Positions 1 to 64,000 of a DNA stretch of 64,000 nucleotides are shown here, one piece after another. The notes under the pieces were generated by a model. That model had not been told where the DNA came from. It ran no database searches and saw only the letters and a program-made list of their open reading frames with translations. A program made the translations under genes and the position numbers. Positions within the stretch are counted from its first letter, which is position 1. Every line of letters begins with the position of its first letter. Source of the DNA: Cylindrospermum sp. NIES-4074 (lineage in GTDB: Bacteria > Cyanobacteriota > Cyanobacteriia > Cyanobacteriales > Nostocaceae); contig AP018269.1 in NCBI GenBank assembly GCA_003994795.1, forward strand, positions 4,427,677-4,491,676, written 5' to 3'.

Positions 1-191
1 GCATAAGCTAGCTTATAGGAAGTAGGGATACCCTTTAAGATGGCTTCCAAGGCAGCAGAAGGAATAGGTTCTATGACTTCGATTTGATGAACTTCTCCAT
101 CGTCCTTGTAGAAGCAGGTCGCCAAGCCCAGCACAATGTAATCATCAGTTGCTAGGTCGGCAGCATTGGGATAGGAAATTGCTGTTGTCAT
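1..191 (-). CDS. Conserved hypothetical protein, N-terminal part (runs off window)
   Basis: Reading the minus strand from an ATG at 191 gives an open frame of 63 codons that reaches the window edge without a stop. It begins MTTAISYPNAADLATDDYIV and continues with a region rich in acidic residues (YKDDGEVHQIEVIEP). The reading is good coding sequence, but I do not recognise the family. No domain motif or signal peptide is visible in the part available. It is divergent from the TPR gene at 577. A 68-codon plus-strand frame over 149-355 overlaps its start and looks like noise. Confidence 0.7.
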   Translation of the reverse strand, partial: MTTAISYPNAADLATDDYIVLGLATCFYKDDGEVHQIEVIEPIPSAALEAILKGIPTSYKLAY

Positions 192-576
192 CGGAAAATC
201 TTCTCAAAACTTTAAAATCAAATCCAGGGAATGGAGGTTATGGAGATGCAGAGAGCTTGCTGTTGCATTTGGCTTCTGTGTCGTGTCTCAACTCTTGCCA
301 ATCTCTAATAAACGACTTACTGGCATTCTACCAAGTTGCTGCTCTCACTACCTGATTAGTCTTGTGGATTGATATTAATTCTTTCAGGAATTTAACTTGG
401 GGATGAAGTATACATTATAAAGTTTGAGGCTCAATGGTTTGAGTAGGCTGAATTCAGTCTTGATACTTGCGCTCAAGTAAACATTGACTCCTCAATAAAT
501 GGCACAGTGGCAACTCCACTAGCATGAAAAAAACTAAAATTTGATTTCACGGAGCCAGCAATTCAGGTAGGCAAAT
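192..576. other. Intergenic region between divergent genes; nothing recognised
   Basis: AT-rich sequence of about 385 bases between the start of the partial minus-strand gene and the TPR gene. It must contain both promoters, but I see no RNA gene, no clear operator palindrome and no repeat. A purine-rich stretch AGGTAGG just upstream of 577 is the probable ribosome binding site of the TPR gene. Confidence 0.5.
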
Positions 577-1299
577 ATGGACAGTCACTCATTTTTAGCT
601 TCTGGTAGTCAGCAAAACAAACGGTACAATTTAGTTAAAAATAATACTTTTATTCCAAAAAGTTACGGCGATAATGGTAGCACTGAATCTGTAATTGAGG
701 ACAAATACTTACGTAACTGTGCTTTAAAATCAGCGCAACAAGGAGATTACAAACAGGCGATCGCTCTTTTGAGCCAACTTATTTGCCGTCATCCCCAGAA
801 TGCTGTTGATTACAACAACCGAGGGCTGATTTATTTTCAAAGTGGTGAAACGCAAAAAGCGCTTTGTGACTATAACACAGCCCTAAAAATCAATCCAAAT
901 TTGGCTAGTGCTTATAATAATCGGGCAAATTACTATGCTGCTTGTGGAGAATTAGCAGCAGCACTCGCTGACTACGACCAAGCGCTAGATTTTAATCCTC
1001 GTCACGTTAGGGCTTGGATTAACCGGGGCATTACCTTGCGTGATTTGGGGCAATACGAGGAGGCAATTGAGAATTTTGAGATCGCCTTGCTTTTCAATCA
1101 ACTGGAAGGTCATATTTGGGCAGAACGGGGCAGGACTTACCATCTTTGGGGCGACTGGAATTGTGCGATCGCTGATTATCACCGCGCCCTCACACAATTA
1201 CCGACACTGCACAGTAGTCAAGATGTTTCCGGTTACCGCTTGCGTTTACAACTCGAAAATTGGTTAAACGAGCTGCTGTCTCCTCAAAATCCTGATTAG
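577..1299 (+). CDS. Tetratricopeptide repeat (TPR) protein
   Basis: This 240-residue protein has a polar, unstructured N-terminus (about residues 1-42) followed by five consecutive TPR units at roughly 43-75, 77-109, 111-143, 145-177 and 179-210. They show the usual W/Y-N-R-G pattern (YNNRGLIYF, YNNRANYY, WINRGITL, WAERGRTY) and the A-x-x-D-Y-x-x-A-L helix B signature. TPR domains bind partner proteins; no enzymatic domain is present. There is no signal peptide, so a cytoplasmic scaffold is most likely. The start ATG is preceded by AGGTAGG at a suitable distance. Partner and pathway cannot be told from the context. Confidence 0.9.
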   Translation: MDSHSFLASGSQQNKRYNLVKNNTFIPKSYGDNGSTESVIEDKYLRNCALKSAQQGDYKQAIALLSQLICRHPQNAVDYNNRGLIYFQSGETQKALCDYNTALKINPNLASAYNNRANYYAACGELAAALADYDQALDFNPRHVRAWINRGITLRDLGQYEEAIENFEIALLFNQLEGHIWAERGRTYHLWGDWNCAIADYHRALTQLPTLHSSQDVSGYRLRLQLENWLNELLSPQNPD

Positions 1300-1838
1300 T
1301 AAATTGTTAAATTCAAAATTCAAAACAAACCATTTTTAAACTTTGAATCAGAGCATAGCTACTCAAGATTACTCAGTAGCTGATAGATGATGACTACAGA
1401 GTAATTCAATAATTAGCTATTAACTCTTAGCAGATATAGTTACTAAAAATATAGTCGTAAGGATTCAGGTCTAGGACTGTGGAATTAAAGACAGCGGTCT
1501 TGGGCGCAAAGCCCAAGTGGAGGAGGCAGTGCTCGACTAGGGTTTCCCGGCTTGTACTCCTACGGAGAAGCAAGCTACGCGCAGCGTCTCCCCTTGGTAG
1601 AAGCAACTGCCGTCAACTGGTGAACCCGTAGGGCGGTCAACAAGAAAGTGGTGAGATTGAGCTTCCCACTAATTTTCTTTAATGCAAGAATTTTTAATTT
1701 TGCGGAAAGTCTGAGCGGAGGTTTCCTCCGATCATAACTTTCCAAGACGAATTTTTAATTGGAGCGAACGCGAGCAGCGTCTCGTAGAGAAGCGACTTGA
1801 CATACTCCTCACGCTGTTTCTACTGAGGGTGGGGAGTG
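1300..1838. repeat. Mosaic of dispersed repeats and an IS-like terminal hairpin
   Basis: No gene is visible here. The stretch 1480-1640 is built from short words typical of heterocystous genomes (agcggtcttggg, cccaagtgg, ctcctacggagaag, cgcagcgtctccc). A hairpin lies at 1704-1743, with ggaaagt pairing with actttcc and cggagg pairing with cctccg. The segment gcgtctcgtagagaagcgacttga at about 1779-1801 recurs in near-identical form at about 53684-53708. The final part, with complementary ctcctcac and gtggggagtgtc, resembles the end hairpin of IS200/IS605-type elements. I read the region as a landing pad of several small element remnants. Confidence 0.55.
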
Positions 1839-2744
1839 TCAACCTAACAAATCCTTCAGTGGATGGGTTTGGGACACTATTAGCTGGCGTAGCCATATAT
1901 TTAGTGGATCACAATCAAGACGCTTATGCCAAATCTGCATATAGTTATACTTACCAAGTTCAATTGGTGGCTCAAGAATAGTCAGATTTGTATATTGAGC
2001 AAAAAGCATTGCAATTCGACGAGGCAAAGTAAGAATGAGATCAGTCTGAGAGACAATCACAGGCGCTGAGAGAAAATACGGTAACTTCAACATTACTCGA
2101 CGCTTCACGCCTAAGCTGGATAAAACAGTATCCACATGGCTTACAGACGAGTTAGTGATTGTGATTAAGGCATGTGACCAAGCAATGTAAGATTCTATCG
2201 TAAAAGGCTTTTGAGTGATGGGATGGTCAGCCCTAACTATAGATACGAAATCTTCTACAAATAAGGTTTGGGACCTAAACTCCGAAGTATCTTGTAGATT
2301 TAGAAGTCCTAAAGCTAGATCAATCTTTCCCTTTTTCAATACATCTAATATATCAGAATGCCAATGATGACACTCCAGATTCAGATGGGGTGCATTGTCA
2401 GAAATTTGCTTAATAACCTTAGGAAGGATCACAACAGTTCCGTAATCTGATGCAGCTATTTGAATAGTGCCGAGCGCTGTTTTAGGTTCAAAACTAATTG
2501 GGTTAGTCAACTGCTCGATATATAACAGAATTTTCTGCAATGGTTCGACTAGCTCAAGAGCGCGTGGTGTGGGAACCATGCCTTTTGTAGTTCGCACAAG
2601 CAGTGGATCGTTAAACACTTCACGTAATCGTCCAAGCGCATGACTGGTTGCTGATTGACTCAAACCAATTTGTTCGCTAGCACGAGTAATACCAGTTGAG
2701 GAAATGCATGATTTTTGGCAAATCATTGGGTTGAGTAGGTTCAA
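1839..2744 (-). pseudogene. LysR-family regulator, 5'-truncated and fused to transposase sequence
   Basis: From about residue 17 the product is a good LysR-type regulator. It has the recognition part of the winged helix (ITRASEQIGLSQSATSHALG, then LREVFNDPLLVRT) and a C-terminal LysR substrate-binding domain to residue 301. What normally precedes it, the first helix around a D-L-N-L-L core, is missing. The preceding codons (MNLLNPMICQKSCISS) are the Y1 transposase fragment read in another frame. The junction lies close to 2693, in the shared bases ctcaactggtat. The gene therefore lacks its original start and roughly 20 residues. A product could still be made from ATG 2744 or an internal start, but DNA binding is doubtful. 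Confidence 0.75.
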
Positions 2745-2937
2745 TCAAGTAGTGGATGTGATTTGACATGATGCAGACTGCATACAGCTTAAAGTTATAT
2801 TTTTCAATAGCTTGTTTGATGGCATATAGAAACACCTCCCGGCATTCCCGTCGTTGGAGTTTAAATTCTCGATTATTACATCGAGTTGTGACGTGGTAAG
2901 TATACCCAGTCTGGAAATAACGACATTTTCTCGGCAT
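2693..2937 (-). pseudogene. REP-associated (Y1, IS200-like) transposase fragment
   Basis: Starting at MPRKCRYF (ATG at 2937) the frame reads as the N-terminal half of a RAYT/Y1 transposase. It has YHVTTRCNNREF, a YAIKQA helix and the HUH-type metal-binding motif in SNHIHYLIEP. The family normally continues for about 100 residues after LNWY, including the catalytic tyrosine region. Here it stops at LNWYYSC, where sequence identity switches to the LysR gene. It cannot be active. An upstream extension to 2976 in the same frame is open but does not resemble the family. Confidence 0.8.
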
Positions 2938-2995
2938 AGGATTAAAAATATTCACAGGACAATAACACCTCCCCATTCACTAAAAAATACCAACT

Positions 2996-3223
2996 ATGAA
3001 ACTTCCCAAACAATCTCCTCCCGTCAAACGTCCCGATTTAATTCAACCCCATGAAGCCGTCGATGTAGTTCACGGTAGCGTGGAAGATTTGGTTAACGTG
3101 CGGATGAAATTGCTGCATGGCGCGAACTACAACGACCCAGCAGGGTTTGAGTACCGTAGCTACAACCAACTTAAAACTTCTGGCTGTGGTTGCTTTCACT
3201 CTTCTACGGCGGCGTTTTTGTAA
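2996..3223 (+). CDS. Candidate RiPP (TOMM/cyanobactin-like) precursor peptide
   Basis: This small frame encodes 75 residues that I do not match to a named family. The first 55 or so are polar and leader-like (MKLPKQSPPVKRP, then VDVVHGSVEDLVNVRMKLL). The C-terminus, TSGCGCFHSSTAAFL, concentrates two Cys, three Ser and two Thr with glycine neighbours. That is the composition azole/azoline-installing enzymes act on. It sits upstream of the YcaO, SagB and PatA/PatG-type genes on the same strand, with only the LamG gene and one opposite-strand gene between. No strong Shine-Dalgarno is visible before the ATG. The precursor role is inference. Alternatively it is an unrelated hypothetical protein, or the head of a longer gene truncated by the adjacent repeat. 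Confidence 0.5.
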   Translation: MKLPKQSPPVKRPDLIQPHEAVDVVHGSVEDLVNVRMKLLHGANYNDPAGFEYRSYNQLKTSGCGCFHSSTAAFL

Positions 3224-3249
3224 CTGAATTACTCCAAATCCTTTTTCGT

Positions 3250-3282
3250 AGGGTGTGTTATGGACGTTAGTCCTAACGCACC
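3250..3282. repeat. Short palindromic repeat
   Basis: The words gggtgtgtta and taacgcacc form imperfect arms around a short centre (tggacgttagtcc). This is a type of small palindrome widely dispersed in cyanobacterial genomes. It lies between the candidate precursor gene and the LamG region. Confidence 0.45.
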
Positions 3283-3306
3283 GAGAATATAGGATGGTAA
3301 CGGGTG

Positions 3307-3385
3307 CGATCGCTCACGATAAAACCAGCAATGCCAATCATGGCATCTTGCAAGGCGGCTCCAGTTGGGAGCTATCGAGCTTTGT
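3307..3385 (+). pseudogene. Remnant tail of a second LamG-type gene
   Basis: In the frame that runs into the LamG gene, the sequence AIAHDKTSNANHGILQGG followed by SSWELSS parallels the C-terminal part of the intact LamG protein (GDRTTSRATGTVVGEATWEES) in spacing and conserved residues. It looks like the last strands of a lost or recombined duplicate. No start or upstream coding sequence remains. Proposed by eye from the alignment of these two short stretches. Confidence 0.4.
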
Positions 3386-3428
3386 TTTAGCAGTTCTAAA
3401 GAATGTTCAAGGTAAGGAGTTTAAAACT

Positions 3429-4241
3429 ATGGCAGCACCAAAAACCAAATCCACATCGGTTGTTCCCGTTGCCCCGGCATCGCCAGCTTCAACTCAGTTA
3501 GTGCTAAGTTTGGCAGAAGTCATTGCGGCTGGCAGTGGTGCCTTAAAACCTGGGGATGCTTCGTTCACAATCGAAGCTTGGGTATATCCTACGACCAAGG
3601 CGGGCAAGCAAGTAATTTACAGTGAAGGCGAAAGCTTGCTTTATCTCGAAGGCGGCGAACTCAAGTTTCAGACTGCTCCTGCTCCTGCGATTGCGTCGGT
3701 CGGGGCTAAGATTGCGGCTAGCAATTGGTATCATGTTGCCGTGTCACGAGCCGGAAATCGTCCTGGCAATACAAAGCTCTACATCAACGGTATCCAAAAC
3801 GACAATCAAGCTGCCATTGGGTCAGTTCTGTCCGTTGGTAATTCTTATTTAGGTGGGCAGCCTGATGTGCCAGATTCCCGTTTTCAAGGCAAGTTGCTAG
3901 AGGTGCGGGTATGGCGGTATGGGCGATCGCCAGCGGAAATCCAGGCAAATATGTGCTACTACTTGACCGGGCGGGAATTGGGTTTGATTCGCTGCTGGAC
4001 AATGAATGAAGGATTTGGCAACACAATTGGCGATCGCACGACCTCCCGAGCAACGGGAACTGTCGTGGGTGAAGCTACTTGGGAAGAGTCAGAGATTCCC
4101 ATCAAAATTAATCTCAATGCTCAGGAGCGGTTAACGCGATCGACTGGATTGGAAGATTACGGCTACTGGTTTAGAGAAATGGCGAAACAGCAGAAAACTC
4201 AAACAGAGCCTCACTTCCGGCGCGGTCGAATTTGGGCATAA
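3429..4241 (+). CDS. LamG (concanavalin A-like lectin/glucanase fold) domain protein
   Basis: From the ATG at 3429, preceded by AAGGAG nine bases upstream, this encodes 270 residues starting MAAPKTKSTSVVPVAP. A Pro/Ala/Ser-rich N-terminal linker (to about residue 22) is followed by one LamG domain with the typical FTIEAWVYP, WYHVAVSR, LYINGI and EVRVWRYGRSPAEI strands, and a C-terminal tail ending RRGRIWA. LamG domains bind glycans or proteins. There is no Sec signal peptide and no membrane segment. The frame is open back to 3255, but that part reads as a remnant of another LamG tail. It is co-directional with the RiPP genes, so a role in that cluster is possible but unproven. Confidence 0.8.
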   Translation: MAAPKTKSTSVVPVAPASPASTQLVLSLAEVIAAGSGALKPGDASFTIEAWVYPTTKAGKQVIYSEGESLLYLEGGELKFQTAPAPAIASVGAKIAASNWYHVAVSRAGNRPGNTKLYINGIQNDNQAAIGSVLSVGNSYLGGQPDVPDSRFQGKLLEVRVWRYGRSPAEIQANMCYYLTGRELGLIRCWTMNEGFGNTIGDRTTSRATGTVVGEATWEESEIPIKINLNAQERLTRSTGLEDYGYWFREMAKQQKTQTEPHFRRGRIWA

Positions 4242-4381
4242 AGTTAGGTGCGATCGCTCTTCTCGATACACCAAGCACGATGCCACATACAGACTTCTTT
4301 CACACAGAAGCGGTCAGACCCACCGACTAATGTATCAACCTTAAACTTAAGTCGAGCGATCGCCTTTACACACAATTTCCC

Positions 4382-5020
4382 TCAATCCCTATCCGCCAAT
4401 AGCTGTTTAAGTTCTCGAATCGCCGCACTGGTATTTCGCTCATAAGCAACTTGAAAACAATGGGAAACCACATCTTGGAGATCGATGTTTGGAAAATATT
4501 GGCTCTGCGTCTGACTCAGATACTCTGTCCCCTGCAACTGGTAAACAAACAACTGGTTTTTCCGGAACAGCCAAACTTCTGGGACTCGATAGGGCAGGTA
4601 ATCATTGACATCCGAATAACTGGTTACATCAATTTCCAGCACTAGATCAGGCGGTGGATTAGTCTTCCAGTCAATGCGATCCTTGCCAGAAACCACTTGC
4701 CAATGGTCAATGTAAAAGCAATAATCCGGTTCAATGCCGCTCTCATCTGGCAGTTCCATCGTTACTGGCGTAAAGGAATCGTATTCGCGTCCTGTGTAAT
4801 CCAAGAGAACTTTAATGATATCGGCGATCAAACTTGCATCACGCCCATGTTTAGGAAGAGGAGACATTAACAGAACTTCTCCACAATGATACTTAATTCG
4901 AGGAATCGAGCGATCGCCCCGTTGTTGACACAACTTCTGGTAATTTTGCCAGGTAGCAGGCAACCGCACAACAGCTCCTACAGGTAACTGAATTTTCTCA
5001 GGTGATACCAGAGCAAACAT
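4382..5020 (-). CDS. Uma2 family (DUF820) putative endonuclease
   Basis: This 212-residue protein has the features of the large cyanobacterial Uma2/DUF820 family: an N-terminal helix (TWQNYQKLCQQ), YHCGEVLLMSPLPKHG, and the PD-(D/E)XK-like core with GIEPDYCFYI and LVLEIDVTSYSD. Members are frequent, often multicopy and of unknown substrate; nuclease activity is predicted from the fold. It is transcribed divergently from the cyclodehydratase, with 43 bases between the starts, and convergently with the LamG gene. This suggests a later insertion into the RiPP locus rather than a functional part of it. Confidence 0.85.
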   Translation of the reverse strand: MFALVSPEKIQLPVGAVVRLPATWQNYQKLCQQRGDRSIPRIKYHCGEVLLMSPLPKHGRDASLIADIIKVLLDYTGREYDSFTPVTMELPDESGIEPDYCFYIDHWQVVSGKDRIDWKTNPPPDLVLEIDVTSYSDVNDYLPYRVPEVWLFRKNQLFVYQLQGTEYLSQTQSQYFPNIDLQDVVSHCFQVAYERNTSAAIRELKQLLADRD

Positions 5021-5063
5021 GACTCAATCTCCTATAACCGCCTAAGCTTATCCTAAACTAAGT

Positions 5064-7394
5064 ATGAAAATTCCTCAGATTAAACCTCATTTTCGCGTGG
5101 AGATCGTTGAACCCAAAAATGTCTATCTACTGGGTGAATATGCGACCTACGCACTAACAGGCGGTCTCTATTGCCAAATTATTCCTCTGCTCAATGGTCA
5201 ACACACTAGAGAAGAAATTATTCAAAAACTCGATGGGCAAGTTCCCCCTGAACACTTTGATTATGTAATTGATCGCCTGTTGGAAAAAGGCTACCTCACC
5301 GATGCGGCTCACAGCCTCACCCGCGAAGCTGCTGCATTTTGGAGTCTATTAGGTGTAGATCCGCAAGTGGTGAGCGAACAATTACTGCATACCCAAGTAT
5401 TAATTACCACCGTGGGAGCCGTTGACGCGCAACCTTTGATTGAGTCATTACAAGCGCTGCAAATTCCGGTGCATGAGTGGCAAGAAGACACCCCCCTTGC
5501 CAAGGGGGTTCCCCCCGTTGAAGCAAGTGGCGTGGGACTACAGGGGGGTAAGATCAATCATTCCCTACTGCTCGTACTGACAGATGACTATCTCCAGCCA
5601 GAACTAAGGCGTATCAACGAGATGGCACTGCAAAACAAGCAACCTTGGCTACTCGTCAAACCAATTGGCGGGATGCTCTGGTTTGGGTCTATTTTTCATC
5701 CAGGGGAAACAGGATGTTGGGAATGTCTCGCCCATCGTCTCAAAGGTAATCGGGAAGTTGAAGCATCAGTTTTAAAGCAGAAGAAAGAGGAAAAAGGGTG
5801 TTTACCAACTGCTGTGGCTGGCTTGTCTTCGACGGTGCAAACTGCAATTAGTTTAACCACCACTGAAATTGCCAAATGGCTGGTTAACCATTGCATCAGT
5901 GAAGCAAAAATTCAGACATTAGCCGGGAAAATCATCACCCTCGATCAGAGAAACTTCACTCTAAAAACTCACTCACTCACCCAGCGTCCTCAATGTCCTG
6001 CTTGTGGGAATCCCGATTTAGTTAGTCAACAGGTCAAAAGTGCGATCGCTCTCACCAGTCGCAAAAAGCTATTTACTCAAGATGGCGGACATCGCGCCTT
6101 TACACCAGAGCAAATTCTGCAACGCTACGAGCATTTAATTAGCCCGATTACCGGAGTCGTTAGCGACCTAGTGCGGGTTTCTGACCCCAACAATCCCTTT
6201 GTACATACCTACAGCGCCACCCATGCTTTCGGTACTTCTTCCAGTTTAAATAAGCTGCGAAAATCCTTAGGACACAAAAGCGGCGGTAAGGGGAAAAGCG
6301 ATCGCCAATCCCAAGCTAGTGGATTTTGTGAAGCGATCGAACGCTATTCTGGCATTTATCAAGGCGACGAACCCAAAATTCGCGCCACATTAGCTGAATT
6401 AGGCGAACTCGCTATTCATCCAGCCCGATGCTTGCTGTTCAGCGACACCCAGTATCAAAACCGGGAGGAGTTGAATCAAAAGGCCATAGTAGACCACGAT
6501 TGGATTCCAAAACCCTTTGACGAAACCCAGGCGATCGATTGGACTCCCGTATGGTCATTAACCGAGCAACGGCACAAATACCTCCCCACCGCCTTTTGTT
6601 ACTACGATTACAAACTTCCCAAAGAGCATCGCTTCTGTTCTGCTGACTCCAACGGCAATGCTGCCGGAGGAACCCTAGAAGATGCCATTTTACAGGGCTT
6701 TTTAGAACTGGTAGAGCGAGATAGCGTCGCTATCTGGTGGTATAGTCGCCTTTCTCGTCCCAGTGTAGACTTGGCCAGTTTCAACGAACCTTACTTATTA
6801 GATTTGCAGAATTGGTATCGTAGTCAACACCGGGAACTGTGGGTACTCGATTTAACCACAGACTTGAAGATTCCCGCCTTTGCTGCTGTATCTCGCTATA
6901 TTGGTGGCGGTGACGAACGCATCATCGCTGGATACGGAGCGCATTTCGACCCCAAAATTGCGATTTTACGAGCTGTCACTGAAGTCAATCAAATTGGGAC
7001 TGGTGTAGACCAACAGGATTATTCAACTGCTCCAGACTCCGCCTTATATCATTGGTTTACCCAAGCAACCTTAGCCAATCAGCCCTATCTTGCACCTAGC
7101 ACTGAGCAAAGGGCGAAACTATACACAGATTACCCGCAGCAATGGAGTGATGATATCGAGCAAGATGTCTTAAAGAGCGTGGAAGTCGCTAGAGATGCGG
7201 GGCTAGAAATGCTGGTACTCAACCAAACCCGCCCTGATATTGGCTTACCTGTAGTCAAAGCGATCGTACCCGGTTTACGCCACTTCTGGTCAAGATTTGG
7301 GGCTGGACGGTTGTATGATGTCCCCGTAAAACTCGGATGGCTTTCTACCCCTTTGACCGAAGACCAAATGAACCCGATGCCAATGGTATTTTAA
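5064..7394 (+). CDS. TOMM azoline cyclodehydratase (ThiF-like/YcaO fusion)
   Basis: This 776-residue fused cyclodehydratase is of the kind that converts Cys/Ser/Thr in a precursor peptide to azolines. Residues 1-85 look like a winged-helix peptide-recognition element. About 105-330 form a ThiF/E1-like domain with a zinc site from two CxxC pairs (C218, C221, C311, C314). About 360-776 form the ATP-dependent YcaO domain (EAIERYSG at 423, ELVERDS at 549, ILRAVTEVNQ later). The C-terminus, NPMPMVF, is a variant of the proline-rich tail that YcaO cyclodehydratases use in catalysis. Residues about 142-162 look like an in-frame repeat insertion. The stop lies four bases before the dehydrogenase gene, so the two are probably translationally coupled. 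Confidence 0.93.
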   Translation: MKIPQIKPHFRVEIVEPKNVYLLGEYATYALTGGLYCQIIPLLNGQHTREEIIQKLDGQVPPEHFDYVIDRLLEKGYLTDAAHSLTREAAAFWSLLGVDPQVVSEQLLHTQVLITTVGAVDAQPLIESLQALQIPVHEWQEDTPLAKGVPPVEASGVGLQGGKINHSLLLVLTDDYLQPELRRINEMALQNKQPWLLVKPIGGMLWFGSIFHPGETGCWECLAHRLKGNREVEASVLKQKKEEKGCLPTAVAGLSSTVQTAISLTTTEIAKWLVNHCISEAKIQTLAGKIITLDQRNFTLKTHSLTQRPQCPACGNPDLVSQQVKSAIALTSRKKLFTQDGGHRAFTPEQILQRYEHLISPITGVVSDLVRVSDPNNPFVHTYSATHAFGTSSSLNKLRKSLGHKSGGKGKSDRQSQASGFCEAIERYSGIYQGDEPKIRATLAELGELAIHPARCLLFSDTQYQNREELNQKAIVDHDWIPKPFDETQAIDWTPVWSLTEQRHKYLPTAFCYYDYKLPKEHRFCSADSNGNAAGGTLEDAILQGFLELVERDSVAIWWYSRLSRPSVDLASFNEPYLLDLQNWYRSQHRELWVLDLTTDLKIPAFAAVSRYIGGGDERIIAGYGAHFDPKIAILRAVTEVNQIGTGVDQQDYSTAPDSALYHWFTQATLANQPYLAPSTEQRAKLYTDYPQQWSDDIEQDVLKSVEVARDAGLEMLVLNQTRPDIGLPVVKAIVPGLRHFWSRFGAGRLYDVPVKLGWLSTPLTEDQMNPMPMVF
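5489..5550. repeat. Palindromic repeat inserted in frame in the cyclodehydratase gene
   Basis: The bases accccccttgccaagggggt form a near-perfect palindrome, followed by ccccccgttg and closed by caggggggt. The words closely resemble those of the intergenic island at 39.6-39.9 kb (cccccttaaaaagggggt, ttccccccgttg). The segment encodes TPLAKGVPPVEASGVGLQGG, a Gly/Pro-rich stretch unlike its surroundings. It keeps the reading frame open. Confidence 0.6.
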
Positions 7395-7398
7395 TAAG

Positions 7399-8790
7399 AT
7401 GTCTGATTTCTTCACTCTTTCTTTCTGTCCTGATATTGCCCTCATTGCTGAAGGTGATCAACTAACTCTGCGATCGCCTCAAAACAGTCTGACGTTGGAA
7501 AACCCTCAGCCAGGATTGAGAACCGCCTTAGAACACCTCAAACATCCCACTCTCACTCTTTCACAACTCCAAGCTGTTGTTGCCCAATTGGATGGAGTCG
7601 AAGCCAGTTTCAATTTTGAGTCGGAGTTGCAAAAGCTCATTAGCCTGGGTTGGATTTGTCATTCCGTTTTACCATTGGCAACTGCCATTGCGATCGCCGA
7701 AAATTATCAATTAATTGTTCCTGATTTTGATGAGGAACAGCCTTTAATACTGTCTCGGTTTGCCTTTCTGCGGCAGGAAAAACAACAGTTTGTTTTAGAA
7801 TCTCCCCTTTCCAAAGCCAAAATTATTTTGCTAGATTGGCGGGCGACAGCCTTAATTGGGAAACTAGCTGAGGTTGATTCGTCATTCACACTTTTAACTT
7901 TAGCAGATGGGCTAATTGATGCAGAGATAGTGCGATCGTTTATGCAATTGCTCATGGCAACTGGGATGATCTCATTAGAACCCGAAAGTGATGCCTTATC
8001 CGAATGGCAATTTCATAACCTGCTGTTTCATCGCCAAACCCGTTTACAGCGATTAGACGAGCCGCCTAAAACGGAACTTCCTCAATTCAAGGATGATGTG
8101 CGATCGCACATGGTGAAACCACCCATGAGCAACCAAGTCATTTCCTTAGAGAAACCTAACCTAGAAGCCTTAGCCAAAACAGATATTTCCCTCACCCAGG
8201 CGATCGAAGAAAGACAATCGATTCGGGAATATGACGACCAGCCTATTACCTTACACCAGTTAGGAGAGTTCCTATATCGCTGTGCCAGAGTCAAAGAGGT
8301 TTACACCCCTGAAGAAGATGCTATGAACGTTGGAGAATGTACAAAACGTCCATATCCCTCCGGTGGTGCGTTATACGAACTAGAGATTTATCCAGTCATT
8401 AATCGGTGTCAGGGATTGAATTCGGGACTATACCACTATCAACCTTTGTCTCACACTCTGCACCAGATTAGCGATTGGCATCCAGAAGTTGAAGCTTTAA
8501 TTTTCGATGCCTGGAAATCAACTGGACAACAAGATATTCCGCAAGTTCTTTTAATTGTTACTGCCAGATTTGGGCGGCTATTTTGGAAATATCATGGCAT
8601 CGGTTACGGTTTAATTTTGAAACATATTGGGGTGCTGTATCAAACATTTTATCTCGTTGCCACTGCCATGAAATTAGCACCAACTGCGATCGGCGGCGGT
8701 AGCTCTGAACAGTTCGGCAAAATTGCCAACCTTAACGAACATGAAGAGTCGTCAGTCGGCGAATTTATGCTGGGTTCGTTGAAACAATAA
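7399..8790 (+). CDS. SagB-type azoline dehydrogenase (FMN nitroreductase family)
   Basis: The 463-residue product ends in a nitroreductase-fold domain (from about residue 262) with RQSIREYDDQPIT near 271, YPSGGALYELEIYPV, GLYHYQPLSH and GGGSSEQF near 433. These are the signatures of SagB/ThcOx oxidoreductases, which use FMN to oxidise thiazolines and oxazolines to azoles. The first 200 residues form an extra N-terminal region that probably binds peptide or mediates contact with the cyclodehydratase, as in larger cyanobacterial members. The gene starts four bases after the cyclodehydratase stop and is followed 52 bases later by the protease. The cluster therefore carries the three standard activities: cyclise, oxidise, cleave. 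Confidence 0.93.
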   Translation: MSDFFTLSFCPDIALIAEGDQLTLRSPQNSLTLENPQPGLRTALEHLKHPTLTLSQLQAVVAQLDGVEASFNFESELQKLISLGWICHSVLPLATAIAIAENYQLIVPDFDEEQPLILSRFAFLRQEKQQFVLESPLSKAKIILLDWRATALIGKLAEVDSSFTLLTLADGLIDAEIVRSFMQLLMATGMISLEPESDALSEWQFHNLLFHRQTRLQRLDEPPKTELPQFKDDVRSHMVKPPMSNQVISLEKPNLEALAKTDISLTQAIEERQSIREYDDQPITLHQLGEFLYRCARVKEVYTPEEDAMNVGECTKRPYPSGGALYELEIYPVINRCQGLNSGLYHYQPLSHTLHQISDWHPEVEALIFDAWKSTGQQDIPQVLLIVTARFGRLFWKYHGIGYGLILKHIGVLYQTFYLVATAMKLAPTAIGGGSSEQFGKIANLNEHEESSVGEFMLGSLKQ

Positions 8791-8842
8791 AAAGCCTTGC
8801 TCAAAATATTTCCTCAATAAATTATTAAACCTCTAAATTCCT

Positions 8843-11194
8843 ATGCCTGACTTAATTACGATTCCTGGTTTTCCTGAACTCCAAGCCATCACACGCGGCG
8901 ATTCCCGCATCAAAATTGCTGTCCTTGATGGCCCTGCCGACCTCGATCGCGCTTGCTTTCGTGGTGCAAACTTGAGTAGAGTCAATCCCTTTTGGCAACA
9001 AAAACTAGAGCCAATTGACCCGATTTACATTACTCAACAACGTCAAATTAATGCCCTTAAGGACAAAAAAAAGGCTTTAAAAAAAGCATTAAAGCAGAGC
9101 GAAAAGGAGAATGCACAGGATAGAAATGAGAATCAAATTTCGCCAGCGATCGCTCAAGTTACACCATCGAATATAGTGCGATCTTATGGCGATTTGATCG
9201 CCGTCTTCAATGCTGTGCTAGAAAACACAGATGCACCACTAATTGAGCAATATCGCCAGTTAAGTGGGTCTAAACAGCAGAAATCACGGTTCGGCTCCGC
9301 TCACCGACCACCCAAACCAGAAATATCTTCAAATATCAACTATGCCGCCGAAATCGCAGCTATAGAGGCAGAAATCGAAGCCTTAGAAGAGGCAATTCCC
9401 AAACCAGTGAAAGAACGTCTAGGAGGTATCTTCCACGCAACTGGCATTCTTTCCATGATGTTTGGACAACCTGGTTCCCCCGTTGAGGGAGTAGCTCCCT
9501 ACTGCACCGCCATTAATATTCCCCTGTTTGAAACCGCAACTAGCGGTGAATCAATATCTCCCCTGAACATAGCTCATGCCTTTAACTTGGCATTGGAACT
9601 GGGTGTAAACATCATTCACTGCGCCGCCTGCCACCCCACCCAAACCGGGTTCGCCCACGAAATGATTCAAAAAGCAGTAAAACAATGTCAGGACAATGGG
9701 ATTCTGATTGTGGCTCCTAGTGGTAATAACAAGGGTGAATGGTTTTGCGCTCCAGCGATTTTGCCGAATGTGCTAGCAGTAGGCATGATGAAAGACAATG
9801 GACAACCCGCAAACTATAGTAATTGGGGCGGACAGTATCAGGAACAGGGCATTCTGGCACCGGGCGAAAACATCCTAGCGGCAGAACCAGGCAGCGATGA
9901 ACCTGTGCGCCAAGAAGGAACCAGTTTGTCGGCTCCCCTCATGACTGGTCTCTCTGCCTTGATGATGAGTGTGCAATTGCAACGCGGTGAACAACCCAAC
10001 GCCGAAGCAGTACGGATGGCTTTTCTCAACAGTGCCATTCCCTGTGATCCCCAAGAAGTTGCCGAACCCGAACGCTGTTTAGTGGGTAAATTAAATATTT
10101 CCGGTGCTTATCAATTACTAACTGGAAAGTCTTTACTCAGCATTCAACCAACCCATACTGTTCGTCCACAAATTACTCTGCCGACTAACACCAATTCTGT
10201 AAATATATCCGAATCTGCGGTAATAAGCTCCTCTGTTCCTCCCAATGAGGTTCAGGGTTCTACTGCTACTCAACTCGTCACAGCCTCAGCCACCCTTGCA
10301 GACATATCCTCCCCTGCCGCCCTAACTTCTTCCACCATCACCCCCAGCGCCGTCTCCAACAAAGTCTACGCCCTCGGCACTATTGGCTACGATTTCGGCT
10401 CCGAAGCCCGCCGCGACACCTTCAAGCAACTGATGCCTACAGTCAGCATAGATGGGGTATTAGTTCCCCCTAATCCCTATGATGCCAGTCAGATGGTTAA
10501 TCACCTGGAGTTAAACCCTGCTGAAGGTAAATCTCTGATCTGGACTTTAAATCAGGAACTCACTCCCATCTACGCCCTAGAACCCCAAAAGGCATTTGCT
10601 AACGAAATCTATGCTGTCTTGCAAATGCTGCTGGCTGGACAAATTCAGCCTGAATCTAGCGATGCTCACATTGAGCGAGTCAGTATTCCCGGTACTCTGA
10701 CCGATCGCACAGTCGAACTTTTCTCTGGTCAAGTTGTTCCTGTCCTGGCTTTACCGAACATCCGAGGAATGTATGGCTGGCAAGTTAACTCCCTTGTAGA
10801 AGCAGCAGTTAACACTGTCAGTCCTGAAGCAAGCGTTCCTGATAGTGTGGCAATGCGGCGTTCCCTCAAGAGTTTTCTGCATCGCATTTACTTCGACTTG
10901 CGAAACTTGGGACAACTTGATCGCGATCGCGCCCTCAATTTTGCTGCGACTAACGCATTTCAGGCTGCTTCTACCTTTGAGTTAGCGATCGCTAGTGGCA
11001 TGGAACTTGATAGTATCGAAGTTGAAAAAAGTCCTTTCTGCCGCCTCAATAGTAATTGCTGGGATGTCAAGCTGAAGTTTTTTGACCCAGAAAACAGCCG
11101 TCGGGCTAAGAAAGTCTATCGATTCACAATCGATGTTGCCAATATCATGCCAGTCACATTAGGCCAAGTGCGATCGTGGTCAGTGCCACGTTAG
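8843..11194 (+). CDS. PatA/PatG-type subtilisin maturation protease
   Basis: The 783-residue protein has a subtilase domain with catalytic Asp29 (IAVLDGPAD), His198 (FHATGI), Asn295 in SGNN for the oxyanion hole, and Ser361 (GTSLSAP). A charged coiled insertion of about 120 residues (65-190) lies between Asp and His, and a Ser/Thr/Pro linker (430-500) follows. The last 270 residues, beginning VYALGTIGYDFGSEARRD, match the C-terminal domain of PatA/PatG-family cyanobactin proteases. Those enzymes remove the leader (PatA) or cyclise the core (PatG). Only one such gene is present, so whether it cleaves or macrocyclises cannot be decided. There is no signal peptide, which fits cytoplasmic processing. 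Confidence 0.92.
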   Translation: MPDLITIPGFPELQAITRGDSRIKIAVLDGPADLDRACFRGANLSRVNPFWQQKLEPIDPIYITQQRQINALKDKKKALKKALKQSEKENAQDRNENQISPAIAQVTPSNIVRSYGDLIAVFNAVLENTDAPLIEQYRQLSGSKQQKSRFGSAHRPPKPEISSNINYAAEIAAIEAEIEALEEAIPKPVKERLGGIFHATGILSMMFGQPGSPVEGVAPYCTAINIPLFETATSGESISPLNIAHAFNLALELGVNIIHCAACHPTQTGFAHEMIQKAVKQCQDNGILIVAPSGNNKGEWFCAPAILPNVLAVGMMKDNGQPANYSNWGGQYQEQGILAPGENILAAEPGSDEPVRQEGTSLSAPLMTGLSALMMSVQLQRGEQPNAEAVRMAFLNSAIPCDPQEVAEPERCLVGKLNISGAYQLLTGKSLLSIQPTHTVRPQITLPTNTNSVNISESAVISSSVPPNEVQGSTATQLVTASATLADISSPAALTSSTITPSAVSNKVYALGTIGYDFGSEARRDTFKQLMPTVSIDGVLVPPNPYDASQMVNHLELNPAEGKSLIWTLNQELTPIYALEPQKAFANEIYAVLQMLLAGQIQPESSDAHIERVSIPGTLTDRTVELFSGQVVPVLALPNIRGMYGWQVNSLVEAAVNTVSPEASVPDSVAMRRSLKSFLHRIYFDLRNLGQLDRDRALNFAATNAFQAASTFELAIASGMELDSIEVEKSPFCRLNSNCWDVKLKFFDPENSRRAKKVYRFTIDVANIMPVTLGQVRSWSVPR

Positions 11195-11198
11195 TAGA

Positions 11199-11449
11199 AC
11201 TTACGCATTGACAAAAAACGCAAGAAGTGAGTAAACAGAATGAAGAAAAATGTGTCTCCAACTCTCAAGGTAATGCATGAACTAAAAGAGGAATTTCGCC
11301 AGCTTTTTGAAAAAACTGATAGTTGGTTAACCGCATTGTTTAAACTTGGTATGTGGTTATCAAAAGCTAAAAAATATTTCCCAGATAGCTAGAATACTAT
11401 TTTTCGTTGGCTTGACGAGATTAGAGCTTACTTTGATAACAGGGCTTGA
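11199..11449 (+). pseudogene. ISL3-family transposase remnant with terminal-repeat-like end
   Basis: From ATG 11240 the frame reads HELKEEFRQLFEKTDSWLTA, then ALFKLGMWLSKAKKYFPDS. A TAG codon follows at 11390. In the same frame it resumes NTIFRWLDEIRAYFDNR and stops at 11447. This is the C-terminal region of an ISL3-type transposase (R-W-F/L-D-E-I-x-x-Y-F) with a nonsense codon and most of the gene missing. The words acttacgcattgaca at 11199-11213, five bases after the protease stop, recur at 34946-34960. They look like an IS end. Confidence 0.65.
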
Positions 11450-11512
11450 AAATCAATACAAATTAATTCCCTATTTAGACGCAACTGGGAGCACAAATCA
11501 CATTAACAGCCC

Positions 11513-11923
11513 TTAGGGCAACGAATCTGATTGTTCAGCTTCTTTGCGATCCTGATTCATCAGCACAATCTGACGTTGGCTAGGGTCAAATCTATATGCG
11601 TTTTTTTGCATAATACTTTTAGCTTGGCGGGGATCAAAATTCTGGCTAAATTCCGCTTGCAATTTATTGACGCGTCCTTCCATCAGCTTAACTTCTGTAT
11701 GGATTTCGCGCAACTTTTCTTGTTGTAACCAATGATAAGGCAAAAGTTGCGTTAGGGCTGATACGGCTGCTGCGGAAATAGCCAAGTTAACTACTATCTT
11801 GGCTGTAGTTTCTAGTCCCATTACTTGGTAAGAACGTTGGCGAAGATGACGTTTTGTCCGAGGCACAACTCGACGTTTTTCTACAGGTTGTAGCGGGGGT
11901 CTGGATGATTGAAACGCGTTCAT
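11513..11923 (-). CDS. Small membrane protein with coiled coil (FtsB/FtsL-like topology)
   Basis: This 136-residue protein has a basic cytoplasmic head (EKRRVVPRTKRHLRQRS), one membrane segment at about 40-62 (KIVVNLAISAAAVSALTQLL) and a helical, coiled-coil-like stretch (LREIHTEVKLMEGRVNKLQAEF) outside. It is a conserved cyanobacterial hypothetical. The topology matches division proteins of the FtsB/FtsL type, but I see no diagnostic motif, so that is only a suggestion. The ATG at 11923 is the natural start. It faces the ISL3 remnant and may be convergent with the end of the RiPP cluster. Confidence 0.75.
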   Translation of the reverse strand: MNAFQSSRPPLQPVEKRRVVPRTKRHLRQRSYQVMGLETTAKIVVNLAISAAAVSALTQLLPYHWLQQEKLREIHTEVKLMEGRVNKLQAEFSQNFDPRQAKSIMQKNAYRFDPSQRQIVLMNQDRKEAEQSDSLP

Positions 11924-12069
11924 GATGCTAAAAAGAGCCTCGCTGATTGAAGGGAAGCACCGTCAAAAGCACACTGGCACTAATTGCGGCTGATTTAGCT
12001 GCCATATTACTTCATTTTTAGGAAATTGCTACACGTGTGGCATGAATTAATAAATAACCTGGCATACGT

Positions 12070-12262
12070 AAGTTTGGTTTAGAAGAGGGGTGTAGGGGGG
12101 GAAGAAGAGGAGAGGGGGGGGAGGGGGAAGGGGGGGAAGAGGGGGGAGATGGGGAAGCAGAGGAGTAATATTTAATATTTCTCACTCCCCACACTCCCCA
12201 CACTCCCCACACTCCCCACACTCCCCACACTCCCCACACTCCCCACACTCCCCACACCCTTA
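12070..12262. repeat. Purine-rich tract plus ACTCCCCAC nonamer array (STRR)
   Basis: A G/A-only tract (12081-12165) is joined by ttaatatttctc to about eight tandem copies of the 9-base unit actccccac (12181-12262). The whole block reappears in reverse complement at 13806-13995. A long minus-strand frame over it (12018-12305) translates the array as VWG repeats and is not a gene. Confidence 0.85.
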
Positions 12263-12274
12263 CTTCTCTTGGCG

Positions 12275-12406
12275 TTATTTGTAAAGTTCTGTGGCTAACC
12301 GCCAAGCCAGAATTCCGGGAATTAGCGCCACAGCCAGAGCGATGTACACTTGAGTATCAGAAATAGAAGACACCTGAGCGATGTAGAGAGTATTTAGTAT
12401 GGACAT
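12275..12406 (-). CDS. psaM: Photosystem I reaction centre subunit XII (PsaM)
   Basis: The minus strand encodes 43 residues whose last 30 (SDTQVYIALAVALIPGILAW, then RLATELYK) are unmistakably PsaM, the single-helix subunit of photosystem I that helps trimer contacts in the thylakoid membrane. PsaM is usually about 30 residues. Here the only in-frame ATG gives a 12-residue N-terminal extension (MSILNTLYIAQV). The upstream sequence on the minus strand contains aggagg about eight bases before this ATG, which supports the long start. It is divergent from the FGGY kinase gene. Confidence 0.92.
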   Translation of the reverse strand: MSILNTLYIAQVSSISDTQVYIALAVALIPGILAWRLATELYK

Positions 12407-12542
12407 GGTTTGAAACCTCCTAAGCTCAATAGATTTACAACACTTCGTTTACTACTTTTCACTGTTTTGCCAAGATTGGGGAATATCTTGTTACAAGATG
12501 CAACAAAAACAGTGATTTTCCCTGAGGAAATTTGGTCAAATT

Positions 12543-13802
12543 ATGGATTTGTATCTGGGAATCGACTTCGGCACCTCTGGCGCACGGGGTGTGGTGATTG
12601 ACAAAGGAGCCACTATCCTGGCTGAAGTGCGTTATCCTTGGGAAATTCCGGCTGCTTCTGACTGGGTAACTTGCTGGCAGAGAGCTTTGTTTACCCTGCT
12701 AGAACTAATACCTAGAGAATTGCGGCGAGAAATCGAGGCGATCACTATTAATGGGACATCTTCCACGATTTTGCTAGGCGATGCCGCAGGTCAGCCTGTA
12801 GATGCACCGTTATTGTACAACGATGCACGGGGATCAGGAATGTTAGCGCAGTTGCAAAGCGTCGCCCCAGCCAACCATACCGTATTGAGTTCTACCTCCA
12901 GCCTAGCGAAACTGCTGTGGATGAGGCAATTACCATCTTTTAAGGAAGCTAGATATTTAATGCACCAAGCCGATTGGCTAGGCTTTCTCCTGCATGGACA
13001 TTTAGGTATTAGCGACTACCATAACGCCTTAAAGCTAGGTTATGACGTTGAAGAGTTAAAATACCCAGAATGGCTAGAAAATCTGCAAATCCCCATTCAA
13101 CTACCGCAAGTTTTACCACCTGGTACTCCAATTGCAGAATTGCGCCCAGAGATTGCAGCTAATTTGGGTTTCCGGCGTGATTGTGTAGTGTGCGCGGGGA
13201 CAACTGATAGTATTGCTGCTTTTCTCGCTAGTGGGGCAAAATTTCCTGGGGAAGCGGTGACTTCTCTTGGTTCGACCCTGGTACTCAAACTTTTGAGTCG
13301 TACCCGCGTTGAGGATGCAAGGTATGGGATTTATAGCCATCGCTTAGGGGATTTGTGGCTCACTGGGGGGGCTTCTAACACTGGGGGTGCGGTGTTAAGG
13401 CATTTTTTCACTGATGAGGAGTTGGAAAGCCTTAGCCGCGAGATTGATGCAGCTAAAGTTAGTGAGTTAGATTATTATCCATTGTTGAAGGCAGGCGATC
13501 GCTTTCCGATTAATGATCCCCAGTTACCCCCAAGATTAGAACCGCGCCCAGAAAATCCTAGTAAATTTCTGCATGGTTTATTAGAAAGTATCGCCCGCAT
13601 AGAAGCACGGGGATATGAATTATTACAACAGCTAGGAGCGGATAACTTAAGCCGTGTTTATACGGCGGGTGGTGGTGCAGCGAATCCCACTTGGACTAAT
13701 ATTCGTAGACGGTATTTAAAAGTGCCTGTATTTGCATCAAAGCATACAGAAGCTGCTTATGGAACAGCGCTTTTGGCAATGCAGGGAGTTAGAAATGATT
13801 GA
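12543..13802 (+). CDS. FGGY-family pentulose kinase (D-ribulose kinase-like)
   Basis: The 419-residue protein has both actin-like ATPase halves of the FGGY family: GIDFGTSGARGVVID at the N-terminus (phosphate 1 loop), INGTSST near 75, the second-domain GTTDSIAAFLASGA and SLGSTLVLK, and the adenosine loop TAGGGAANPTW near 380. It is shorter than classical xylulokinases (about 480-500) and the same size as the cyanobacterial and plant xylulose-kinase-like proteins. Those were assigned as D-ribulose kinases, so ribulose is the best substrate guess. It lies between two inverted copies of a G/C-rich repeat block and is divergent from psaM. Confidence 0.88.
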   Translation: MDLYLGIDFGTSGARGVVIDKGATILAEVRYPWEIPAASDWVTCWQRALFTLLELIPRELRREIEAITINGTSSTILLGDAAGQPVDAPLLYNDARGSGMLAQLQSVAPANHTVLSSTSSLAKLLWMRQLPSFKEARYLMHQADWLGFLLHGHLGISDYHNALKLGYDVEELKYPEWLENLQIPIQLPQVLPPGTPIAELRPEIAANLGFRRDCVVCAGTTDSIAAFLASGAKFPGEAVTSLGSTLVLKLLSRTRVEDARYGIYSHRLGDLWLTGGASNTGGAVLRHFFTDEELESLSREIDAAKVSELDYYPLLKAGDRFPINDPQLPPRLEPRPENPSKFLHGLLESIARIEARGYELLQQLGADNLSRVYTAGGGAANPTWTNIRRRYLKVPVFASKHTEAAYGTALLAMQGVRND

Positions 13803-13805
13803 AGA

Positions 13806-13995
13806 GCGGTGTGGGGAGTGTGGGGAGTGTGGGGGGTGTGGGGAGTGTGGGGAGTGTGGGGAGTGTGGGGAGTGTGGGGAGTGAGAGATATTAAATATTA
13901 TTCCTCTGCTTCCCCATTTCCCCCATCTTCCCCCTCTTCCCCCTCTCCCCCCTCTTCTCTTCTTCCCCTACACCCCACACCCCACCCCCTACACC
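13806..13995. repeat. GTGGGGAGT nonamer array plus pyrimidine tract (inverted copy)
   Basis: About eight tandem gtggggagt units (13808-13880) are followed by gagatattaaatattattcctctgcttcccc and a C/T tract. The sequence is the reverse complement of 12070-12262, so the kinase gene and psaM are bracketed by inverted repeats. A third, direct copy of the pyrimidine tract occurs at about 15285-15335. The frame at 13809-14018 is an artefact of the array. Confidence 0.85.
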
Positions 13996-13999
13996 CTTC

Positions 14000-15052
14000 T
14001 TATAAAAACCAACCGTAAGAATGCAAACCTTTACCCAAAAGATTCACGCCGAGATAGCAAATCCAAACAACAACAAAACCACCTGCGGCTAAAATTGCCG
14101 GACTACGCCCTTGCCAACCGCGAGTGATTCTAGCATGGAGATAGGCGGCGAAAACTAACCAGGTGATTAATGCCCAAGTTTCTTTAGGGTCCCAACTCCA
14201 GTAAGAACCCCAAGCTTCGTTAGCCCAAACACCACCAGCAATAATACCAATCGTCAGTAGGGGAAACCCTAGGCCAATAATGCGATAGCTGATGTTATCT
14301 AGGGTTTCCGCCAGGCTGAGGCGTTGGGGTGAAAGAGTTTCATTAGATACTACAGTTGGCGTCTCAGGCGTAGTTACTAAGTCTAAAACAGCTGTACCGT
14401 TGCCGTTATTATTACTTTCATAACGAGCAAAGCCGTTATTTTCCGCTGTGGCTATTGATGGTTGAGAAATTAACTCACCTGCTTTACGTAATTGGTAGCC
14501 GTTGGTACGATAGCCACCATTACCAACAGAACTACCTTGCAGTTGGATATTTTTACCGCGAGTGACAATGAGAAATGCGATCGCTAGCAGGGCACCTACC
14601 ATCAAAGCCGCATAACTCAACATCATCACGCTGACGTGCATCATCAGCCAATTAGACTTCAGCGCTGGTACTAAGGGTTCTGATGCTTGCATTTCTGACG
14701 GTAAAGTCATGGTAGCAAATGCAGTAATTCCCATAGCTACGGGGGCGGTAACAACTCCTACCAAACGACTGCGGCTAGTATTTTCGGCAATTAAATGCAC
14801 AGCCGTAATTCCCCAAGTTAAGAAAAATAGGGATTCATACAAATTGCTCAAGGGAAAATAGCCAGCTTCGATCCATCTTGCGGCTAGTAGGGTAGCTATA
14901 GACAAATTAGCGATCGCCATTCCCGCTGTCCCTAAAGCAGCAGTTACAGACAGATTTGGAAAAGCCGCACCTGCCCAATACACCAACATAGTGATGAATA
15001 AAACGGCAAAGGAGGCATTATCCAGCCAATTCTGGAGTATAACCAAATTCAT
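14000..15052 (-). CDS. ccsA: Cytochrome c biogenesis protein CcsA (Ycf5; also annotated CcsB)
   Basis: The 350-residue polytopic membrane protein carries the tryptophan-rich haem-handling motif [18 protein letters not shown] near its C-terminus, and conserved His residues at [11 protein letters not shown] and near the C-terminus. This is the CcsA/Ycf5 subunit of the system II complex that ligates haem to apocytochromes c in the thylakoid lumen. Its partner Ccs1/CcsB (ResB-type) is not in the window. A hydrophilic insert of about 80 residues (170-250, rich in Asn, Gly and Thr) separates the membrane halves, longer than in plastid homologues. Downstream it runs to within a few bases of the repeat block at 13806-13995. 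Confidence 0.92.
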
Positions 15053-15167
15053 AAAAGTGTTCTCTCCTGTGTAGCGCTTTAAAATATCGATTCTGACTTT
15101 ATTGATCCTATCTGCTTAGGGGCTAGTAGGGCATAGTTTTTACCTGCCCTTAAGCATTGCTAAACAG

Positions 15168-15335
15168 AGAGGGTGTGGGGAGTAGGGTGTAGGGTGTGGG
15201 GTGTGGGGTGTGGGGTGTGGGGTGTGGGGTGTAGGGAAGAGAAAAAATATTTCTCCCTTATCCCTTTCCTCTTGTTCCCCTATACCCCTCTTCTCTTCTT
15301 CCCCTACACCCCACACCCTACCCCCTACACCCCAT
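15168..15335. repeat. GGGGTGT heptamer array and pyrimidine tract (STRR)
   Basis: Tandem ggggtgt heptamers (15168-15235) are followed by an AT-rich spacer and the tract cctcttctcttcttcccctacaccccac. That tract is shared in the same orientation with the block at 13806-13995. The ccsA gene is thus flanked by direct copies of this tract. Confidence 0.8.
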
Positions 15336-15342
15336 TCTTGAC

Positions 15343-17097
15343 TCATTTCTGAGTTGGTGAACTACTGGGGGCAATGTTGCCAGCTTTTTTGAGTGCTATA
15401 AAAACGTCATAGCGGGTGCTGCGACTATCGTTAACAGCAGTTGTTACCCCAATTGAGCGCGTTGCTGCCAGAAAAGTTTGTTGATTAGGGAAGAGACTAT
15501 TGAGGGTAAAATTTTTGACCGTTTGTTCCACATCCATGAAAAATTGGCTATTTTTGGGATTGAGTTCTGTGGGAACTGTTTGTTGGAAAGGCTGAGTGCT
15601 AGCTAATGTGCTGTTGGGTTTGGGCACAATTTTATCGGTGATGGGAGCGCCCACTACTAAAAAAGCTACATCTCCATCTAACCAGCCGTGGGTGGCGGTT
15701 AAGGTGCCAAAAGGTGAAATCCAGTTAACAACAGGTTTACCTGCAACTGTTGTCGGCTGAATCTGGAATTGGTATTGATTTTTCATCACCTCATCCAGCT
15801 TTTGTAAAGATGTTTCCGCAGATTGGCGTAGGCTTTGCCCCCCGTAGGCATCGCTTGCCTGTACCATAAATACCAAACCCGCCCGAAAATTCTCCGGGGA
15901 ACTATCTTTTGGTGTGGTGGGAATTATGGAAAGAGAAAACTCGCCTTTCATCCAACTGAGTAAATCCCGATCTAAATCTAGATTAGTTAGCGATTTCACA
16001 CCGCTGCGTAATTGTTCTGGGGCGATGGGTGATAAGGGATTACCCTGAGAAGTGGAAACATAATCTCCCCAAAACCGTTGTAAGTTACTACCTGCCAGCA
16101 TCATCAAGGTTTCCCCTGGTACACGGCTTTGCATACTCCCGGCTTTGTTTTCCACTGCTAATACACGTTGGCTATTGGGATTTAGCCAAGACACACCTTT
16201 TAAGCGCATTCCTTCTGCTTCCAAAGTCACTGTTCCTGCTAAACCTTGGTTATTCTGAAGTTGAGCCAAAACTTGAGCAGGTAAGCGGCGGTTGGGAGCC
16301 GTAGCAGCTATTCTCGCCGTTGAGGGTACATTGACATAAAACTGAGCAAATGGCTGGTAGCTGGCGATTTTGGGGACATTATCGACAAAACCCGCTGTAT
16401 TCGCTAGAGATGCTTTACTTTTATAAGCGGCGATCGCTCTTTCTGTGGCTTGAGGATTATCAGTAATCACCAAAAAACGCCCATCTAATAAGGCTGCTGA
16501 CAGATTTTCCCCAGCTTGTCCCTCGGTTTGTTTGATGGCGATCCCCTGATAGGTACGGTCAATCCACTTACCTTGTTTCAGGGCTTTGGGTTGTGCCAAA
16601 ATATTTTTGGCAATTTCTGGGTTTTTTACCGGCAGTACCATCACCACCGACTGCTGACTATCGGTAGTATTTCCATTGGTAGCGACTGGTTTGGGTGCAG
16701 GATTATTCGCGGCTTGGGGGGGTAAAATGGCGATCGTCACCTCATCACCTACCCAAGGTTGAATATCTTTCTGGAAATCGTAACCATTGTTAGTGAGGAA
16801 GCGTTCGCGCAACTGCACTATATTTTTATCTAGTTCTGCTTGAGTTTCTGACGTCCCAAACTCCCGCAACTTCTGCCATTGTTTAGTATCTGTCGTTAGA
16901 GAAACCGCAAACAAGGCATCTTGAGGAATAATATTTGCACCCACTGGTAAAGCTCTAGACAATGGTTGTCCCTGAGTTAACAACCAGTATGCCGCTCCCC
17001 CACCACCAATCAATAACCCAGCAGCTGAGAGCGTTAGCACCAGAGACGGTTTCTTTTTTTTCTTCTTCTTGACAACAGACACAACAGGTAGTGCCAT
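15343..17097 (-). CDS. DUF3352 domain protein, membrane-anchored
   Basis: From ATG 17097 the product has 584 residues. It starts with a lysine-rich head (VKKKKKKKPS) and one membrane segment (LVLTLSAAGLLIGGGGAAYW), followed by a large extracytoplasmic domain of the cyanobacterial DUF3352 type (LPVGANIIPQDALFAVSL, WVGDEVTIAILPP, GRFLVITDNPQATERAI). Function is unknown in the family. A GTG twelve bases upstream (17109) is possible, but the spacing of GAGG favours 17097. An in-frame repeat-like insertion (GCGATGCCTACGG and GCCTACGCC words) encodes ASDAYGGQSLR near position 15830-15862. Confidence 0.85.
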   Translation of the reverse strand: MALPVVSVVKKKKKKKPSLVLTLSAAGLLIGGGGAAYWLLTQGQPLSRALPVGANIIPQDALFAVSLTTDTKQWQKLREFGTSETQAELDKNIVQLRERFLTNNGYDFQKDIQPWVGDEVTIAILPPQAANNPAPKPVATNGNTTDSQQSVVMVLPVKNPEIAKNILAQPKALKQGKWIDRTYQGIAIKQTEGQAGENLSAALLDGRFLVITDNPQATERAIAAYKSKASLANTAGFVDNVPKIASYQPFAQFYVNVPSTARIAATAPNRRLPAQVLAQLQNNQGLAGTVTLEAEGMRLKGVSWLNPNSQRVLAVENKAGSMQSRVPGETLMMLAGSNLQRFWGDYVSTSQGNPLSPIAPEQLRSGVKSLTNLDLDRDLLSWMKGEFSLSIIPTTPKDSSPENFRAGLVFMVQASDAYGGQSLRQSAETSLQKLDEVMKNQYQFQIQPTTVAGKPVVNWISPFGTLTATHGWLDGDVAFLVVGAPITDKIVPKPNSTLASTQPFQQTVPTELNPKNSQFFMDVEQTVKNFTLNSLFPNQQTFLAATRSIGVTTAVNDSRSTRYDVFIALKKAGNIAPSSSPTQK

Positions 17098-17459
17098 TGA
17101 AACCAACACCTCATATTCGCGGACTTATTACTTTACTTGAGCGGCTAATTACATCAATTTTTTGACCCTGGATATTGATGATACTTCGGTAATTAACCTG
17201 CCCTAAACTTGCAAAAATAGTCTTTTTGTAGTTAGTTACTTTTAACATGATTTGTTTAATTTCGCCGAACCTTGCCCAAGTCAGGTTCTCCCCAGCAGCA
17301 AGTCTTTGGGAGATCAATCCGCCATTATAAACAATTTGAGAATATAACTTACTTGACAAAGCCGCAAGGCATCACCAGCCAATCTCCTCTTGTCTTGGCT
17401 GCTCTTCCATTTCCAGGATTAACTTAAATCTTGCCCGGAATAATTAACTTCTTAATTCG

Positions 17460-18077
17460 TTACTCAGACTGCAAATGCATTGGCCCCAAATATTTAGTTA
17501 AATAAGGCGAAAAAACCTCATAAATCAAAGTTAGCGGCTGTCCATGATGCCAAAATAAATAATGGCGACCCCAAAAAGGCCCAACCTCGTCAAAGCCTGA
17601 CTCTAGGGCATCTGAGTAACCGTAGTAAATTCCTTGAACATCTCGATACAACTCGGTACGCAGACGGGCTAAACTTGCCCAAATCGGTAATGAACGGTTT
17701 TGCAAATACTCATCTACATGACTAGCTTCCCACCAAGAAGCAGCATAATATAGTCGCTGTCCAGAGGCAGTACGCACCCACACCTGCCTTCGCACTCGCG
17801 GCCCTGGCACGGTTTGAATTATATCAGCCGCTCCATCCAAATCCATACCAATGGGCGACATATCGATGACATCCACTTCTGTCGGCTCACCTGTCAGGAG
17901 TTGTACATGGCGTGTTGGGGAGCCGTCACCTAAAAGTAGCAATTGCCAAGTTGGTGCTAGCTGAGTGTGAGGTAAACCCCGCTTAATAACTTCTTCCCCA
18001 CCTTGCCAAATTGGATTCAGGCGATGCCAAGCAGTTGGCAATGTTAAGTTGTTTGTTGGTGTAACAGTAGTAGTCAA
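17460..18077 (-). CDS. Chorismate lyase family protein (Ycf21-type)
   Basis: The 205-residue protein resembles the cyanobacterial chorismate lyase family (DUF98, plastid Ycf21), with WQLLLLGDGSPTRHVQLLTG, RRQVWVRTASGQRLYYAASW and PIWASLARLRTELYRDV. The enzyme forms 4-hydroxybenzoate and pyruvate from chorismate, the first step of plastoquinone biosynthesis in cyanobacteria. No signal or membrane segment is present, consistent with a soluble enzyme. The start is the ATG at 18077. There is no obvious operon partner. Family assignment is from motif and length memory, not a search. Confidence 0.82.
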   Translation of the reverse strand: MTTTVTPTNNLTLPTAWHRLNPIWQGGEEVIKRGLPHTQLAPTWQLLLLGDGSPTRHVQLLTGEPTEVDVIDMSPIGMDLDGAADIIQTVPGPRVRRQVWVRTASGQRLYYAASWWEASHVDEYLQNRSLPIWASLARLRTELYRDVQGIYYGYSDALESGFDEVGPFWGRHYLFWHHGQPLTLIYEVFSPYLTKYLGPMHLQSE

Positions 18078-18590
18078 TGTTTTTACAAAACTTCACCTAT
18101 CTCTATAAAAGCATAAAAAGCCTGGTGTCCCAAGAGAAGAACAAGGAAGAACAATTAAAAATTAAGAATTAAGAATTAAAAATTTAGGACTGTTACACAA
18201 GGAGATTTCAACCCCAACTGTAGCTTGCTCGTGTAGAGGTTCGCCCTTGGGCACACGTGTCAACTTAAGCGAAAAACCTTTGAAAATCTCGTTCCTAGTC
18301 TCCGACTAGGAATGCAATCATTGCAGCTCTGCCGCTAGGGACGGGAGGCAGAGCCTGCCAATGGGCATTAAGAGCCTGAGTCTGGAAGATCATCTCTGAA
18401 ACCTTTTTCTAGATTGGATTTCACCTTAAGTTGACACTCATGGCCCTTGGTGTTCCCGTAGGGTACGGATATCAGACCCAAATATTTGCTGATAGAAAAT
18501 TAGGGTGTAGAGTTATGTGAAGAAATCCTGACGTAGGAATCTTCACTTTATAACTCCAAACTTAGCACTCTTTACTTAGTGCTGAAAAAT
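18078..18590. other. Intergenic region with a MITE-like element
   Basis: About 510 bases separate the chorismate lyase start from the tRNA gene. An AT-rich attaaaaattaag repeat lies at about 18150-18185, and a MITE-like element at 18257-18437 (separate entry). The rest shows nothing I recognise. Confidence 0.5.
18257..18437. mobile_element. MITE-like non-autonomous element with 13-bp perfect terminal inverted repeats
   Basis: The ends gtgtcaacttaag (18257-18269) and cttaagttgacac (18425-18437) are perfect inverted repeats 181 bp apart. Imperfect similarity continues inward (cgaaaaacc against gtgaaatcc). No coding frame exists inside; it holds a small hairpin, ctagtctccgactag. A clear short target duplication directly at the ends is not visible, although the word cccttgg occurs just outside both ends. 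Confidence 0.6.
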
Positions 18591-18670
18591 GCGGATGGCG
18601 AGACTCGAACTCGCAAGGCAAAGCCACACGCACCTCAAGCGTGCGCGTATACCAATTCCGCCACATCCGC
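18591..18670 (-). tRNA. tRNA-Leu (anticodon GAG)
   Basis: The minus strand folds as a tRNA. The acceptor arms GCGGATG and CATCCGC pair over seven bases. The D-arm contains GGAATTGGTATAC, the anticodon loop is TTGAGGT (anticodon GAG) in a GCACGC-type stem, and a short variable arm and the T-loop word GTTCGAGTC follow. The 80-nt length without CCA and the extra arm indicate a class II tRNA-Leu reading CUC/CUU codons. No 3' CCA is encoded. Confidence 0.95.
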
Positions 18671-19050
18671 AGGTTTACTCTGAATATAGAATATAGCATA
18701 GAAAATACTTGCTGCAAAATTTTGTCCAAATTTTTTCAATGGGGATATCAGGCTGACAGAAATTTAGTGGCAGCACAAGTGATATTGAAAGGGGTAGAAC
18801 GACTGTGAGCAGCAAAGTGCTATGGCTTACCCGCCCACCGGAGGCGATTGATCGCCAAAGCTGATTTTGGGAAACTGGCACAGACTTACAACCGCAATGT
18901 TGTTAGTCTAGTTAAGACTCGTGGAGGGTAGCATAGCCAAGTCCTGCTCTTTGGAAAGCTCCTGTCATAATTTGAAATAATGCCACCGCGTTATTTCAAC
19001 TGCATAGGAGTGTAATGTCAATCTACTGGTACTGATATCGAAGCTAGAAA
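18671..19050. other. Intergenic region upstream of accC; nothing recognised
   Basis: 380 bases between the tRNA 5' end and accC. A 68-codon minus-strand frame at 18675-18881 has no coding character. No clear Shine-Dalgarno precedes accC. It presumably contains the accC and tRNA promoters. Confidence 0.4.
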
Positions 19051-20403
19051 ATGAAATTTGACAAAATATTAATTGCTAATCGGGGAGAAATTGCCCTTCG
19101 CATTCTCCGGGCCTGTGAAGAAATGGGGATTGCGACTGTTGCGATTCACTCCACCGTTGACCGTAATGCACTCCACGTCCAACTTGCTGATGAAGCAGTT
19201 TGCATTGGCGAGCCTGCTAGCAGTAAGAGTTATTTGAATATTCCCAATATTATTGCTGCTGCCTTAACGCGCAATGCCACCGCCATTCATCCTGGCTATG
19301 GCTTTTTGGCAGAAAATGCCCGGTTTGCAGAAATATGTGCCGACCATCATATTGCCTTTATTGGCCCAACTCCTGAAGCCATCCGCCGGATGGGGGACAA
19401 ATCCACAGCCAAAGAAACCATGCAAAAGGCTGGGGTGCCAACAGTACCAGGTAGCGAGGGGTTGGTAGAGACTGAGGAAGAAGGATTAGCACTTGCCAAA
19501 GATATTGGTTATCCCGTGATGATTAAAGCCACAGCGGGTGGTGGTGGTCGGGGTATGCGACTGGTGCGAGGAGAAGATGAATTTGTCAAACTATTCCTAG
19601 CGGCTCAAGGGGAAGCTGGTGCTGCTTTTGGCAATTCCGGCCTTTATATAGAAAAATTTATCGAGCGTCCCCGTCATATTGAATTTCAAATTTTGGCGGA
19701 TAACTACGGTAATGTCATTCACTTGGGCGAGAGAGATTGCTCAATTCAGCGCCGGAATCAAAAGCTGCTAGAAGAAGCTCCTAGCCCTGCTCTTGACTCA
19801 GAGCTACGGGAGAAAATGGGACAAGCTGCCGTGAAAGCTGCCCAGTTCATTAACTACACTGGGGCGGGGACGATCGAGTTTCTCCTTGATAAATCCGGTA
19901 AGTTCTACTTTATGGAAATGAATACCCGGATTCAAGTTGAGCATCCTGTAACTGAGATGATTACTGGGGTTGATTTACTTGTGGAACAAATCCGCATTGC
20001 CCAAGGGGAAAGACTAAAACTGACTCAAGAGCAAGTAGTTTTGCAAGGTCATGCGATCGAATGTCGCATCAACGCCGAAGATCCTGAGCATGATTTTCGC
20101 CCCTCTCCTGGAAGGATTACTGGCTATCTCCCCCCTGGAGGCCCCGGTGTCCGCATTGATTCTCATGTGTACACAGATTACCAAATTCCCCCTTACTACG
20201 ACTCCCTCATCGGTAAGTTAATTGTTTGGGGGCCAGACCGACCTACTGCCATTAACCGCATGAAACGGGCGCTGCGGGAGTGTGCCATTACGGGATTACC
20301 TACCACCATTGGGTTTCATCAGAGAATTATGGAAACCCCGCAGTTTTTGCAGGGTAATGTCTATACCAATTTTGTGCAGGAGATGAATAATTTAGGGCAA
20401 TAG
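19051..20403 (+). CDS. accC: Biotin carboxylase subunit of acetyl-CoA carboxylase
   Basis: The 450-residue protein is full length for AccC. It has the N-terminal domain [16 protein letters not shown], the ATP-grasp glycine-rich loop [12 protein letters not shown], the catalytic [14 protein letters not shown] motif and the C-terminal ECRINAEDP stretch. It carboxylates biotin on AccB using ATP and bicarbonate, the first half-reaction of fatty acid synthesis in the cytoplasm. It stands alone as usual in cyanobacteria, where acc genes are dispersed. It is convergent with yggT, 43 bases downstream. Confidence 0.97.
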
Positions 20404-20446
20404 TCAGGGATTGGGGACAGAGGGGATAATTAGCAATACCCAATAC

Positions 20447-20740
20447 CTAATTGGCACGAGCCAGCATGGTCAGTAATCCTTGCTGGCCTAGCAGAATTTC
20501 TCGTACTAAACTGAAGATGCCAACCCAAATAATGGGGGTAATGTCTACCCCCCCTATGGGTGGTACTAGCTTTCGCAACAGCACTAGAAAGGGTTCTGTG
20601 GGCCAAGCTATTAAATTAAAGGGCAACCGATTCAAATTCACTTGCGGATACCAAGTGAGAATGATGCGGAAAATAAACAAAAATATCATCAGTCCTAATG
20701 CAAGACCGAGAATCGAGTCAGTCAGGTTAACACCAGTCAT
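20447..20740 (-). CDS. YggT family membrane protein (Ycf19-like)
   Basis: The 97-residue protein has two hydrophobic segments (about 8-30 and 65-85) with the YggT/Ycf19 signature IILTWYPQVNLNRLPFNLI and PTEPFLVLLRKLVPPIGGVDITPI. Family members are small inner or thylakoid membrane proteins linked to cytochrome b6 maturation (CcbC-type, chloroplast) and to cell division in cyanobacteria. The ATG at 20740 is the start. The gene ends 43 bases from accC on the opposite strand. Confidence 0.88.
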   Translation of the reverse strand: MTGVNLTDSILGLALGLMIFLFIFRIILTWYPQVNLNRLPFNLIAWPTEPFLVLLRKLVPPIGGVDITPIIWVGIFSLVREILLGQQGLLTMLARAN

Positions 20741-20992
20741 CGGTTTGAGCTACTATCTGTGAAGAAAGAAAAAACGGGGGCGTAAGCCTGAAAAGTTTAA
20801 GCTTTGTAAAGCATTTTCTCTTTAATTTTAACCAAATGCTGGCACTTCCTCCAGGAATGGAACAGCAAACTGACTGAGGTGGTTAACTAAGTGAAGCGAT
20901 TGATAAGTTTGGTGGCTTACAATAAAAGGCTTCTCAAGAAAGTGATACACCATTAAAATTAGGATGAACTGTGTAAAAAAAGGTTGAGAACT

Positions 20993-21112
20993 ATGACGCC
21001 TTCTTTAGCAAATTTTCTTTGGAGTCTTGTGTGGGGTACTGCAATTGTGGTTATTCCCGCGACAGTTGGTTTGATTTTCATTAGCCAGAAAGATAAAATC
21101 CAGCGTTCTTAA
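20993..21112 (+). CDS. psbX: Photosystem II reaction centre protein X
   Basis: This 39-residue frame reads MTPSLANFLWSLVWGTAIVV, then IPATVGLIFISQKDKIQRS, the conserved PsbX sequence with a single membrane helix. PsbX is a low-mass photosystem II subunit near cytochrome b559 that affects quinone turnover. An AGG-containing purine stretch (aaaaaaggttgag) lies just upstream. It is followed about 245 bases later by ycf66, the same order seen in other cyanobacteria as I recall it. Confidence 0.95.
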   Translation: MTPSLANFLWSLVWGTAIVVIPATVGLIFISQKDKIQRS

Positions 21113-21358
21113 TGCTTGGGGGAGTCGCTGTGACTCTGGGGATTGGGGACTAGGTACTGGATAACGGGGAGCGGAAAATTATTCATTTCCCTTATACCAA
21201 TCGGCAATTCCCAATCCCTCATACCCACTCCCTAATGGCGGTAAACGGCTTCAGAGCTTCTTTGCCAGAGGCTTTGAAGCTTTAACGTATTGGGTTCACT
21301 TAAAGTAGTGATTTTATTGGCGACTCGCTAACATAGATTTGATATTGGGAAAATAGCA

Positions 21359-22267
21359 ATGATAAATTTTGGGCTGAACTCAGCCAATGTTCTGGCTCAG
21401 GTAAATGTGGGGGCCACTCCAGCCACTTTTCTAGGAATTTTCCTGGCTGTGGCTGGGGCAGCTCTGTATTTTCTCCGCACCATACGTCCAGAACTGTCAA
21501 GAGATCAAGATATCTTTTTTGCAGCGGTGGGGTTACTTTGCGGTTTTATTCTCATTTTCCAAGGATGGCGATTAGACCCGATTCTCCAATTTGGTCAGCT
21601 GCTTTTGGTGGGGACAACTGTGTTTTTTGCGGTTGAAAGTATTCGTCTGCGGAGTATAGCTACTCAGCAAGCCAAGCGTAATACTCCGATTGTGGATGAA
21701 GACCGTCCAGTAAGCGATCGCTATAAATACAGCGATCGCCGAAATTATGAAGCTGAAATTGAAGATGTAGAGCCACTACCTTATGAAGAGGAGGAACGGC
21801 CTGCGCGTCGGCGAATTCCCGGAAGTAGAGATGACCGTTCACCCCGTGATGACTACTACAAGGAGCAACCTCCCCGTCGTTCAGAACGCCGCAATAATCG
21901 AGACAGACCAGAAACAGGAGATAATAGACGCCGTTCTGGTTCCGGGCGTCCAGTGAATCGCCCCACTGATAGTTATGACGAAGAAAGTTGGGGTTCTACC
22001 TCTTCTAGAGAAGTGGATGATTGGGATAATTCAGGAGGGGAAGCCAGAAAACCTGCACGTCGTGGTAACAACAAACCCCAGCGTCCAGAAAATCGAGAGG
22101 ATGATGTTGCTCCCAGACCGAGAAGGCGGCGTCCACCTGCTGACTCAGCCCCTCGCAGAGAGCGGAATGATGATGAGGCGATACCAACTGAATATGTACC
22201 ATACAACCCAATTGAAAAGCCAAATGACGAGCCAGATAATTCAACCGATTTTGAAGAAGATATTTAA
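21359..22267 (+). CDS. ycf66: Ycf66 family protein
   Basis: The 302-residue protein begins with the Ycf66 membrane domain of about 110 residues: two to three hydrophobic segments including PATFLGIFLAVAGAALYFLR, then DQDIFFAAVGLLCGFILIFQ and FGQLLLVGTTVFFAVESIRLR. A long, highly charged, disordered Arg/Asp/Glu-rich tail follows (RPARRRIPGSRDD, RRRPPADSAPRRERNDDEA). Function is unknown; plastid homologues are conserved in early-branching plants. The tail is much longer than the plastid version. It lies downstream of psbX and a few bases upstream of the TolB-like lipoprotein frame. Confidence 0.92.
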   Translation: MINFGLNSANVLAQVNVGATPATFLGIFLAVAGAALYFLRTIRPELSRDQDIFFAAVGLLCGFILIFQGWRLDPILQFGQLLLVGTTVFFAVESIRLRSIATQQAKRNTPIVDEDRPVSDRYKYSDRRNYEAEIEDVEPLPYEEEERPARRRIPGSRDDRSPRDDYYKEQPPRRSERRNNRDRPETGDNRRRSGSGRPVNRPTDSYDEESWGSTSSREVDDWDNSGGEARKPARRGNNKPQRPENREDDVAPRPRRRRPPADSAPRRERNDDEAIPTEYVPYNPIEKPNDEPDNSTDFEEDI

Positions 22268-22314
22268 AACAGTTGGTGAGGAGTCAGGCTCAGAGGCTAC
22301 GGAAAACAGTTGAG

Positions 22315-22872
22315 GTGAATAAATTTACCCCTACATTTTGGCTCCAAAGTCCACTTCATTGGAGCCTGGTTTTTGGTTTGACAAGTTTGCTGGTATCTTG
22401 TAGTGCTAATGATCTTCCTTTCGCGTCTAATTCCCTCAATAGTCGCTACACAGAAGAACAGCCAGCTTTGAGTGGAAATGGGCGATTTTTAGCGTTTGTA
22501 TCTAATCGCAATGGTAATCAGCAGCTACTGGTTTATGACTTAGAAGAGCAAAGATTTATTCAAACACCAGGCTTAAACCGACGAGAAACAACTTCTGAAA
22601 GTCCTAGCCTGAGTTACACCGGGCGTTACATTGCTTACCTGACCAGCGACCAAGGTAGACCAGTGGTAGCACTTTACGATCGCGCTACCCAACAGTCGCA
22701 AATCCTTACCCCAATTTATCGCGCTTGGGTAAGAAATCCTCACATCAGCCCAGATGGACGTTATGTTGTCTTTGAAACCGCTAACCGTGGTCAGTGGGAT
22801 ATTGAAGTGCTAGACAGAGGCCCCAGTATCGAGTTAGATATACCCAATGGTGCAACTGTCGCTCCGCAGTAG
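22315..22872 (+). CDS. TolB-like (PD40 repeat) lipoprotein
   Basis: From a GTG at 22315 the product is about 185 residues. It has a hydrophobic export signal and a lipobox-like LLVSC, so the mature protein would be a lipoprotein. Three WD40-like PD40 strands follow (NGRFLAFVSNRNGNQQLLVY, SYTGRYIAYLTSDQGRP, SPDGRYVVFETANRGQWDIEV). The frame is open back to a TTG at 22273, so the start is uncertain. It is followed 40 bases later by a paralogue with the same plan, and the two probably form a small operon behind ycf66. TolB-like repeats usually mediate protein contacts in the periplasm. Confidence 0.78.
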   Translation: MNKFTPTFWLQSPLHWSLVFGLTSLLVSCSANDLPFASNSLNSRYTEEQPALSGNGRFLAFVSNRNGNQQLLVYDLEEQRFIQTPGLNRRETTSESPSLSYTGRYIAYLTSDQGRPVVALYDRATQQSQILTPIYRAWVRNPHISPDGRYVVFETANRGQWDIEVLDRGPSIELDIPNGATVAPQ

Positions 22873-22912
22873 AGGAGATGGGGAGAACATGAGGACAATT
22901 GACAACTGACTA

Positions 22913-23440
22913 ATGACTAAGCTATCTATTCTTTTACCTATATTTTTGTGTTCTAGTTTATTAACTGGGTGTTTTGGCTACCCTCGTTTATTAAGTTATC
23001 CGTTTGATTCGGGTGGTCGGGGTTTAAATAGTCTGGCTTCAGAATTAAATCCTCAAACATCTGGGCGATACATTGTGTTTATTAGCGATCGCCGGGGTAG
23101 TCATGATGTTTATATGTTTGATACCCTAACTCGCAATTTGGTGGATTTGCCAGATTTAAATTCCTTGGACACGATCACCTCTCATCCTAGTGTGTCTCAG
23201 GATGGTCGTTACATCGTTTTTGTGGCTAGTCGTCAAGGGCGCAAGTCTATATTCCTCTACGACCGGGAAACACGCCAATCACGGAATTTGACTGCTAACT
23301 TGCAAGCAGAAGTGAGCAATCCTACAATTAGCGCTGACGGTAGTAGGATTGCTTTTGAGTTCACTAATAATGGACAGTGGGATATTTTAGTTTATGACCG
23401 TTTTGGACGGCGCTTAAATATACCTCAAGATCCAAGGTGA
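22913..23440 (+). CDS. TolB-like (PD40 repeat) lipoprotein, second copy
   Basis: The 175-residue protein starts MTKLSILLPIFLCSSLLTGC, a clean lipoprotein signal with lipobox LLTGC. It carries three PD40 repeats (SGRYIVFISDRRGSHDVYMF, QDGRYIVFVASRQGRKSIFL, ADGSRIAFEFTNNGQWDILV). It is clearly paralogous to the preceding gene, including the shared N-G/R-G-Q-W-D-I ending. Its stop overlaps the start of a G/A-rich repeat array. No enzymatic role is indicated. Confidence 0.85.
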   Translation: MTKLSILLPIFLCSSLLTGCFGYPRLLSYPFDSGGRGLNSLASELNPQTSGRYIVFISDRRGSHDVYMFDTLTRNLVDLPDLNSLDTITSHPSVSQDGRYIVFVASRQGRKSIFLYDRETRQSRNLTANLQAEVSNPTISADGSRIAFEFTNNGQWDILVYDRFGRRLNIPQDPR

Positions 23441-23443
23441 TGA

Positions 23444-23696
23444 GAGATGGGGGAGATGGGGGAGATGGGGGAGATGGGGGAGATGGGGGAAAAATACTGG
23501 CTCCTTACTCAGCACTCAGCACTCAGCACTCAGCACTCAGCACTCAGCACTCAGCACTCAGCACTCAGCACTCAGCACTCAGCACTCAGCACTCAGCACT
23601 CAGCACTCAGCACTCAGCACTCAGCACTCAGCACTCAGCACTCAGCCCTCAGCCCTCATCACTCAGCACTCCTCACTCAGCACTCAGCACTCAGTA
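23444..23696. repeat. STRR arrays: GGGGGAGAT nonamers then CACTCAG heptamers
   Basis: Five copies of gggggagat (23446-23491) are followed, after a short spacer, by about 20 perfect tandem copies of the heptamer actcagc (from 23508 to about 23646). Roughly seven degenerate units follow (ccctcag, catcact, ctcactc). The array ends two bases before the sdhB stop codon. Heptameric tandem repeats of this kind are the classical STRR sequences of heterocystous cyanobacteria. Two frames over it (23437-23757 and 23447-23701) are artefacts. Confidence 0.95.
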
Positions 23697-23697
23697 T

Positions 23698-24696
23698 TTA
23701 AGATTCTATTTTTTGGATAGATTCGATGAGCGATCGCACTTGTTGCGTACCTTGTGAAGGTTCAAATGATAGCGGGAATTTACCCCTAACTAGCATCCGC
23801 AAGCCTAGAGGTGCGAGACTGAGCAATCCTTTGAGGTCGCGAAAGTAGTTACCAACTACTTGTAAACCAAATTGACGTTCATCAATCCAACCACCTTCTT
23901 TAACCAAGTCAATCAACACTTTGCGGTGACGAATTGAGCGGCCGTCGCTGGCTTGTTTGCGATCGAGAATTTCCTGTTTAATTTTAGTGATTTGCTCTAA
24001 TGGTGCAACTTCCATTGGACAAACTGAGTCGCAGTAAAAACAACGGGTACAACCCCAAACTCCTTTAGTACCTTCGTTATAGTTTTCTAAGCGATTTTCA
24101 GTTTCGCGATCGCGGGAATCTGCCACCATGCGATAAGCTTTAGCGAGGGCGTGGGGGCCAACAAAGTCAGAATTAACTTCTCTGGCATTGCATTCAGAGT
24201 AGCAAGCACCGCACATGATACAATTTCCTGTCTGATCAAGAAGCGATCGCTCTAGTGGTGTTTGCAAAAACTCTCTTTCTGGAACTTGTCGCGCTGCCGT
24301 ACTCACATAAGGAGCAACAGCCTCAAGATTGTTCCAGAAACTGCTCATATCCACAACCAAATCCTTAATCACAGGCATATTTCCCAAAGGGGCCACCGTA
24401 ATTTCAGGAATAGTATTGGACTGAGTTTTTGGCGATGAGATTTGTTGTAATCTGGCAAGTTCACTGCCAATATTTTCTTTACAAGCTAAAGCCGAACGTC
24501 CATTAATTCGCATCCCACAGCTGCCACAAATGGTATTGCGACAATTTTTGCGAAATGCCAAAGTCCCATCTTGCTCCCACTTAATCCGATTGAGACAATC
24601 CAGGATTGTATTACCTGGTTCTGCCTCCAAAAGGTAAGTTTGTACAACAGGGGAAGAATTTTGTTGCTGCCGAATGACCTTAAAAAGAACTTCCAT
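23698..24696 (-). CDS. sdhB: Succinate dehydrogenase/fumarate reductase iron-sulfur subunit
   Basis: From ATG 24696 the product has 332 residues beginning MEVLFKVIRQQ. It contains a [2Fe-2S] ferredoxin domain (CRNTICGSCGMRI, then SALAC) and two cysteine clusters for [4Fe-4S] and [3Fe-4S] centres (CIMCGACYSEC, CTRCFYCDSVCP). This is the electron-transfer subunit of succinate dehydrogenase, which feeds the plastoquinone pool in thylakoids. The flavoprotein subunit is not adjacent, as is common in cyanobacteria. The frame extends upstream to 24813, but that part has no family similarity. The stop abuts the heptamer array. Confidence 0.93.
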   Translation of the reverse strand: MEVLFKVIRQQQNSSPVVQTYLLEAEPGNTILDCLNRIKWEQDGTLAFRKNCRNTICGSCGMRINGRSALACKENIGSELARLQQISSPKTQSNTIPEITVAPLGNMPVIKDLVVDMSSFWNNLEAVAPYVSTAARQVPEREFLQTPLERSLLDQTGNCIMCGACYSECNAREVNSDFVGPHALAKAYRMVADSRDRETENRLENYNEGTKGVWGCTRCFYCDSVCPMEVAPLEQITKIKQEILDRKQASDGRSIRHRKVLIDLVKEGGWIDERQFGLQVVGNYFRDLKGLLSLAPLGLRMLVRGKFPLSFEPSQGTQQVRSLIESIQKIES

Positions 24697-24829
24697 TGCC
24701 ACCAACCAAAATCTTGATATTGCCTCACCTGTCTCAGAAATCAAGAGTAAAGACAGGTGATGATGAAAAATGCGCCATACTCTTGTCGCCCTTGATTCAA
24801 AGTCAGCTGTCAATAGGCTGATGATCGAA

Positions 24830-26156
24830 GAGCTGCTGATTATAGTTTAAGGATAACCACTAAAATTTTATTTGTAGAAGCGTCGCAGACGATATTTGTC
24901 TGCAAATCTCAGCCCAACGCCAAAAAGTCATCAAGCCTTTCCATTTCATTTACCTGTTTAGCAGTGTAGGAAAGACGGGTTTCACCCAGAATAGACTCGG
25001 AATTATCCCTGGATAGAGGAAATCTGCCCATAAAATTCAAGTTAGGTTACTAATACATCTTGATGTCAACTTGAGTCAAGTCCTGCTTGGAAAATCTTTC
25101 AAGGGGCAGCCAAGAGAGAATCTTTTGTTTATATAGAAGTGTGAAAGCGGATAAACACATCTGGTGATGGCAATCAAACAGTAGGTAGATGTGGTAAATT
25201 TATTCTTCCCCTAGACAGACGTGCATAATACTCTGAGAGCTTGTTGTCTGATGGTAATAAACAACGAGGGAAATTCACACCGCCGTCTTAAAAAGTTCTC
25301 GCGCTAGGAAAACCAGACTCCTGAGACTTTTCGCTTTTTGTCTATTCTCAAGGCAAGAAAACCTGGGATTTAACTCAGCGGTCAAAACTGCTCGTCTCAA
25401 TTAGATGAATTTTTATAAAATCTCTGCCGCAATACTCTCTAGGCAAGAGAACATGAGGAAAAACCTCACCGCTTTTTCCCGAACCTAGTCCAGGAATTTA
25501 GATAAATGTTTGCTAACGAATTAAATTCAAAATTAAACAATTATTTTGCTATTATTAGTCCATGCTAGTATTTAATATAAAATTACGAAGTGACAAAACC
25601 AGTACCAATAGCCGTATAAGCGCGGCTACTACTGCTTTGTTTACTCGTAATGTAGAGACCAGAAAATTCACGTCTCTATAGGCAGGACAAAAGGTTGTAT
25701 GTCCGTAAGTCCCAATTCAAATACTATGCTGTCCTAAGCTTGAGAGGTTGAGTAGGTATAACCTGACAACTCAAAGGCAATAAAGGCAAGCACCGAAAGT
25801 GAAAAACCTGCCATTACTGGACTGCTACGACTTATTTGTAGTAGAACCAACCCAATTTGTAAAGGTGGCTTAAAGTTACACCGCTACAGTAGCGCCAAAA
25901 GAGAAAAAACTTTGATTTCCGATGGCGAATGATGGTTAAAAGTGCCGTAAAATCACCGAAATTAATGTCTGTGACAACCAGGACATCTAAATCTGTTGTG
26001 GATAACCATAATAGAGGCGCTTATGGCTCCTATCAGCAGGAATTCACACCTCACCCTAAGGTTCTCAGTAGCTCTGTGCAGATGCTAAAAAGCCAAACAC
26101 TGGCATGAGACGACAATGTTTATCAGTTTGGAGAGAGTAAGGAAATTTTGAGCATA
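24830..26156. other. Long non-coding region upstream of cyAbrB
   Basis: About 1.3 kb without any plausible reading frame. Several words could form stems: ggaaaaacctcaccgctttttcc (25452-25474), aaagttctcgcgctagg, and cgtctcaattagatg. I recognise no tRNA, tmRNA, RNase P RNA or 6S RNA. It is either a long 5' leader of cyAbrB or hosts one or more unrecognised small RNAs. Confidence 0.5.
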
Positions 26157-26600
26157 ATGACTGAAACTGCAACCGCGCCATTAACCGGAAAAACACTGCT
26201 GGCTAAAGTAAAAGAACTTTCCAATTTACCCCGCCGAGAAAGAGCCAAGCAGTGTGGCTATTACACAGTTACTAAAAATAACCAGGTTCGTGTAAATCTC
26301 ACCGATTTTTATGATGCTTTGCTATCAGCGAGGGGAATTCCTCTCAGTCCAGAAGCACCAAAAGATGGCCGTGGCCGCGAACCGACATATCGAGTTAGTG
26401 TTCATCAAAACGGTCAGATTGTGATTGGTGCAACTTACACCAAAGCAATGGGCTTAAAACCTGGTGATGAGTTTGAAATTAGACTTGGCTACAAGCATAT
26501 TCACCTGATTCAACTTGGTGAAAGTGATAAAAAATTAACAGCACCTGATTTAGACGCTGACGACGTGGATGAAGAAGACTTAGAAGATGAAGAGGAGTAA
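26157..26600 (+). CDS. Cyanobacterial AbrB-like transcriptional regulator (cyAbrB)
   Basis: From ATG 26157 the product is 147 residues. A helical N-terminal part (KTLLAKVKELSNLPRRERAKQCGYYT) is followed by the cyAbrB-type DNA-binding domain placed C-terminally (EPTYRVSVHQNGQIVIGATYTKAMGLKPGDEFEI), and then an acidic tail (DADDVDEEDLEDEEE). This is the two-copy cyanobacterial family (CalA/CalB in Anabaena; cyAbrB1/2 in Synechocystis) controlling carbon, nitrogen and heterocyst genes. Which copy this is cannot be fixed by eye. AAGGAA lies about 12 bases upstream. It has an unusually long non-coding leader. Confidence 0.9.
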   Translation: MTETATAPLTGKTLLAKVKELSNLPRRERAKQCGYYTVTKNNQVRVNLTDFYDALLSARGIPLSPEAPKDGRGREPTYRVSVHQNGQIVIGATYTKAMGLKPGDEFEIRLGYKHIHLIQLGESDKKLTAPDLDADDVDEEDLEDEEE

Positions 26601-26817
26601 ACTTCTCTGAAGGTAGGGGTAAGTTTCTGGTGAATACTTGAAAACTTTTCCCTACAGCTACAGCGAACTTACCTCTATCGTTTGATAATTAGCTTGCAGT
26701 AAAAAAATACGATTAGACAAGACGCCAATTCTAGTAGAGTCTTGATGAATAAGCAAGAAATCTATTTTTGCCAGAAGTCTATCGTAATTTTTTTGTCTGT
26801 ATTGATCAGATTTTTAG

Positions 26818-26888
26818 AGCCATCAATATAACCAGTACTGGCACATTTTAAAAAAATGCCAGTACTGGTTATGTTGATGGCTTTTTTT
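26818..26888. terminator. Strong bidirectional rho-independent terminator
   Basis: A 26-base stem with a single G-U mismatch is formed by agccatcaatataaccagta (26818 on) and its complement ending at 26882, with a 13-base loop of mostly A. It is followed by a run of T on the plus strand, with A-rich sequence on the other side. It lies between convergent cyAbrB and the VOC gene and could serve both. Confidence 0.88.
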
Positions 26889-26923
26889 CTTATCTGGTTA
26901 AGTTACTAGTACCCAATACTTAG

Positions 26924-27955
26924 TTAATCTTTTTCTACCAAAGTCCAGAAATAACCATCCGGTGCCACAAAAGAAAAACTCATCTCCCCAAACTCATTAA
27001 TCACGATGTTAGTCAACCTCGTTGCAGCACTCGTCCGGACACGCTCAAAATAAGAATGTATTCCCCGCACGCGGTAAGTGTAGAGGCACATTCCCAAAGC
27101 ACCCGGTTGAGCAGCTTCAAAACGCGACTCTAAATTGATATCATCTGGGAAGCGAATAATATACAGTCTGCCACTGCGAGCCGCCATAAAGTCAGACTTA
27201 GAAGAACGAGGATCATCAAAAGCAGTGACAATATACCTATCACCATCATTCAAGTCAAAAATGTCTCGACCTGCTGCGGAAGATTCGTAAGTAGTCTCCA
27301 CATCATCACGGGCCCGTAGCAAACCCAAAACTTCTTCATAAAACTTCAGAACTTCTTTGCTGTCGTCCTGAACAATCATTCCCATGTGGGTAAACTGGCT
27401 AGTTCTTAAAGCCGCATTGTGGTTAATTTGCCCATACTGGGGCACCGTATAACCAAAGCGTTGAAATAGCACCTGTCGAGTGAAAGGTTGCAGCAGCATC
27501 ATTTCTCTCACCCCAACAGCTGGATCGAGAAAAGGGCGGCTTTTTCTATCTTTATCGTAAATAACCTCCCAGTAAGAGTTAGTGTACCTGATAGTGAAAC
27601 CAGCGGCTTTTGCATCCTCTGCATGATTTAAAATCCCTAACAGATCAGCAGTTAAGGTAGTTGCCCAGCGATTACCCTTAACTTTCATTGATCCCGTTCC
27701 TAACCCTTGATTAGTGGCATTTTGCCAAATCATCAACCGAATCAAGCCATGATCTGCACTTTGGTGATAGAGGCGAATCGAGTGTAGAGGCGAATTCACC
27801 CCATATAATTGATTAGCGGCACTTGCAGTTAACTCGCCCACTTGACCAATACGATAGCCAAATTGTTGCCAATATTGAATTGCCGAAATTGGCTCTGGGA
27901 TGCCAATACACACCTCATAGATACCTTCAATTGTGGTTTGTTGAACCGGAGTCAT
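26924..27955 (-). CDS. VOC superfamily protein with two glyoxalase-like domains
   Basis: The 343-residue protein has two vicinal-oxygen-chelate modules. The first (IYEVCIGIPEPISAIQYWQQ, GYRIGQVGEL) covers roughly residues 8-145. The second (FTHMGMIVQDDSKEVLKFYE, VLGLLRARDDVETTY) covers about 190-343 and ends FSFVAPDGYFWTLVE. The size recalls 4-hydroxyphenylpyruvate dioxygenase, but the C-terminal Fe-binding signature of that enzyme is absent. The true hppD is at 30640. Candidate metal ligands are fewer (H195 near FTHMGM), so it may be a non-HPPD dioxygenase or a binding protein. Substrate unknown. Confidence 0.8.
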   Translation of the reverse strand: MTPVQQTTIEGIYEVCIGIPEPISAIQYWQQFGYRIGQVGELTASAANQLYGVNSPLHSIRLYHQSADHGLIRLMIWQNATNQGLGTGSMKVKGNRWATTLTADLLGILNHAEDAKAAGFTIRYTNSYWEVIYDKDRKSRPFLDPAVGVREMMLLQPFTRQVLFQRFGYTVPQYGQINHNAALRTSQFTHMGMIVQDDSKEVLKFYEEVLGLLRARDDVETTYESSAAGRDIFDLNDGDRYIVTAFDDPRSSKSDFMAARSGRLYIIRFPDDINLESRFEAAQPGALGMCLYTYRVRGIHSYFERVRTSAATRLTNIVINEFGEMSFSFVAPDGYFWTLVEKD

Positions 27956-28360
27956 ACTTATTTTCTATTTTAGATTCTGTATTAATATGCACTTCTAATC
28001 ATACGCAGTATTTCCCATATCCCCTGCCAAATTTAAGAGAGAAGTTGGGGCAAAGATGCAAGTTTGTATATTTTACAACATAAAATAACTAGATTTAGAT
28101 TTACTCAAATTGAATAGAGCAACTGCCAAAATACTAGGGTGTCTTGGCAATTTGGATGGCGATTTGTTGGGAAAATTCAAATTTACAAGCATTAGTGTGC
28201 CTAATGTGGCAAGGTATATCTGAGGTGAGAGAATGCACTATTGAGCAGCTATTAAGGAATTTCACGGATCTCAGATAGTTTCTTACCCAGATATAAAATG
28301 AGTAAATTACCGTCTTTGATGATGGTCTAAACCAGGTTGCCCTACTGTAGTGTGTGCGCT
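27956..28360. other. Intergenic region; nothing recognised
   Basis: About 400 AT-rich bases between the divergent VOC gene and the LOTUS/NYN gene. Promoters for both must lie here, but I see no operator, RNA gene or repeat. Confidence 0.4.
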
Positions 28361-29755
28361 ATGCCAAATGACGAGCGTTTGCTGACTACCTATGATTCTG
28401 TCCTGTTGAACAAAATCGGTTCTTATGTTGGTCAAGCAATAATTGCTATCCAAGAACAGCAGCCAGAATTCTTGCTCGCAAAGTACAGAAATGTCCAGTG
28501 GCACACCCATGCTAATCAATCAGCTTTAACTGCCAAGTTCACAGAACTACTCAGCCAAAGTCAAGATTGGGATGCATTAGTTCAAAGATTGCAATTATAC
28601 CTCAAAGCTCTGTTAATTCCCGATTTTTTTAATTCACAAATCTACGGAGAATTAATAGCAAAAATATATCAGCTAAATCCAGCAAAATTTGAGTTAAATG
28701 GCTCAAATCATCCTCCGGACATTAATATTACTACAAATCCTCCAACTTCGCAGCAAGTTGGTATGGCAGTTTTACTTTTAGATGCAGAAAACTTACAAAT
28801 TAACATTGATACAGAAAAGTTTCTCAACACAATTTGCACTTGCCCCATACAGGTAAAAATTGCTTTTGCTAATTGGTCTAATCGAGGCAAGCTAGATGTG
28901 GAATTACACGAGCGCGGTTATGACTTGATTCATGTGCCTGTTGGTAGAGACAATGCAGATGGAAAAATGATTGCAGTTGGTTCATCAATTCACGAGCGTT
29001 ACCCAAATACTAAAGAAGTTTTAGTTTGCTCCTCAGATAAGGTAATGACTAATCTGTGTAATCATTTACAGCAGCATGGATTAACGGTATATCAGGTTAG
29101 TCAGCAAGGAGAAAACCTCAGGTTATTTAATAGTTTTACTGGTAAAACAGCCACCTACAGCCTAAAAGTATTATCAGAACTCCCCTCTATTGAGCAATTA
29201 ATTCAACTACTCAAAGCCTTAATTAAAATCGAGCAACAATCTACAGGCAATCAATGGGTGCAGCTTTCTAAAGTCTCCCAATTACTGAATACTAAATATC
29301 AAATAACTATTAGTCAAGTTGTATCTACTCATCTTCCTGGTAAAAAAGCTAGGGATATTTTTATTGATTATCCATCTGAGTTTGTAGTCCACCAAGCCCC
29401 CGATAACTCCGAACTATATGTAACGCTGTTTGAAATCAATCAATCCCAACAAATCAATGGTAAAGTTGAACATCAACAAAACAATAGTATATCTGGGGTT
29501 TTATCTAGTATTAACTCCAAGGCAGATTTAGAACAAGCTCTTCAAAATATTGTCAATAATTTAACGAGAAAATCTCCCCAAAGCCATGTTAATATTGGCA
29601 CTTTAAACAGTAAATTTCAACAGCAATATGGTAAATCGATCACTGAGCAAATCAAAGCTTTGCAGATCAATGGTAAGTTTCTGAAATTTTTGCAATCTTG
29701 TAGTTCTCTAGAACTGAAGCAAACAGAAAAAGGATGGGAGGTAGCTGTACGCTAA
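28361..29755 (+). CDS. NYN-domain ribonuclease-like protein with LOTUS/OST-HTH domains
   Basis: From ATG 28361 the product has 464 residues. An N-terminal helical region is followed by a NYN (PIN-like) domain (MAVLLLDAENLQIN, KIAFANWSNRG, HVPVGRDNADGKMIAVG, KEVLVCSSDKVMTNLCNHL) with the acidic residues expected for metal-dependent RNA cleavage. Two OST-HTH/LOTUS-type winged helices follow: WVQLSKVSQLLNTKYQITIS at about 305-375, and HVNIGTLNSKFQQQYG near the C-terminus. The same combination occurs in eukaryotic MARF1-type RNA regulators. The frame extends upstream to 28337 using TTG. RNA processing is the likely role; the target is unknown. Confidence 0.85.
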   Translation: MPNDERLLTTYDSVLLNKIGSYVGQAIIAIQEQQPEFLLAKYRNVQWHTHANQSALTAKFTELLSQSQDWDALVQRLQLYLKALLIPDFFNSQIYGELIAKIYQLNPAKFELNGSNHPPDINITTNPPTSQQVGMAVLLLDAENLQINIDTEKFLNTICTCPIQVKIAFANWSNRGKLDVELHERGYDLIHVPVGRDNADGKMIAVGSSIHERYPNTKEVLVCSSDKVMTNLCNHLQQHGLTVYQVSQQGENLRLFNSFTGKTATYSLKVLSELPSIEQLIQLLKALIKIEQQSTGNQWVQLSKVSQLLNTKYQITISQVVSTHLPGKKARDIFIDYPSEFVVHQAPDNSELYVTLFEINQSQQINGKVEHQQNNSISGVLSSINSKADLEQALQNIVNNLTRKSPQSHVNIGTLNSKFQQQYGKSITEQIKALQINGKFLKFLQSCSSLELKQTEKGWEVAVR

Positions 29756-29819
29756 ACCCTTGATTACCTAGACAGGTATTATGATACATAATAGTGTGTA
29801 AAGAAATGTAAATAATACG

Positions 29820-30524
29820 ATGCAAGATAAAGTTGTTGTCATTGTCGGTGCTACTGGCGGTATCGGTTCAGCCTTAACACGCCAACTTGCCTCTACTGGT
29901 GTAAGGTTGGTTTTGACTGCCAGAGACGCGGTGCGTTTAACAGCATTGGCAGATGAGTTACCAGGAGAGGTTTTGACTGTGCCCACAGATATTACTGATC
30001 CCCAACAGGTAGATACGTTAATCCAGAAGGCTATTACTGAGTTTGGTCAAATTGATGTTTTGGTGAATGCAGCTGGTGCTGGTATCCTCAAGCCATACAA
30101 CAGCCTAGAACCAGCGGATTTAGATAGGATGCTAGACCTCAATTTAAAAGGCAGCTTCTACACTACTCAAGCTGCTGCTGAAGAGATGCAAAAGCGGAAG
30201 TCAGGTCATATATGTAATGTGGTGGGAATTCTGGGTAAGCATTCGATGGCAATGGCAGCAGCTTATTCTGCTTCTAAGTTTGGCGTTGTCGGTTTCAGCA
30301 AGTGTATGGCAGAGGAACTCAAGCGTTTTGGTATCAAGTTCACCCTCTTCTACTTTGGTGGGGTAGATTCTCCTTTTTGGGACAATGTGAGCTTAAAGGT
30401 AGACCGGAAAAAAATGCTTAGTCCCCAAACCGCCGCCAATGCAATTTTCTATGCGCTGACTGCTGAACCACAAGCTGTGCCAATGGAAATTAACATTCAA
30501 CCTGATAGCCATCTGTTTTTCTAG
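29820..30524 (+). CDS. Short-chain dehydrogenase/reductase
   Basis: The 234-residue classical SDR has the NAD(P)-binding loop GATGGIG (residues 10-16), NAAGAG, the structural Asn in LDLNLKG, and the catalytic pair Y149-K153 in YSASK with a Ser-less VVGILGK stretch before it. Short C-terminal loops make the substrate unpredictable. It is on the same strand as hppD, 115 bases upstream of it, so co-transcription is possible. The catalytic Ser seems replaced (GIL in place of SSxxG), which deserves attention. Confidence 0.87.
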   Translation: MQDKVVVIVGATGGIGSALTRQLASTGVRLVLTARDAVRLTALADELPGEVLTVPTDITDPQQVDTLIQKAITEFGQIDVLVNAAGAGILKPYNSLEPADLDRMLDLNLKGSFYTTQAAAEEMQKRKSGHICNVVGILGKHSMAMAAAYSASKFGVVGFSKCMAEELKRFGIKFTLFYFGGVDSPFWDNVSLKVDRKKMLSPQTAANAIFYALTAEPQAVPMEINIQPDSHLFF

Positions 30525-30639
30525 GCTTAGGGAAGTACTAATTCATCTACAGAATTATGGCTGAGGAAAGAATTGAAAATCTAGCAGAAAAGGCAGTATT
30601 TACAGATATATAAGCTATTGTGCTGGATTTTCCTAAATT

Positions 30640-31713
30640 ATGTTAACAGTGCATCACGTTCACTTCTATGTAGAAGATGCCAAAGCATGGCGGGATTGGT
30701 TTGTACATCATCTCGGTTTTCAAGCAGTAGCTGATTCCATTTTGGCAACCCTTTTTAATCAGGGGCGATCGCTTGACACTTGCACGGAAGTAGTAAAAAG
30801 TGGTGTTGTCTGCTTTTTACTATCTTCTCCTCTGTTGCCCACTAGCCCAGTAGCTGAGTTTCTTCTTCAGCACCCACCTGGGGTCGCAGATGTGGCTTTT
30901 GCTGTTGCTGATGTAGTAGATGCGATCGCGCAAGCTGAAGCAAATGGCGCTACTATCCTGCAACCTATCCAGGCATACCAAAGGGGTGCTGTATCTCTCA
31001 AGTACGGCAAAATCGCTGCTTGGGGTGGGCTGACTCATACCTTAATCGAAAGTTCTGTGGTCGCTGATCAGTTACCGTCTAACACTGATAATACTATTAC
31101 TGCCATAGATCATGTAGTGCTAAATGTGGCAGTCGGCGATTTAGAGCGTGCTGTCGCTTGGTATGAAAACATCTTCGATTTTCAACCCCAACAAGCGTTT
31201 AAAATTCAAACTGATCGCTCCGCCTTATACAGTCGGGTGATGGTTTCCCGCAACGGTTGCGTACAATTACCGATTAATGAGCCAGCTTCACATAATTCTC
31301 AAATACAAGAGTTTCTGGAGGTCAACCGGGGGCCGGGAATTCAACACATTGCTTTGCAAACGCCTAATCTTGTGAGTGCGATCGCGCGATTTCGTGCCTG
31401 TGGTTTATCTTTGCTCTCAGTGCCCAAAAGCTATTACACACAGCTAGAACAGCGACTAGGACTCACCCTATCACCCCGCGAACTGGAGGCGATCGCCAAA
31501 CAAGAAATTTTGGTTGACTGGCAAGAAGATGCTTCTCCAGGGGCTTTACTCCTGCAAATTTTCACCCAGCCCATTTTTGGACAGCCAACATTTTTCTTCG
31601 AGTTTATTGAGCGTCGTTTCAAAGCTGCTGGTTTTGGGGAAGGTAACTTTCGCGCTTTATTTGAAGCTATTGAAAGTGAACAAATTAAACGCGGGTTTGT
31701 TACTGGTCAGTAG
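30640..31713 (+). CDS. hppD: 4-hydroxyphenylpyruvate dioxygenase
   Basis: The 357-residue protein contains two VOC domains with the Fe(II) ligands in the expected C-terminal arrangement: H158 (IDHVVLNV), H236 (IQHIALQT) and E321 (FFFEFIER), the last in the family signature QPTFFFEFIERR. The enzyme converts 4-hydroxyphenylpyruvate to homogentisate, the head-group precursor of tocopherols in cyanobacteria. The cytosolic protein has no signal peptide. The upstream SDR gene is co-directional. Translation starts at ATG 30640, weakly preceded by purines. Confidence 0.93.
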   Translation: MLTVHHVHFYVEDAKAWRDWFVHHLGFQAVADSILATLFNQGRSLDTCTEVVKSGVVCFLLSSPLLPTSPVAEFLLQHPPGVADVAFAVADVVDAIAQAEANGATILQPIQAYQRGAVSLKYGKIAAWGGLTHTLIESSVVADQLPSNTDNTITAIDHVVLNVAVGDLERAVAWYENIFDFQPQQAFKIQTDRSALYSRVMVSRNGCVQLPINEPASHNSQIQEFLEVNRGPGIQHIALQTPNLVSAIARFRACGLSLLSVPKSYYTQLEQRLGLTLSPRELEAIAKQEILVDWQEDASPGALLLQIFTQPIFGQPTFFFEFIERRFKAAGFGEGNFRALFEAIESEQIKRGFVTGQ

Positions 31714-31781
31714 TCAGTTGTGATTTATTTGCCAATGACTAATGACCGTTCGGCTGACGCTCACGGCGAAGCCAATGACCG

Positions 31782-31892
31782 AATTTTAAATTTTGGATTT
31801 TGGATTCAAGATTCAAAATTTAAAAAGGGTGATAAGCCCCTGACTTGATTCCTGGGGTCAATCTAAAATCTAAAATCTAAAATCCAAAATTG
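31782..31892. mobile_element. MITE-like dispersed repeat, copy 1
   Basis: AT-rich arms (attttaaattttggattttg and caaaatt..taaaatccaaaattg) flank a conserved centre: ttcaaaatttaaaaagggtg, ataagcccctgacttgatt, ctggggtcaatctaaaat. The same element is present at 50020-50192, where it carries a nested insertion. It sits between hppD and the HAD gene and contains no coding sequence. Confidence 0.75.
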
Positions 31893-31968
31893 TTTGACCA
31901 ATGACCTGTTCGACCAATGACCAATGACAAGGTGAGATAATTTTCATAAAAATTAACATTTTCTGCCG

Positions 31969-32649
31969 ATGCTACGACTAATTACTGACTTCGACGGCCC
32001 GATTATGGATGTTTCTGAGCGATATTACCGGGTTTATCAATTTTGCTTGGAAAAAACCCGTTATCCAGACCAACCAGTGCAACAACTTTCTAAAGCTGAA
32101 TTTTGGCAGAAGAAGCGATCGCGCATTCCTGAAAAACAAATTGCCTTGAGTTCTGGACTAGACGAAGCGCAGTCCCAAGCATTTTCCCAGTTACGACGGC
32201 AGACAGTGCATACGGAGCCTTACTTTGAGTATGACAGCCTCATCCCTGGAGCCATAGAAGCGCTGTTAAAAGTTCAACAAGCTGGTGTTGACTTAGCAGT
32301 GATGACGATGCGCCGAGTTTGGGAACTAGACTATGCCTTTAAAAAATACAATTTAGAGAGATTTTTCCCAGAAAATCGCTGTTATTGTCTGAGTAACGAC
32401 TATGTTAAAACCCGCGACATTGAAGATAAACCCTTGTTAATGGCACGAGCATTGGCAGAACTGCCCCCCGCTAGCAATACTTGGATGGTAGGGGATACAG
32501 AAGCCGACATCACCGCCGCTAAAAAACATAGTATTCAGGTAATGGCTGTAGAATCGGGGATTCGCGATCGCACCCAATTAGAACTTTACCACCCCGACTT
32601 AATTGTTCAGGATTTAAGCTCCGCTGTAAACTTAATCCTCAAAGAGTAG
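31969..32649 (+). CDS. HAD superfamily hydrolase
   Basis: The 226-residue protein begins MLRLITDFDGPIMDVSERYY, where DFDGP provides the nucleophile Asp and the general acid position of haloacid-dehalogenase phosphatases. A helical cap follows. LAVMTMRR contains the motif II Thr, KPLLMARALA the motif III Lys, and MVGDTEADITAAK the motif IV acidic pair. It is a probable phosphatase of a small metabolite. No neighbour indicates a substrate. Confidence 0.88.
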   Translation: MLRLITDFDGPIMDVSERYYRVYQFCLEKTRYPDQPVQQLSKAEFWQKKRSRIPEKQIALSSGLDEAQSQAFSQLRRQTVHTEPYFEYDSLIPGAIEALLKVQQAGVDLAVMTMRRVWELDYAFKKYNLERFFPENRCYCLSNDYVKTRDIEDKPLLMARALAELPPASNTWMVGDTEADITAAKKHSIQVMAVESGIRDRTQLELYHPDLIVQDLSSAVNLILKE

Positions 32650-32787
32650 CCCATAGATAATGGGTAATAGATAATCAAATCAATTACCCATTACCCATTA
32701 CCGATGCCATATTCAAAATTTGCATTGCCTTCCTTGGGGCGGGTTTCTCACCCTTAGCCTGGGGCAAAATCTCCGACTAAAATCGAT

Positions 32788-33414
32788 TTAGCGCAGAAAA
32801 CTGCTAACCAACCACAACAATATAAACGTCAACACTGTAGAAAGCTGATTTGACGTCAGATGGATCAATGGTATGTTTGGTAATAGCCAACTAGCAATTA
32901 GTCCTCCAGCAATTAAGCCAATAATTAAACTGACCAGTGTGAACAAAACTGCTCTACCAAATTTTCCTTCTTTGCGATTGAGAAAGTAAATACTAATTCC
33001 CACGCCAACCACCAAAGCCAACTGCAAAACCTGATCGCCCGCACCTGGAGTAAACACACTAATGGCGCTCAAACCAAGATACCAAGCGCCAGGTAACAGT
33101 ATATCTACAGGCGATGGCTGATCCAGCATTCGTTGCAGCCATGCAGGCGACTGTTCGCGGGAGATTGGACTTTCTTTAGGAGGAGATTGCACGCGCAGTT
33201 CTGGGAACCGGATTCGCTCAGGTACTTTAATTTTCCCTTCCTGGCGCATCCTTAAGCGCTCCATTAAAATCGCATCATAAGCCGCTTCAATCATTTCTAG
33301 ACCCTTGCCATCACCACCATGTTGCTCCAACAGGCGATTGCGAGCATCCTGAATTTCGTCGAAGCTAGCATCTTCTGATACCCCAAGTTTTTCGTAGGGA
33401 TTTTGATCGCTCAT
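32788..33414 (-). CDS. CPP1-like protein (J-domain-like, membrane; DUF3353)
   Basis: The 208-residue protein starts with a J-like domain (NPYEKLGVSEDASFDEIQDA, then IEAAYDAILMERLRMRQEGKI) lacking the HPD motif, followed by three to four membrane segments. This is the layout of CPP1, the chaperone-like protein that stabilises protochlorophyllide oxidoreductase in chloroplasts, and of its cyanobacterial relatives. A thylakoid membrane location is likely. It is transcribed away from the OmpR-family regulator gene. Confidence 0.88.
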   Translation of the reverse strand: MSDQNPYEKLGVSEDASFDEIQDARNRLLEQHGGDGKGLEMIEAAYDAILMERLRMRQEGKIKVPERIRFPELRVQSPPKESPISREQSPAWLQRMLDQPSPVDILLPGAWYLGLSAISVFTPGAGDQVLQLALVVGVGISIYFLNRKEGKFGRAVLFTLVSLIIGLIAGGLIASWLLPNIPLIHLTSNQLSTVLTFILLWLVSSFLR

Positions 33415-34071
33415 GGGAGTTTATTACTTCAGCCTCAGTCAGCGGCGGTCTTTTGTTGAAGAAAAAACAACTTAGGTTTTAAGTTGATCGAAACTAATGC
33501 CTCGATCAATTTTCATGCTCTACCAGGATAGTAGCATGGGTTAGTTTGATCAACCTGGGAATTTTAACTATAGTCACTTTAACATATTGTCATAACTCCG
33601 TGTATACTCTCATGTCGTGGACTATTTTTAGCTCTACTCTAGAATTTGAACTGGGAATCCCTAAAAGGCATTTTTGATGAAGAAATTCACTTTTTTGTTG
33701 CCAAATTGGCAACTTGTTGCCCCTTGATAGAGTTTTCCTTAAGTTCAACTCCCAAGGGATTTGTGGTATAAATTCGCATAGAGATTAAAAATTGAAACGT
33801 TTTTATTTACCAACTTACCAGGTCAAAAAGGTGTCTTCTTTTACTTAACTGCTGTGGCTAAGGTCAGAATATCTCTATATACTGGATATACTGAAGTGTA
33901 CATCTACTTAGCAGAAGATTCTTACTCTCATTGTTCCCCATCCTGATGACAGCTTGTTTGAATCATCAGGATCATCGTACTTTCGCCCTGTAGATTCTTA
34001 ATTACTGCCAAAGTGGAAACTGCGTTTTTACGCAATCCTCCTGTTAATCCTATGAATTTTTGTGTAAAGTG
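33415..34071. promoter_or_regulatory. Divergent regulatory region with a GTTGCCAA palindrome
   Basis: This roughly 650-base gap separates the CPP1-like gene from the response regulator gene. At 33697-33713 the word gttgccaaattggcaac is a perfect 8+1+8 palindrome that could be an operator. Which protein binds it is unknown. No RNA gene was recognised. Confidence 0.35.
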
Positions 34072-34797
34072 ATGGTCATGGCTGCTGCCAAGATTCTTGT
34101 AGTTGATGACGACCCTGCGGTTCGGAATTTAATCCAACGCTTTTTGATTAAACAGAGTTATCAAGTGGAGGCTGCCGAAGACGGTAAAACAGCCTTAGCC
34201 CAGTTTGAGCAATTTAACCCAGATTTAGTGATCCTGGATGTCAATTTACCAGATGTCATTGGGTTTAACCTCTGCCAAGAGATGCAAAGTCGTAACGGCG
34301 TTTTTGTACTCATGCTAACTAGCCGGGCAGACGAGGCTGATAAAATTCGCGGTTTTTCTAAAGGCGCTGACGACTATCTCACAAAGCCATTTGGTCTTGG
34401 TGAACTAGAAGTCCGAGTAGCAGCGATTTTGAGGCGTCAGCGGGTTGTAACTACCGCAGAACAGAAACGCCTGCTCTTTGAAAAGCTGATGATCGATCCG
34501 GTGCGGCGGGAAGTGACACTTAACAACCAACCAGTACTGTTAACGGCTCTAGAATTTGACTTGTTACATTTTTTAGCCAGTCATCCAGGTCGAGTTTGGC
34601 GGCGAGCAGAACTCATTCAGGAGGTATGGGACTATGAATATGTGGGCGACCAGCGGGTTGTAGATGTGCATATCGGTCAAATTCGCAAAAAGATTGAAAT
34701 CGATGCTAGTCAGCCAGCATTGATTCAGACTGTACGTGGTGTTGGGTACAAGTTTGAATGCCCTACTCAACCTCAACAGTTAGAGGCTAAGTCATAG
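34072..34797 (+). CDS. OmpR-family response regulator
   Basis: From ATG 34072 the product has 241 residues. The receiver domain has the acidic pocket VVDDDP, the phospho-acceptor Asp in LVILDVNLP, the Thr/Ser in MLTSRAD and the Lys in DYLTKPFG. A winged-helix effector follows (LLTALEFDLLHFLASHPGRV, VVDVHIGQIRKKIE, IQTVRGVGYKFE). No cognate histidine kinase is next to it. The frame is open to a TTG at 34060, and ATG 34078 is an equally good start. I do not identify it with RpaA, RpaB or NrrA. Confidence 0.9.
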   Translation: MVMAAAKILVVDDDPAVRNLIQRFLIKQSYQVEAAEDGKTALAQFEQFNPDLVILDVNLPDVIGFNLCQEMQSRNGVFVLMLTSRADEADKIRGFSKGADDYLTKPFGLGELEVRVAAILRRQRVVTTAEQKRLLFEKLMIDPVRREVTLNNQPVLLTALEFDLLHFLASHPGRVWRRAELIQEVWDYEYVGDQRVVDVHIGQIRKKIEIDASQPALIQTVRGVGYKFECPTQPQQLEAKS

Positions 34798-35192
34798 ATA
34801 AGGGTGTAGGGGTGTAAGTTAGTAAAAAATAACTGACATCCTTACCCCTGATTTTTTAGTATGCGAATGTGTACTCATCTGTATCAAACAGCTAGTGCTA
34901 CACTATTTCGCGCGGATATATTAATGCTATTTTGAATATTTTAGGACTTACGCATTGACAGGAAACACCAAATATGTATTCTTGGCTAAGTCTCTCGTAG
35001 AGAAGTGTCTCCAAAAGAGATTGGTGCAGCGTCTGGTAGAGAAACGACGGTTAAGGAATCACAACAGCTTATAGTCTAGGGATAGGGGGCGTTGTAGTTC
35101 GCCCCATCTAGGCTATACCCGGCTAACTTTGAGCATAAGATCAATGTCTATGCTTGTGGGAACTATCCATACTGCGTCTAGGATATTCTTAC
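34798..35192. other. Intergenic region with an IS-end-like motif
   Basis: Apart from the motif ttaggacttacgcattgaca at 34941-34960, which shares 15 bases with the ISL3 remnant end at 11199-11213, I see repeat words (tctctcgtagagaag, agcgtctggtagagaaacg) at 34987-35046 but no gene. It is likely a non-autonomous remnant of the same element family. Confidence 0.5.
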
Positions 35193-35390
35193 TTAGGAGT
35201 GATGAAATAACGTTTCCAGATAGACGCGGGCAGCACGGCGATCGCTATCTCCATTTTGCAGCAAAAATAACGATAGTGCTGCTGTCAAGACTCGGTTTTG
35301 ATCCCAATCAGGATGGGTTTCTAAGTAGTTTTTGAGGGATTCGTGGAGTGATTCGGGAATTTCTGTAAAGATGCTAACTGTTGCGTTCAT
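35193..35390 (-). CDS. DUF2811 small protein
   Basis: From ATG 35390, preceded by GGAAAATCTT, the product has 65 residues (MNATVSIFTEIPESLHESLK, then LETHPDWDQNRVLTAALSLF). This is the small, CopG/ribbon-helix-helix-like DUF2811 family found throughout cyanobacteria. The function is unknown; regulation by DNA binding is a guess from helical periodicity. An in-frame upstream ATG (35414) adds eight residues without similarity. Confidence 0.82.
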   Translation of the reverse strand: MNATVSIFTEIPESLHESLKNYLETHPDWDQNRVLTAALSLFLLQNGDSDRRAARVYLETLFHHS

Positions 35391-35860
35391 AAGATTTTCC
35401 TTCAATGAGGTCAATCAAGTGGGACAAGTTGCTTGCGGTGATAGTCTCACACAGTCCTTCGCCTGCCCGACAATCTGCGCTAACAGCTGAGGTAAATTTA
35501 CACAGTTAATGCCAACGGTTGAACGGACTACAAAAGCAAGCCGAATCATTGTGCGCTATCAGGGGGTGGGTTTGTCAATGCTGCGAAATGTTAAAACTGC
35601 CTATATAAAAAATAAATATTTACGCAATAATCACGGTTTGAGGCAAGTTTTTGTTACTTTGCTTAATAAAAACTCAGTTATATAAGTTTCTGATTGGTAA
35701 AAGTACAAAATCCCCAGTAAGTCAGCAAGAGCCTATTGGCTCGTAAAGCATCTGTGGAAAACTAGCAAAATCCCTGTGGAAACCCTGTGGAATGAGTGAG
35801 GAAAAGTTCAGCTAATGATAAGAATTACAAAAACATGTACTTTTGTTGATATTTGACCTC
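35391..35860. other. Intergenic region; nothing recognised
   Basis: About 470 bases between the divergent DUF2811 and MFS genes. AT-rich with no clear hairpin, RNA gene or repeat. The words ccctgtggaaaccctgtgga form a short direct repeat near 35775. Confidence 0.4.
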
Positions 35861-37132
35861 ATGAAATTTATATCTAAGTCCCAGTTATTATCTTGGTTGT
35901 CCTCCATTCCTCCCACAGTCTGGATTCTAGCCGTTGGTAGATTTCTCTCGGAAATTGGCACCGGCTTTACTATGTTTTACGCCCCCATTTTTTTTGTCAA
36001 TCAAGTTGGGTTATCTGCAACCACTGTGGGACTTGCCTTGGGTAGCTCCGCGATTTCTGGTATTTTCGGCCGGATTCTAGGCGGCTCTTTGGCTGACTCT
36101 GGTAGATGGGGACGCCGCCGCACTTTGTTACTGGCCTTAGCAATTTCCGCAATTGCTTCTCTAGTTTTTGCCACAACCAAAAATGTCGATATTTTGGTAT
36201 TTGCTAGCTTGCTCAGTGGCTTGGGTGTTGGTTTATATTGGCCGCCCACAGAATCTGTCATCGCTGACGCTACCAAGACGGAAAATCGCCGTGAAGCTTT
36301 TGCTCTGAGCCGACTAGCAGATAATCTCGGTTTAGCGATGGGAATTATGTTGGCTGGGTTTTTGGTGGCGACAACTGGAAATTACCGATCGCTATTTATC
36401 ATTGATGCTATCTCTTTCATCGTCTTTTTTTTGGTTGTCTATGTGGCAATTACCGAAACCTCTCAACCGCCAACGTCTTCTTCTCCAAAAACACAACTCT
36501 TTGCCTCTTGGAAGCTAGCATTGAGCGATCGCCCTCTCCTCGTCTACGCTACGGTCAATATTATCTTCACCACATACGTTTCCCAAATCCACACGACTCT
36601 TCCCATTTACTTTAAAAACTTTGTCACCAACGCTTCAGGAGCAGGGTTTGCGGAAACAACCATCAGCAGCTTATTTGCTTTGCATATAGTTGTCGCTATT
36701 ATCTGCCAAGTACCTGTCGTCCGTGTTTTAAAACCTTTCTCCCAAACTCTGACACTCACCATTTCTGCGATTCTCTGGGCAGTAGGTTTCAGCCTCATTT
36801 GGATAACGGGCATTGCCCCATCTCATCAGCAACTCTTGGCATCTTTAGCATTAGGAGTATTTGCCGTTGCTATGGTTGCTTACACCCCTGCTGCTGCCTC
36901 TCTAGTCACCGAATTAGCTCCCCCATCCCAGCGCGGTGTTTATTTCTCTATCAGTTCCGTTTGCTGGGCGATTGGCCATTCTATTGGTTCTCCCTTGGGC
37001 GGGTGGGCATTAGATCAACCGCGAATCGCTATATACAGTCTCTGGTTAGGCTTCTGTTTGAGTGTCTTGATCACTGTGGCAATTTTACAGTATCTCAAGC
37101 GTATTTTGCCTAGTTATTCGCTTGATATTTAA
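35861..37132 (+). CDS. Major facilitator superfamily transporter
   Basis: From ATG 35861 the product has 423 residues with about twelve membrane segments. It carries the MFS loop 2-3 signature GRILGGSLADSGRWGRRRTL and a related loop in the second half (QRGVYFSISSVCWAIGHSIG). The family moves sugars, drugs or metabolites by proton coupling in the plasma membrane. No substrate-specific motif or informative neighbour is visible. Its stop is close to the convergent hisIE gene. Confidence 0.9.
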   Translation: MKFISKSQLLSWLSSIPPTVWILAVGRFLSEIGTGFTMFYAPIFFVNQVGLSATTVGLALGSSAISGIFGRILGGSLADSGRWGRRRTLLLALAISAIASLVFATTKNVDILVFASLLSGLGVGLYWPPTESVIADATKTENRREAFALSRLADNLGLAMGIMLAGFLVATTGNYRSLFIIDAISFIVFFLVVYVAITETSQPPTSSSPKTQLFASWKLALSDRPLLVYATVNIIFTTYVSQIHTTLPIYFKNFVTNASGAGFAETTISSLFALHIVVAIICQVPVVRVLKPFSQTLTLTISAILWAVGFSLIWITGIAPSHQQLLASLALGVFAVAMVAYTPAAASLVTELAPPSQRGVYFSISSVCWAIGHSIGSPLGGWALDQPRIAIYSLWLGFCLSVLITVAILQYLKRILPSYSLDI

Positions 37133-37168
37133 CTAAGTAATATAGCTTCTGACTCCTGACGAATTGTA

Positions 37169-37819
37169 CTAGCGGCGACGTTGTTGCAACTTACGATATA
37201 CCGATTTCAAATCCACTTGATGGTAAGCTAAGGCAACGAGAGTGTGATAAAGCAAATCAGCTACTTCTGAGGCGATCGCATCTTCATCATCATCTTTAAA
37301 CGCCATTACCACCTCAGCGCTTTCCTCACCAATCTTTTTCAAAATCTTATTATCACCACCAGCCAATAACTTACAGGTGTAGGAGCTTTCGTTAGGATGA
37401 TCTCGGCGATCGCATATTACCTCAAACACCTGGGATAATGTGTCCCCCGGTGGTGGTGTGATAGTTCCTTCCACTTGATGAAAACAGCTGCGCTCCCCGG
37501 TGTGGCAAGCAATATCTCCCAACTGCTCAACCCCAATTAGTAAGGCATCGCTATCACAGTCATAACGGATACTCTGCACCCTCTGAATATGTCCAGAAGT
37601 CGCCCCCTTGTGCCAAAACTCCTGACGGGAACGACTCCAAAACCAAGTTTCTCCAGTTGTTAAAGTCTTTTGTAACGACTCCTGATTCATCCAAGCCATC
37701 ATCAACACCGTGCCATCCAGATAATCTTGGATAATTGCCGGCACTAGACCCTGTTCATCGTAGCGGATTTTTTCTACAGGGACGGCTTGATGCAGTGAAT
37801 GCAAATCGGGAGACAACAT
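37169..37819 (-). CDS. hisIE: Bifunctional phosphoribosyl-AMP cyclohydrolase/phosphoribosyl-ATP pyrophosphatase
   Basis: The 216-residue protein has the HisI domain first (about 15-115) with the zinc-binding DCDSDALL and CHTGERSCF segments and [16 protein letters not shown]. The HisE domain follows (about 125-216) with [19 protein letters not shown] and [11 protein letters not shown]. It catalyses steps 2 and 3 of histidine biosynthesis in the cytoplasm. The fusion is standard in cyanobacteria, and no other his genes are adjacent. Confidence 0.96.
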
Positions 37820-37919
37820 AGCAGCTAATTTGCTCGCTTTGAGAATGATTGATGGATTTACGATACCACTCTGCGTGGAGCAAATAGCATATTTTTAGCA
37901 ATTAAACTTATAGCCCGGC

Positions 37920-38108
37920 CTAAACAAGTGCAGTTCTCTCCATAGCCGACTGCATTTTAACGGCACTCGAAGCCACCCGATGAGCTTTGGAAGCTTCACC
38001 ATACCAATGAATAGCCGAGTTAAAAGCTGCCCGGTAAAGATCCTGGTAGGTCTCTGATAATCGAGTCCTAATTTCTAAAGGCAAGTCTTGATTTGATTTA
38101 TATAACAT
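37920..38108 (-). CDS. ChaB-like small protein
   Basis: From ATG 38108 the product has 62 residues (MLYKSNQDLPLEIRTRLSET, then YQDLYRAAFNSAIHWY). The L-P pair followed by two helices and A-W/S-S-A-V-K resembles the ChaB family of small proteins once linked to cation transport regulation. A GTG at 38129 is an alternative start. Its role in cyanobacteria is unknown. Confidence 0.7.
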   Translation of the reverse strand: MLYKSNQDLPLEIRTRLSETYQDLYRAAFNSAIHWYGEASKAHRVASSAVKMQSAMERTALV

Positions 38109-38215
38109 ATTGTTATTTTTTTGGTTCACCTATTTTTCTACTATAGAAATTCTCAGCTGTATTTAACCCTATCCTGAGATAGAGCTTTTTTATTTCCCAC
38201 TGCTAGGAGGAAATT

Positions 38216-39514
38216 TTGGTAAATACCACTATTAAAACCACAAAATCACAAGAAATCTTCGCCGCAGCCCAAAACTTGATGCCAGGAGGAGTCAGTTCTC
38301 CAGTGCGTGCCTTTAAGTCTGTTGGTGGACAACCCATTGTTTTTGATCGCGTCAATGGTGCTTATATTTGGGATGTGGATGGCAACCAATACATAGACTA
38401 TGTAGGCACTTGGGGCCCAGCCATTTGCGGTCATGCTCATCCAGAAGTGATTGCGGCGCTACATACAGCCTTAGAAAAAGGCACTAGTTTTGGTGCCCCT
38501 TCAGTGCTGGAAAATGTCTTGGCAGAAATGGTGATTGATGCCGTTCCCAGTATCGAAATGGTAAGATTTGTAAACTCTGGCACAGAAGCTTGTATGGCCG
38601 TGTTGCGGCTGATGCGAGCTTTTACCAACCGGGAAAAAGTCATCAAGTTTGAAGGCTGCTACCACGGACACGCTGATATGTTTCTCGTCAAGGCTGGTTC
38701 GGGTGTAGCCACCCTTGGTTTACCCGACTCGCCAGGAGTCCCCAAAGCGGCAACCAGCAGCACTCTTACAGCACCTTTCAATGACTTAGAAGCTGTTAAA
38801 GCCTTGTTTGAGGAAAACCGTGACGAGATTGCTGGTGTGATTCTCGAACCAGTCGTAGGTAACGCTGGGTTTATTCCCCCTGATGCTGGTTTCCTCGAAG
38901 GTTTACGAGAACTTACCCAGGAACATGGGGCTTTATTAGTATTTGATGAAGTAATGACAGGTTTCCGCATTGCTTACGGTGGTGTGCAGGAGAAATTCGG
39001 TGTTACCCCTGATTTAACAACTTTGGGTAAAGTTATTGGTGGTGGTTTGCCTGTAGGTGCTTATGGCGGTCGCCGGGATATCATGTCAATGATTGCCCCC
39101 GCAGGCCCTGTATATCAAGCTGGGACGCTTTCGGGTAATCCTTTGGCGATGACAGCGGGCATTAAGACCCTAGAATTGCTACAAAAGCCTGGTACTTACG
39201 AGTACTTGGAGCGGATTACTCAGAAGCTAGCGGATGGTTTGCTGCAAATTGCTCAACAAACTGGACATGCTGCTTGCGGTGGTCACATCAGCGCCATGTT
39301 TGGCTTATTCTTCACCTCTGGGCCAGTTCATAATTACGAAGATGCGAAAAAGTCTGATACGGCTAAGTTTGGACGGTTCCATCGTGGGATGTTAGAGCGC
39401 GGTATTTACCTAGCACCATCTCAGTTTGAGGCTGGGTTTTCTTCTTTGGCTCACACTGAGGAAGATATTGAGCAGACTTTAGCAGTTGCAAAGGAAGTGC
39501 TGTCGAGCCTGTAA
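38216..39514 (+). CDS. hemL: Glutamate-1-semialdehyde 2,1-aminomutase
   Basis: The 432-residue class III aminotransferase has [21 protein letters not shown] at the N-terminus, the cofactor region [28 protein letters not shown], and the PLP lysine K272 in [16 protein letters not shown]. It converts glutamate-1-semialdehyde to 5-aminolevulinate for haem, chlorophyll and bilin synthesis. The start is TTG at 38216, supported by a perfect AGGAGG five bases upstream; no ATG fits the conserved N-terminus better. It is followed by a large repeat island. Confidence 0.97.
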
Positions 39515-39608
39515 CTACAAGAGTGCTGGGTTGAAGTGCTGAAGAGCCAGTGTGTTGCTGAGTCAACATAGCGCCGTGAGTTTTCTGCTCACGCAGCAAC
39601 GCCAGTCG

Positions 39609-39896
39609 GACGCCACTCAATACGGTTCGGTTAAGATCCCCCCGCCTGCGGCGACCCCCTTAAAAAGGGGGTAAAAGAGAGTTCGAAGCCCCCCTTTTTA
39701 AGGGGAGCCAGTCGCTTGCGGGGGTTCCCAAGGCAGCCGCTTGCGGGGGTTCCCAAGGCAGCCGCTTGCGGGGGTTCCCCCCGTTGTGCGGACTGCCGCC
39801 CCGTTGTGCGGACTGCCGCCCCGTTGTGCGAACTGGCGTGGGTTGGGGGGATCTTCGATGGATTTAAACGTTAACCGAACCGTATTGGGACGCCAC
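39609..39896. repeat. G/C-rich palindromic repeat island with two tandem arrays
   Basis: The outer arms are gacgccactcaatacggttcgg (39609 on) and its complement ccgaaccgtattgggacgcc (ending 39896). Inner arms are gatcccccc and ggggggatc. Inside lie the palindrome cccccttaaaaagggggt, three copies of a 25-base unit starting gcttgcgggggttcccaagg (39715-39780) and three copies of the 20-mer ccgttgtgcggactgccgcc (39781-39838). Several words recur inside the cyclodehydratase gene. A 65-codon frame at 39741-39938 over it is not a gene. The remaining sequence to 40318 shows nothing recognisable. Confidence 0.85.
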
Positions 39897-40318
39897 TTGC
39901 TAGCCTACGGGAACATTGAGCGTAGCTTCCTTGTTTAGTAGGGACGCGGCTGGCTCCTCAGCACTCAATACCAGGAAAGAGTGCAGCAATCAAACAAGCC
40001 TGTGCTAGCTAGAACTATTTACTAATATTCACTTAAATAGGTTCTATAAATTAAAACAACTTTAAAATCAGAAAATACGTATAAAAAGCTATGGAATATT
40101 TGCGTATTTGGATGCGATAATAGTCTATTAACTGATGTTAAATTCAACTATGGTCAATATTAGAGGTTTACTATAGCTTTAAATACTCTCAGTATAACTT
40201 TAGGAAGTCTTCAACGGATTCCAGCAGAAATTACCTGGTAAAAACTGATGAGTGATCTCAATAATGTAATCAGAGTGTAATGCTTCCCGTTATTATTCGT
40301 GCAGCGAGTTGACAGTGC

Positions 40319-41941
40319 ATGAGCTATTGCTTAAATCCTACCTGTCCCCATCCAGAAAATTTGGCACATAGCCAAAGGTGTGAGTCTTGTGGCTCACAAC
40401 TACTGTTGCGCGATCGCTATCGGGTAGTCGAACCATTAGGTCAAGGTGGCTTTGGAGCAACCTTTTTAGCCAATGATCAATCCTTACCAGGAGAACCTTG
40501 TTGTGTCATCAAACAACTACGTCCCTCAGGAACCGCTCCCCACATTTTGCAGATGGCGCGGGAACTGTTTGAAAGAGAAGCCAAAACTCTAGGTAAGATT
40601 GGTAATCATCCCCAGATACCACGGTTGCTAGATTATTTTGAAGAGCAAGAACAATTTTATTTAGTTCAAGAATATATTAGCGGTGCCACCCTCCAGCAGG
40701 AGGTGAAACAAAACGGTGTCTATAGCGAAGTTGGCGTTAAGCAATTCTTAAGCGAGATTATGCCATTGCTGCAATATATCCATGAGCTAAAGGTGATTCA
40801 TCGTGATATTAAACCAGCTAACTTAATTCGCCGCGCTCAAGATGCCAGAATGGTGCTGATCGACTTTGGCGCCGTCAAAAACCAAGTCAGCCAAGGTGCA
40901 GCGGGACAATCAGGACACACAGCCTTAACTGCCTATGCGATCGGTACTCCCGGTTTCGCACCTCCAGAGCAAATGGCTATGCGTCCAGTCTACGCCAGCG
41001 ATATCTACGCCGTCGGGGTGACGTGTATTTATCTACTGACCGGCAAAACTCCTAAAGATTTGGAATATAATCCCACAACCGGCGAAATGATGTGGGAACA
41101 GATGGTACATGTTAGTCAACACTTAACCAACGTGTTGCGGAAAATGTTGGAAGTGTCAGTACGCAGTCGTTATCAGTCAGCCGCAGATGTACTCAGGGCT
41201 TTAGATATCGAACCATACTTAGAAAGTTTATCCAAAGGCTTACTAGTTAAATCCGATAACACTGTTAAAGAGCAACCAATCAACCGGCGGGAAGATTCTG
41301 CGGTTTTGTACCATCACCCTACTCATATTTCTTCTCCTAATACTAGTGCCAGCGTGGCACAGGTAGCAGCGGCAATTCGCGCCAGACGCGCGAAGGCAGC
41401 AGAAGCGGCTGCATTACAAGCTGAAGCAACACAGCAAGGCTCTGCGATTGGCAAATCAACAACTTTGTCTAACAGTAACGGTTCACAAACTCAACATTCT
41501 AAAGTTGAGCGCAAATTAGATACCCAAGGACTACTCACAGCCTATATGAAGGGGAGGCGAGATTTCGCCCAACATAATTTAAATCTGTTAAACCTGCCAG
41601 GTACTGACCTATCGGGAACAAATTTCCATTCCGCCCAATTGCAGAAAACCAACTTCCAAGGAGCTAATCTCCACAATAGCGACTTTGGCAAAGCTAGTCT
41701 TACTAAAGCGAATCTCCGAGATGCTAATTTGAGCAAAGCTTACTTTAACCATGCTGATTTAGAAGGTGCAGACCTGCGAGGTGCAGACCTCAGCTATGCC
41801 TATCTTAGCAATGCCAATCTCCGGGGAGCTAATCTGTGCGGTGCTAATCTGACTGGTGCTAAGGTTGGTGATGAGCAGCTGGCATTAGCCAAAACTAACT
41901 GGATGACAGTCCGCCCCAATGGAAAACGAGGCTTATTGTAA
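40319..41941 (+). CDS. spkB: Serine/threonine protein kinase with pentapeptide repeats (SpkB-like)
   Basis: The 540-residue protein has an N-terminal Cys motif (C4, C9, C21, C24). The kinase domain (about 33-300) follows with GQGGFGATF, the invariant Lys in VIKQL, HRDIKPANL, DFGAVK and the activation-loop GTPGFAPPEQ. After a low-complexity linker (about 340-400, AAAIRARRAKAAEAAALQ) come pentapeptide repeats A(D/N)LxX over about 435-520. This architecture matches Synechocystis SpkB, implicated in oxidative stress and phosphorylation of glycyl-tRNA synthetase subunit. It is cytoplasmic or membrane-peripheral, with no membrane segment. Confidence 0.9.
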   Translation: MSYCLNPTCPHPENLAHSQRCESCGSQLLLRDRYRVVEPLGQGGFGATFLANDQSLPGEPCCVIKQLRPSGTAPHILQMARELFEREAKTLGKIGNHPQIPRLLDYFEEQEQFYLVQEYISGATLQQEVKQNGVYSEVGVKQFLSEIMPLLQYIHELKVIHRDIKPANLIRRAQDARMVLIDFGAVKNQVSQGAAGQSGHTALTAYAIGTPGFAPPEQMAMRPVYASDIYAVGVTCIYLLTGKTPKDLEYNPTTGEMMWEQMVHVSQHLTNVLRKMLEVSVRSRYQSAADVLRALDIEPYLESLSKGLLVKSDNTVKEQPINRREDSAVLYHHPTHISSPNTSASVAQVAAAIRARRAKAAEAAALQAEATQQGSAIGKSTTLSNSNGSQTQHSKVERKLDTQGLLTAYMKGRRDFAQHNLNLLNLPGTDLSGTNFHSAQLQKTNFQGANLHNSDFGKASLTKANLRDANLSKAYFNHADLEGADLRGADLSYAYLSNANLRGANLCGANLTGAKVGDEQLALAKTNWMTVRPNGKRGLL

Positions 41942-42325
41942 CTTGAAAGTTGAGATTGAGGACTAAAGTGCAAGAAGGCACTCATGCAAAAGAAAGAAGT
42001 CTTTAGATCTCAAGCTTTTGAGTTGAACATCACTGGTTAGTTATTTTTGCCAGTCTGCACTAGTATATCAATTTAAAACAACAAAATAAACTACCCAAAC
42101 CTTAACCATAAGGTGACATATTAAGATGAAGTTACTTTTATCAACGAGCAAATATGCTAGAAATACCCGGATAAATGAGGTTCGGGGTAAATAGCGAAAA
42201 AGCTCTCTGGTGTTACTATTGGTTGTTTACTTGCATTGGTAAGCGTGGGGAAGGTGGTAAAGGTGGCAAAAAAATCAAAAAAATTAAAAAAATTAAAAAA
42301 ATCGAAGAAATTAATAATTTCTGAG
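41942..42325. other. Intergenic region with A-rich nonamer repeat
   Basis: Mostly featureless AT-rich sequence. Between 42267 and 42312 the units aaaaaatca, aaaaaatta and aaaaaattg repeat with a nine-base period, translated as KKSKKLKKLKKSKKL in the frame that continues into the histidine kinase. Whether this part is coding is uncertain. Confidence 0.5.
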
Positions 42326-43669
42326 ATGAACTTGCAATTACAGTCAACTTTGCAAGAATTGCCACTTTGGGAGGTTCAAATTGAGATAGAACGTCCGGGA
42401 AATGAATTGACTATGCTTTTTGAGCAAGAGCCTTTGCTACCGGGAATTATCTTGATGAGAAATCAGGATTTTGTGGGGATGATTTCGCGGCGGAAATTTT
42501 TTGAGCATATGAGTAGCCCCTATAGTTTAGCGCTATATTCTATGCGGCCTATTGAGAATCTCTATAAGAGTCTCCAGTCAAAGATATCTTTATTGGCTGA
42601 GGATATGCTGATTGTGGAAGCAACTCAGGTAGCATTACAGCGATCGCCTCAATTTGTCTATGAGCCAATTTTAGTAGAAACGAAGTCTCGCAAGTATAAG
42701 CTCATCGATTTCCATGAGTTACTTTTAGCCTACTCTCAAATTTATGCCTTAACCCTTACCCAACTACAGAACGTAGAAGAACAATCCAGAATAGCTAGCG
42801 CTGGCTTTCGTGACCTGCAACAAAATTATGCCCGATTAGTCCAAAATGAAAAAATGGCTGCCTTAGGTCAGCTTGTAGCAGGCATTGCTCATGAAATCAA
42901 CAACCCAGTCAATTTTATTGCTGGTAACATTGGTCATGCTATCAACTACAGTCAGAACCTCATCGACCTCAATGGGCTGTACCAAAAACATTATCCCCAT
43001 CCAGTCTCAGAAATTAAAACTTTTACAGATCAAATAGAATTAGAATTTTTAACCGCTGACTTTGCTAATCTCCTGGCTTCTATGAAACTTGGATGCGATC
43101 GCATCCAGCAAATTATCCTCTCCTTGCGAAATTTCTCTCGTCTTGATGAATCTGAGAAAAAAACAGTTGACATCCATGAAGGTATTGATAGCACCCTGCT
43201 AATTTTACAAAGTCGTCTCAAAACTCACCAAAAAGGTAAAAAAAGCATAACAATCCTGAAGGAATATCAGCCCCTCCCCCTCGTAGAGTGCTACGCTGGG
43301 CTACTCAATCAGGTATTTATGAATATTATGGCAAATGCCATTGATGCTCTTGGGGAGTGTTCTGAATTCTCAGTTTTGAACTGTGAGTCAGCATCTTTAA
43401 TTCAAAACTCTCCCGCAATTTGCATTCATACAGAAATTACTGATGACAATTTGGTAGTTATTCGCATTATTGATAATGGGCCGGGAATACCAGAGAGTGT
43501 ACAAAAACATCTGTTTGACCCCTTCTTCACCACCAAACCTGTCGGTAAAGGAACTGGATTAGGATTATCCATTAGCTATCAAATTGTTGTTGAAAAACAC
43601 GGTGGTCAACTTTACTGTGTATCTGCTCCGGGAAAAGGAACTGAGTTCATCGTTAAAATTCCCGTTTAG
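42326..43669 (+). CDS. Sensor histidine kinase
   Basis: From ATG 42326 the product has 447 residues. An N-terminal region of about 150 residues resembles a degenerate CBS-type or other signalling domain (PLLPGIILMRNQDFVGMISR, QRSPQFVYEPILVE). It is followed by HisKA (EKMAALGQLVAGIAHEINNP with the phospho-His) and HATPase_c (NIMANAIDAL, DNGPGIPE, GKGTGLGLSIS). No membrane segment is visible, so it is a soluble kinase. The frame is open upstream to 42236 through a lysine-rich repeat, and that longer start cannot be excluded. No response regulator is adjacent. Confidence 0.85.
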   Translation: MNLQLQSTLQELPLWEVQIEIERPGNELTMLFEQEPLLPGIILMRNQDFVGMISRRKFFEHMSSPYSLALYSMRPIENLYKSLQSKISLLAEDMLIVEATQVALQRSPQFVYEPILVETKSRKYKLIDFHELLLAYSQIYALTLTQLQNVEEQSRIASAGFRDLQQNYARLVQNEKMAALGQLVAGIAHEINNPVNFIAGNIGHAINYSQNLIDLNGLYQKHYPHPVSEIKTFTDQIELEFLTADFANLLASMKLGCDRIQQIILSLRNFSRLDESEKKTVDIHEGIDSTLLILQSRLKTHQKGKKSITILKEYQPLPLVECYAGLLNQVFMNIMANAIDALGECSEFSVLNCESASLIQNSPAICIHTEITDDNLVVIRIIDNGPGIPESVQKHLFDPFFTTKPVGKGTGLGLSISYQIVVEKHGGQLYCVSAPGKGTEFIVKIPV

Positions 43670-43734
43670 TGGGTAATTGGTAATTGGTAATTGGTAAGAC
43701 TTTTTCCCAGTCCCCAATCCCCAATCCCCAACTC
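43670..43734. repeat. Short STRR (GGTAATT heptamers, CCCCAAT heptamers)
   Basis: Three to four tandem ggtaatt units (43674-43698) and three ccccaat units (43713-43732) fill the gap between the convergent histidine kinase and leuS genes. Confidence 0.75.
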
Positions 43735-46341
43735 TTAGTTGACTACAAAATTTACCAACTTCCCAGGCACTACAATCACCTTTTTAATCTCCTTACCTTC
43801 AAGGTAACGTTGGGCAACTTCTGACTCACGGGCGTATTTCTCTAATGCAGCTTTATCTGCTTGGGATGGTACTTGAATTGCACCGCGAGTTTTACCCATA
43901 ATTTGAATCACCAAAGTGATTTCATCAGCTACCAACGCAGCCGGATCAAAAGTCGGCCAAGTTTGGGTATGCACTGAATCTTTATTACCAAATAAATGCC
44001 ACAATTCATCAGCAATATGTGGCGCAAAGGGTGCTAATAACATCACCAAGATTTGCATACCTTCTGCATAAATTGGTGAATTTTTGCAACTGGCATCAGT
44101 GAGGGCATTACTTAATTTCATCAATTCAGAAATAGCCGTGTTGAATTGATATTCATCCTCTACATCTTCCGTAACTGCTTGAATGGCAGAGTGAATTGCC
44201 CGTCGTAAGTCTTTTTCTGGTTTAGTCAAATTGTCAAGTTCGGCTTGCTTACGAGATACTCCAGCGGCAATATAATCTGTTACCAAGCGCCATACCCGAT
44301 TTAAAAAGCGGAATTGCCCTTCCACATCCGCTTCATCCCATTCCAAATCTTTTTCCGGCGGTGCTTTGAACAAGATAAACATTCGCGCTGTGTCTATACC
44401 ATATTTGGCAATTACATCTTCTGGGGCGACACCATTACCCTTAGACTTAGACATGGTGGCGTACAGGCGTTGTAGTGGTTCACCTGTTTGCGGATCACGG
44501 GGATCAGCAGAATTAACTAAATGAGAGGGAATCCATTTATCCTTACCTCCCTTATTGGGATTCAAGTAAGTTAAACCCTGCACCATACCTTGAGTTAATA
44601 GCCTTTGGAAGGGTTCATCAAAGTTCAATAAACCTCTATCCCGCAGTACCTTAGTAAAGAACCGCGAATACAACAAATGCAAAATCGCGTGTTCAACTCC
44701 ACCCACATACTGATCTACAGGCATCCAGTCATTAGTTTTACTGACATCAAAAATTTCCTGTTCATTCTTGGCGTCAGGATAACGCAAGAAATACCACGAG
44801 GAATCAATAAAGGTGTCCATTGTGTCAGTTTCACGCTTGGCTGGTGTGCCACAAGTCGGGCAAGGTACATTCACCCAGCTTTCTAATTGCGCTAAAGGTG
44901 AACCGCCACGTCCAGTAAATTCCACCTCTTCTGGCAACTCTACAGGCAAATCTTTGTCAGGAACAGGCACTATGCCGCAGTTGGGGCAATGAATCACTGG
45001 TATTGGTGCGCCCCAGTAGCGTTGGCGGGAAATCAACCAATCCCGTAGGCGATATTGCACGCGCAGTTTACCAAAACTTTGTTCTTCAGCGTATTTAACT
45101 ATTGCTTGCTTGGCATCTGTGGAAGTCATGCCACTGAAGGAACCAGAATTAATCAAAATTCCTGGTTCTGTGTAGGCATTGTCATAATCAATCATGATTA
45201 GTGGTGGATCTGCTTGTTGGAAATCCACATCTGCCACCGCATCTGGCGGGACAATGACAAACTCAATCGGCAGGTTATAGTTATTGGCAAACTTGAAATC
45301 CCGTACATCATGGGCAGGTACACCCATCACGGCCCCAGTACCGTATTCGTACAGTACGTAATCAGCAATCCAGATGGGTACTTCTTCCCCAGTAAAGGGG
45401 TTAATTGCCTTGCCGCCTGTGGGGATACCTCGCTTAGGTTTGTCTTCAGCGGTACGTTCTAATTCGCTTTGATTAGCAACTTCCTGAATAAAGGCTTCTA
45501 CCCCAGCTTGCTGTTCTTTGGTGGTGACGCGCTTTGTTAAAGGATGTTCTGGCGCTAATACTAGGTAGCTGACCCCAAAAACTGTATCTGGGCGTGTGGT
45601 GTAGACGGCTATTTTTTCATCCAATCCCACGATGGGGAATTCTAAGTACGCGCCAGTGGATTTACCTATCCAGTTGGCTTGCATTAATTTGACTCGTTCT
45701 GGCCAACCTGTCAATTTTTCTAGGTCATTCAGCAGTTCTTCGGCGTAGTCGGTGATTTTGAAAAACCACTGCCGCAAGAGTTTGCGCTCAACTTTTGCCC
45801 CACTGCGCCAAGAACGTCCTTCACCATCAACTTGCTCGTTTGCCAGTACAGTTTGGTCAATAGGGTCCCAGTTGACTGCGGCTTCTTTTTGGTAAGCTAA
45901 CCCTGCTTGCAAAAACTGCAAGAAAATCCATTGTGTCCATTTGTAATAATCAGGTGAACAAGTTGCAACTTCGCTATTCCAGTCAATGGACAAACCGAGA
46001 CGCTGCAATTGTTGCCGCATTTGGGCAATATTTTGATAAGTCCACTTTGCTGGGGGAACTCCTCGGTCAATGGCGGCATTTTCTGCTGGGAGTCCAAAGG
46101 CATCCCAACCCATTGGGTGTAGTACCCGATACCCTTGCATTCGCTTGAGGCGGGCAATCACATCAGTAATTGTGTAGTTACGGACGTGACCCATGTGTAG
46201 GCTACCAGAGGGATAGGGGAACATGGATAAAGCGTAAAATTTTGGCTTGTTACTCGCTGTAGGTGTCTTATCTAAGCCAAGTTCTGACCATTTTGTTTGC
46301 CATTTTTCCTCAATTGATGCTGGGTTATATCGGGAATCCAC
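43735..46341 (-). CDS. leuS: Leucyl-tRNA synthetase
   Basis: From the GTG at 46341, preceded by AGGAGAA at eight bases, the product has 868 residues starting [15 protein letters not shown]. It has the HIGH-type motif ([15 protein letters not shown]), the CP1 editing domain ([35 protein letters not shown]), zinc-binding [10 protein letters not shown] and CPTCGTP, and TMSKSKGNG as the KMSKS loop. It charges tRNA-Leu. An upstream in-frame TTG (46410) would add 23 residues without similarity. It is divergent from the GGCT-like gene at 46411. Confidence 0.97.
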
Positions 46342-46410
46342 AGAAAATTCTCCTACTGGATCTGTACTCGTGTCTGCCTCAATATTGTAGATGCTAGGCA
46401 AAAGAATCAA

Positions 46411-46869
46411 ATGGTAAAACCAGTGATAACTGAATCAAAAATAGGATTTTTTGGGGAAGTGCGGGTTTTTGTTTACGGCACACTCAAGCCAGGCGAAATT
46501 AATTATAGAAGATACTGTGCGGGTAAGGTGGTGAATGCTCAAAGAGCGATCGCACCAGGTAAGTTGTTTGCTTTGCGGATGGGTTACCCAGCAATGATAT
46601 TGGGGGAGGGCCAAGTTCAGGGGTATTTACTTTCCTTTACAAACTCTGGAATTTTGGAGGAACTGGATGATTTAGAAGATTACCAGCCCTCTCGACAAAT
46701 ATCTGAAAATCTCTATAATCGGGAATACATAGAGATATTCGATTTACAAGGTCTATCCCTCAGTTGGGCTTGGGCCTATTTCATGCTCCCTGAACGAGTT
46801 TTTCAATTTGGAGGTATACCCCAAATTGATGGCTGGTGGACTGGCTGTGGCATCAAAGCAAATAACTAA
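46411..46869 (+). CDS. Gamma-glutamylcyclotransferase-like (AIG2/GGCT) protein
   Basis: The 152-residue protein has the GGCT fold signature [14 protein letters not shown] near the N-terminus, the catalytic-type Glu in [14 protein letters not shown], and [13 protein letters not shown]. Members cleave gamma-glutamyl amines or glutathione-derived peptides; the substrate here is unknown. Its stop overlaps by four bases with the stop of the convergent anti-sigma gene. Confidence 0.85.
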
Positions 46870-47483
46870 TTTATATCCTGTTTAGTCTCTTGCCGTTGAG
46901 GCTGGGCCCGATTCACTGACTTTTGCGGCGAGGCTATTGCTGTTTTCGGAATTTCAATGACTGGATTATTTAATGCCACCATTAGCGGTGAAGCCTGGAC
47001 TTCTGGCTGTGTCGTCGCTGGTTGTGGTTCTACTTGTGGCTGTTGTGCCAGTTGCAGGGTTCTGGATTCACTACCCGGTAATAAGCTAGTCACTGCGCCG
47101 ATCGCACAAGCGGCGATCGCTACACCACCAACTGTCCACAATATCTGGTAACGCCGGCGTATACGCGCCCATACTTGTTGGAATGTGGCTTCTGGTGACT
47201 GTTGGGCGGCTGGTACTGGCAGAGTCTGAAAGTTTTGTCTTAGCTTTAATAATCGCTTATACAAGCATTGAACTGAGGCATCGTTTGCCAGCCATTCTTC
47301 TACTTGTCTACGTTCGGCAGCTGTCACCTCTCCATCGAGGTAAGCACTTAATAACTCGAAGCAATCGCGCTTCACCATATCCATCCTACCCGTTGAGTCA
47401 TTGGTATGCTGATCCGTTCCCTCTGGTAAATCCTGCGGAGGTTGTGAGTGGGAACGGTTATAAAACTGAGAATCAGTATTCAT
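46866..47483 (-). CDS. Anti-sigma factor for SigG
   Basis: The 205-residue protein carries an anti-sigma N-terminal domain (KRDCFELLSAYLDGEVTAAE, RRQVEEWLANDASVQ, residues about 37-75), one membrane segment (WTVGGVAIAACAIGAVTSLL) and a Pro/Gln-rich extracytoplasmic tail. Genes in this position, 156 bases downstream of an ECF sigma gene on the same strand, encode its cognate anti-sigma; in Nostoc punctiforme the equivalent is SapG. Only part of the H-x3-C-x2-C zinc motif is retained. Tail cleavage at the membrane would release the sigma factor. The last codons overlap the stop of the GGCT-like gene. Confidence 0.85.
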   Translation of the reverse strand: MNTDSQFYNRSHSQPPQDLPEGTDQHTNDSTGRMDMVKRDCFELLSAYLDGEVTAAERRQVEEWLANDASVQCLYKRLLKLRQNFQTLPVPAAQQSPEATFQQVWARIRRRYQILWTVGGVAIAACAIGAVTSLLPGSESRTLQLAQQPQVEPQPATTQPEVQASPLMVALNNPVIEIPKTAIASPQKSVNRAQPQRQETKQDIN

Positions 47484-47639
47484 TTTAACAAAATTACCAA
47501 TTCATACACGGGTAAACACAGCGGATAAGTTTGAGAAATTAATCAATTTTTCTCCTGGTGGCAGAAAAAATCTGTATTTTGCTCACTATTCTTAGTATCT
47601 CTCAAATTCTGCCCTTGGGTAGAAGATAGATACTGTAAA

Positions 47640-48296
47640 TTATGCATCTAGATAATTTTGCAACTGGGCTTGTAATCTGGATCTAGCTCTGGCTATTCTC
47701 GATTTCACAGTTCCTAAAGAAACGCCAGTGATTTCGGCAATTTCTTCATAGGCCATGCCTTCGATTTCTCTGAGGACAATAGTGGTTCGGAACACTTCTG
47801 GTAAATCGGCGATCGCATCCCGCAGTTGTTCGTAAAATTCTCTAGTTGTCAGTTCTTCTTCTGGGCCAGGGGTATCCCCAGCAATTTCCCAATCCATCTC
47901 GCCGTCGTCTACCGAGCGGGGTGCGTCCAGTGATAAGGGACTGACAACACGCTTGCGTTTCCGCAACTCATCGTAAAACAAGTTGGTGGCAATACGACTT
48001 AACCAGCCCCGAAATTTAACAGGCTCTTGTAATCGGTTAATATTCCGATACACGCGAATCCAAACTTCTTGAGCTAAATCGGCTCTGTCAGCCCAATCTG
48101 GAGCCAAGTGATATAAAACCCTATCAACTTGAGTTTGATAGCGGCGCAACAGTTCTGCAAATGCAGCACGATCTGGGCGCAGTCCTGATTGACAGCGCAA
48201 AATCAGATCGTGGTTAGAGAGTTTGTCAACTTGCACCGATGCTTCCGGGTATCTTGCATCAACCGTTGACCAGGATACAGTAATCGATTGACTCAT
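47640..48296 (-). CDS. sigG: ECF (group 3) RNA polymerase sigma factor SigG
   Basis: The 218-residue protein has sigma region 2 (AFAELLRRYQTQVDRVLYHL, RADLAQEVWIRVYRNINRL, FRGWLSRIATNLFYDELRKR) and region 4 (LPEVFRTTIVLREIEGMAYE, EIAEITGVSLGTVKSRIARA), and no region 1 or 3. Length and sequence fit cyanobacterial SigG, which controls envelope stress responses. It is followed by its anti-sigma gene and preceded 33 bases upstream by a near-perfect ECF-type promoter, suggesting autoregulation. Confidence 0.92.
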   Translation of the reverse strand: MSQSITVSWSTVDARYPEASVQVDKLSNHDLILRCQSGLRPDRAAFAELLRRYQTQVDRVLYHLAPDWADRADLAQEVWIRVYRNINRLQEPVKFRGWLSRIATNLFYDELRKRKRVVSPLSLDAPRSVDDGEMDWEIAGDTPGPEEELTTREFYEQLRDAIADLPEVFRTTIVLREIEGMAYEEIAEITGVSLGTVKSRIARARSRLQAQLQNYLDA

Positions 48297-48328
48297 AGAT
48301 CGTACTGGCTTTAAGTGATCCCTTTCTA

Positions 48329-48356
48329 TTAGACCTGTGAATTCGTAGGAAGTTCC
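48329..48356 (-). promoter_or_regulatory. ECF-type promoter upstream of sigG
   Basis: On the minus strand GGAACTT (48356-48350) is followed after exactly 16 bases by TCTAA (48333-48329). This matches the E. coli sigma-E layout GGAACTT-N16-TCNAA. The -10 element lies 33 bases before the sigG start codon. Confidence 0.65.
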
Positions 48357-49108
48357 TGAGTTAAGTGACGGATTTATGACTGGAACACCGCTGTATATAA
48401 TTTTGAGTTAATTACTAGTCACAAGTAGAGGTACTTTTTGGTTCTATCGCTGGCATAGTGGGATTTTCACCTCATCAGCGAGCGAGGAGGATTGGGCGGA
48501 ATCTGTTACTGACAATTGTGCTACCGTTGACAACTGACCACATACCCTTGACAAAAATAGGATCTATAAACTAATACCGCTTCGCGGAATTAAAAATTAA
48601 AAATTAAAAGTTAAAAAAGCAGATTACACAAGCTTTTCAGAAACTTTTAATGGTTGGTTAACTTACGCCGTTGCGTACTGGTTCAAGCTTCATTTAACAG
48701 CAGGCAATTAGCTATTTAATAGCTTGATTATTGGGCGAAAATTTCTGAAATTTGGGCTACCGTAACTAATATGGCTGTGATATTTGTAGTTTTGTGACTA
48801 GAATAGTTGCTGATTTTTCTATATTTCGCTGGTAATTAGAACCAGTATTTAGTTTGATTAGGTATGGAAACTTGAAAAAATAAATTGAGCGAGAATCCCC
48901 AAAATTTATCGTAAAGCTCTTTGGGTATGGCTAGAACCTCCAGCACCGCAGCGTTTTATAGAGAAGAGAAGCGGTAATAGTCTGCTTAGGGGTATTGGCA
49001 GATGCATTAAGAAACTGATAAATATTGATAAATTTTTGATAATAATTGGATGTTAGCGCCTCCAATTAAGCATACGGCTATGTCAGGCATAAAAAATAGG
49101 CGATCGCA
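48357..49108. other. Intergenic region; AT-rich, no gene recognised
   Basis: About 750 bases between sigG and the L,D-transpeptidase gene. Direct repeats of attaaaaattaaaag are seen near 48590-48612. I see no RNA gene. The 3' end carries the promoter of the transpeptidase. Confidence 0.4.
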
Positions 49109-49888
49109 ATGGCAAGAAATGAATCTGTAGCGCGGATGGTGATGTTGCTCTGTTTTGGCACAGCAATTTTATCTCTGGCTGTCCATTGGCAGATTAAGAA
49201 AACATCAGGGCAGTTAGAGTCGTCTACATCCACTGGATTGAGGCAAGATGCGACAGGAAACCCCCCAAAGGGAATTTATCGGAATTCCCCTCAAGGAGGT
49301 TTAGAGGAGACGGCCTTTGGCGCGTCTGTACCCCCATCATCACCAAAATCCTCTGCGGTCAAGCCTCGTCTTCAGTCAGACACAGCAAAGAAAAATGTAG
49401 TTGCTGCCGCTGACATACCAAAAAGAACGCGATTGGTAGCACCAGGACAAATAGAGAATGGGGAGGTGAAACCAAAATCATCTAATGGTGTGGCATCGGG
49501 TGAGACGCAAGTGGTAGTTGCTTTAAGCGATCGCCGCGTTTATGTTTACCGCTACAATGAGGTAATAGCCAGCTACCCAATTGCTGTGGGCAAGAAGGGT
49601 TGGGAAACACCCACAGGAACTTTTCAAGTGATGCACATGCAGCACCACCCGATTTGGCGTCACCCGATTACTGGCAAAGTATTTGAGGCAGGTACTGATA
49701 GTCCTTTAGGCGATCGATGGATCGGATTTTGGTCAGATGGCCGTAACGAGATTGGCTTTCACGGCACACCTGATGTTGATCTAGTAGGAACTGCTGTATC
49801 TCACGGTTGCCTAAGAATGCGTAATGCTGATGTGCGATCGTTGTATGATCAGGTAAGTTTAGGCACACCAGTGTTAGTGCGCGATTAA
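49109..49888 (+). CDS. L,D-transpeptidase (YkuD domain), membrane-anchored
   Basis: The 259-residue protein has an N-terminal membrane anchor (MVMLLCFGTAILSLAVHW), a low-complexity linker with repeat-derived words (residues about 50-125) and a YkuD domain (about 130-259). The domain carries the catalytic HGTPDVDLVGTAVSHGCLRM with Cys234 as nucleophile. Such enzymes make 3-3 peptidoglycan cross-links or attach proteins to the wall in the periplasm. The linker codes for PPKGIYRNSPQGG and EETAFGASVPP, which looks like in-frame repeat insertion. The start ATG at 49109 is preceded by GGCGATCGC. Confidence 0.9.
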   Translation: MARNESVARMVMLLCFGTAILSLAVHWQIKKTSGQLESSTSTGLRQDATGNPPKGIYRNSPQGGLEETAFGASVPPSSPKSSAVKPRLQSDTAKKNVVAAADIPKRTRLVAPGQIENGEVKPKSSNGVASGETQVVVALSDRRVYVYRYNEVIASYPIAVGKKGWETPTGTFQVMHMQHHPIWRHPITGKVFEAGTDSPLGDRWIGFWSDGRNEIGFHGTPDVDLVGTAVSHGCLRMRNADVRSLYDQVSLGTPVLVRD

Positions 49889-50019
49889 CTTTGGCAATGA
49901 GGCAATGAGGCAATGAGGCAAAAGATAGATACTATTGCTTGCTTGCAAGAGTGCCTATTGCCTCCTTTTGTGTCAGTTGTCAAGTATTTATTTTTGCCAA
50001 TGACCAATGACTAATGACC
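49889..50019. repeat. Short tandem repeat region (CAATGAGG units)
   Basis: Three copies of the word caatgagg (49895-49918) are followed by STRR-like ccaatgactaatgacc words leading into the MITE-like repeat at 50020. Confidence 0.65.
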
Positions 50020-50192
50020 AAATTTTAGATTTTAAATTTTGGATTTTGGATTCAAGATTCAAAATTTAAAAAGGGTGATAAGCCCCTGACTTGATTGCTG
50101 GGGTCAATCTAAAATCCCTTCGGGTTCGGCAGTCGCTCATGGGGGAAACCCCCAAGACCGCGCTGCCTCACTAAAATCTAAAATCCAAAATT
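50020..50192. mobile_element. MITE-like dispersed repeat, copy 2, with nested insertion
   Basis: This is the same element as at 31782-31892: identical arms, and a centre aaaaagggtgataagcccct that differs by one base at ttgctggggt. It is interrupted at about 50117 by 55 bases (ccttcgggttcggcagtcgc, ending ctgcctcac) that contain the small palindrome gggggaaaccccc. Confidence 0.75.
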
Positions 50193-50214
50193 GTTTGACT
50201 AATGACCAAAATTG

Positions 50215-50760
50215 TTATTTTGGCTCAAAACTAGGTGCGTAGACTTGAAGTAAGGTACTGACTTGACGCAAAACCTCATTACCTGTGCTTTTGCCCAAAG
50301 CTTGCCGTTCTGGGAAGAAATTGGGTTGATCCAGGTAACGATCAATCGCCTCACTTACTTGCTGGGAAATCAATTCCTGAAGTTCCGTTTTAGCACGCTG
50401 TCGCTGGTAGTTAGCGCCTTCTTCTGTAGTAGCGTACAAGGGTGGGAGGCGGTTGAGGGCATAAGCAGCAATATCCCCAACATCCAAAGAACTTTCACTA
50501 GTGGCTTCAATTGCTGCTATTCGGGATATTACCTCAGTCAGTACTAACTCTTCCATGACGTTAATAAATTGTTTACGAGGTACCGCCACTACCTCACCAA
50601 TCAATAGTGCCCCCATCAACCGATCCAGCGCCATGTACTCTTCAATTGAGAGATCCGAAGCGTTATCACAGATTCGCCCGACTTCTGCCTCCATTGCTGG
50701 TGTCAGATAACCATCCTGGAGAGCTTGTTCTACAATTTTTTCAATACTCATAACGCTCAT
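50215..50760 (-). CDS. ComFB-family protein (CdgR-like c-di-GMP receptor)
   Basis: From ATG 50760 the product has 181 residues. A C-terminal late-competence ComFB domain (INVMEELVLTEVISRIAAIE, DVGDIAAYALNRLPPLYATT, then GANYQRQRAKTEL) follows a short helical N-terminal part (MSIEKIVEQALQDGYLTPAM). In Anabaena the homologue CdgR binds cyclic di-GMP and controls cell size; its locus is near sigG, which matches the order here. ATG 50751 is an alternative start, and the frame is open to 50778. Confidence 0.85.
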   Translation of the reverse strand: MSVMSIEKIVEQALQDGYLTPAMEAEVGRICDNASDLSIEEYMALDRLMGALLIGEVVAVPRKQFINVMEELVLTEVISRIAAIEATSESSLDVGDIAAYALNRLPPLYATTEEGANYQRQRAKTELQELISQQVSEAIDRYLDQPNFFPERQALGKSTGNEVLRQVSTLLQVYAPSFEPK

Positions 50761-50870
50761 TTTTTTTAAGCCAACCAAGCAAGGTAGGGGCGGTATCGAT
50801 CCAATTTATTTTGCCTAATTATCAGCAAAAATATATAACTTCAGCACAGACGAGATCAAGCCCATCTCTA

Positions 50871-51806
50871 CTAATTAACAACTTTAGCAAACCAAGGTAT
50901 TGGGTCAATAGATTGACCGTTGACATATAGACCCCAGTGTAAGTGCGGGCCTGTAGAGGCGCCAGTTGAACCCACCGCGCCAATTAGTTGACCAGCTTTC
51001 ACCAAATCACCTTCCTTGACATTAATGCGACTCAGGTGCATAAAAATGCTGGTGACTCCTTGACCGTGGTCAATGCCAACTACGTTACCATGAACCCGGA
51101 ATCCTTGGGATACCCTGCCAACCATTGCGACTCGCCCAGCGGCTGGGGCTGTTACAGGTGAACCTGCTGCACCAGCGTAGTCAATACCACGATGATAGTA
51201 GTCATTTGCAAATTTACCATTATAGTAACGACGCACACCATAGGTTGTACTCAACCGCCCTTTATTTGGTTTGAGAAACAGACCATTCCAATACTTTTGT
51301 GGTGTTTGTAGTGCTTTGAAAGCTGCCACGCGGTTAAGTTCTAACACTGTAGCTTCTAATCCGGCTTTTCCAGGTGGTAAATTAATGCGTTGTACGGGAA
51401 AAGTGCGATCGCGTATTTGAACAGACACATTTTGCTCTTGACCATCCCCAGCAACCTTAAGTTTTCTAATTCCAGCTTTTTCTAGCGGCGTCGTGGGTAT
51501 TAAGGCTCGATATTGATTGGGCGCAATGGCAAATGCAGGGTATGTTTTTGCACCAATAGCCACTGTGGGATTGCTGTTACTTTCTGGATTGTCTAGATTA
51601 ATCACCACCGACAAAGTATCTCCTAACCGAGGACTAGCGGGAGTTACCTGGACTTGCAAAGCTTCTACAGGCAACGCCAAGGTCAGGGGAACAGCGGCAA
51701 ACATTCCCATTAATACATTGGTGGCGCGGCGATTAGCTGTCAAGAATTTGACGCCCAAACACTGAAACTGATTTTGGGAATTAACAGTGTGATTCTTAGT
51801 AGTCAT
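50871..51806 (-). CDS. M23 family metallopeptidase (secreted)
   Basis: The 311-residue protein has a signal-like N-terminus (LMGMFAAVPLTLALPVEALQ), a beta-rich middle region (about 50-165, DTLSVVINLDNPESNSNPTV) and a C-terminal M23 LytM-type domain with YHRGIDYAGAAGSPVTAPAA and the zinc-binding GPHLHWGLYV. The enzyme would cleave peptidoglycan peptides in the periplasm. It lies 110 bases downstream of the start of the ComFB-family gene on the same strand. Confidence 0.92.
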   Translation of the reverse strand: MTTKNHTVNSQNQFQCLGVKFLTANRRATNVLMGMFAAVPLTLALPVEALQVQVTPASPRLGDTLSVVINLDNPESNSNPTVAIGAKTYPAFAIAPNQYRALIPTTPLEKAGIRKLKVAGDGQEQNVSVQIRDRTFPVQRINLPPGKAGLEATVLELNRVAAFKALQTPQKYWNGLFLKPNKGRLSTTYGVRRYYNGKFANDYYHRGIDYAGAAGSPVTAPAAGRVAMVGRVSQGFRVHGNVVGIDHGQGVTSIFMHLSRINVKEGDLVKAGQLIGAVGSTGASTGPHLHWGLYVNGQSIDPIPWFAKVVN

Positions 51807-51895
51807 AGAGCTATAAACAAATTCCTTATTTCCATTGTGAAAAATAGACTATCTTATCATTAATAGTGTTTCCCGCTCAAATTAAATAAGTAGGT

Positions 51896-52861
51896 TTAGC
51901 CGAACCAGACAAGCCAGAGGGGGAGTGCTAAAAATAACCCTACAAAAGTTAAAGCAATACTGCTAGCCAACAAGTTGCGATCTAAATCGTAAACTTCCGC
52001 CAAAATCAATACAGAAAGCCCTGTGGGTGTTCCAGACATTAGCACCAGTATCAAACGTTGTTCGCCAGTTATACCTAAATAAGTTGCACCTAATCCTACC
52101 AGCATCGGGACAATAAAGACTTTGACGACGCTGGCAATTAAAGCAATTTCTATACTTTTCCATCCTGTCATTTTCCCTAGTCGCAGACCGACCAGCAATA
52201 AAGCAAAGGCAATTACTACCCAAACCCCTTGTTCTAGTCCTGACTCGACTACCGCTGGTAATTCTACAAATTGGGTATTTAAGCCAATGAAAAACGTCCA
52301 TAAACTAGGGACTGTTACTAAATCCCACAGCTGTGTCCACCAAGTGTTTTTGGTTTCTCTATTGCCAAAATAGCTAGCGATTAAGACAGCAATTCCATAT
52401 GTACCGACAACGTTGTTGGTGACGCTGAATAATACGGCCCAGTTAGTATTTTCAGGACTAGTCAGCACCTGTGTGAGTGTCAGTCCGACAAAGCCTGTAT
52501 TACCTAAAATTGCAGCTAGTATAAAACTGCCCAAACTTACCCGCGCTGGGGTGACTAGCAAATCTAGATTCCCTGTCTCTGACTGCACTTTGCGACTCAT
52601 TAACCATTGCCACCCCCACCAGGTTAACAGCGCTAAAATCAAACTCAACAGCAAAACTCCTACTGAGATCGCCGGTATGAGTCCGCCGTCAGATAAATTA
52701 GAATGACGCGCTAGAACTAGAAGTTGTAGAGGAACTCCAACCCAGTAAAGTGCCTGACCTAGCAGTTTGAGAAAACTATCTGGGGTAAATCGAGATAGTA
52801 GCAGTCCTAAGCCTATCCAGGTAAACAGCGGGGTGTAAGCATGGATTAGGTTGTCAATCAT
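51896..52861 (-). CDS. AEC (auxin efflux carrier) family transporter
   Basis: The 321-residue polytopic protein has about ten membrane segments in two inverted halves. The conserved broken-helix motif GNTGFVGLTL lies in the first half and MSGTPTGLSVLILAEVYDLD in the second. Members export or import organic acids or auxin-like compounds across the plasma membrane. Substrate unknown. It is on the same strand as the M23 gene, 89 bases apart. Confidence 0.9.
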   Translation of the reverse strand: MIDNLIHAYTPLFTWIGLGLLLSRFTPDSFLKLLGQALYWVGVPLQLLVLARHSNLSDGGLIPAISVGVLLLSLILALLTWWGWQWLMSRKVQSETGNLDLLVTPARVSLGSFILAAILGNTGFVGLTLTQVLTSPENTNWAVLFSVTNNVVGTYGIAVLIASYFGNRETKNTWWTQLWDLVTVPSLWTFFIGLNTQFVELPAVVESGLEQGVWVVIAFALLLVGLRLGKMTGWKSIEIALIASVVKVFIVPMLVGLGATYLGITGEQRLILVLMSGTPTGLSVLILAEVYDLDRNLLASSIALTFVGLFLALPLWLVWFG

Positions 52862-52974
52862 GGTAAAGTGACATTTTGTTTAACACGGTCTTCAGTAGTA
52901 ACAAGAGATTTATCACAATTATTCTCTGTTAGCACAGAAGTGCGATCGCTATACGAAGCCAAACGCTATTTTTA
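52862..52974. other. Short intergenic region upstream of the AEC gene
   Basis: 113 bases with a HIP1-like word (gcgatcgct) and no further structure. Confidence 0.4.
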
Positions 52975-53830
52975 CTACAACTCCACGGCTCCCAAAACCT
53001 TCAGCGTTTCCCGTTGAGCTGCCGTTAAACCCGTAACACCAGTAATGTTCATGCGTTCTTAGAGGCGATCGCTTCTGAGTGTTCTGATACACTGACCTGT
53101 AGCCACATCCCAGAGTTTGATTGTTCCATCATGACTGCCACTAGCTAAAATGCTACCAGCCGGACTGAAACTGATTGAGCCTACTGCACCGCTATGACCG
53201 TGCAGAGTAAGTAAGCAGATACCAGAGCGGACATCCCATAACCGAACACTGGAGTCTAAACTCCCACTGGCAAGCGTACTACCTTAGTAGAGGCAACAAA
53301 TCCGGGACGCAGTTTATCTAAAATTAGATTTAATTGCTTTTCAATATTTTGTTTGCAGATAAATTTGCTGCTGATACGTTCGGCAATCGACTTTAAAATC
53401 AGGCGAATTTGACTTTCTCTAACGTAGGCTTTAACTGTAGCTTTAATCAGAGCATAATTCGTTATTAACTCAATTTTTTACCAGCAATCTCTTGACCTTT
53501 TTTGAATTCAAAATGCAAAATTCAAAATTCAAAATTAGAAAAAAATTAACTTTGAATTAAATAATTCTGAGTACAGGCTCCTACTGATTCTAAGAATCAG
53601 TTGCCTTCAATTAGTGGTGGCTTTAACCCACCACTAATTGTCTTTGATTTTTAATTTTTAATTTTTAATTGGAGCGTTCGCGTAGCGTCTCGTAGAGAAG
53701 CGACTTGACTCACCTGCTCGATTAATCGTTCCGTCATGTACTCCATAATGACGAATTGTTGTGTAAAGCCATTAGCAGTCTCTTCAATGAGAGAGCGCCT
53801 CAAAAGTCTGCAATCGCTTACCAATCGAGA
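52975..53830 (-). pseudogene. Decayed STAND-type gene (NB-ARC/WD40) with internal insertion
   Basis: Three coding scraps on the minus strand belong to one family of cyanobacterial NTPase-WD40 proteins. 53713-53830 encodes LRRSLIEETANGFTQQFVIM followed by EYMTERLIEQV. 53290-53492 encodes NYALIKATVKAYVRESQIRL, then ILKSIAERISS. 52975-53287 encodes the last WD40 repeats ([33 protein letters not shown]) and the typical tail MNITGVTGLTAAQRETLKVL with a stop codon just before it. Frameshifts, a deletion and a roughly 220-base AT-rich insertion (53493-53712) separate them. Family recognition is by memory of the sequence. Confidence 0.65.
53493..53712. mobile_element. AT-rich MITE-like insertion in the STAND pseudogene
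   Basis: The segment carries caaaattcaaaattcaaaatt repeats and an inner palindrome (attagtggtggctttaaccc pairing with the complement ccaccactaat). It ends in the word gcgtctcgtagagaagcgacttgac also seen at 1779-1803. The word cttgac occurs at both borders and may be a target duplication. It interrupts a gene fragment, so it arrived after or during decay. Confidence 0.5.
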
Positions 53831-53848
53831 GCTAATTTTAGTAAGCAT

Positions 53849-54193
53849 TCAGCTATCAGAGGTCAGCAATCAGCTAAAACCAGTTTTTAGACTGAGTTTA
53901 AGGGTTTTGAGTTGGGGAAACTGACACCAAAAGCAATTAGCAGTCCCTCTGCCAAAATGCTCATAAATTCTTAAATTTGCTAATAGTTGATAGCTGACGG
54001 CTGAATGCTTACTAATTTTAGACAAATTTCTAGGAAATTTGCATAAATTATGGGTTTTCCGGTGTTGATTACACAACGTTTACTGTTGGTTATAGGCATA
54101 CTTAGCCAAAGACGATTTTTACAGATAGAAGGCTCTTCTGCTGATGCTATTTCTCAATAAAACTTACCATTAGCTCAAATAAAAAGGAAACCT
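53849..54193. other. Intergenic region upstream of the methyltransferase gene
   Basis: AT-rich 345 bases with no gene. A purine-rich stretch (aaaaaggaaacc) just upstream of 54194 is the probable Shine-Dalgarno. Confidence 0.4.
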
Positions 54194-55042
54194 ATGTCCA
54201 CATCCACAACATTGACCATAAATCAGAATATCACCAAATACATTCACGGTTACACTACAGATGAAGAAGACCGCCTGATCAGACAAAGCAATTTTTTAGA
54301 ACCTTACATATATAATAATGATGTAGATTTTTCCAATTGTCATCACATTATCGAAGTAGGTTGTGGAGTAGGAGCACAAATACAACTGCTACTAAATCGC
54401 TGGCCGCATTTGCAAATTACTGGTGTTGATATTTCTGAATCCCAGATTAGCCGTGCTAGTGAATTTCTCAAGCCATATATTGAAGCAGGAAGGGTATCTG
54501 TGCATGTTAGTCATGGGGGAAAACTTCCTTTTTTTGATGAATCCTTTGATAGCGCCTTAATCTGCTTTGTTCTAGAACATGCAAACAATCCGCTCAACGT
54601 CCTCAAGGAGCTAAAACGGGTAATAAAATCAGGTAGTAACCTTTATTGTACAGAAGCATTTAATGCAGGTCTATATGTCTATCCAACTTGTCTAGCTTTC
54701 CAGAACTACTGGGAAATCTTCAATCGCTTCCAAAAGGAATTGAACGGCGATCCAGATGTAGGAATAAAACTTTGTAACTTGGCATTAAATGCTGGTTTCA
54801 CGGAAGTTACTCCTGGTTATATTCCTATTCGTTTGGATGATAGAACTAAAGATATTTCACAGCGGGCAAACTTGATTGACTGGTTTGTTGAATGTATACT
54901 GAGTGTTGCACCAATCTTGATTGCCCAGGACAGAGTGACACCTGATCTAATAGAAGAAATGAAACAAGAATTCCACTGGCTCAAAAATAATCAAAATAGT
55001 ATTTTTGTTTATCCATTGCAGCAAATAAAAGCTGTTAAGTGA
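54194..55042 (+). CDS. Class I SAM-dependent methyltransferase
   Basis: The 282-residue protein has the Rossmann-fold AdoMet motif IIEVGCGVGAQ near residue 56, an acidic loop in VDISESQI, and the post-motif LPFFDESFDSALICFVLEHA. The C-terminal half includes LYCTEAFNAGLYV and has no recognised substrate-binding signature, so the acceptor is unknown. AAAGGAAACC lies six bases before the ATG. It stands alone between the pseudogene and the devBCA-type operon. Confidence 0.88.
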   Translation: MSTSTTLTINQNITKYIHGYTTDEEDRLIRQSNFLEPYIYNNDVDFSNCHHIIEVGCGVGAQIQLLLNRWPHLQITGVDISESQISRASEFLKPYIEAGRVSVHVSHGGKLPFFDESFDSALICFVLEHANNPLNVLKELKRVIKSGSNLYCTEAFNAGLYVYPTCLAFQNYWEIFNRFQKELNGDPDVGIKLCNLALNAGFTEVTPGYIPIRLDDRTKDISQRANLIDWFVECILSVAPILIAQDRVTPDLIEEMKQEFHWLKNNQNSIFVYPLQQIKAVK

Positions 55043-55728
55043 GTAGAATTTATGTGTTTAGCAAGGAGTTCCTGTGATTTCTCCCGATGCATCGTCAACA
55101 TCATGACAGATGTCTAGAGTTTAGATAGCAGTTTGCCATCTTCCATGTGAACAATGCGATCGGCTATATCGAGGATGCGGTGATCATGAGTAACCATCAA
55201 GATGGTGCAACCTTGTTCTTTAGCGAGTTTTTGCATGAGGTTGACTACATCTCGACCAGATTGACTATCAAGGGCTGCGGTGGGTTCATCTGCGAGGACA
55301 ATTTGTGGATAACTGACTAAGGCCCTGGCGATCGCCACTCGTTGTTTTTGTCCCCCTGATAGTTTATCAGTATGGTAATGTAGATGATTACCTAATCCTA
55401 CCTGTTCTAGCATCTGGGCTGACCGGGTTTGCATTTCTTTTAACCCGATATGCTGGTGCAGTTCTAAACCCATTTTCACGTTCTGGAATGCTGTTAAATT
55501 ACCATGCAGATTGTGTGCTTGGAAAATATAACCGTTGTGGCGTCGTGTCTGCACTAGTTGTTGTGTACTAGCCCCGCACAGTTCTTGTCCTAACACTCGC
55601 AAACTACCAGATTGGGTAGAACGCAACCCACCCACCAAGGTTAAAAGTGTGGTCTTACCTGAACCAGAAGGCCCAGTCATGATAATAATTTCACCAGCAT
55701 TAATTACCAAATTGATATTAAACCACGT

Positions 55729-56661
55729 CTACGTTGAGAACCGTAGTTTTTCCTCGTCAGAGTCAAGGTGATTTTTCACCCACAAGCGATCGCCAATTTC
55801 GAGAGGGATGGAATTAATGTTTTGCTCAAATAAATGAACACGTTCAATCAGTTCAGTGGGAGATTGATAGCATGTGTGATAAGTGACATCTTCGCGCAAC
55901 CACTGCCACAGATGTTCAACAGGCATAAAGTCAGGACTGTAACTGGGTAAGGGTTGCAGATTTATCTGTAACATCTCTAGTGCTTGTTTTACAGATTGTG
56001 CCCGATGATAGGGCGCACCATCCCAAATTAGAGTTATCTGGTGGTCAGGCAACTCAGTTCTAAGCTGTTTTAATACATCAATAGTATTGAATTGGTCAGC
56101 CTTTAGATAAGGGAAAATTTTGACTTTGGCATAATTGTAAACATAGACTCCATAGAAGGAAACCTTGGCTCTTCCAGGGGAGTTGGAACTAACCCAAAAA
56201 CGCTCACCTTTAATTGACCAACCATAGCCCTCATCAGTATCCAGATGAATATGTGCCTCGTCGATATAAATCAGTAAATGCCCATTATGAAGAGCATCAT
56301 CGAGTAAACCCTTGAGTTTTTCAAGAAATTCAGTGCGGTTTTTGCTGTTGGCTTTGTTTAAAAGTTTACGAGCTTTTTTCCATGAAAATCCTAAATTTTT
56401 GAGAGTCTTACGTACTGACTCACGACAACACTTGAAATTGAATTGTTTGTCAATCCAAGCCACTAAACGCTTCAATGTCCAACGAGGTAAGAATTCTAGA
56501 TTCTGCTGCTTTTCCTGAGGCGGTGTTGTTGCCAGGGACAAGGCTTTGCGAATCTCCGAACCAACTGCTTTCTCTATCTCTGGGGAAAAAAGGGGGGATG
56601 ACCACCTGTATGCTGATACCGCAGTGCTTCCATACCTGAAAGATTGTAACGATGTACCCAC
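55729..56661 (-). CDS. IS630 transposase, DDE catalytic frame (orfB)
   Basis: The 310-residue frame, of which the first 20 or so residues are an out-of-frame reading of orfA, carries a winged helix (WTLKRLVAWIDKQFNFKCCR) and the DDE catalytic residues in LIYIDEAHIH, LIWDGAPYH and MPVEHLWQWL. Expression probably requires a -1/+1 frameshift at the run ccccccttttttcccc near 56585, where orfA continues in a different frame. It ends within the inverted terminal repeat. Confidence 0.9.
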   Translation of the reverse strand: MGTSLQSFRYGSTAVSAYRWSSPLFSPEIEKAVGSEIRKALSLATTPPQEKQQNLEFLPRWTLKRLVAWIDKQFNFKCCRESVRKTLKNLGFSWKKARKLLNKANSKNRTEFLEKLKGLLDDALHNGHLLIYIDEAHIHLDTDEGYGWSIKGERFWVSSNSPGRAKVSFYGVYVYNYAKVKIFPYLKADQFNTIDVLKQLRTELPDHQITLIWDGAPYHRAQSVKQALEMLQINLQPLPSYSPDFMPVEHLWQWLREDVTYHTCYQSPTELIERVHLFEQNINSIPLEIGDRLWVKNHLDSDEEKLRFST

Positions 56662-56861
56662 TCCATTATTGTCTGAGGGTTGCGCCCTGTTTCTTTACCT
56701 ACCTGTGTTGCATTCTTTCCATTACATATCTCATACAGGGCCATGAAACGCTCGCGGCTACGTGCATGATCTGCTTTTAATGCTTCTTCTCTCAAGATTG
56801 CAGCATTTTGGTTCCAGCGAGCGCAGTCGATTTTGAGCATCCCTGTTTCCTTCTTTGTCAC
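56574..56861 (-). CDS. IS630 transposase, N-terminal helix-turn-helix frame (orfA)
   Basis: The 95-residue frame has an HTH typical of IS630 DNA-binding heads (RFMALYEICNGKNATQVGKE, TGRNPQTIMEWVHRYNLSG). It overlaps orfB by 88 bases in another frame and ends GGHPPFFPQR just at the homopolymeric C/T run proposed for frameshifting. Full transposase would be made by fusion of both frames. Confidence 0.88.
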   Translation of the reverse strand: MTKKETGMLKIDCARWNQNAAILREEALKADHARSRERFMALYEICNGKNATQVGKETGRNPQTIMEWVHRYNLSGMEALRYQHTGGHPPFFPQR

Positions 56862-57009
56862 ACCTACTTCTTCAGAGTAATATATCTTCTGGTGAAACTC
56901 CAGTTCTCAAGATGGATGAGGTTTAGATAAAACTTGCTTGCTGAGTTGACCGTGACCAAAATAGTGGTCGAGATTCTGAATGGAGATGACTGGAAGCATA
57001 TTTGGTGAT

Positions 57010-57090
57010 GGGTAATAGGTAATAGGTAATAGGTAATAGGTAATGGCTAATAGAGAACAGAAAAAAGAGCATTTTTCCCAATGACCAATC
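57010..57090. repeat. STRR (AATAGGT heptamers), inverted partner of 58376-58467
   Basis: Four to five ggtaata heptamers are followed by tggctaatagagaacagaaa and caatgaccaatc. The same order occurs in reverse complement at 58376-58467, so devC is enclosed by inverted repeats of about 80 bases. Confidence 0.8.
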
Positions 57091-57185
57091 AGGATTTAAG
57101 GATGAAAGGATGATGAGGATTAATATTCATTCTCAAATAAATCCTGTTAATCCTCTCATCCTCTCATCCTGATCCCAATCGCTAT

Positions 57186-58358
57186 TTAGAACATATCAGC
57201 GGGGTCAGTAGCTTGGAGTTTGCGAGTGGCGATCGCACCTGAGATAGTACACATGATGATTGTCAGCAGTAATACCTGCAATGACCGGATAGCGGTCATG
57301 TACATGGGTAAATTTGTGGCTTGTCGAGTTAGTTGGTAAAGTCCCAGAGATACTGCTACACCTGGGATAAAGCCTAACGCTGCCAAAATCAAAGCCTCTT
57401 CAAATACCACACCTAGTAGGTAGTAATTGCGATATCCCATTGCTTTGAAAGTGGCGTATTCCTTCATGTGGGCGTTGACATCGGTGGAAAGGACTTGATA
57501 AACGAGAATCACTCCCACTACAAACCCCATCGAGACACCAAGGCTGAAAATAAAGCCGATGGGGGAGTTGGTTCTCCAGAAATTGTTCTCAAATTCAATA
57601 AATTCTGGACGGGTTAGGACTTTGACATCATTTTTTAAGTAAGTTTTTAAAGCTGTTGCTACTGTTTTTGGGTCGTAGCCTGGTTTTAACCGGATTAAAC
57701 CTAAATTGATATTGCTTACTGGGCGTTTGGAAAATATCCGCAAAAAGTTTTCATCACTAGTAATTATGCTGCCATCGGTCGCAAAGGAAGACCCAATCTT
57801 GAATAAACCACTAATGGTAATTGTGCGCCCGTCAATTTCGGTGGTAACGATTTTACCTTGGTTGATTTGGGCGATCGCATTTTGATATTCTCCTCTTGCA
57901 CCGCGATCGAACAGAAATGTATCTGGTAGTTTAATTTTCTGCAATTGTTGGTTAACTTCTGGTAAATCAAAGGCTGGCTTGTCTGGATTAAAGCCAATCA
58001 TTAATACCCCTGTTGCTCGGCGGGTTTGGGGATTCTTCCAGGTGATAATATTAAGATACATTGCTTCTGCTGACTTTACCCCCGGTATATCCATTGCCTG
58101 ATAAAGTCGCCGTCGAGAAAACGTAGACATACTTTGCAGGTTACGGGTTTGGGGACTAATTAAAATAATGTCTGCTTGCAAACTGCGGTGGAGTCTAGTA
58201 TTACTGTCATATAGTGCCGTCTGAAAGCCTAGCTGCATAAACATCAGCACATCAGCAAAAGCAATGCCTGATAATGCTACCAACAACCGACTTTTTTCAT
58301 GACTCAGTTGCAACCATCCAAGAGGTGTTCGCCGTCGTATTTTTTGGAATAGTCCCAT
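57186..58358 (-). CDS. devC: DevC-type ABC transporter permease
   Basis: The 390-residue protein has an N-terminal membrane segment (LLVALSGIAFADVLMFMQLG), a large extracytoplasmic domain (about 50-260) and three C-terminal membrane helices. The sequence HMKEYATFKAMGYRNYYLLG is characteristic of DevC. It is the permease of a MacB-like tripartite exporter with DevB and DevA, in the cytoplasmic membrane. The gene order devB-devC-devA on the minus strand is standard. The paralogue cannot be named: devBCA of heterocyst glycolipid export is one of several similar operons. Confidence 0.92.
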   Translation of the reverse strand: MGLFQKIRRRTPLGWLQLSHEKSRLLVALSGIAFADVLMFMQLGFQTALYDSNTRLHRSLQADIILISPQTRNLQSMSTFSRRRLYQAMDIPGVKSAEAMYLNIITWKNPQTRRATGVLMIGFNPDKPAFDLPEVNQQLQKIKLPDTFLFDRGARGEYQNAIAQINQGKIVTTEIDGRTITISGLFKIGSSFATDGSIITSDENFLRIFSKRPVSNINLGLIRLKPGYDPKTVATALKTYLKNDVKVLTRPEFIEFENNFWRTNSPIGFIFSLGVSMGFVVGVILVYQVLSTDVNAHMKEYATFKAMGYRNYYLLGVVFEEALILAALGFIPGVAVSLGLYQLTRQATNLPMYMTAIRSLQVLLLTIIMCTISGAIATRKLQATDPADMF

Positions 58359-58375
58359 TATAAAAAGTGATAAGT

Positions 58376-58467
58376 TTGGTCATTGGTCATTAGTCATTGG
58401 TAAAAATCCTCTTTTTTCTGTTCTCTATTACCTATTAGCCATTACCTATTACCTATTACCTATTACC
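58376..58467. repeat. STRR (TATTACC heptamers) between devB and devC
   Basis: Tandem tattacc units (58434-58467) preceded by tcattggtcattagtcattgg form the inverted partner of 57010-57090. The block lies within the operon between devB and devC. Confidence 0.8.
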
Positions 58468-58474
58468 AATTTCT

Positions 58475-59671
58475 TCACAATTCAATGACCACCTTGACCT
58501 GCATATTAGTTAAACGGGCGGCTTTTTGGCTGGAGAGATGATCTAGTTGGACATGGACTTTCACCACTCTGTTGTCAATGTTGCTGGCAGGGTCAGTATT
58601 AATCGCAGTCTGTCGCCGCACCTGTAAGCCTATCCGATCCACTGTTCCCTGTAATTCCCCTGATAGAACATCACTAATTACTCGTACTTGTTGCCCTGGT
58701 CGTACTTTGCTGATATCGCTTTCGTAGACTTCGGCGACTGCATACATCTGGCTGGTTTGCCCGATGTCGGCTATACCATCATTTGTTACTAATTCACCTG
58801 GACGGGTGTGGATCTCAAATACCTGACCATTTTGGGGCGATCGCACATAAGCTTGTTTAAGATTAGCTTTAGCTTGGTTCATGGCTGCTTCGGCACGACT
58901 AACTTCAGCTTTGGCAGCTACCACATCTACACTCCGCACTTCAGTAATTTGATCCAACGTAGCTGTGGCTTCTTTAACTTGTTGCTGGCTGCTTAACTGG
59001 ATGCGATTTAACTGCACTTGTGCCTCTTGCAGACTTTTTTGGGCAGTTTCTAGGGTTAAGCGCTTGCTGTCCAATTGAGAGGCAGAAATTGCACCTTCTG
59101 CATATAATGCCTGATAGCGTTTGTCTTCTGCTTGCGCGTTCAGCACTTGGGCTTGTAAGCGTTCAATGTTGGCAGATTGGGCATCAATATCACCTTGGCG
59201 TTCTGCTATGAGACGCGCGATTTTGGCTTTTTGCGCGTTAATTTCCCCAGGTTTGACACCTGCTTGAATCCGGGCTAGGTTAGCCTGGGCTACTTTGACT
59301 TCTGCTTGCGCTTCTGTTAATGCTGCTTGTAAGCGAGAGCGATTGTCCAAAATGGCAATTACCTGCCCTACCTTCACCCTATCCCCTTCCTTCACCAGTA
59401 ACTCTTCTACCTGAGTTCCTTGGCCAGAAACAGCAGCAGAAAGTTTAATTACCTCTCCCTGTGGTTCAATCCGTCCTAGAGATGTTACTGTTTTTAATTC
59501 AGGGGCGATTATTGCTGCATCTTGTACTTTTTGATTAGCTGGATCTCGAAATCGCGTTACTGTGAAAATACTGCTTATTACCACAGTTAATGATGCAACT
59601 ATAACTACAATAATAGGTGGACGAAAAATAGACTGAAAGGATAATGAACCCTGTAGCTTGGGGTTTTGCAC
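58475..59671 (-). CDS. devB: DevB-type membrane fusion protein (HlyD family)
   Basis: The 398-residue protein has an N-terminal membrane anchor (IIVVIVASLTVVISSIFTVT), a biotinyl/lipoyl-like half (KEGDRVKVGQVIAILDNRSR), a long helical hairpin (about 130-270, EAQAEVKVAQANLARIQAGV; QAQVLNAQAEDKRYQALYAE) and a beta-barrel domain ending KVVIEL. It links the DevCA transporter to a TolC-like outer membrane channel. It is the first gene of the minus-strand operon. The start at ATG 59671 is the only one before the anchor. Confidence 0.93.
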   Translation of the reverse strand: MQNPKLQGSLSFQSIFRPPIIVVIVASLTVVISSIFTVTRFRDPANQKVQDAAIIAPELKTVTSLGRIEPQGEVIKLSAAVSGQGTQVEELLVKEGDRVKVGQVIAILDNRSRLQAALTEAQAEVKVAQANLARIQAGVKPGEINAQKAKIARLIAERQGDIDAQSANIERLQAQVLNAQAEDKRYQALYAEGAISASQLDSKRLTLETAQKSLQEAQVQLNRIQLSSQQQVKEATATLDQITEVRSVDVVAAKAEVSRAEAAMNQAKANLKQAYVRSPQNGQVFEIHTRPGELVTNDGIADIGQTSQMYAVAEVYESDISKVRPGQQVRVISDVLSGELQGTVDRIGLQVRRQTAINTDPASNIDNRVVKVHVQLDHLSSQKAARLTNMQVKVVIEL

Positions 59672-60120
59672 AACAGCATACCTTTTAAGCGATTTAAAAC
59701 TAGTTCATTCAAAGTGGAACTGTAGGGAAATTTAAACTTTCCTCAAGATTTTGCACAATTTTAGATAAAGATTCCTGATGGAAAGTGACCTAGCAAAAAA
59801 CACTTTCGCAGCTTTCGATTCTTCATGCTGTAACATAGAAGTCTAACAATCAGCTTTTCTGTAGATGTCTGCTGATTAGTGGCTGTTTTTTGGGTAGTCA
59901 GAAGCGACAGCCAAGATTAGCAAATATAGGCTATGGTTTCAGTCTTAAGACTGTGCAGCAAAGAGTAAGGAAATAAAAGTCACATGAAGTCCGGTTAAAT
60001 ACTCATAATTGCGTTTGAAGCGGCAACATGAGCACGCCTGGATATTTTTCTGATGGGCAATTAGGCGAAGATTATACAAGTAAAAGTAATTCCTATTTAA
60101 TATTCATTGTATAGAAATAC

Positions 60121-60203
60121 CGGGCGATTGGAAATCGCGGCTACACAAACGAAGTCCGCCTTCGCGGACTCTCTGAAACCCGCCTTCGTGGGTTTAGTTT
60201 GTA
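60121..60203. repeat. Palindromic dispersed repeat
   Basis: The words gggcgattggaaatcgcggc and acaaacgaagtccgccttcg, followed by gcggact and aacccgccttcgtgggtttagtttgt, form nested stems: cgcgg with ccgcc, gaagtccgc with gcggact, acaaac with gtttgt. It is a MITE-like repeat of a type common in heterocystous genomes. Confidence 0.65.
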
Positions 60204-60288
60204 TATCCCCAGAATTCTAGTCTGAGGGCAATCCGCCAAAAGTGGATGCTCTCTATCTGATACATATGACTATACATAATTAGCTTTC

Positions 60289-60340
60289 AAAACGCTTGTG
60301 GTGCAGATATCTGAATTTCAAAATACCACAAGCGTTTCTT
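60289..60340. terminator. Rho-independent terminator
   Basis: Perfect 12-base arms aacgcttgtggt (60291-60302) and accacaagcgtt (60325-60336) flank a 22-base loop, with T-rich sequence on the plus strand and ttttgaaagc on the minus strand. It lies about 50 bases after the stop of the acyl-CoA-dehydrogenase-like gene. Confidence 0.75.
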
Positions 60341-60390
60341 GTTTTGTGACCGTAATCTACTTATTTGAAAACTGTTGTTAAGATAACAGC

Positions 60391-61572
60391 TTAGGAGTAT
60401 TGAGTAATCACAGGTAGTTGGTTATTAAGAACCCAATCACCGATCGCCTTTAGCTTGTAATCTACAGGGTCATGGAGGGTAAAAGTCCGCAAATCTCGCC
60501 AATAACGGTCAAAGCCGTATTTAGTAGCTGTGGCGCGGGTTCCAGTAACTTCAAAGATGCGGCTGGTGATATCTAAACCCACCCGTGTAGCCAATGCTTT
60601 AGAGGTGAAAACTGCGATCGCCACTTCTCCTCTTTCTTCATAGGTGAGTGCCGCGTCTTTGTCCCATGCTAATTGTACCTTCTGGGCAGCATGGTCAGCT
60701 AGACTAATTGCGGCTTGGAGTTCCACCCAAATATCCCCATAATGACGCAGAATATAGGGATCTTGGTCAGCACTATCTACCCCAGAGGTAATCCAAGGTT
60801 TGGTGGTAGTTTTGGTATACTCACGAGCAGCGGCAAAAGCACCTTCAGTAATTCCTAAATAAACAAAGGTTTTTGTTAGTTGGGCAATAATTCCTAAAAA
60901 AGTTGCAAAGGCGCTATCTGGGGGGTCAGATGGGCCGAAAATTTCATCTTTTTCTACAAGAACATTATTAAATGTAAAACTGCCGCTATCAGTGCGACGT
61001 TGACCAATATTATCCCAATCTTGATTAGAGATTAAACCTTCCCGTTCTTTAGGAATGACAAATACAAAAGGCAACTCTACACCATCTTGCAAAGCTGAAA
61101 ATACGCGAAAATCAGCAACGGCAATACCTGTACCAAAACTTTTCACCCCATTAACCCGAAAATTATCACCTTCTGGAGTAATTTTCAGCCTTGTATCCCG
61201 TGTATTAATAGCATTAGCCCAAAATAAATTATTTTTAGCAGTTTCTCGATAATATTTGTCCTTTTGAGCGGAAGTTCCGGAAACATGACCTAAAGCTGCC
61301 AAATTGAGATGATTACCATACAACTGACCAATAGAACCGTCTGATTTTGATAGTTCTTTGACAACTTTTAAAGCATCAACCCAAGTTGCACCAATTCCCC
61401 CATATTGTTTAGGCACAATCAATGGTAACAAGCCACTTTCACGTAACAGATTCACTTCCTCTTCTGGAACTCCCGCTTTTTCATCTCGTTGAACTGCGGT
61501 TTTAGCGAGTTCCTGGGACAGAGAAGTTGCTATGTCAATGTAGTCTTTAGGTTTTGTCGCATCTAGTACCAT
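60391..61572 (-). CDS. Acyl-CoA dehydrogenase-like flavoprotein (SfnB/DszC-type)
   Basis: The 393-residue protein has the acyl-CoA dehydrogenase fold: an N-terminal helical domain (LLRESGLLPLIVPKQYGGIG), a middle beta domain (FRVNGVKSFGTGIAVADFRV; IGQRRTDSGSFTFNNVLVEK) and a C-terminal helical bundle ending WRDLRTFTLHDPVDYK. The LR-D-TFTLHDP ending and the lack of the catalytic Glu of true dehydrogenases are typical of the SfnB/DszC/HpaH-type monooxygenase subfamily, which uses reduced flavin on small sulfur or aromatic compounds. It lies downstream of two amidohydrolases on the same strand. Substrate unknown. Confidence 0.85.
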   Translation of the reverse strand: MVLDATKPKDYIDIATSLSQELAKTAVQRDEKAGVPEEEVNLLRESGLLPLIVPKQYGGIGATWVDALKVVKELSKSDGSIGQLYGNHLNLAALGHVSGTSAQKDKYYRETAKNNLFWANAINTRDTRLKITPEGDNFRVNGVKSFGTGIAVADFRVFSALQDGVELPFVFVIPKEREGLISNQDWDNIGQRRTDSGSFTFNNVLVEKDEIFGPSDPPDSAFATFLGIIAQLTKTFVYLGITEGAFAAAREYTKTTTKPWITSGVDSADQDPYILRHYGDIWVELQAAISLADHAAQKVQLAWDKDAALTYEERGEVAIAVFTSKALATRVGLDITSRIFEVTGTRATATKYGFDRYWRDLRTFTLHDPVDYKLKAIGDWVLNNQLPVITQYS

Positions 61573-61621
61573 AACAAAATCATCCTTCCTGAAGAATTTA
61601 CAAGAAAAGTAGAGTGGGTAT

Positions 61622-61736
61622 GACCCACCCTACAAATGAACAGAGGAAATGGTAATTGGTCATTAGTCATTAGTCATTGGTCATTGGTCATTGGTCATTA
61701 GTCATTGGTAAAAGTCTCCCCATTACCCATTACCAA
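61622..61736. repeat. STRR (CATTGGT/CATTAGT heptamers) between dehydrogenase and amidohydrolase
   Basis: Tandem heptamers cattggt/cattagt followed by tggtaaaagtctccccatta and attaccc units. A shorter version of the same block occurs between the two amidohydrolase genes at 63238-63312. Confidence 0.75.
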
Positions 61737-63215
61737 TTACCAATTAGCCAGAAATTCATTGGCGGTTTTTTCAGCGGCGGTATTCTTGAAGAAGTCACGA
61801 TTGAGACTGGTGTACAACTCTAAGGGGTGAATTGAGAGGAAGTATTGCAGGTCTTCTTCAGTAATAATTTTCCGTTCAACCAGAGAGTAAGCATTGGTAG
61901 CAATAGCGGTAATATCAGGGACATCCCAGTGACCAGAATCAGAACCAAGGAAGGCTTTAACTCGCTGGCCATAAGGATTGGCTTTGCGGTTAAAAGCAGC
62001 AGCTACACGGGTATCATCTGATTCTGTGCCAAAGTAGAAATGATTCAAGAAGCGATCGCGAATATCTTCTGGTTTCTCAATTCCCGCTAACGCAAATTCA
62101 TCCAATTCACCTGGATCTTCTGGTGCTAACAGTTTGTGATGGAAACCTAAACCATCACCAATTTGATCCAACCGACCATGTACTAATTCGCCACCGTAAC
62201 GGGCATAATATTCTGTTAATGCTTCCCGGTCTATAATTGAGGGATCATTATTGCTTAACAAATGTGCTTTATTGCGGGTTTCCCAATGCCAAAAAATATC
62301 GGTGTAAAGACTCGCACCCCAAGCAGAACCACCTTCTAAAAAGGCAAAACGTAAAGTGGGGAAACGGCGAGTAACTCCACCAAAGAATAAAGATTTACAA
62401 AACGCTTCCGCAGCAAATGCAAAGTGATTAATATGATTAAACTGAGCGTTACTAATAGAACGCTGAGTCGTCCAACCTTGACCGGAAGCGTGGGTGGTGG
62501 GGACAACTTTCAGTTCTACGCATTTAGCCCAGAATGGATCATAATCATATTGACTATCTAAGCCAAAGGTATCAATCCAAACTACCTCATTAGCTACTTC
62601 TTCGCCATATTTCTCAAAGGCTGGAATCGGACGACGAACGTAACCAGGAATTTGAATTGTTTTTAGTCCTAGCACCTTTACTGCATATTCTAATTCCTCA
62701 ATCGCCTCTTCTGGCGTATGCATAGGAATAGCAGCAATTGGCGTTAAGCGATCGCTATAAGGGCGGAAAATATCAGCATGGTAGGTGTTAACTGCCCGAC
62801 ACACTGCACGCCGCATTTCTTCATTACCAATGTTAGGCGCAAGGGTTGCCAAATTGGGGTAAACTACAGCGAAATCTGTTCCCGCTTCTGGCAAACGCTC
62901 ATGCAGTAACTTGGGTAAACTAATAGTGGCTAAATTTAAAGTATCCTTAGTAGGACGACCCCACCAGTTAGGGCGATTGGTGCGATAAGCTTTACGTTCT
63001 TCCCAAGTTTGTTGATGCCAGCGAAAACGAGAAGATCCTGGTAGATTTTTTTGGAAACGTTCAACAATTGCCGTTCCCCCAATTTGCTCTAAATAATCTA
63101 AAACTGCTGGTTCAAATTCCTGGGTATGCACATCAGTATCAATGATGGAATAACCCAATTTTTCCCGAATCTGCGCGGATTTAGATTTTTGCGGTCTGTC
63201 TAATGCAATAGTCAT
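61737..63215 (-). CDS. Amidohydrolase family protein (ACMSD/gamma-resorcylate decarboxylase-like)
   Basis: The 492-residue protein has the metal-binding motif IIDTDVHTQEFEP near the N-terminus, THASGQGW, HINHFAFAAEAF, and a C-terminal GSDSGHWDVPDITAI carrying the last metal ligand Asp. These features fit the amidohydrolase-2 TIM-barrel family, whose members hydrolyse or decarboxylate aromatic or heterocyclic acids. It belongs to a minus-strand run with a close paralogue upstream (63309 on) and a flavoprotein downstream. ATG 63215 is the start. Confidence 0.87.
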   Translation of the reverse strand: MTIALDRPQKSKSAQIREKLGYSIIDTDVHTQEFEPAVLDYLEQIGGTAIVERFQKNLPGSSRFRWHQQTWEERKAYRTNRPNWWGRPTKDTLNLATISLPKLLHERLPEAGTDFAVVYPNLATLAPNIGNEEMRRAVCRAVNTYHADIFRPYSDRLTPIAAIPMHTPEEAIEELEYAVKVLGLKTIQIPGYVRRPIPAFEKYGEEVANEVVWIDTFGLDSQYDYDPFWAKCVELKVVPTTHASGQGWTTQRSISNAQFNHINHFAFAAEAFCKSLFFGGVTRRFPTLRFAFLEGGSAWGASLYTDIFWHWETRNKAHLLSNNDPSIIDREALTEYYARYGGELVHGRLDQIGDGLGFHHKLLAPEDPGELDEFALAGIEKPEDIRDRFLNHFYFGTESDDTRVAAAFNRKANPYGQRVKAFLGSDSGHWDVPDITAIATNAYSLVERKIITEEDLQYFLSIHPLELYTSLNRDFFKNTAAEKTANEFLANW

Positions 63216-63237
63216 GATAGTTTCACCTAATTATTTA

Positions 63238-63308
63238 AACATTGGTCATTAGTCACTGGTAAAAGTCTCCCCATTAACAATTACCCATTACCCATTACCC
63301 ATTACCCA
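63238..63308. repeat. STRR between the tandem amidohydrolase genes
   Basis: The block cattggtcattagtcactgg, taaaagtctccccattaac, then tandem attaccc heptamers (63277-63310). It is related in order and wording to 61660-61736. Confidence 0.75.
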
Positions 63309-64000
63309 TTAGCGATTAGCCAAAAATTCATCAGCGGCTTTTTCTACAGCTGTACCTTTGAAGAAGTCACGATTGAGGCTGGTGTATAACTCCAATGGAT
63401 GGATTGAGAGGAAATATTGCAAATCTTCTTCTGTAATAATTTCCCGTTCTACAAAAGAGTAGGCATTGGTGGCAATAGCTGTGATATCAGGGACATCCCA
63501 GTGACCAGAATCAGAACCAAGGAAGGCTTTCACGCGATCGCCAAAAGGATTAGCTTGGCGATTAAATGCTGAAGCTACACGGGTATCATCTGATTCTGTG
63601 CCAAAGTAAAAATGTTTCAGGAAGCGATCGCGCACATCTTCTGGTGAATTCACTCCAGCTAAAGCAAATTCATCCAAATCCCCTGGATCTAGGGGAGAGA
63701 ACAATTTGCTGTGGAAGCCTAAACCATCACCTAGTTTATCTAAGCGGTTGTGTACTAATTCGCCACCGTAGCGGGTGTAGAGTTCTAGCAATTCTTCCCG
63801 ATTAATATTGGCGGGATTATTATTCTCTAACAAATGATCTTTGTTGCGGGTTTCCCAATGCCAAATTAAGTCAGCATAAAGGTTAGCACCCCAAGCAGAA
63901 CCACCTTCTAAAAAGGCAAAGCGCAAGGTGGGGAAACGGTGGGTAACACCACCAAAAAAGAGAGATTTGCAAAGTGCTTCACCAGCAGAAGCAAAGTGTC
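63309..64000 (-). CDS. Second amidohydrolase paralogue, C-terminal part (runs off window)
   Basis: The frame is open from the stop at 63309 to the right edge of the window, so only the C-terminal part is present. It reads LFFGGVTHRFPTLRFAFLEG, then GSAWGANLYADLIWHWETRN, and shares FYFGTESDDTRVASAFNRQ, GSDSGHWDVPDITAIATNAY and the ending EKAADEFLANR with the gene at 61737. The ATG at 63926 is internal. It is a tandem duplicate of that gene, and the same metal-ligand motifs are conserved in both. Confidence 0.9.
   Translation of the reverse strand, partial: HFASAGEALCKSLFFGGVTHRFPTLRFAFLEGGSAWGANLYADLIWHWETRNKDHLLENNNPANINREELLELYTRYGGELVHNRLDKLGDGLGFHSKLFSPLDPGDLDEFALAGVNSPEDVRDRFLKHFYFGTESDDTRVASAFNRQANPFGDRVKAFLGSDSGHWDVPDITAIATNAYSFVEREIITEEDLQYFLSIHPLELYTSLNRDFFKGTAVEKAADEFLANR

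What the first reader, a model, noticed from the sequence alone, without database searches (positions are those of the whole stretch)
2996..11194. Compact RiPP (azole-containing, cyanobactin-like) gene cluster with a single PatA/PatG-type protease
Seen: a fused ThiF-like/YcaO cyclodehydratase, a SagB-type dehydrogenase four bases downstream and a PatA/PatG-type subtilisin 52 bases further on. These are preceded by a small Cys/Ser/Thr-tailed frame and a LamG protein. Known: PatA/PatG proteases and PatD cyclodehydratases define cyanobactins, while SagB dehydrogenases define linear azole TOMMs. The cluster mixes both logics, has one protease instead of two, has no adjacent transporter, and carries a LamG gene with no standard RiPP role. 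Inference: it makes an azole-bearing, protease-processed peptide of a not yet described type.
Basis: partly seen in the sequence, partly recalled or inferred. Interest (0 to 1): 0.85.

Follow-up and report, generated by a model that had tools for sequence, protein, structure and literature searches.

The report
Cyanobactin cluster that lost its precursors
This is part of a known kind of cyanobacterial gene cluster that makes small ring-shaped peptides; in this genome the genes for the peptide itself and for one of the two cutting enzymes appear to have been deleted, so the remaining enzymes look like a relic rather than a new kind of pathway.

Summary
The five genes are real and correctly placed but mostly misnamed: the 75-aa "Cys-tailed precursor" is PatB, the LamG protein PatC, the fused enzyme a PatD/LynD cyclodehydratase, the "SagB" the standalone cyanobactin oxidase ThcOx/CyaGox, the single protease PatG. 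Relatives have the same genes in the same order plus, mostly, PatA, and 1-5 PatE precursor copies (13 of 13 scan loci with PatD and ThcOx). In this genome PatA, PatE and PatF were not found. Two scars mark the losses: a half transposase abutting a decapitated LysR gene beside PatB, and, between PatC and PatD, a 21-bp box that in relatives precedes PatE (29 of 31 boxes; one more precedes a PatE cut after about 10 codons; the last is the window's). It is the genome's only box. The enzymes show no relaxed selection, so the loss is recent or a substrate was missed. Reading: a decayed azole cyanobactin cluster, not a new RiPP type. A by-product is more novel: lone PatA proteases followed by small peptides that share a leader motif with PatE and PatB.

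The parts
2677..2976 (-). 5' part of a Y1/IS200-like (REP-associated type) transposase gene; residues 1-83 homologous at 2937-2689, rest missing; marks the left breakpoint
   Evidence: Y1_Tnp 51.5 bits, cut-off 23; NF047646 REP_Tyr_transpos 48.8 bits, below its cut-off of 80; the full L044 copy also stays below it, 67.6; 79.5% to the L044 transposase; blastn 83% to L073 and L061 copies, and 2811-2955 matches the copy just before PatB in L073
1839..2744 (-). LysR-type regulator whose first about 24 residues are missing or replaced; other side of the left breakpoint (about 2690)
   Evidence: relatives in G342 and G393 start with about 24 further residues
2996..3223 (+). PatB (75 aa), not a precursor of the PatE kind; carries LPKQSPPVKR near its start and a Cys tail
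   Evidence: TIGR04220 123.4 bits, cut-off 55; alignment of 21 PatB
3255..4241 (+). PatC: one LamG domain plus C-terminal PatC/TenC/TruC domain; L040 and L041 PatC show up to 4 matches to the LamG part, L044 two
   Evidence: PF13385 76.3 bits; TIGR04447 52.2 bits; 57% to L044 PatC; repeats judged from tblastn pieces
4308..4328 (+). orphan box AAGCGGTCAGACCCACCGACT, in relatives upstream of PatE; fossil of a deleted PatE; wider homology 4250-4328
   Evidence: only copy in the genome with up to 3 mismatches
4382..5020 (-). Uma2-type gene; a homologous stretch lies upstream of PatD also in L067 and L076
   Evidence: PF05685 87.9 bits; blastn 82% and 79%
5064..7394 (+). PatD/LynD-type leader-binding + YcaO cyclodehydratase, intact frame
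   Evidence: TIGR03882, TIGR03604, PF02624; 1035.6 bits to LynD 4v1t
7399..8790 (+). ThcOx/CyaGox azoline oxidase, intact frame
   Evidence: PF18679, PF22767, TIGR03605; 636 bits to 5lq4
8843..11194 (+). PatG-type macrocyclase (S8 + PatG_D + PatG_C), putative triad D29, H198, S361 kept, no oxidase domain
   Evidence: TIGR03895 829 bits; PatG_D, PatG_C; PatG clade in tree; 4uvq, 4h6x; Asp-His spacing about 170 against 36 in PatA; invariant columns

Best explanation
A truncated, probably silent, azole cyanobactin cluster. The ancestral pathway, still whole in relatives, should work as in patellamide/microcyclamide biosynthesis: PatD turns Cys (Ser/Thr) of the PatE core into azolines, ThcOx oxidises them, PatA cuts after the leader, PatG cuts before the SYDGDDAE-like tail and closes the ring; PatB and PatC are conserved accessory proteins of unknown role. 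In this genome one rearrangement removed PatA, the left PatE copies and half of a transposase, and another removed a PatE (in L067 a PatE-plus-transposase unit) between PatC and PatD, leaving its upstream box. Shown: gene identities, synteny, no detectable PatE/PatA/PatF, both scars. Inferred: the pathway steps (from the families), the number and order of events, and that no product is made.
For: Identities. Synteny: 12 of 17 loci from the named-genome scan hold PatD-ThcOx-PatG in this order, and a 13th (L061) ends with its contig after ThcOx; PatA is seen in 10 of the 12 (in L073 cut by the end of the stretch). PatE leader matches in 13 of these 13. Own genome: one TIGR03895 match over cut-off, the window's own; PatE models find none at E<=1 or E<=10, while 4 of 6 other PatB-bearing genomes ring at E<=5.1e-24 (their own PatE are in the model); PatF none (where no control rang; the model scores 379 and 403 bits on two relatives). 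Scars: transposase/LysR junction; box. In L067 the stretch between box and Uma2 homology (8723-9324) holds a PatE and a transposase remnant; in the window 57 bp remain.
Against: The frames are intact and pairwise omega values (0.09-0.21 for window pairs) overlap those between relatives (0.09-0.20), and the PatD branch (0.10) is no longer than its sisters': no sign of decay, so the loss is recent or the enzymes are still used. The A3 PatE model gave nothing convincing in 2 of 6 other PatB-bearing genomes (G036, G283), so a divergent precursor could escape. PatE counts in relatives rest on leader matches; some copies lack the SYDGDDAE-like tail, e.g. the only one on the L061 contig. The assembly has 5 contigs, not one.
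Confidence: 0.8

Rival explanations
1. The cluster is functional and acts on a precursor encoded elsewhere in the genome that the PatE models do not recognise; another protease replaces PatA.
For: Intact enzymes under normal constraint; the PatE model finds nothing convincing in 2 of 6 other PatB-bearing genomes.
Against: The genome's only copy of the PatE-upstream box (up to 3 mismatches) is the orphan one; no PatE at E<=10; 13 of 13 scan loci with PatD and ThcOx have PatE matches in the cluster.
Confidence: 0.13
2. PatB (the 75-aa frame) is itself the substrate, as the reader proposed in other words: a motif-bearing leader followed by a Cys-rich tail.
For: PatB starts with LPxQxxPVxR, shared with PatE and with small peptides downstream of lone PatA proteases; short Cys-bearing tail beyond the conserved part.
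Against: PatB lacks the LAELSEEAL-like segment of PatE and a G(L/V)E(A/P)S site; hhalign PatB vs PatE gives 1.3% probability; PatB is reported non-essential (PMC4663559 and PMC4259220 passages).
Confidence: 0.05
3. Assembly artefact: PatE repeats and PatA were lost in assembly of a repetitive locus.
For: PatE units are repeated in relatives.
Against: Repeat collapse should leave a copy; PatA is gone too; the left junction joins a decapitated gene to a half gene; the second junction lies at an independent place.
Confidence: 0.04

Closest known systems
Azole cyanobactin clusters with a separate oxidase (ThcOx/CyaGox, trichamide type) and microcyclamide/patellamide-type PatE, as in Argonema antarcticum A004/B2 (L073) and Nostoc sp. 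CHAB 5836 (L067)
   Same: PatB, PatC, PatD, ThcOx, PatG in the same order and strand; PatD 85% (L073) and 77% (L067) identical
   Different: Window lacks PatA and all PatE; only the upstream box and a transposase stub remain
Inactive piricyclamide cluster of Microcystis aeruginosa NIES-843 (PMC3428304, passages read)
   Same: A cyanobactin cluster put out of action by rearrangement around mobile elements
   Different: There two IS insertions interrupt the cluster and three precursor genes remain; here precursors and PatA are missing
Linear azole TOMMs of the SagBCD type (layout recalled)
   Same: Nitroreductase-like dehydrogenase and YcaO enzyme
   Different: Here the dehydrogenase belongs to the ThcOx family, the YcaO is fused with its leader-binding part as in PatD, and the protease is a PatG

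Membership tests
Azole cyanobactin cluster | PatG-type macrocyclase (S8 with DUF) | tested here: met
Azole cyanobactin cluster | PatD-type cyclodehydratase | tested here: met
Azole cyanobactin cluster | ThcOx-type oxidase, fused or separate | tested here: met
Azole cyanobactin cluster | PatB and PatC | tested here: met
Azole cyanobactin cluster | PatA N-terminal protease | tested here: not met
   the only over-cut-off match in the genome is the window's PatG; so it is filed as a remnant of such a cluster, not as a working one
Azole cyanobactin cluster | PatE precursor | tested here: not met
   (in one search, 4 of 6 other PatB-bearing genomes rang, 2 did not)
Azole cyanobactin cluster | azole macrocyclic product | not testable with these tools
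   needs mass spectrometry
SagB-type linear TOMM | separate SagC and SagD beside SagB (layout recalled) | tested here: not met
   fused PatD architecture and ThcOx domains

The most novel reading that the evidence does not exclude
The motif LPxQxxPVxR at the start of PatB is a general address read by PatA/PatG-type proteases: it is shared by PatE, by PatB and by a family of small Cys-rich or hydrophobic peptides encoded right behind lone PatA proteases. PatB would then descend from a precursor, and the window's reduced cluster would be a working system whose PatG, and perhaps PatD/ThcOx, act on PatB without any PatE.
Probability: 0.05. Interest if true: 0.75.

Novelty: new member of a known kind. 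Interest (0 to 1): 0.3.

Why it matters
For this locus: it corrects a tempting reading (new RiPP class) and shows how a precursor-less cyanobactin relic can be recognised by an orphan PatE-upstream box and a transposase stub. The comparison also gives testable leads: an element that precedes many PatE genes of this clade, a transposase that rides behind PatE copies, and PatA-only loci whose small peptides share a leader motif with PatE and PatB, which may give a handle on two open questions, the roles of PatB and of the conserved domain of PatA/PatG.

Tried and rejected
Second YcaO in the genome (C1:6402932, L001): another fused cyclodehydratase; no over-cut-off PatA/PatG match there; not connected.

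PatE remnants in the window by tblastn and by a leader pattern: only chance-level matches. Rfam on 1-14000: 37 matches at E<=1, all below their gathering scores and all in two simple-repeat stretches (12.1-12.3 and 13.8-14.0 kb); none at the box. Promoter scan of 2400-11600: 13 found against 13.0 expected by shuffling, no use.

PatB vs PatE profile comparison: the motif columns align but the probability is 1.3%, so common descent is not shown. Binding of the motif by the PatG DUF: PMC4259220 (passages) reports no binding of PatE' or heterocyclised PatE' by the PatG DUF; this speaks against the simplest form of my motif idea.

Branch-wise dN/dS on reconstructed ancestors was planned and dropped (see below); pairwise Nei-Gojobori was used, which cannot date the loss.

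Structure prediction of the PatG catalytic part had not finished at the last collection and is not used.

Full report
WHAT IS THERE. NCBIfam and Pfam name them: 2996-3223 is PatB (TIGR04220, 123.4 bits, cut-off 55); 3255-4241 is a LamG protein whose last 32 residues are the PatC/TenC/TruC domain (TIGR04447, 52.2 bits, cut-off 30); 5064-7394 is a PatD (TIGR03882 141 bits; TIGR03604 272 bits; YcaO 338 bits); 7399-8790 carries the HTH_57, ThcOx and nitroreductase domains of the cyanobactin oxidase; 8843-11194 matches the PatA/PatG protease model over its full length (829 bits, cut-off 421). Against solved structures the closest are PatG DUF 4uvq and PatG protease 4h6x, LynD 4v1t (1035.6 bits) and CyaGox 5lq4 (636 bits). 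The genome is 7.7 Mb in 5 contigs, the window at C1:4427677-4491676.

THE SINGLE PROTEASE IS PATG. In a tree of 27 proteases from relatives and the window, the window's lies in the clade of the downstream proteases (15 rows, 100/100), apart from the 12 upstream PatA (100/100); one PatG row, L043, has a long branch that the program flags. The Asp-His spacing of the putative catalytic triad is about 170 in the window, 153-179 in the 13 other PatG of this clade, 73 in the longer PatG frame of L043, and 36 in the 11 PatA where it could be measured. D29, H198 and S361 are invariant in 14 aligned PatG.

RELATIVES. TIGR04220 (PatB) was found in 19 of 388 genomes of the class, the window's included (18 over the cut-off). 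A scan of named genomes with a PatD alignment gave 17 loci. 12 hold PatD-ThcOx-PatG in the window's order; L061 ends with its contig after ThcOx; three Okeania loci (L071, L075, L077) show only PatD and weak PatE matches; L076 shows only the first 95 residues of PatD. PatA is seen in 10 of the 12 (in L073 cut by the end of the stretch); L068 has only its last 57 residues and L070 starts at a contig end. PatE leader matches are present in 13 of 13 (the 12 and L061), 1 to 5 each; some of these copies lack the usual SYDGDDAE-like tail. Eight PatE from L040, L041 and L044 all match TIGR03678, the microcyclamide/patellamide family, at E<=1 (best 2e-17). PatC of L040, L041 and L044 gives several matches to the window's LamG part. 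A PatF prenyltransferase lies just before PatD in L061 and between two PatE in L044 (TIGR04445 403 and 379 bits).

WHAT IS MISSING. In the window's own genome TIGR03895 has four matches, one over its cut-off, the window's PatG. TIGR03678 reaches at best 12.4 bits (cut-off 39.6). A PatE model from 8 rows finds nothing at E<=1 and one from 21 rows nothing at E<=10. In one search, of six other genomes that hold PatB, four gave PatE at E<=5.1e-24 (G177, G189, G350, G365; their own PatE are in the model), but G036 gave none and G283 only E 1.24; so a divergent precursor could be missed. PatF was not found (no control rang in that call).

SCAR ONE. Left of PatB is the N-terminal part (residues 1-83) of a Y1-type transposase, antisense. 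In 9 of the 13 loci (L061, L063-L067, L070, L073, L074) the same transposase or a remnant lies antisense just left of PatB; window 2811-2955 matches the L073 copy that ends 60 bp before PatB. In the window the transposase stops at about 2689 and runs into a LysR gene that lacks about 24 N-terminal residues present in two relatives. Two genes of this transposase family were found in the genome at E<=1e-5; the other has no cyanobactin gene in the 3.6 kb around it.

SCAR TWO. Between PatC and PatD, window 4250-4328 matches the DNA upstream of PatE in L061, and 4289-4328 matches the DNA upstream of PatE in many relatives. I counted a 21-bp core (up to 5 mismatches) in 16 relative loci and the window: 31 boxes; 29 lie within 160 bp upstream of a PatE match (39-114 bp from the start codon where I compared coordinates, mostly 50-58); one (L061 2933) precedes a PatE cut after about 10 codons; one is the window's, after which homology stops at once. 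By my own arithmetic, not a call, about one match would be expected by chance at this tolerance. Conversely 29 of 43 PatE have the box, 14 do not. L064 and L074 are near copies, so the rows are not independent. In L067 the 602 bp between box and Uma2 homology hold PatE and a transposase remnant; in the window 57 bp remain. The genome holds one box with up to 3 mismatches, the orphan.

STATE OF THE ENZYMES. Pairwise omega (Nei-Gojobori): PatD window-L061 0.117, window-L073 0.133, L061-L073 0.106; ThcOx 0.156, 0.207, 0.195; PatG window-L073 0.152, window-L062 0.141, L062-L064 0.139. A codon model on 13 PatD gave omega 0.132. The PatD branch of the window is 0.10, its sisters' 0.095 and 0.099 from the shared node. 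So there is no decay yet. This fits a recent loss best, but also a cluster still in use on an unrecognised substrate.

VERDICT ON THE READING. A separate oxidase is known (trichamide, passage of PMC4663559); PatB and PatC are conserved and reported non-essential (same passages, and PMC4259220). Inactive cyanobactin clusters are known, e.g. NIES-843 (PMC3428304 passages), and transposase genes near cyanobactin clusters too (PMC4603692 passages; PMC4663559). The cluster is a new, precursor-less member of a known kind. My paper searches (open-licence PMC only; listings, partly capped, and the named passages) showed no account of this locus, of the box, or of the PatA-only loci below; that is not proof that none exists.

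SIDE RESULT. In the two congeners the best match to the window's PatG is a protease of 42-43% identity that is closer to PatA (48-50%). One search (148 genomes of the order) showed 16 genomes with a single strong TIGR03895 match, the window's own among them. I fetched G116 (and G388) and nine of the single-match genomes, with three multi-match genomes; G457, G511 and G520 (partial matches) were not looked at, and G097 and G136 were held as PatB-bearing L030 and L034. Of the nine, L154 (G129) turned out to be a lone PatG-type protease without motif peptides; the other eight, with G116 and G388, are the 10 lone-PatA loci; L155-L157 hold both proteases. All 10 carry small frames with the motif LPx(Q/L/K)xxP(V/I/L)xR: 22 hits, all on the PatA strand and 50-3,374 bp downstream; 13 of 22 show a loosely G(V/I)xxS-like site (pattern widened by eye), compare G(L/V)E(A/P)S reported for PatA (PMC10885120 passages), before a Cys-rich or hydrophobic tail; reversed DNA of the same 176,312 bp gave 1 hit. 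L151 and L152 share near-identical peptides. Two hits look like PatB (L149 33%, L153 35%), and two (L151 3502, L152 11012) run into a PatA-like stretch. The pattern was fitted on some of these loci, so it is a lead. PatB and PatE share the motif, but profile comparison does not prove kinship.

Noticed in passing
L115 11407-14887, L116 9409-9654, L146-L153: Lone PatA-type proteases without PatG (PatD only a weak 29% match in L147) are followed on the same strand by small peptides with an LPxQxxPVxR leader motif, in 13 of 22 a G(V/I)xxS-like site, then a Cys-rich or hydrophobic tail: 22 hits in 10 of 10 loci, 1 in reversed DNA. Possibly a PatA-only peptide family.
   Followed up: partly
window 4308-4328 and upstream of PatE in L040, L043, L061-L067, L069, L070, L072-L074: Conserved box AAGCGGTCAGACCCACCGACT, with further conserved flanks in most loci (ACAGTCTTCTTT before, GAGCAACGGCTCGACAACGGGACA after), upstream of 29 of 43 PatE genes; promoter or 5' leader element of unknown function, no Rfam match in the window.
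   Followed up: partly
L061, L063-L070, L073, L074, L043: 23 of 43 PatE copies have an antisense Y1-type transposase or its remnant within 450 bp downstream (two PatE of L069 share one), as if PatE and transposase were duplicated as a unit; the window's genome holds only two such transposase genes.
   Followed up: partly
window 8843-11194 and its PatG relatives: The Asp-His segment of PatG is 153-179 residues long in this clade against 73 in the PatG frame of L043 and 36 in PatA; it contains a charged, Lys-rich stretch.
   Followed up: partly
L061 2933-3080, L068 503-673, L076 6874-7155, L154: Other signs of erosion in this cluster family: PatE cut after about 10 codons, PatA reduced to its last 57 residues, PatD match ending at residue 95, a lone PatG-type protease without PatB, PatD or PatE matches in its 19 kb.
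   Followed up: no
L001 325-2625 (genome C1:6402932): Second fused TOMM cyclodehydratase in the genome; the frames beside it look like a hexapeptide-repeat and an amidohydrolase-like protein (by eye); no PatA/PatG protease match there.
   Followed up: no
window 12079-12268 and 13772-14000: Two copies of a short simple-repeat stretch (frames read VWGVWGVWG...), which attract all 37 sub-threshold Rfam matches.
   Followed up: no
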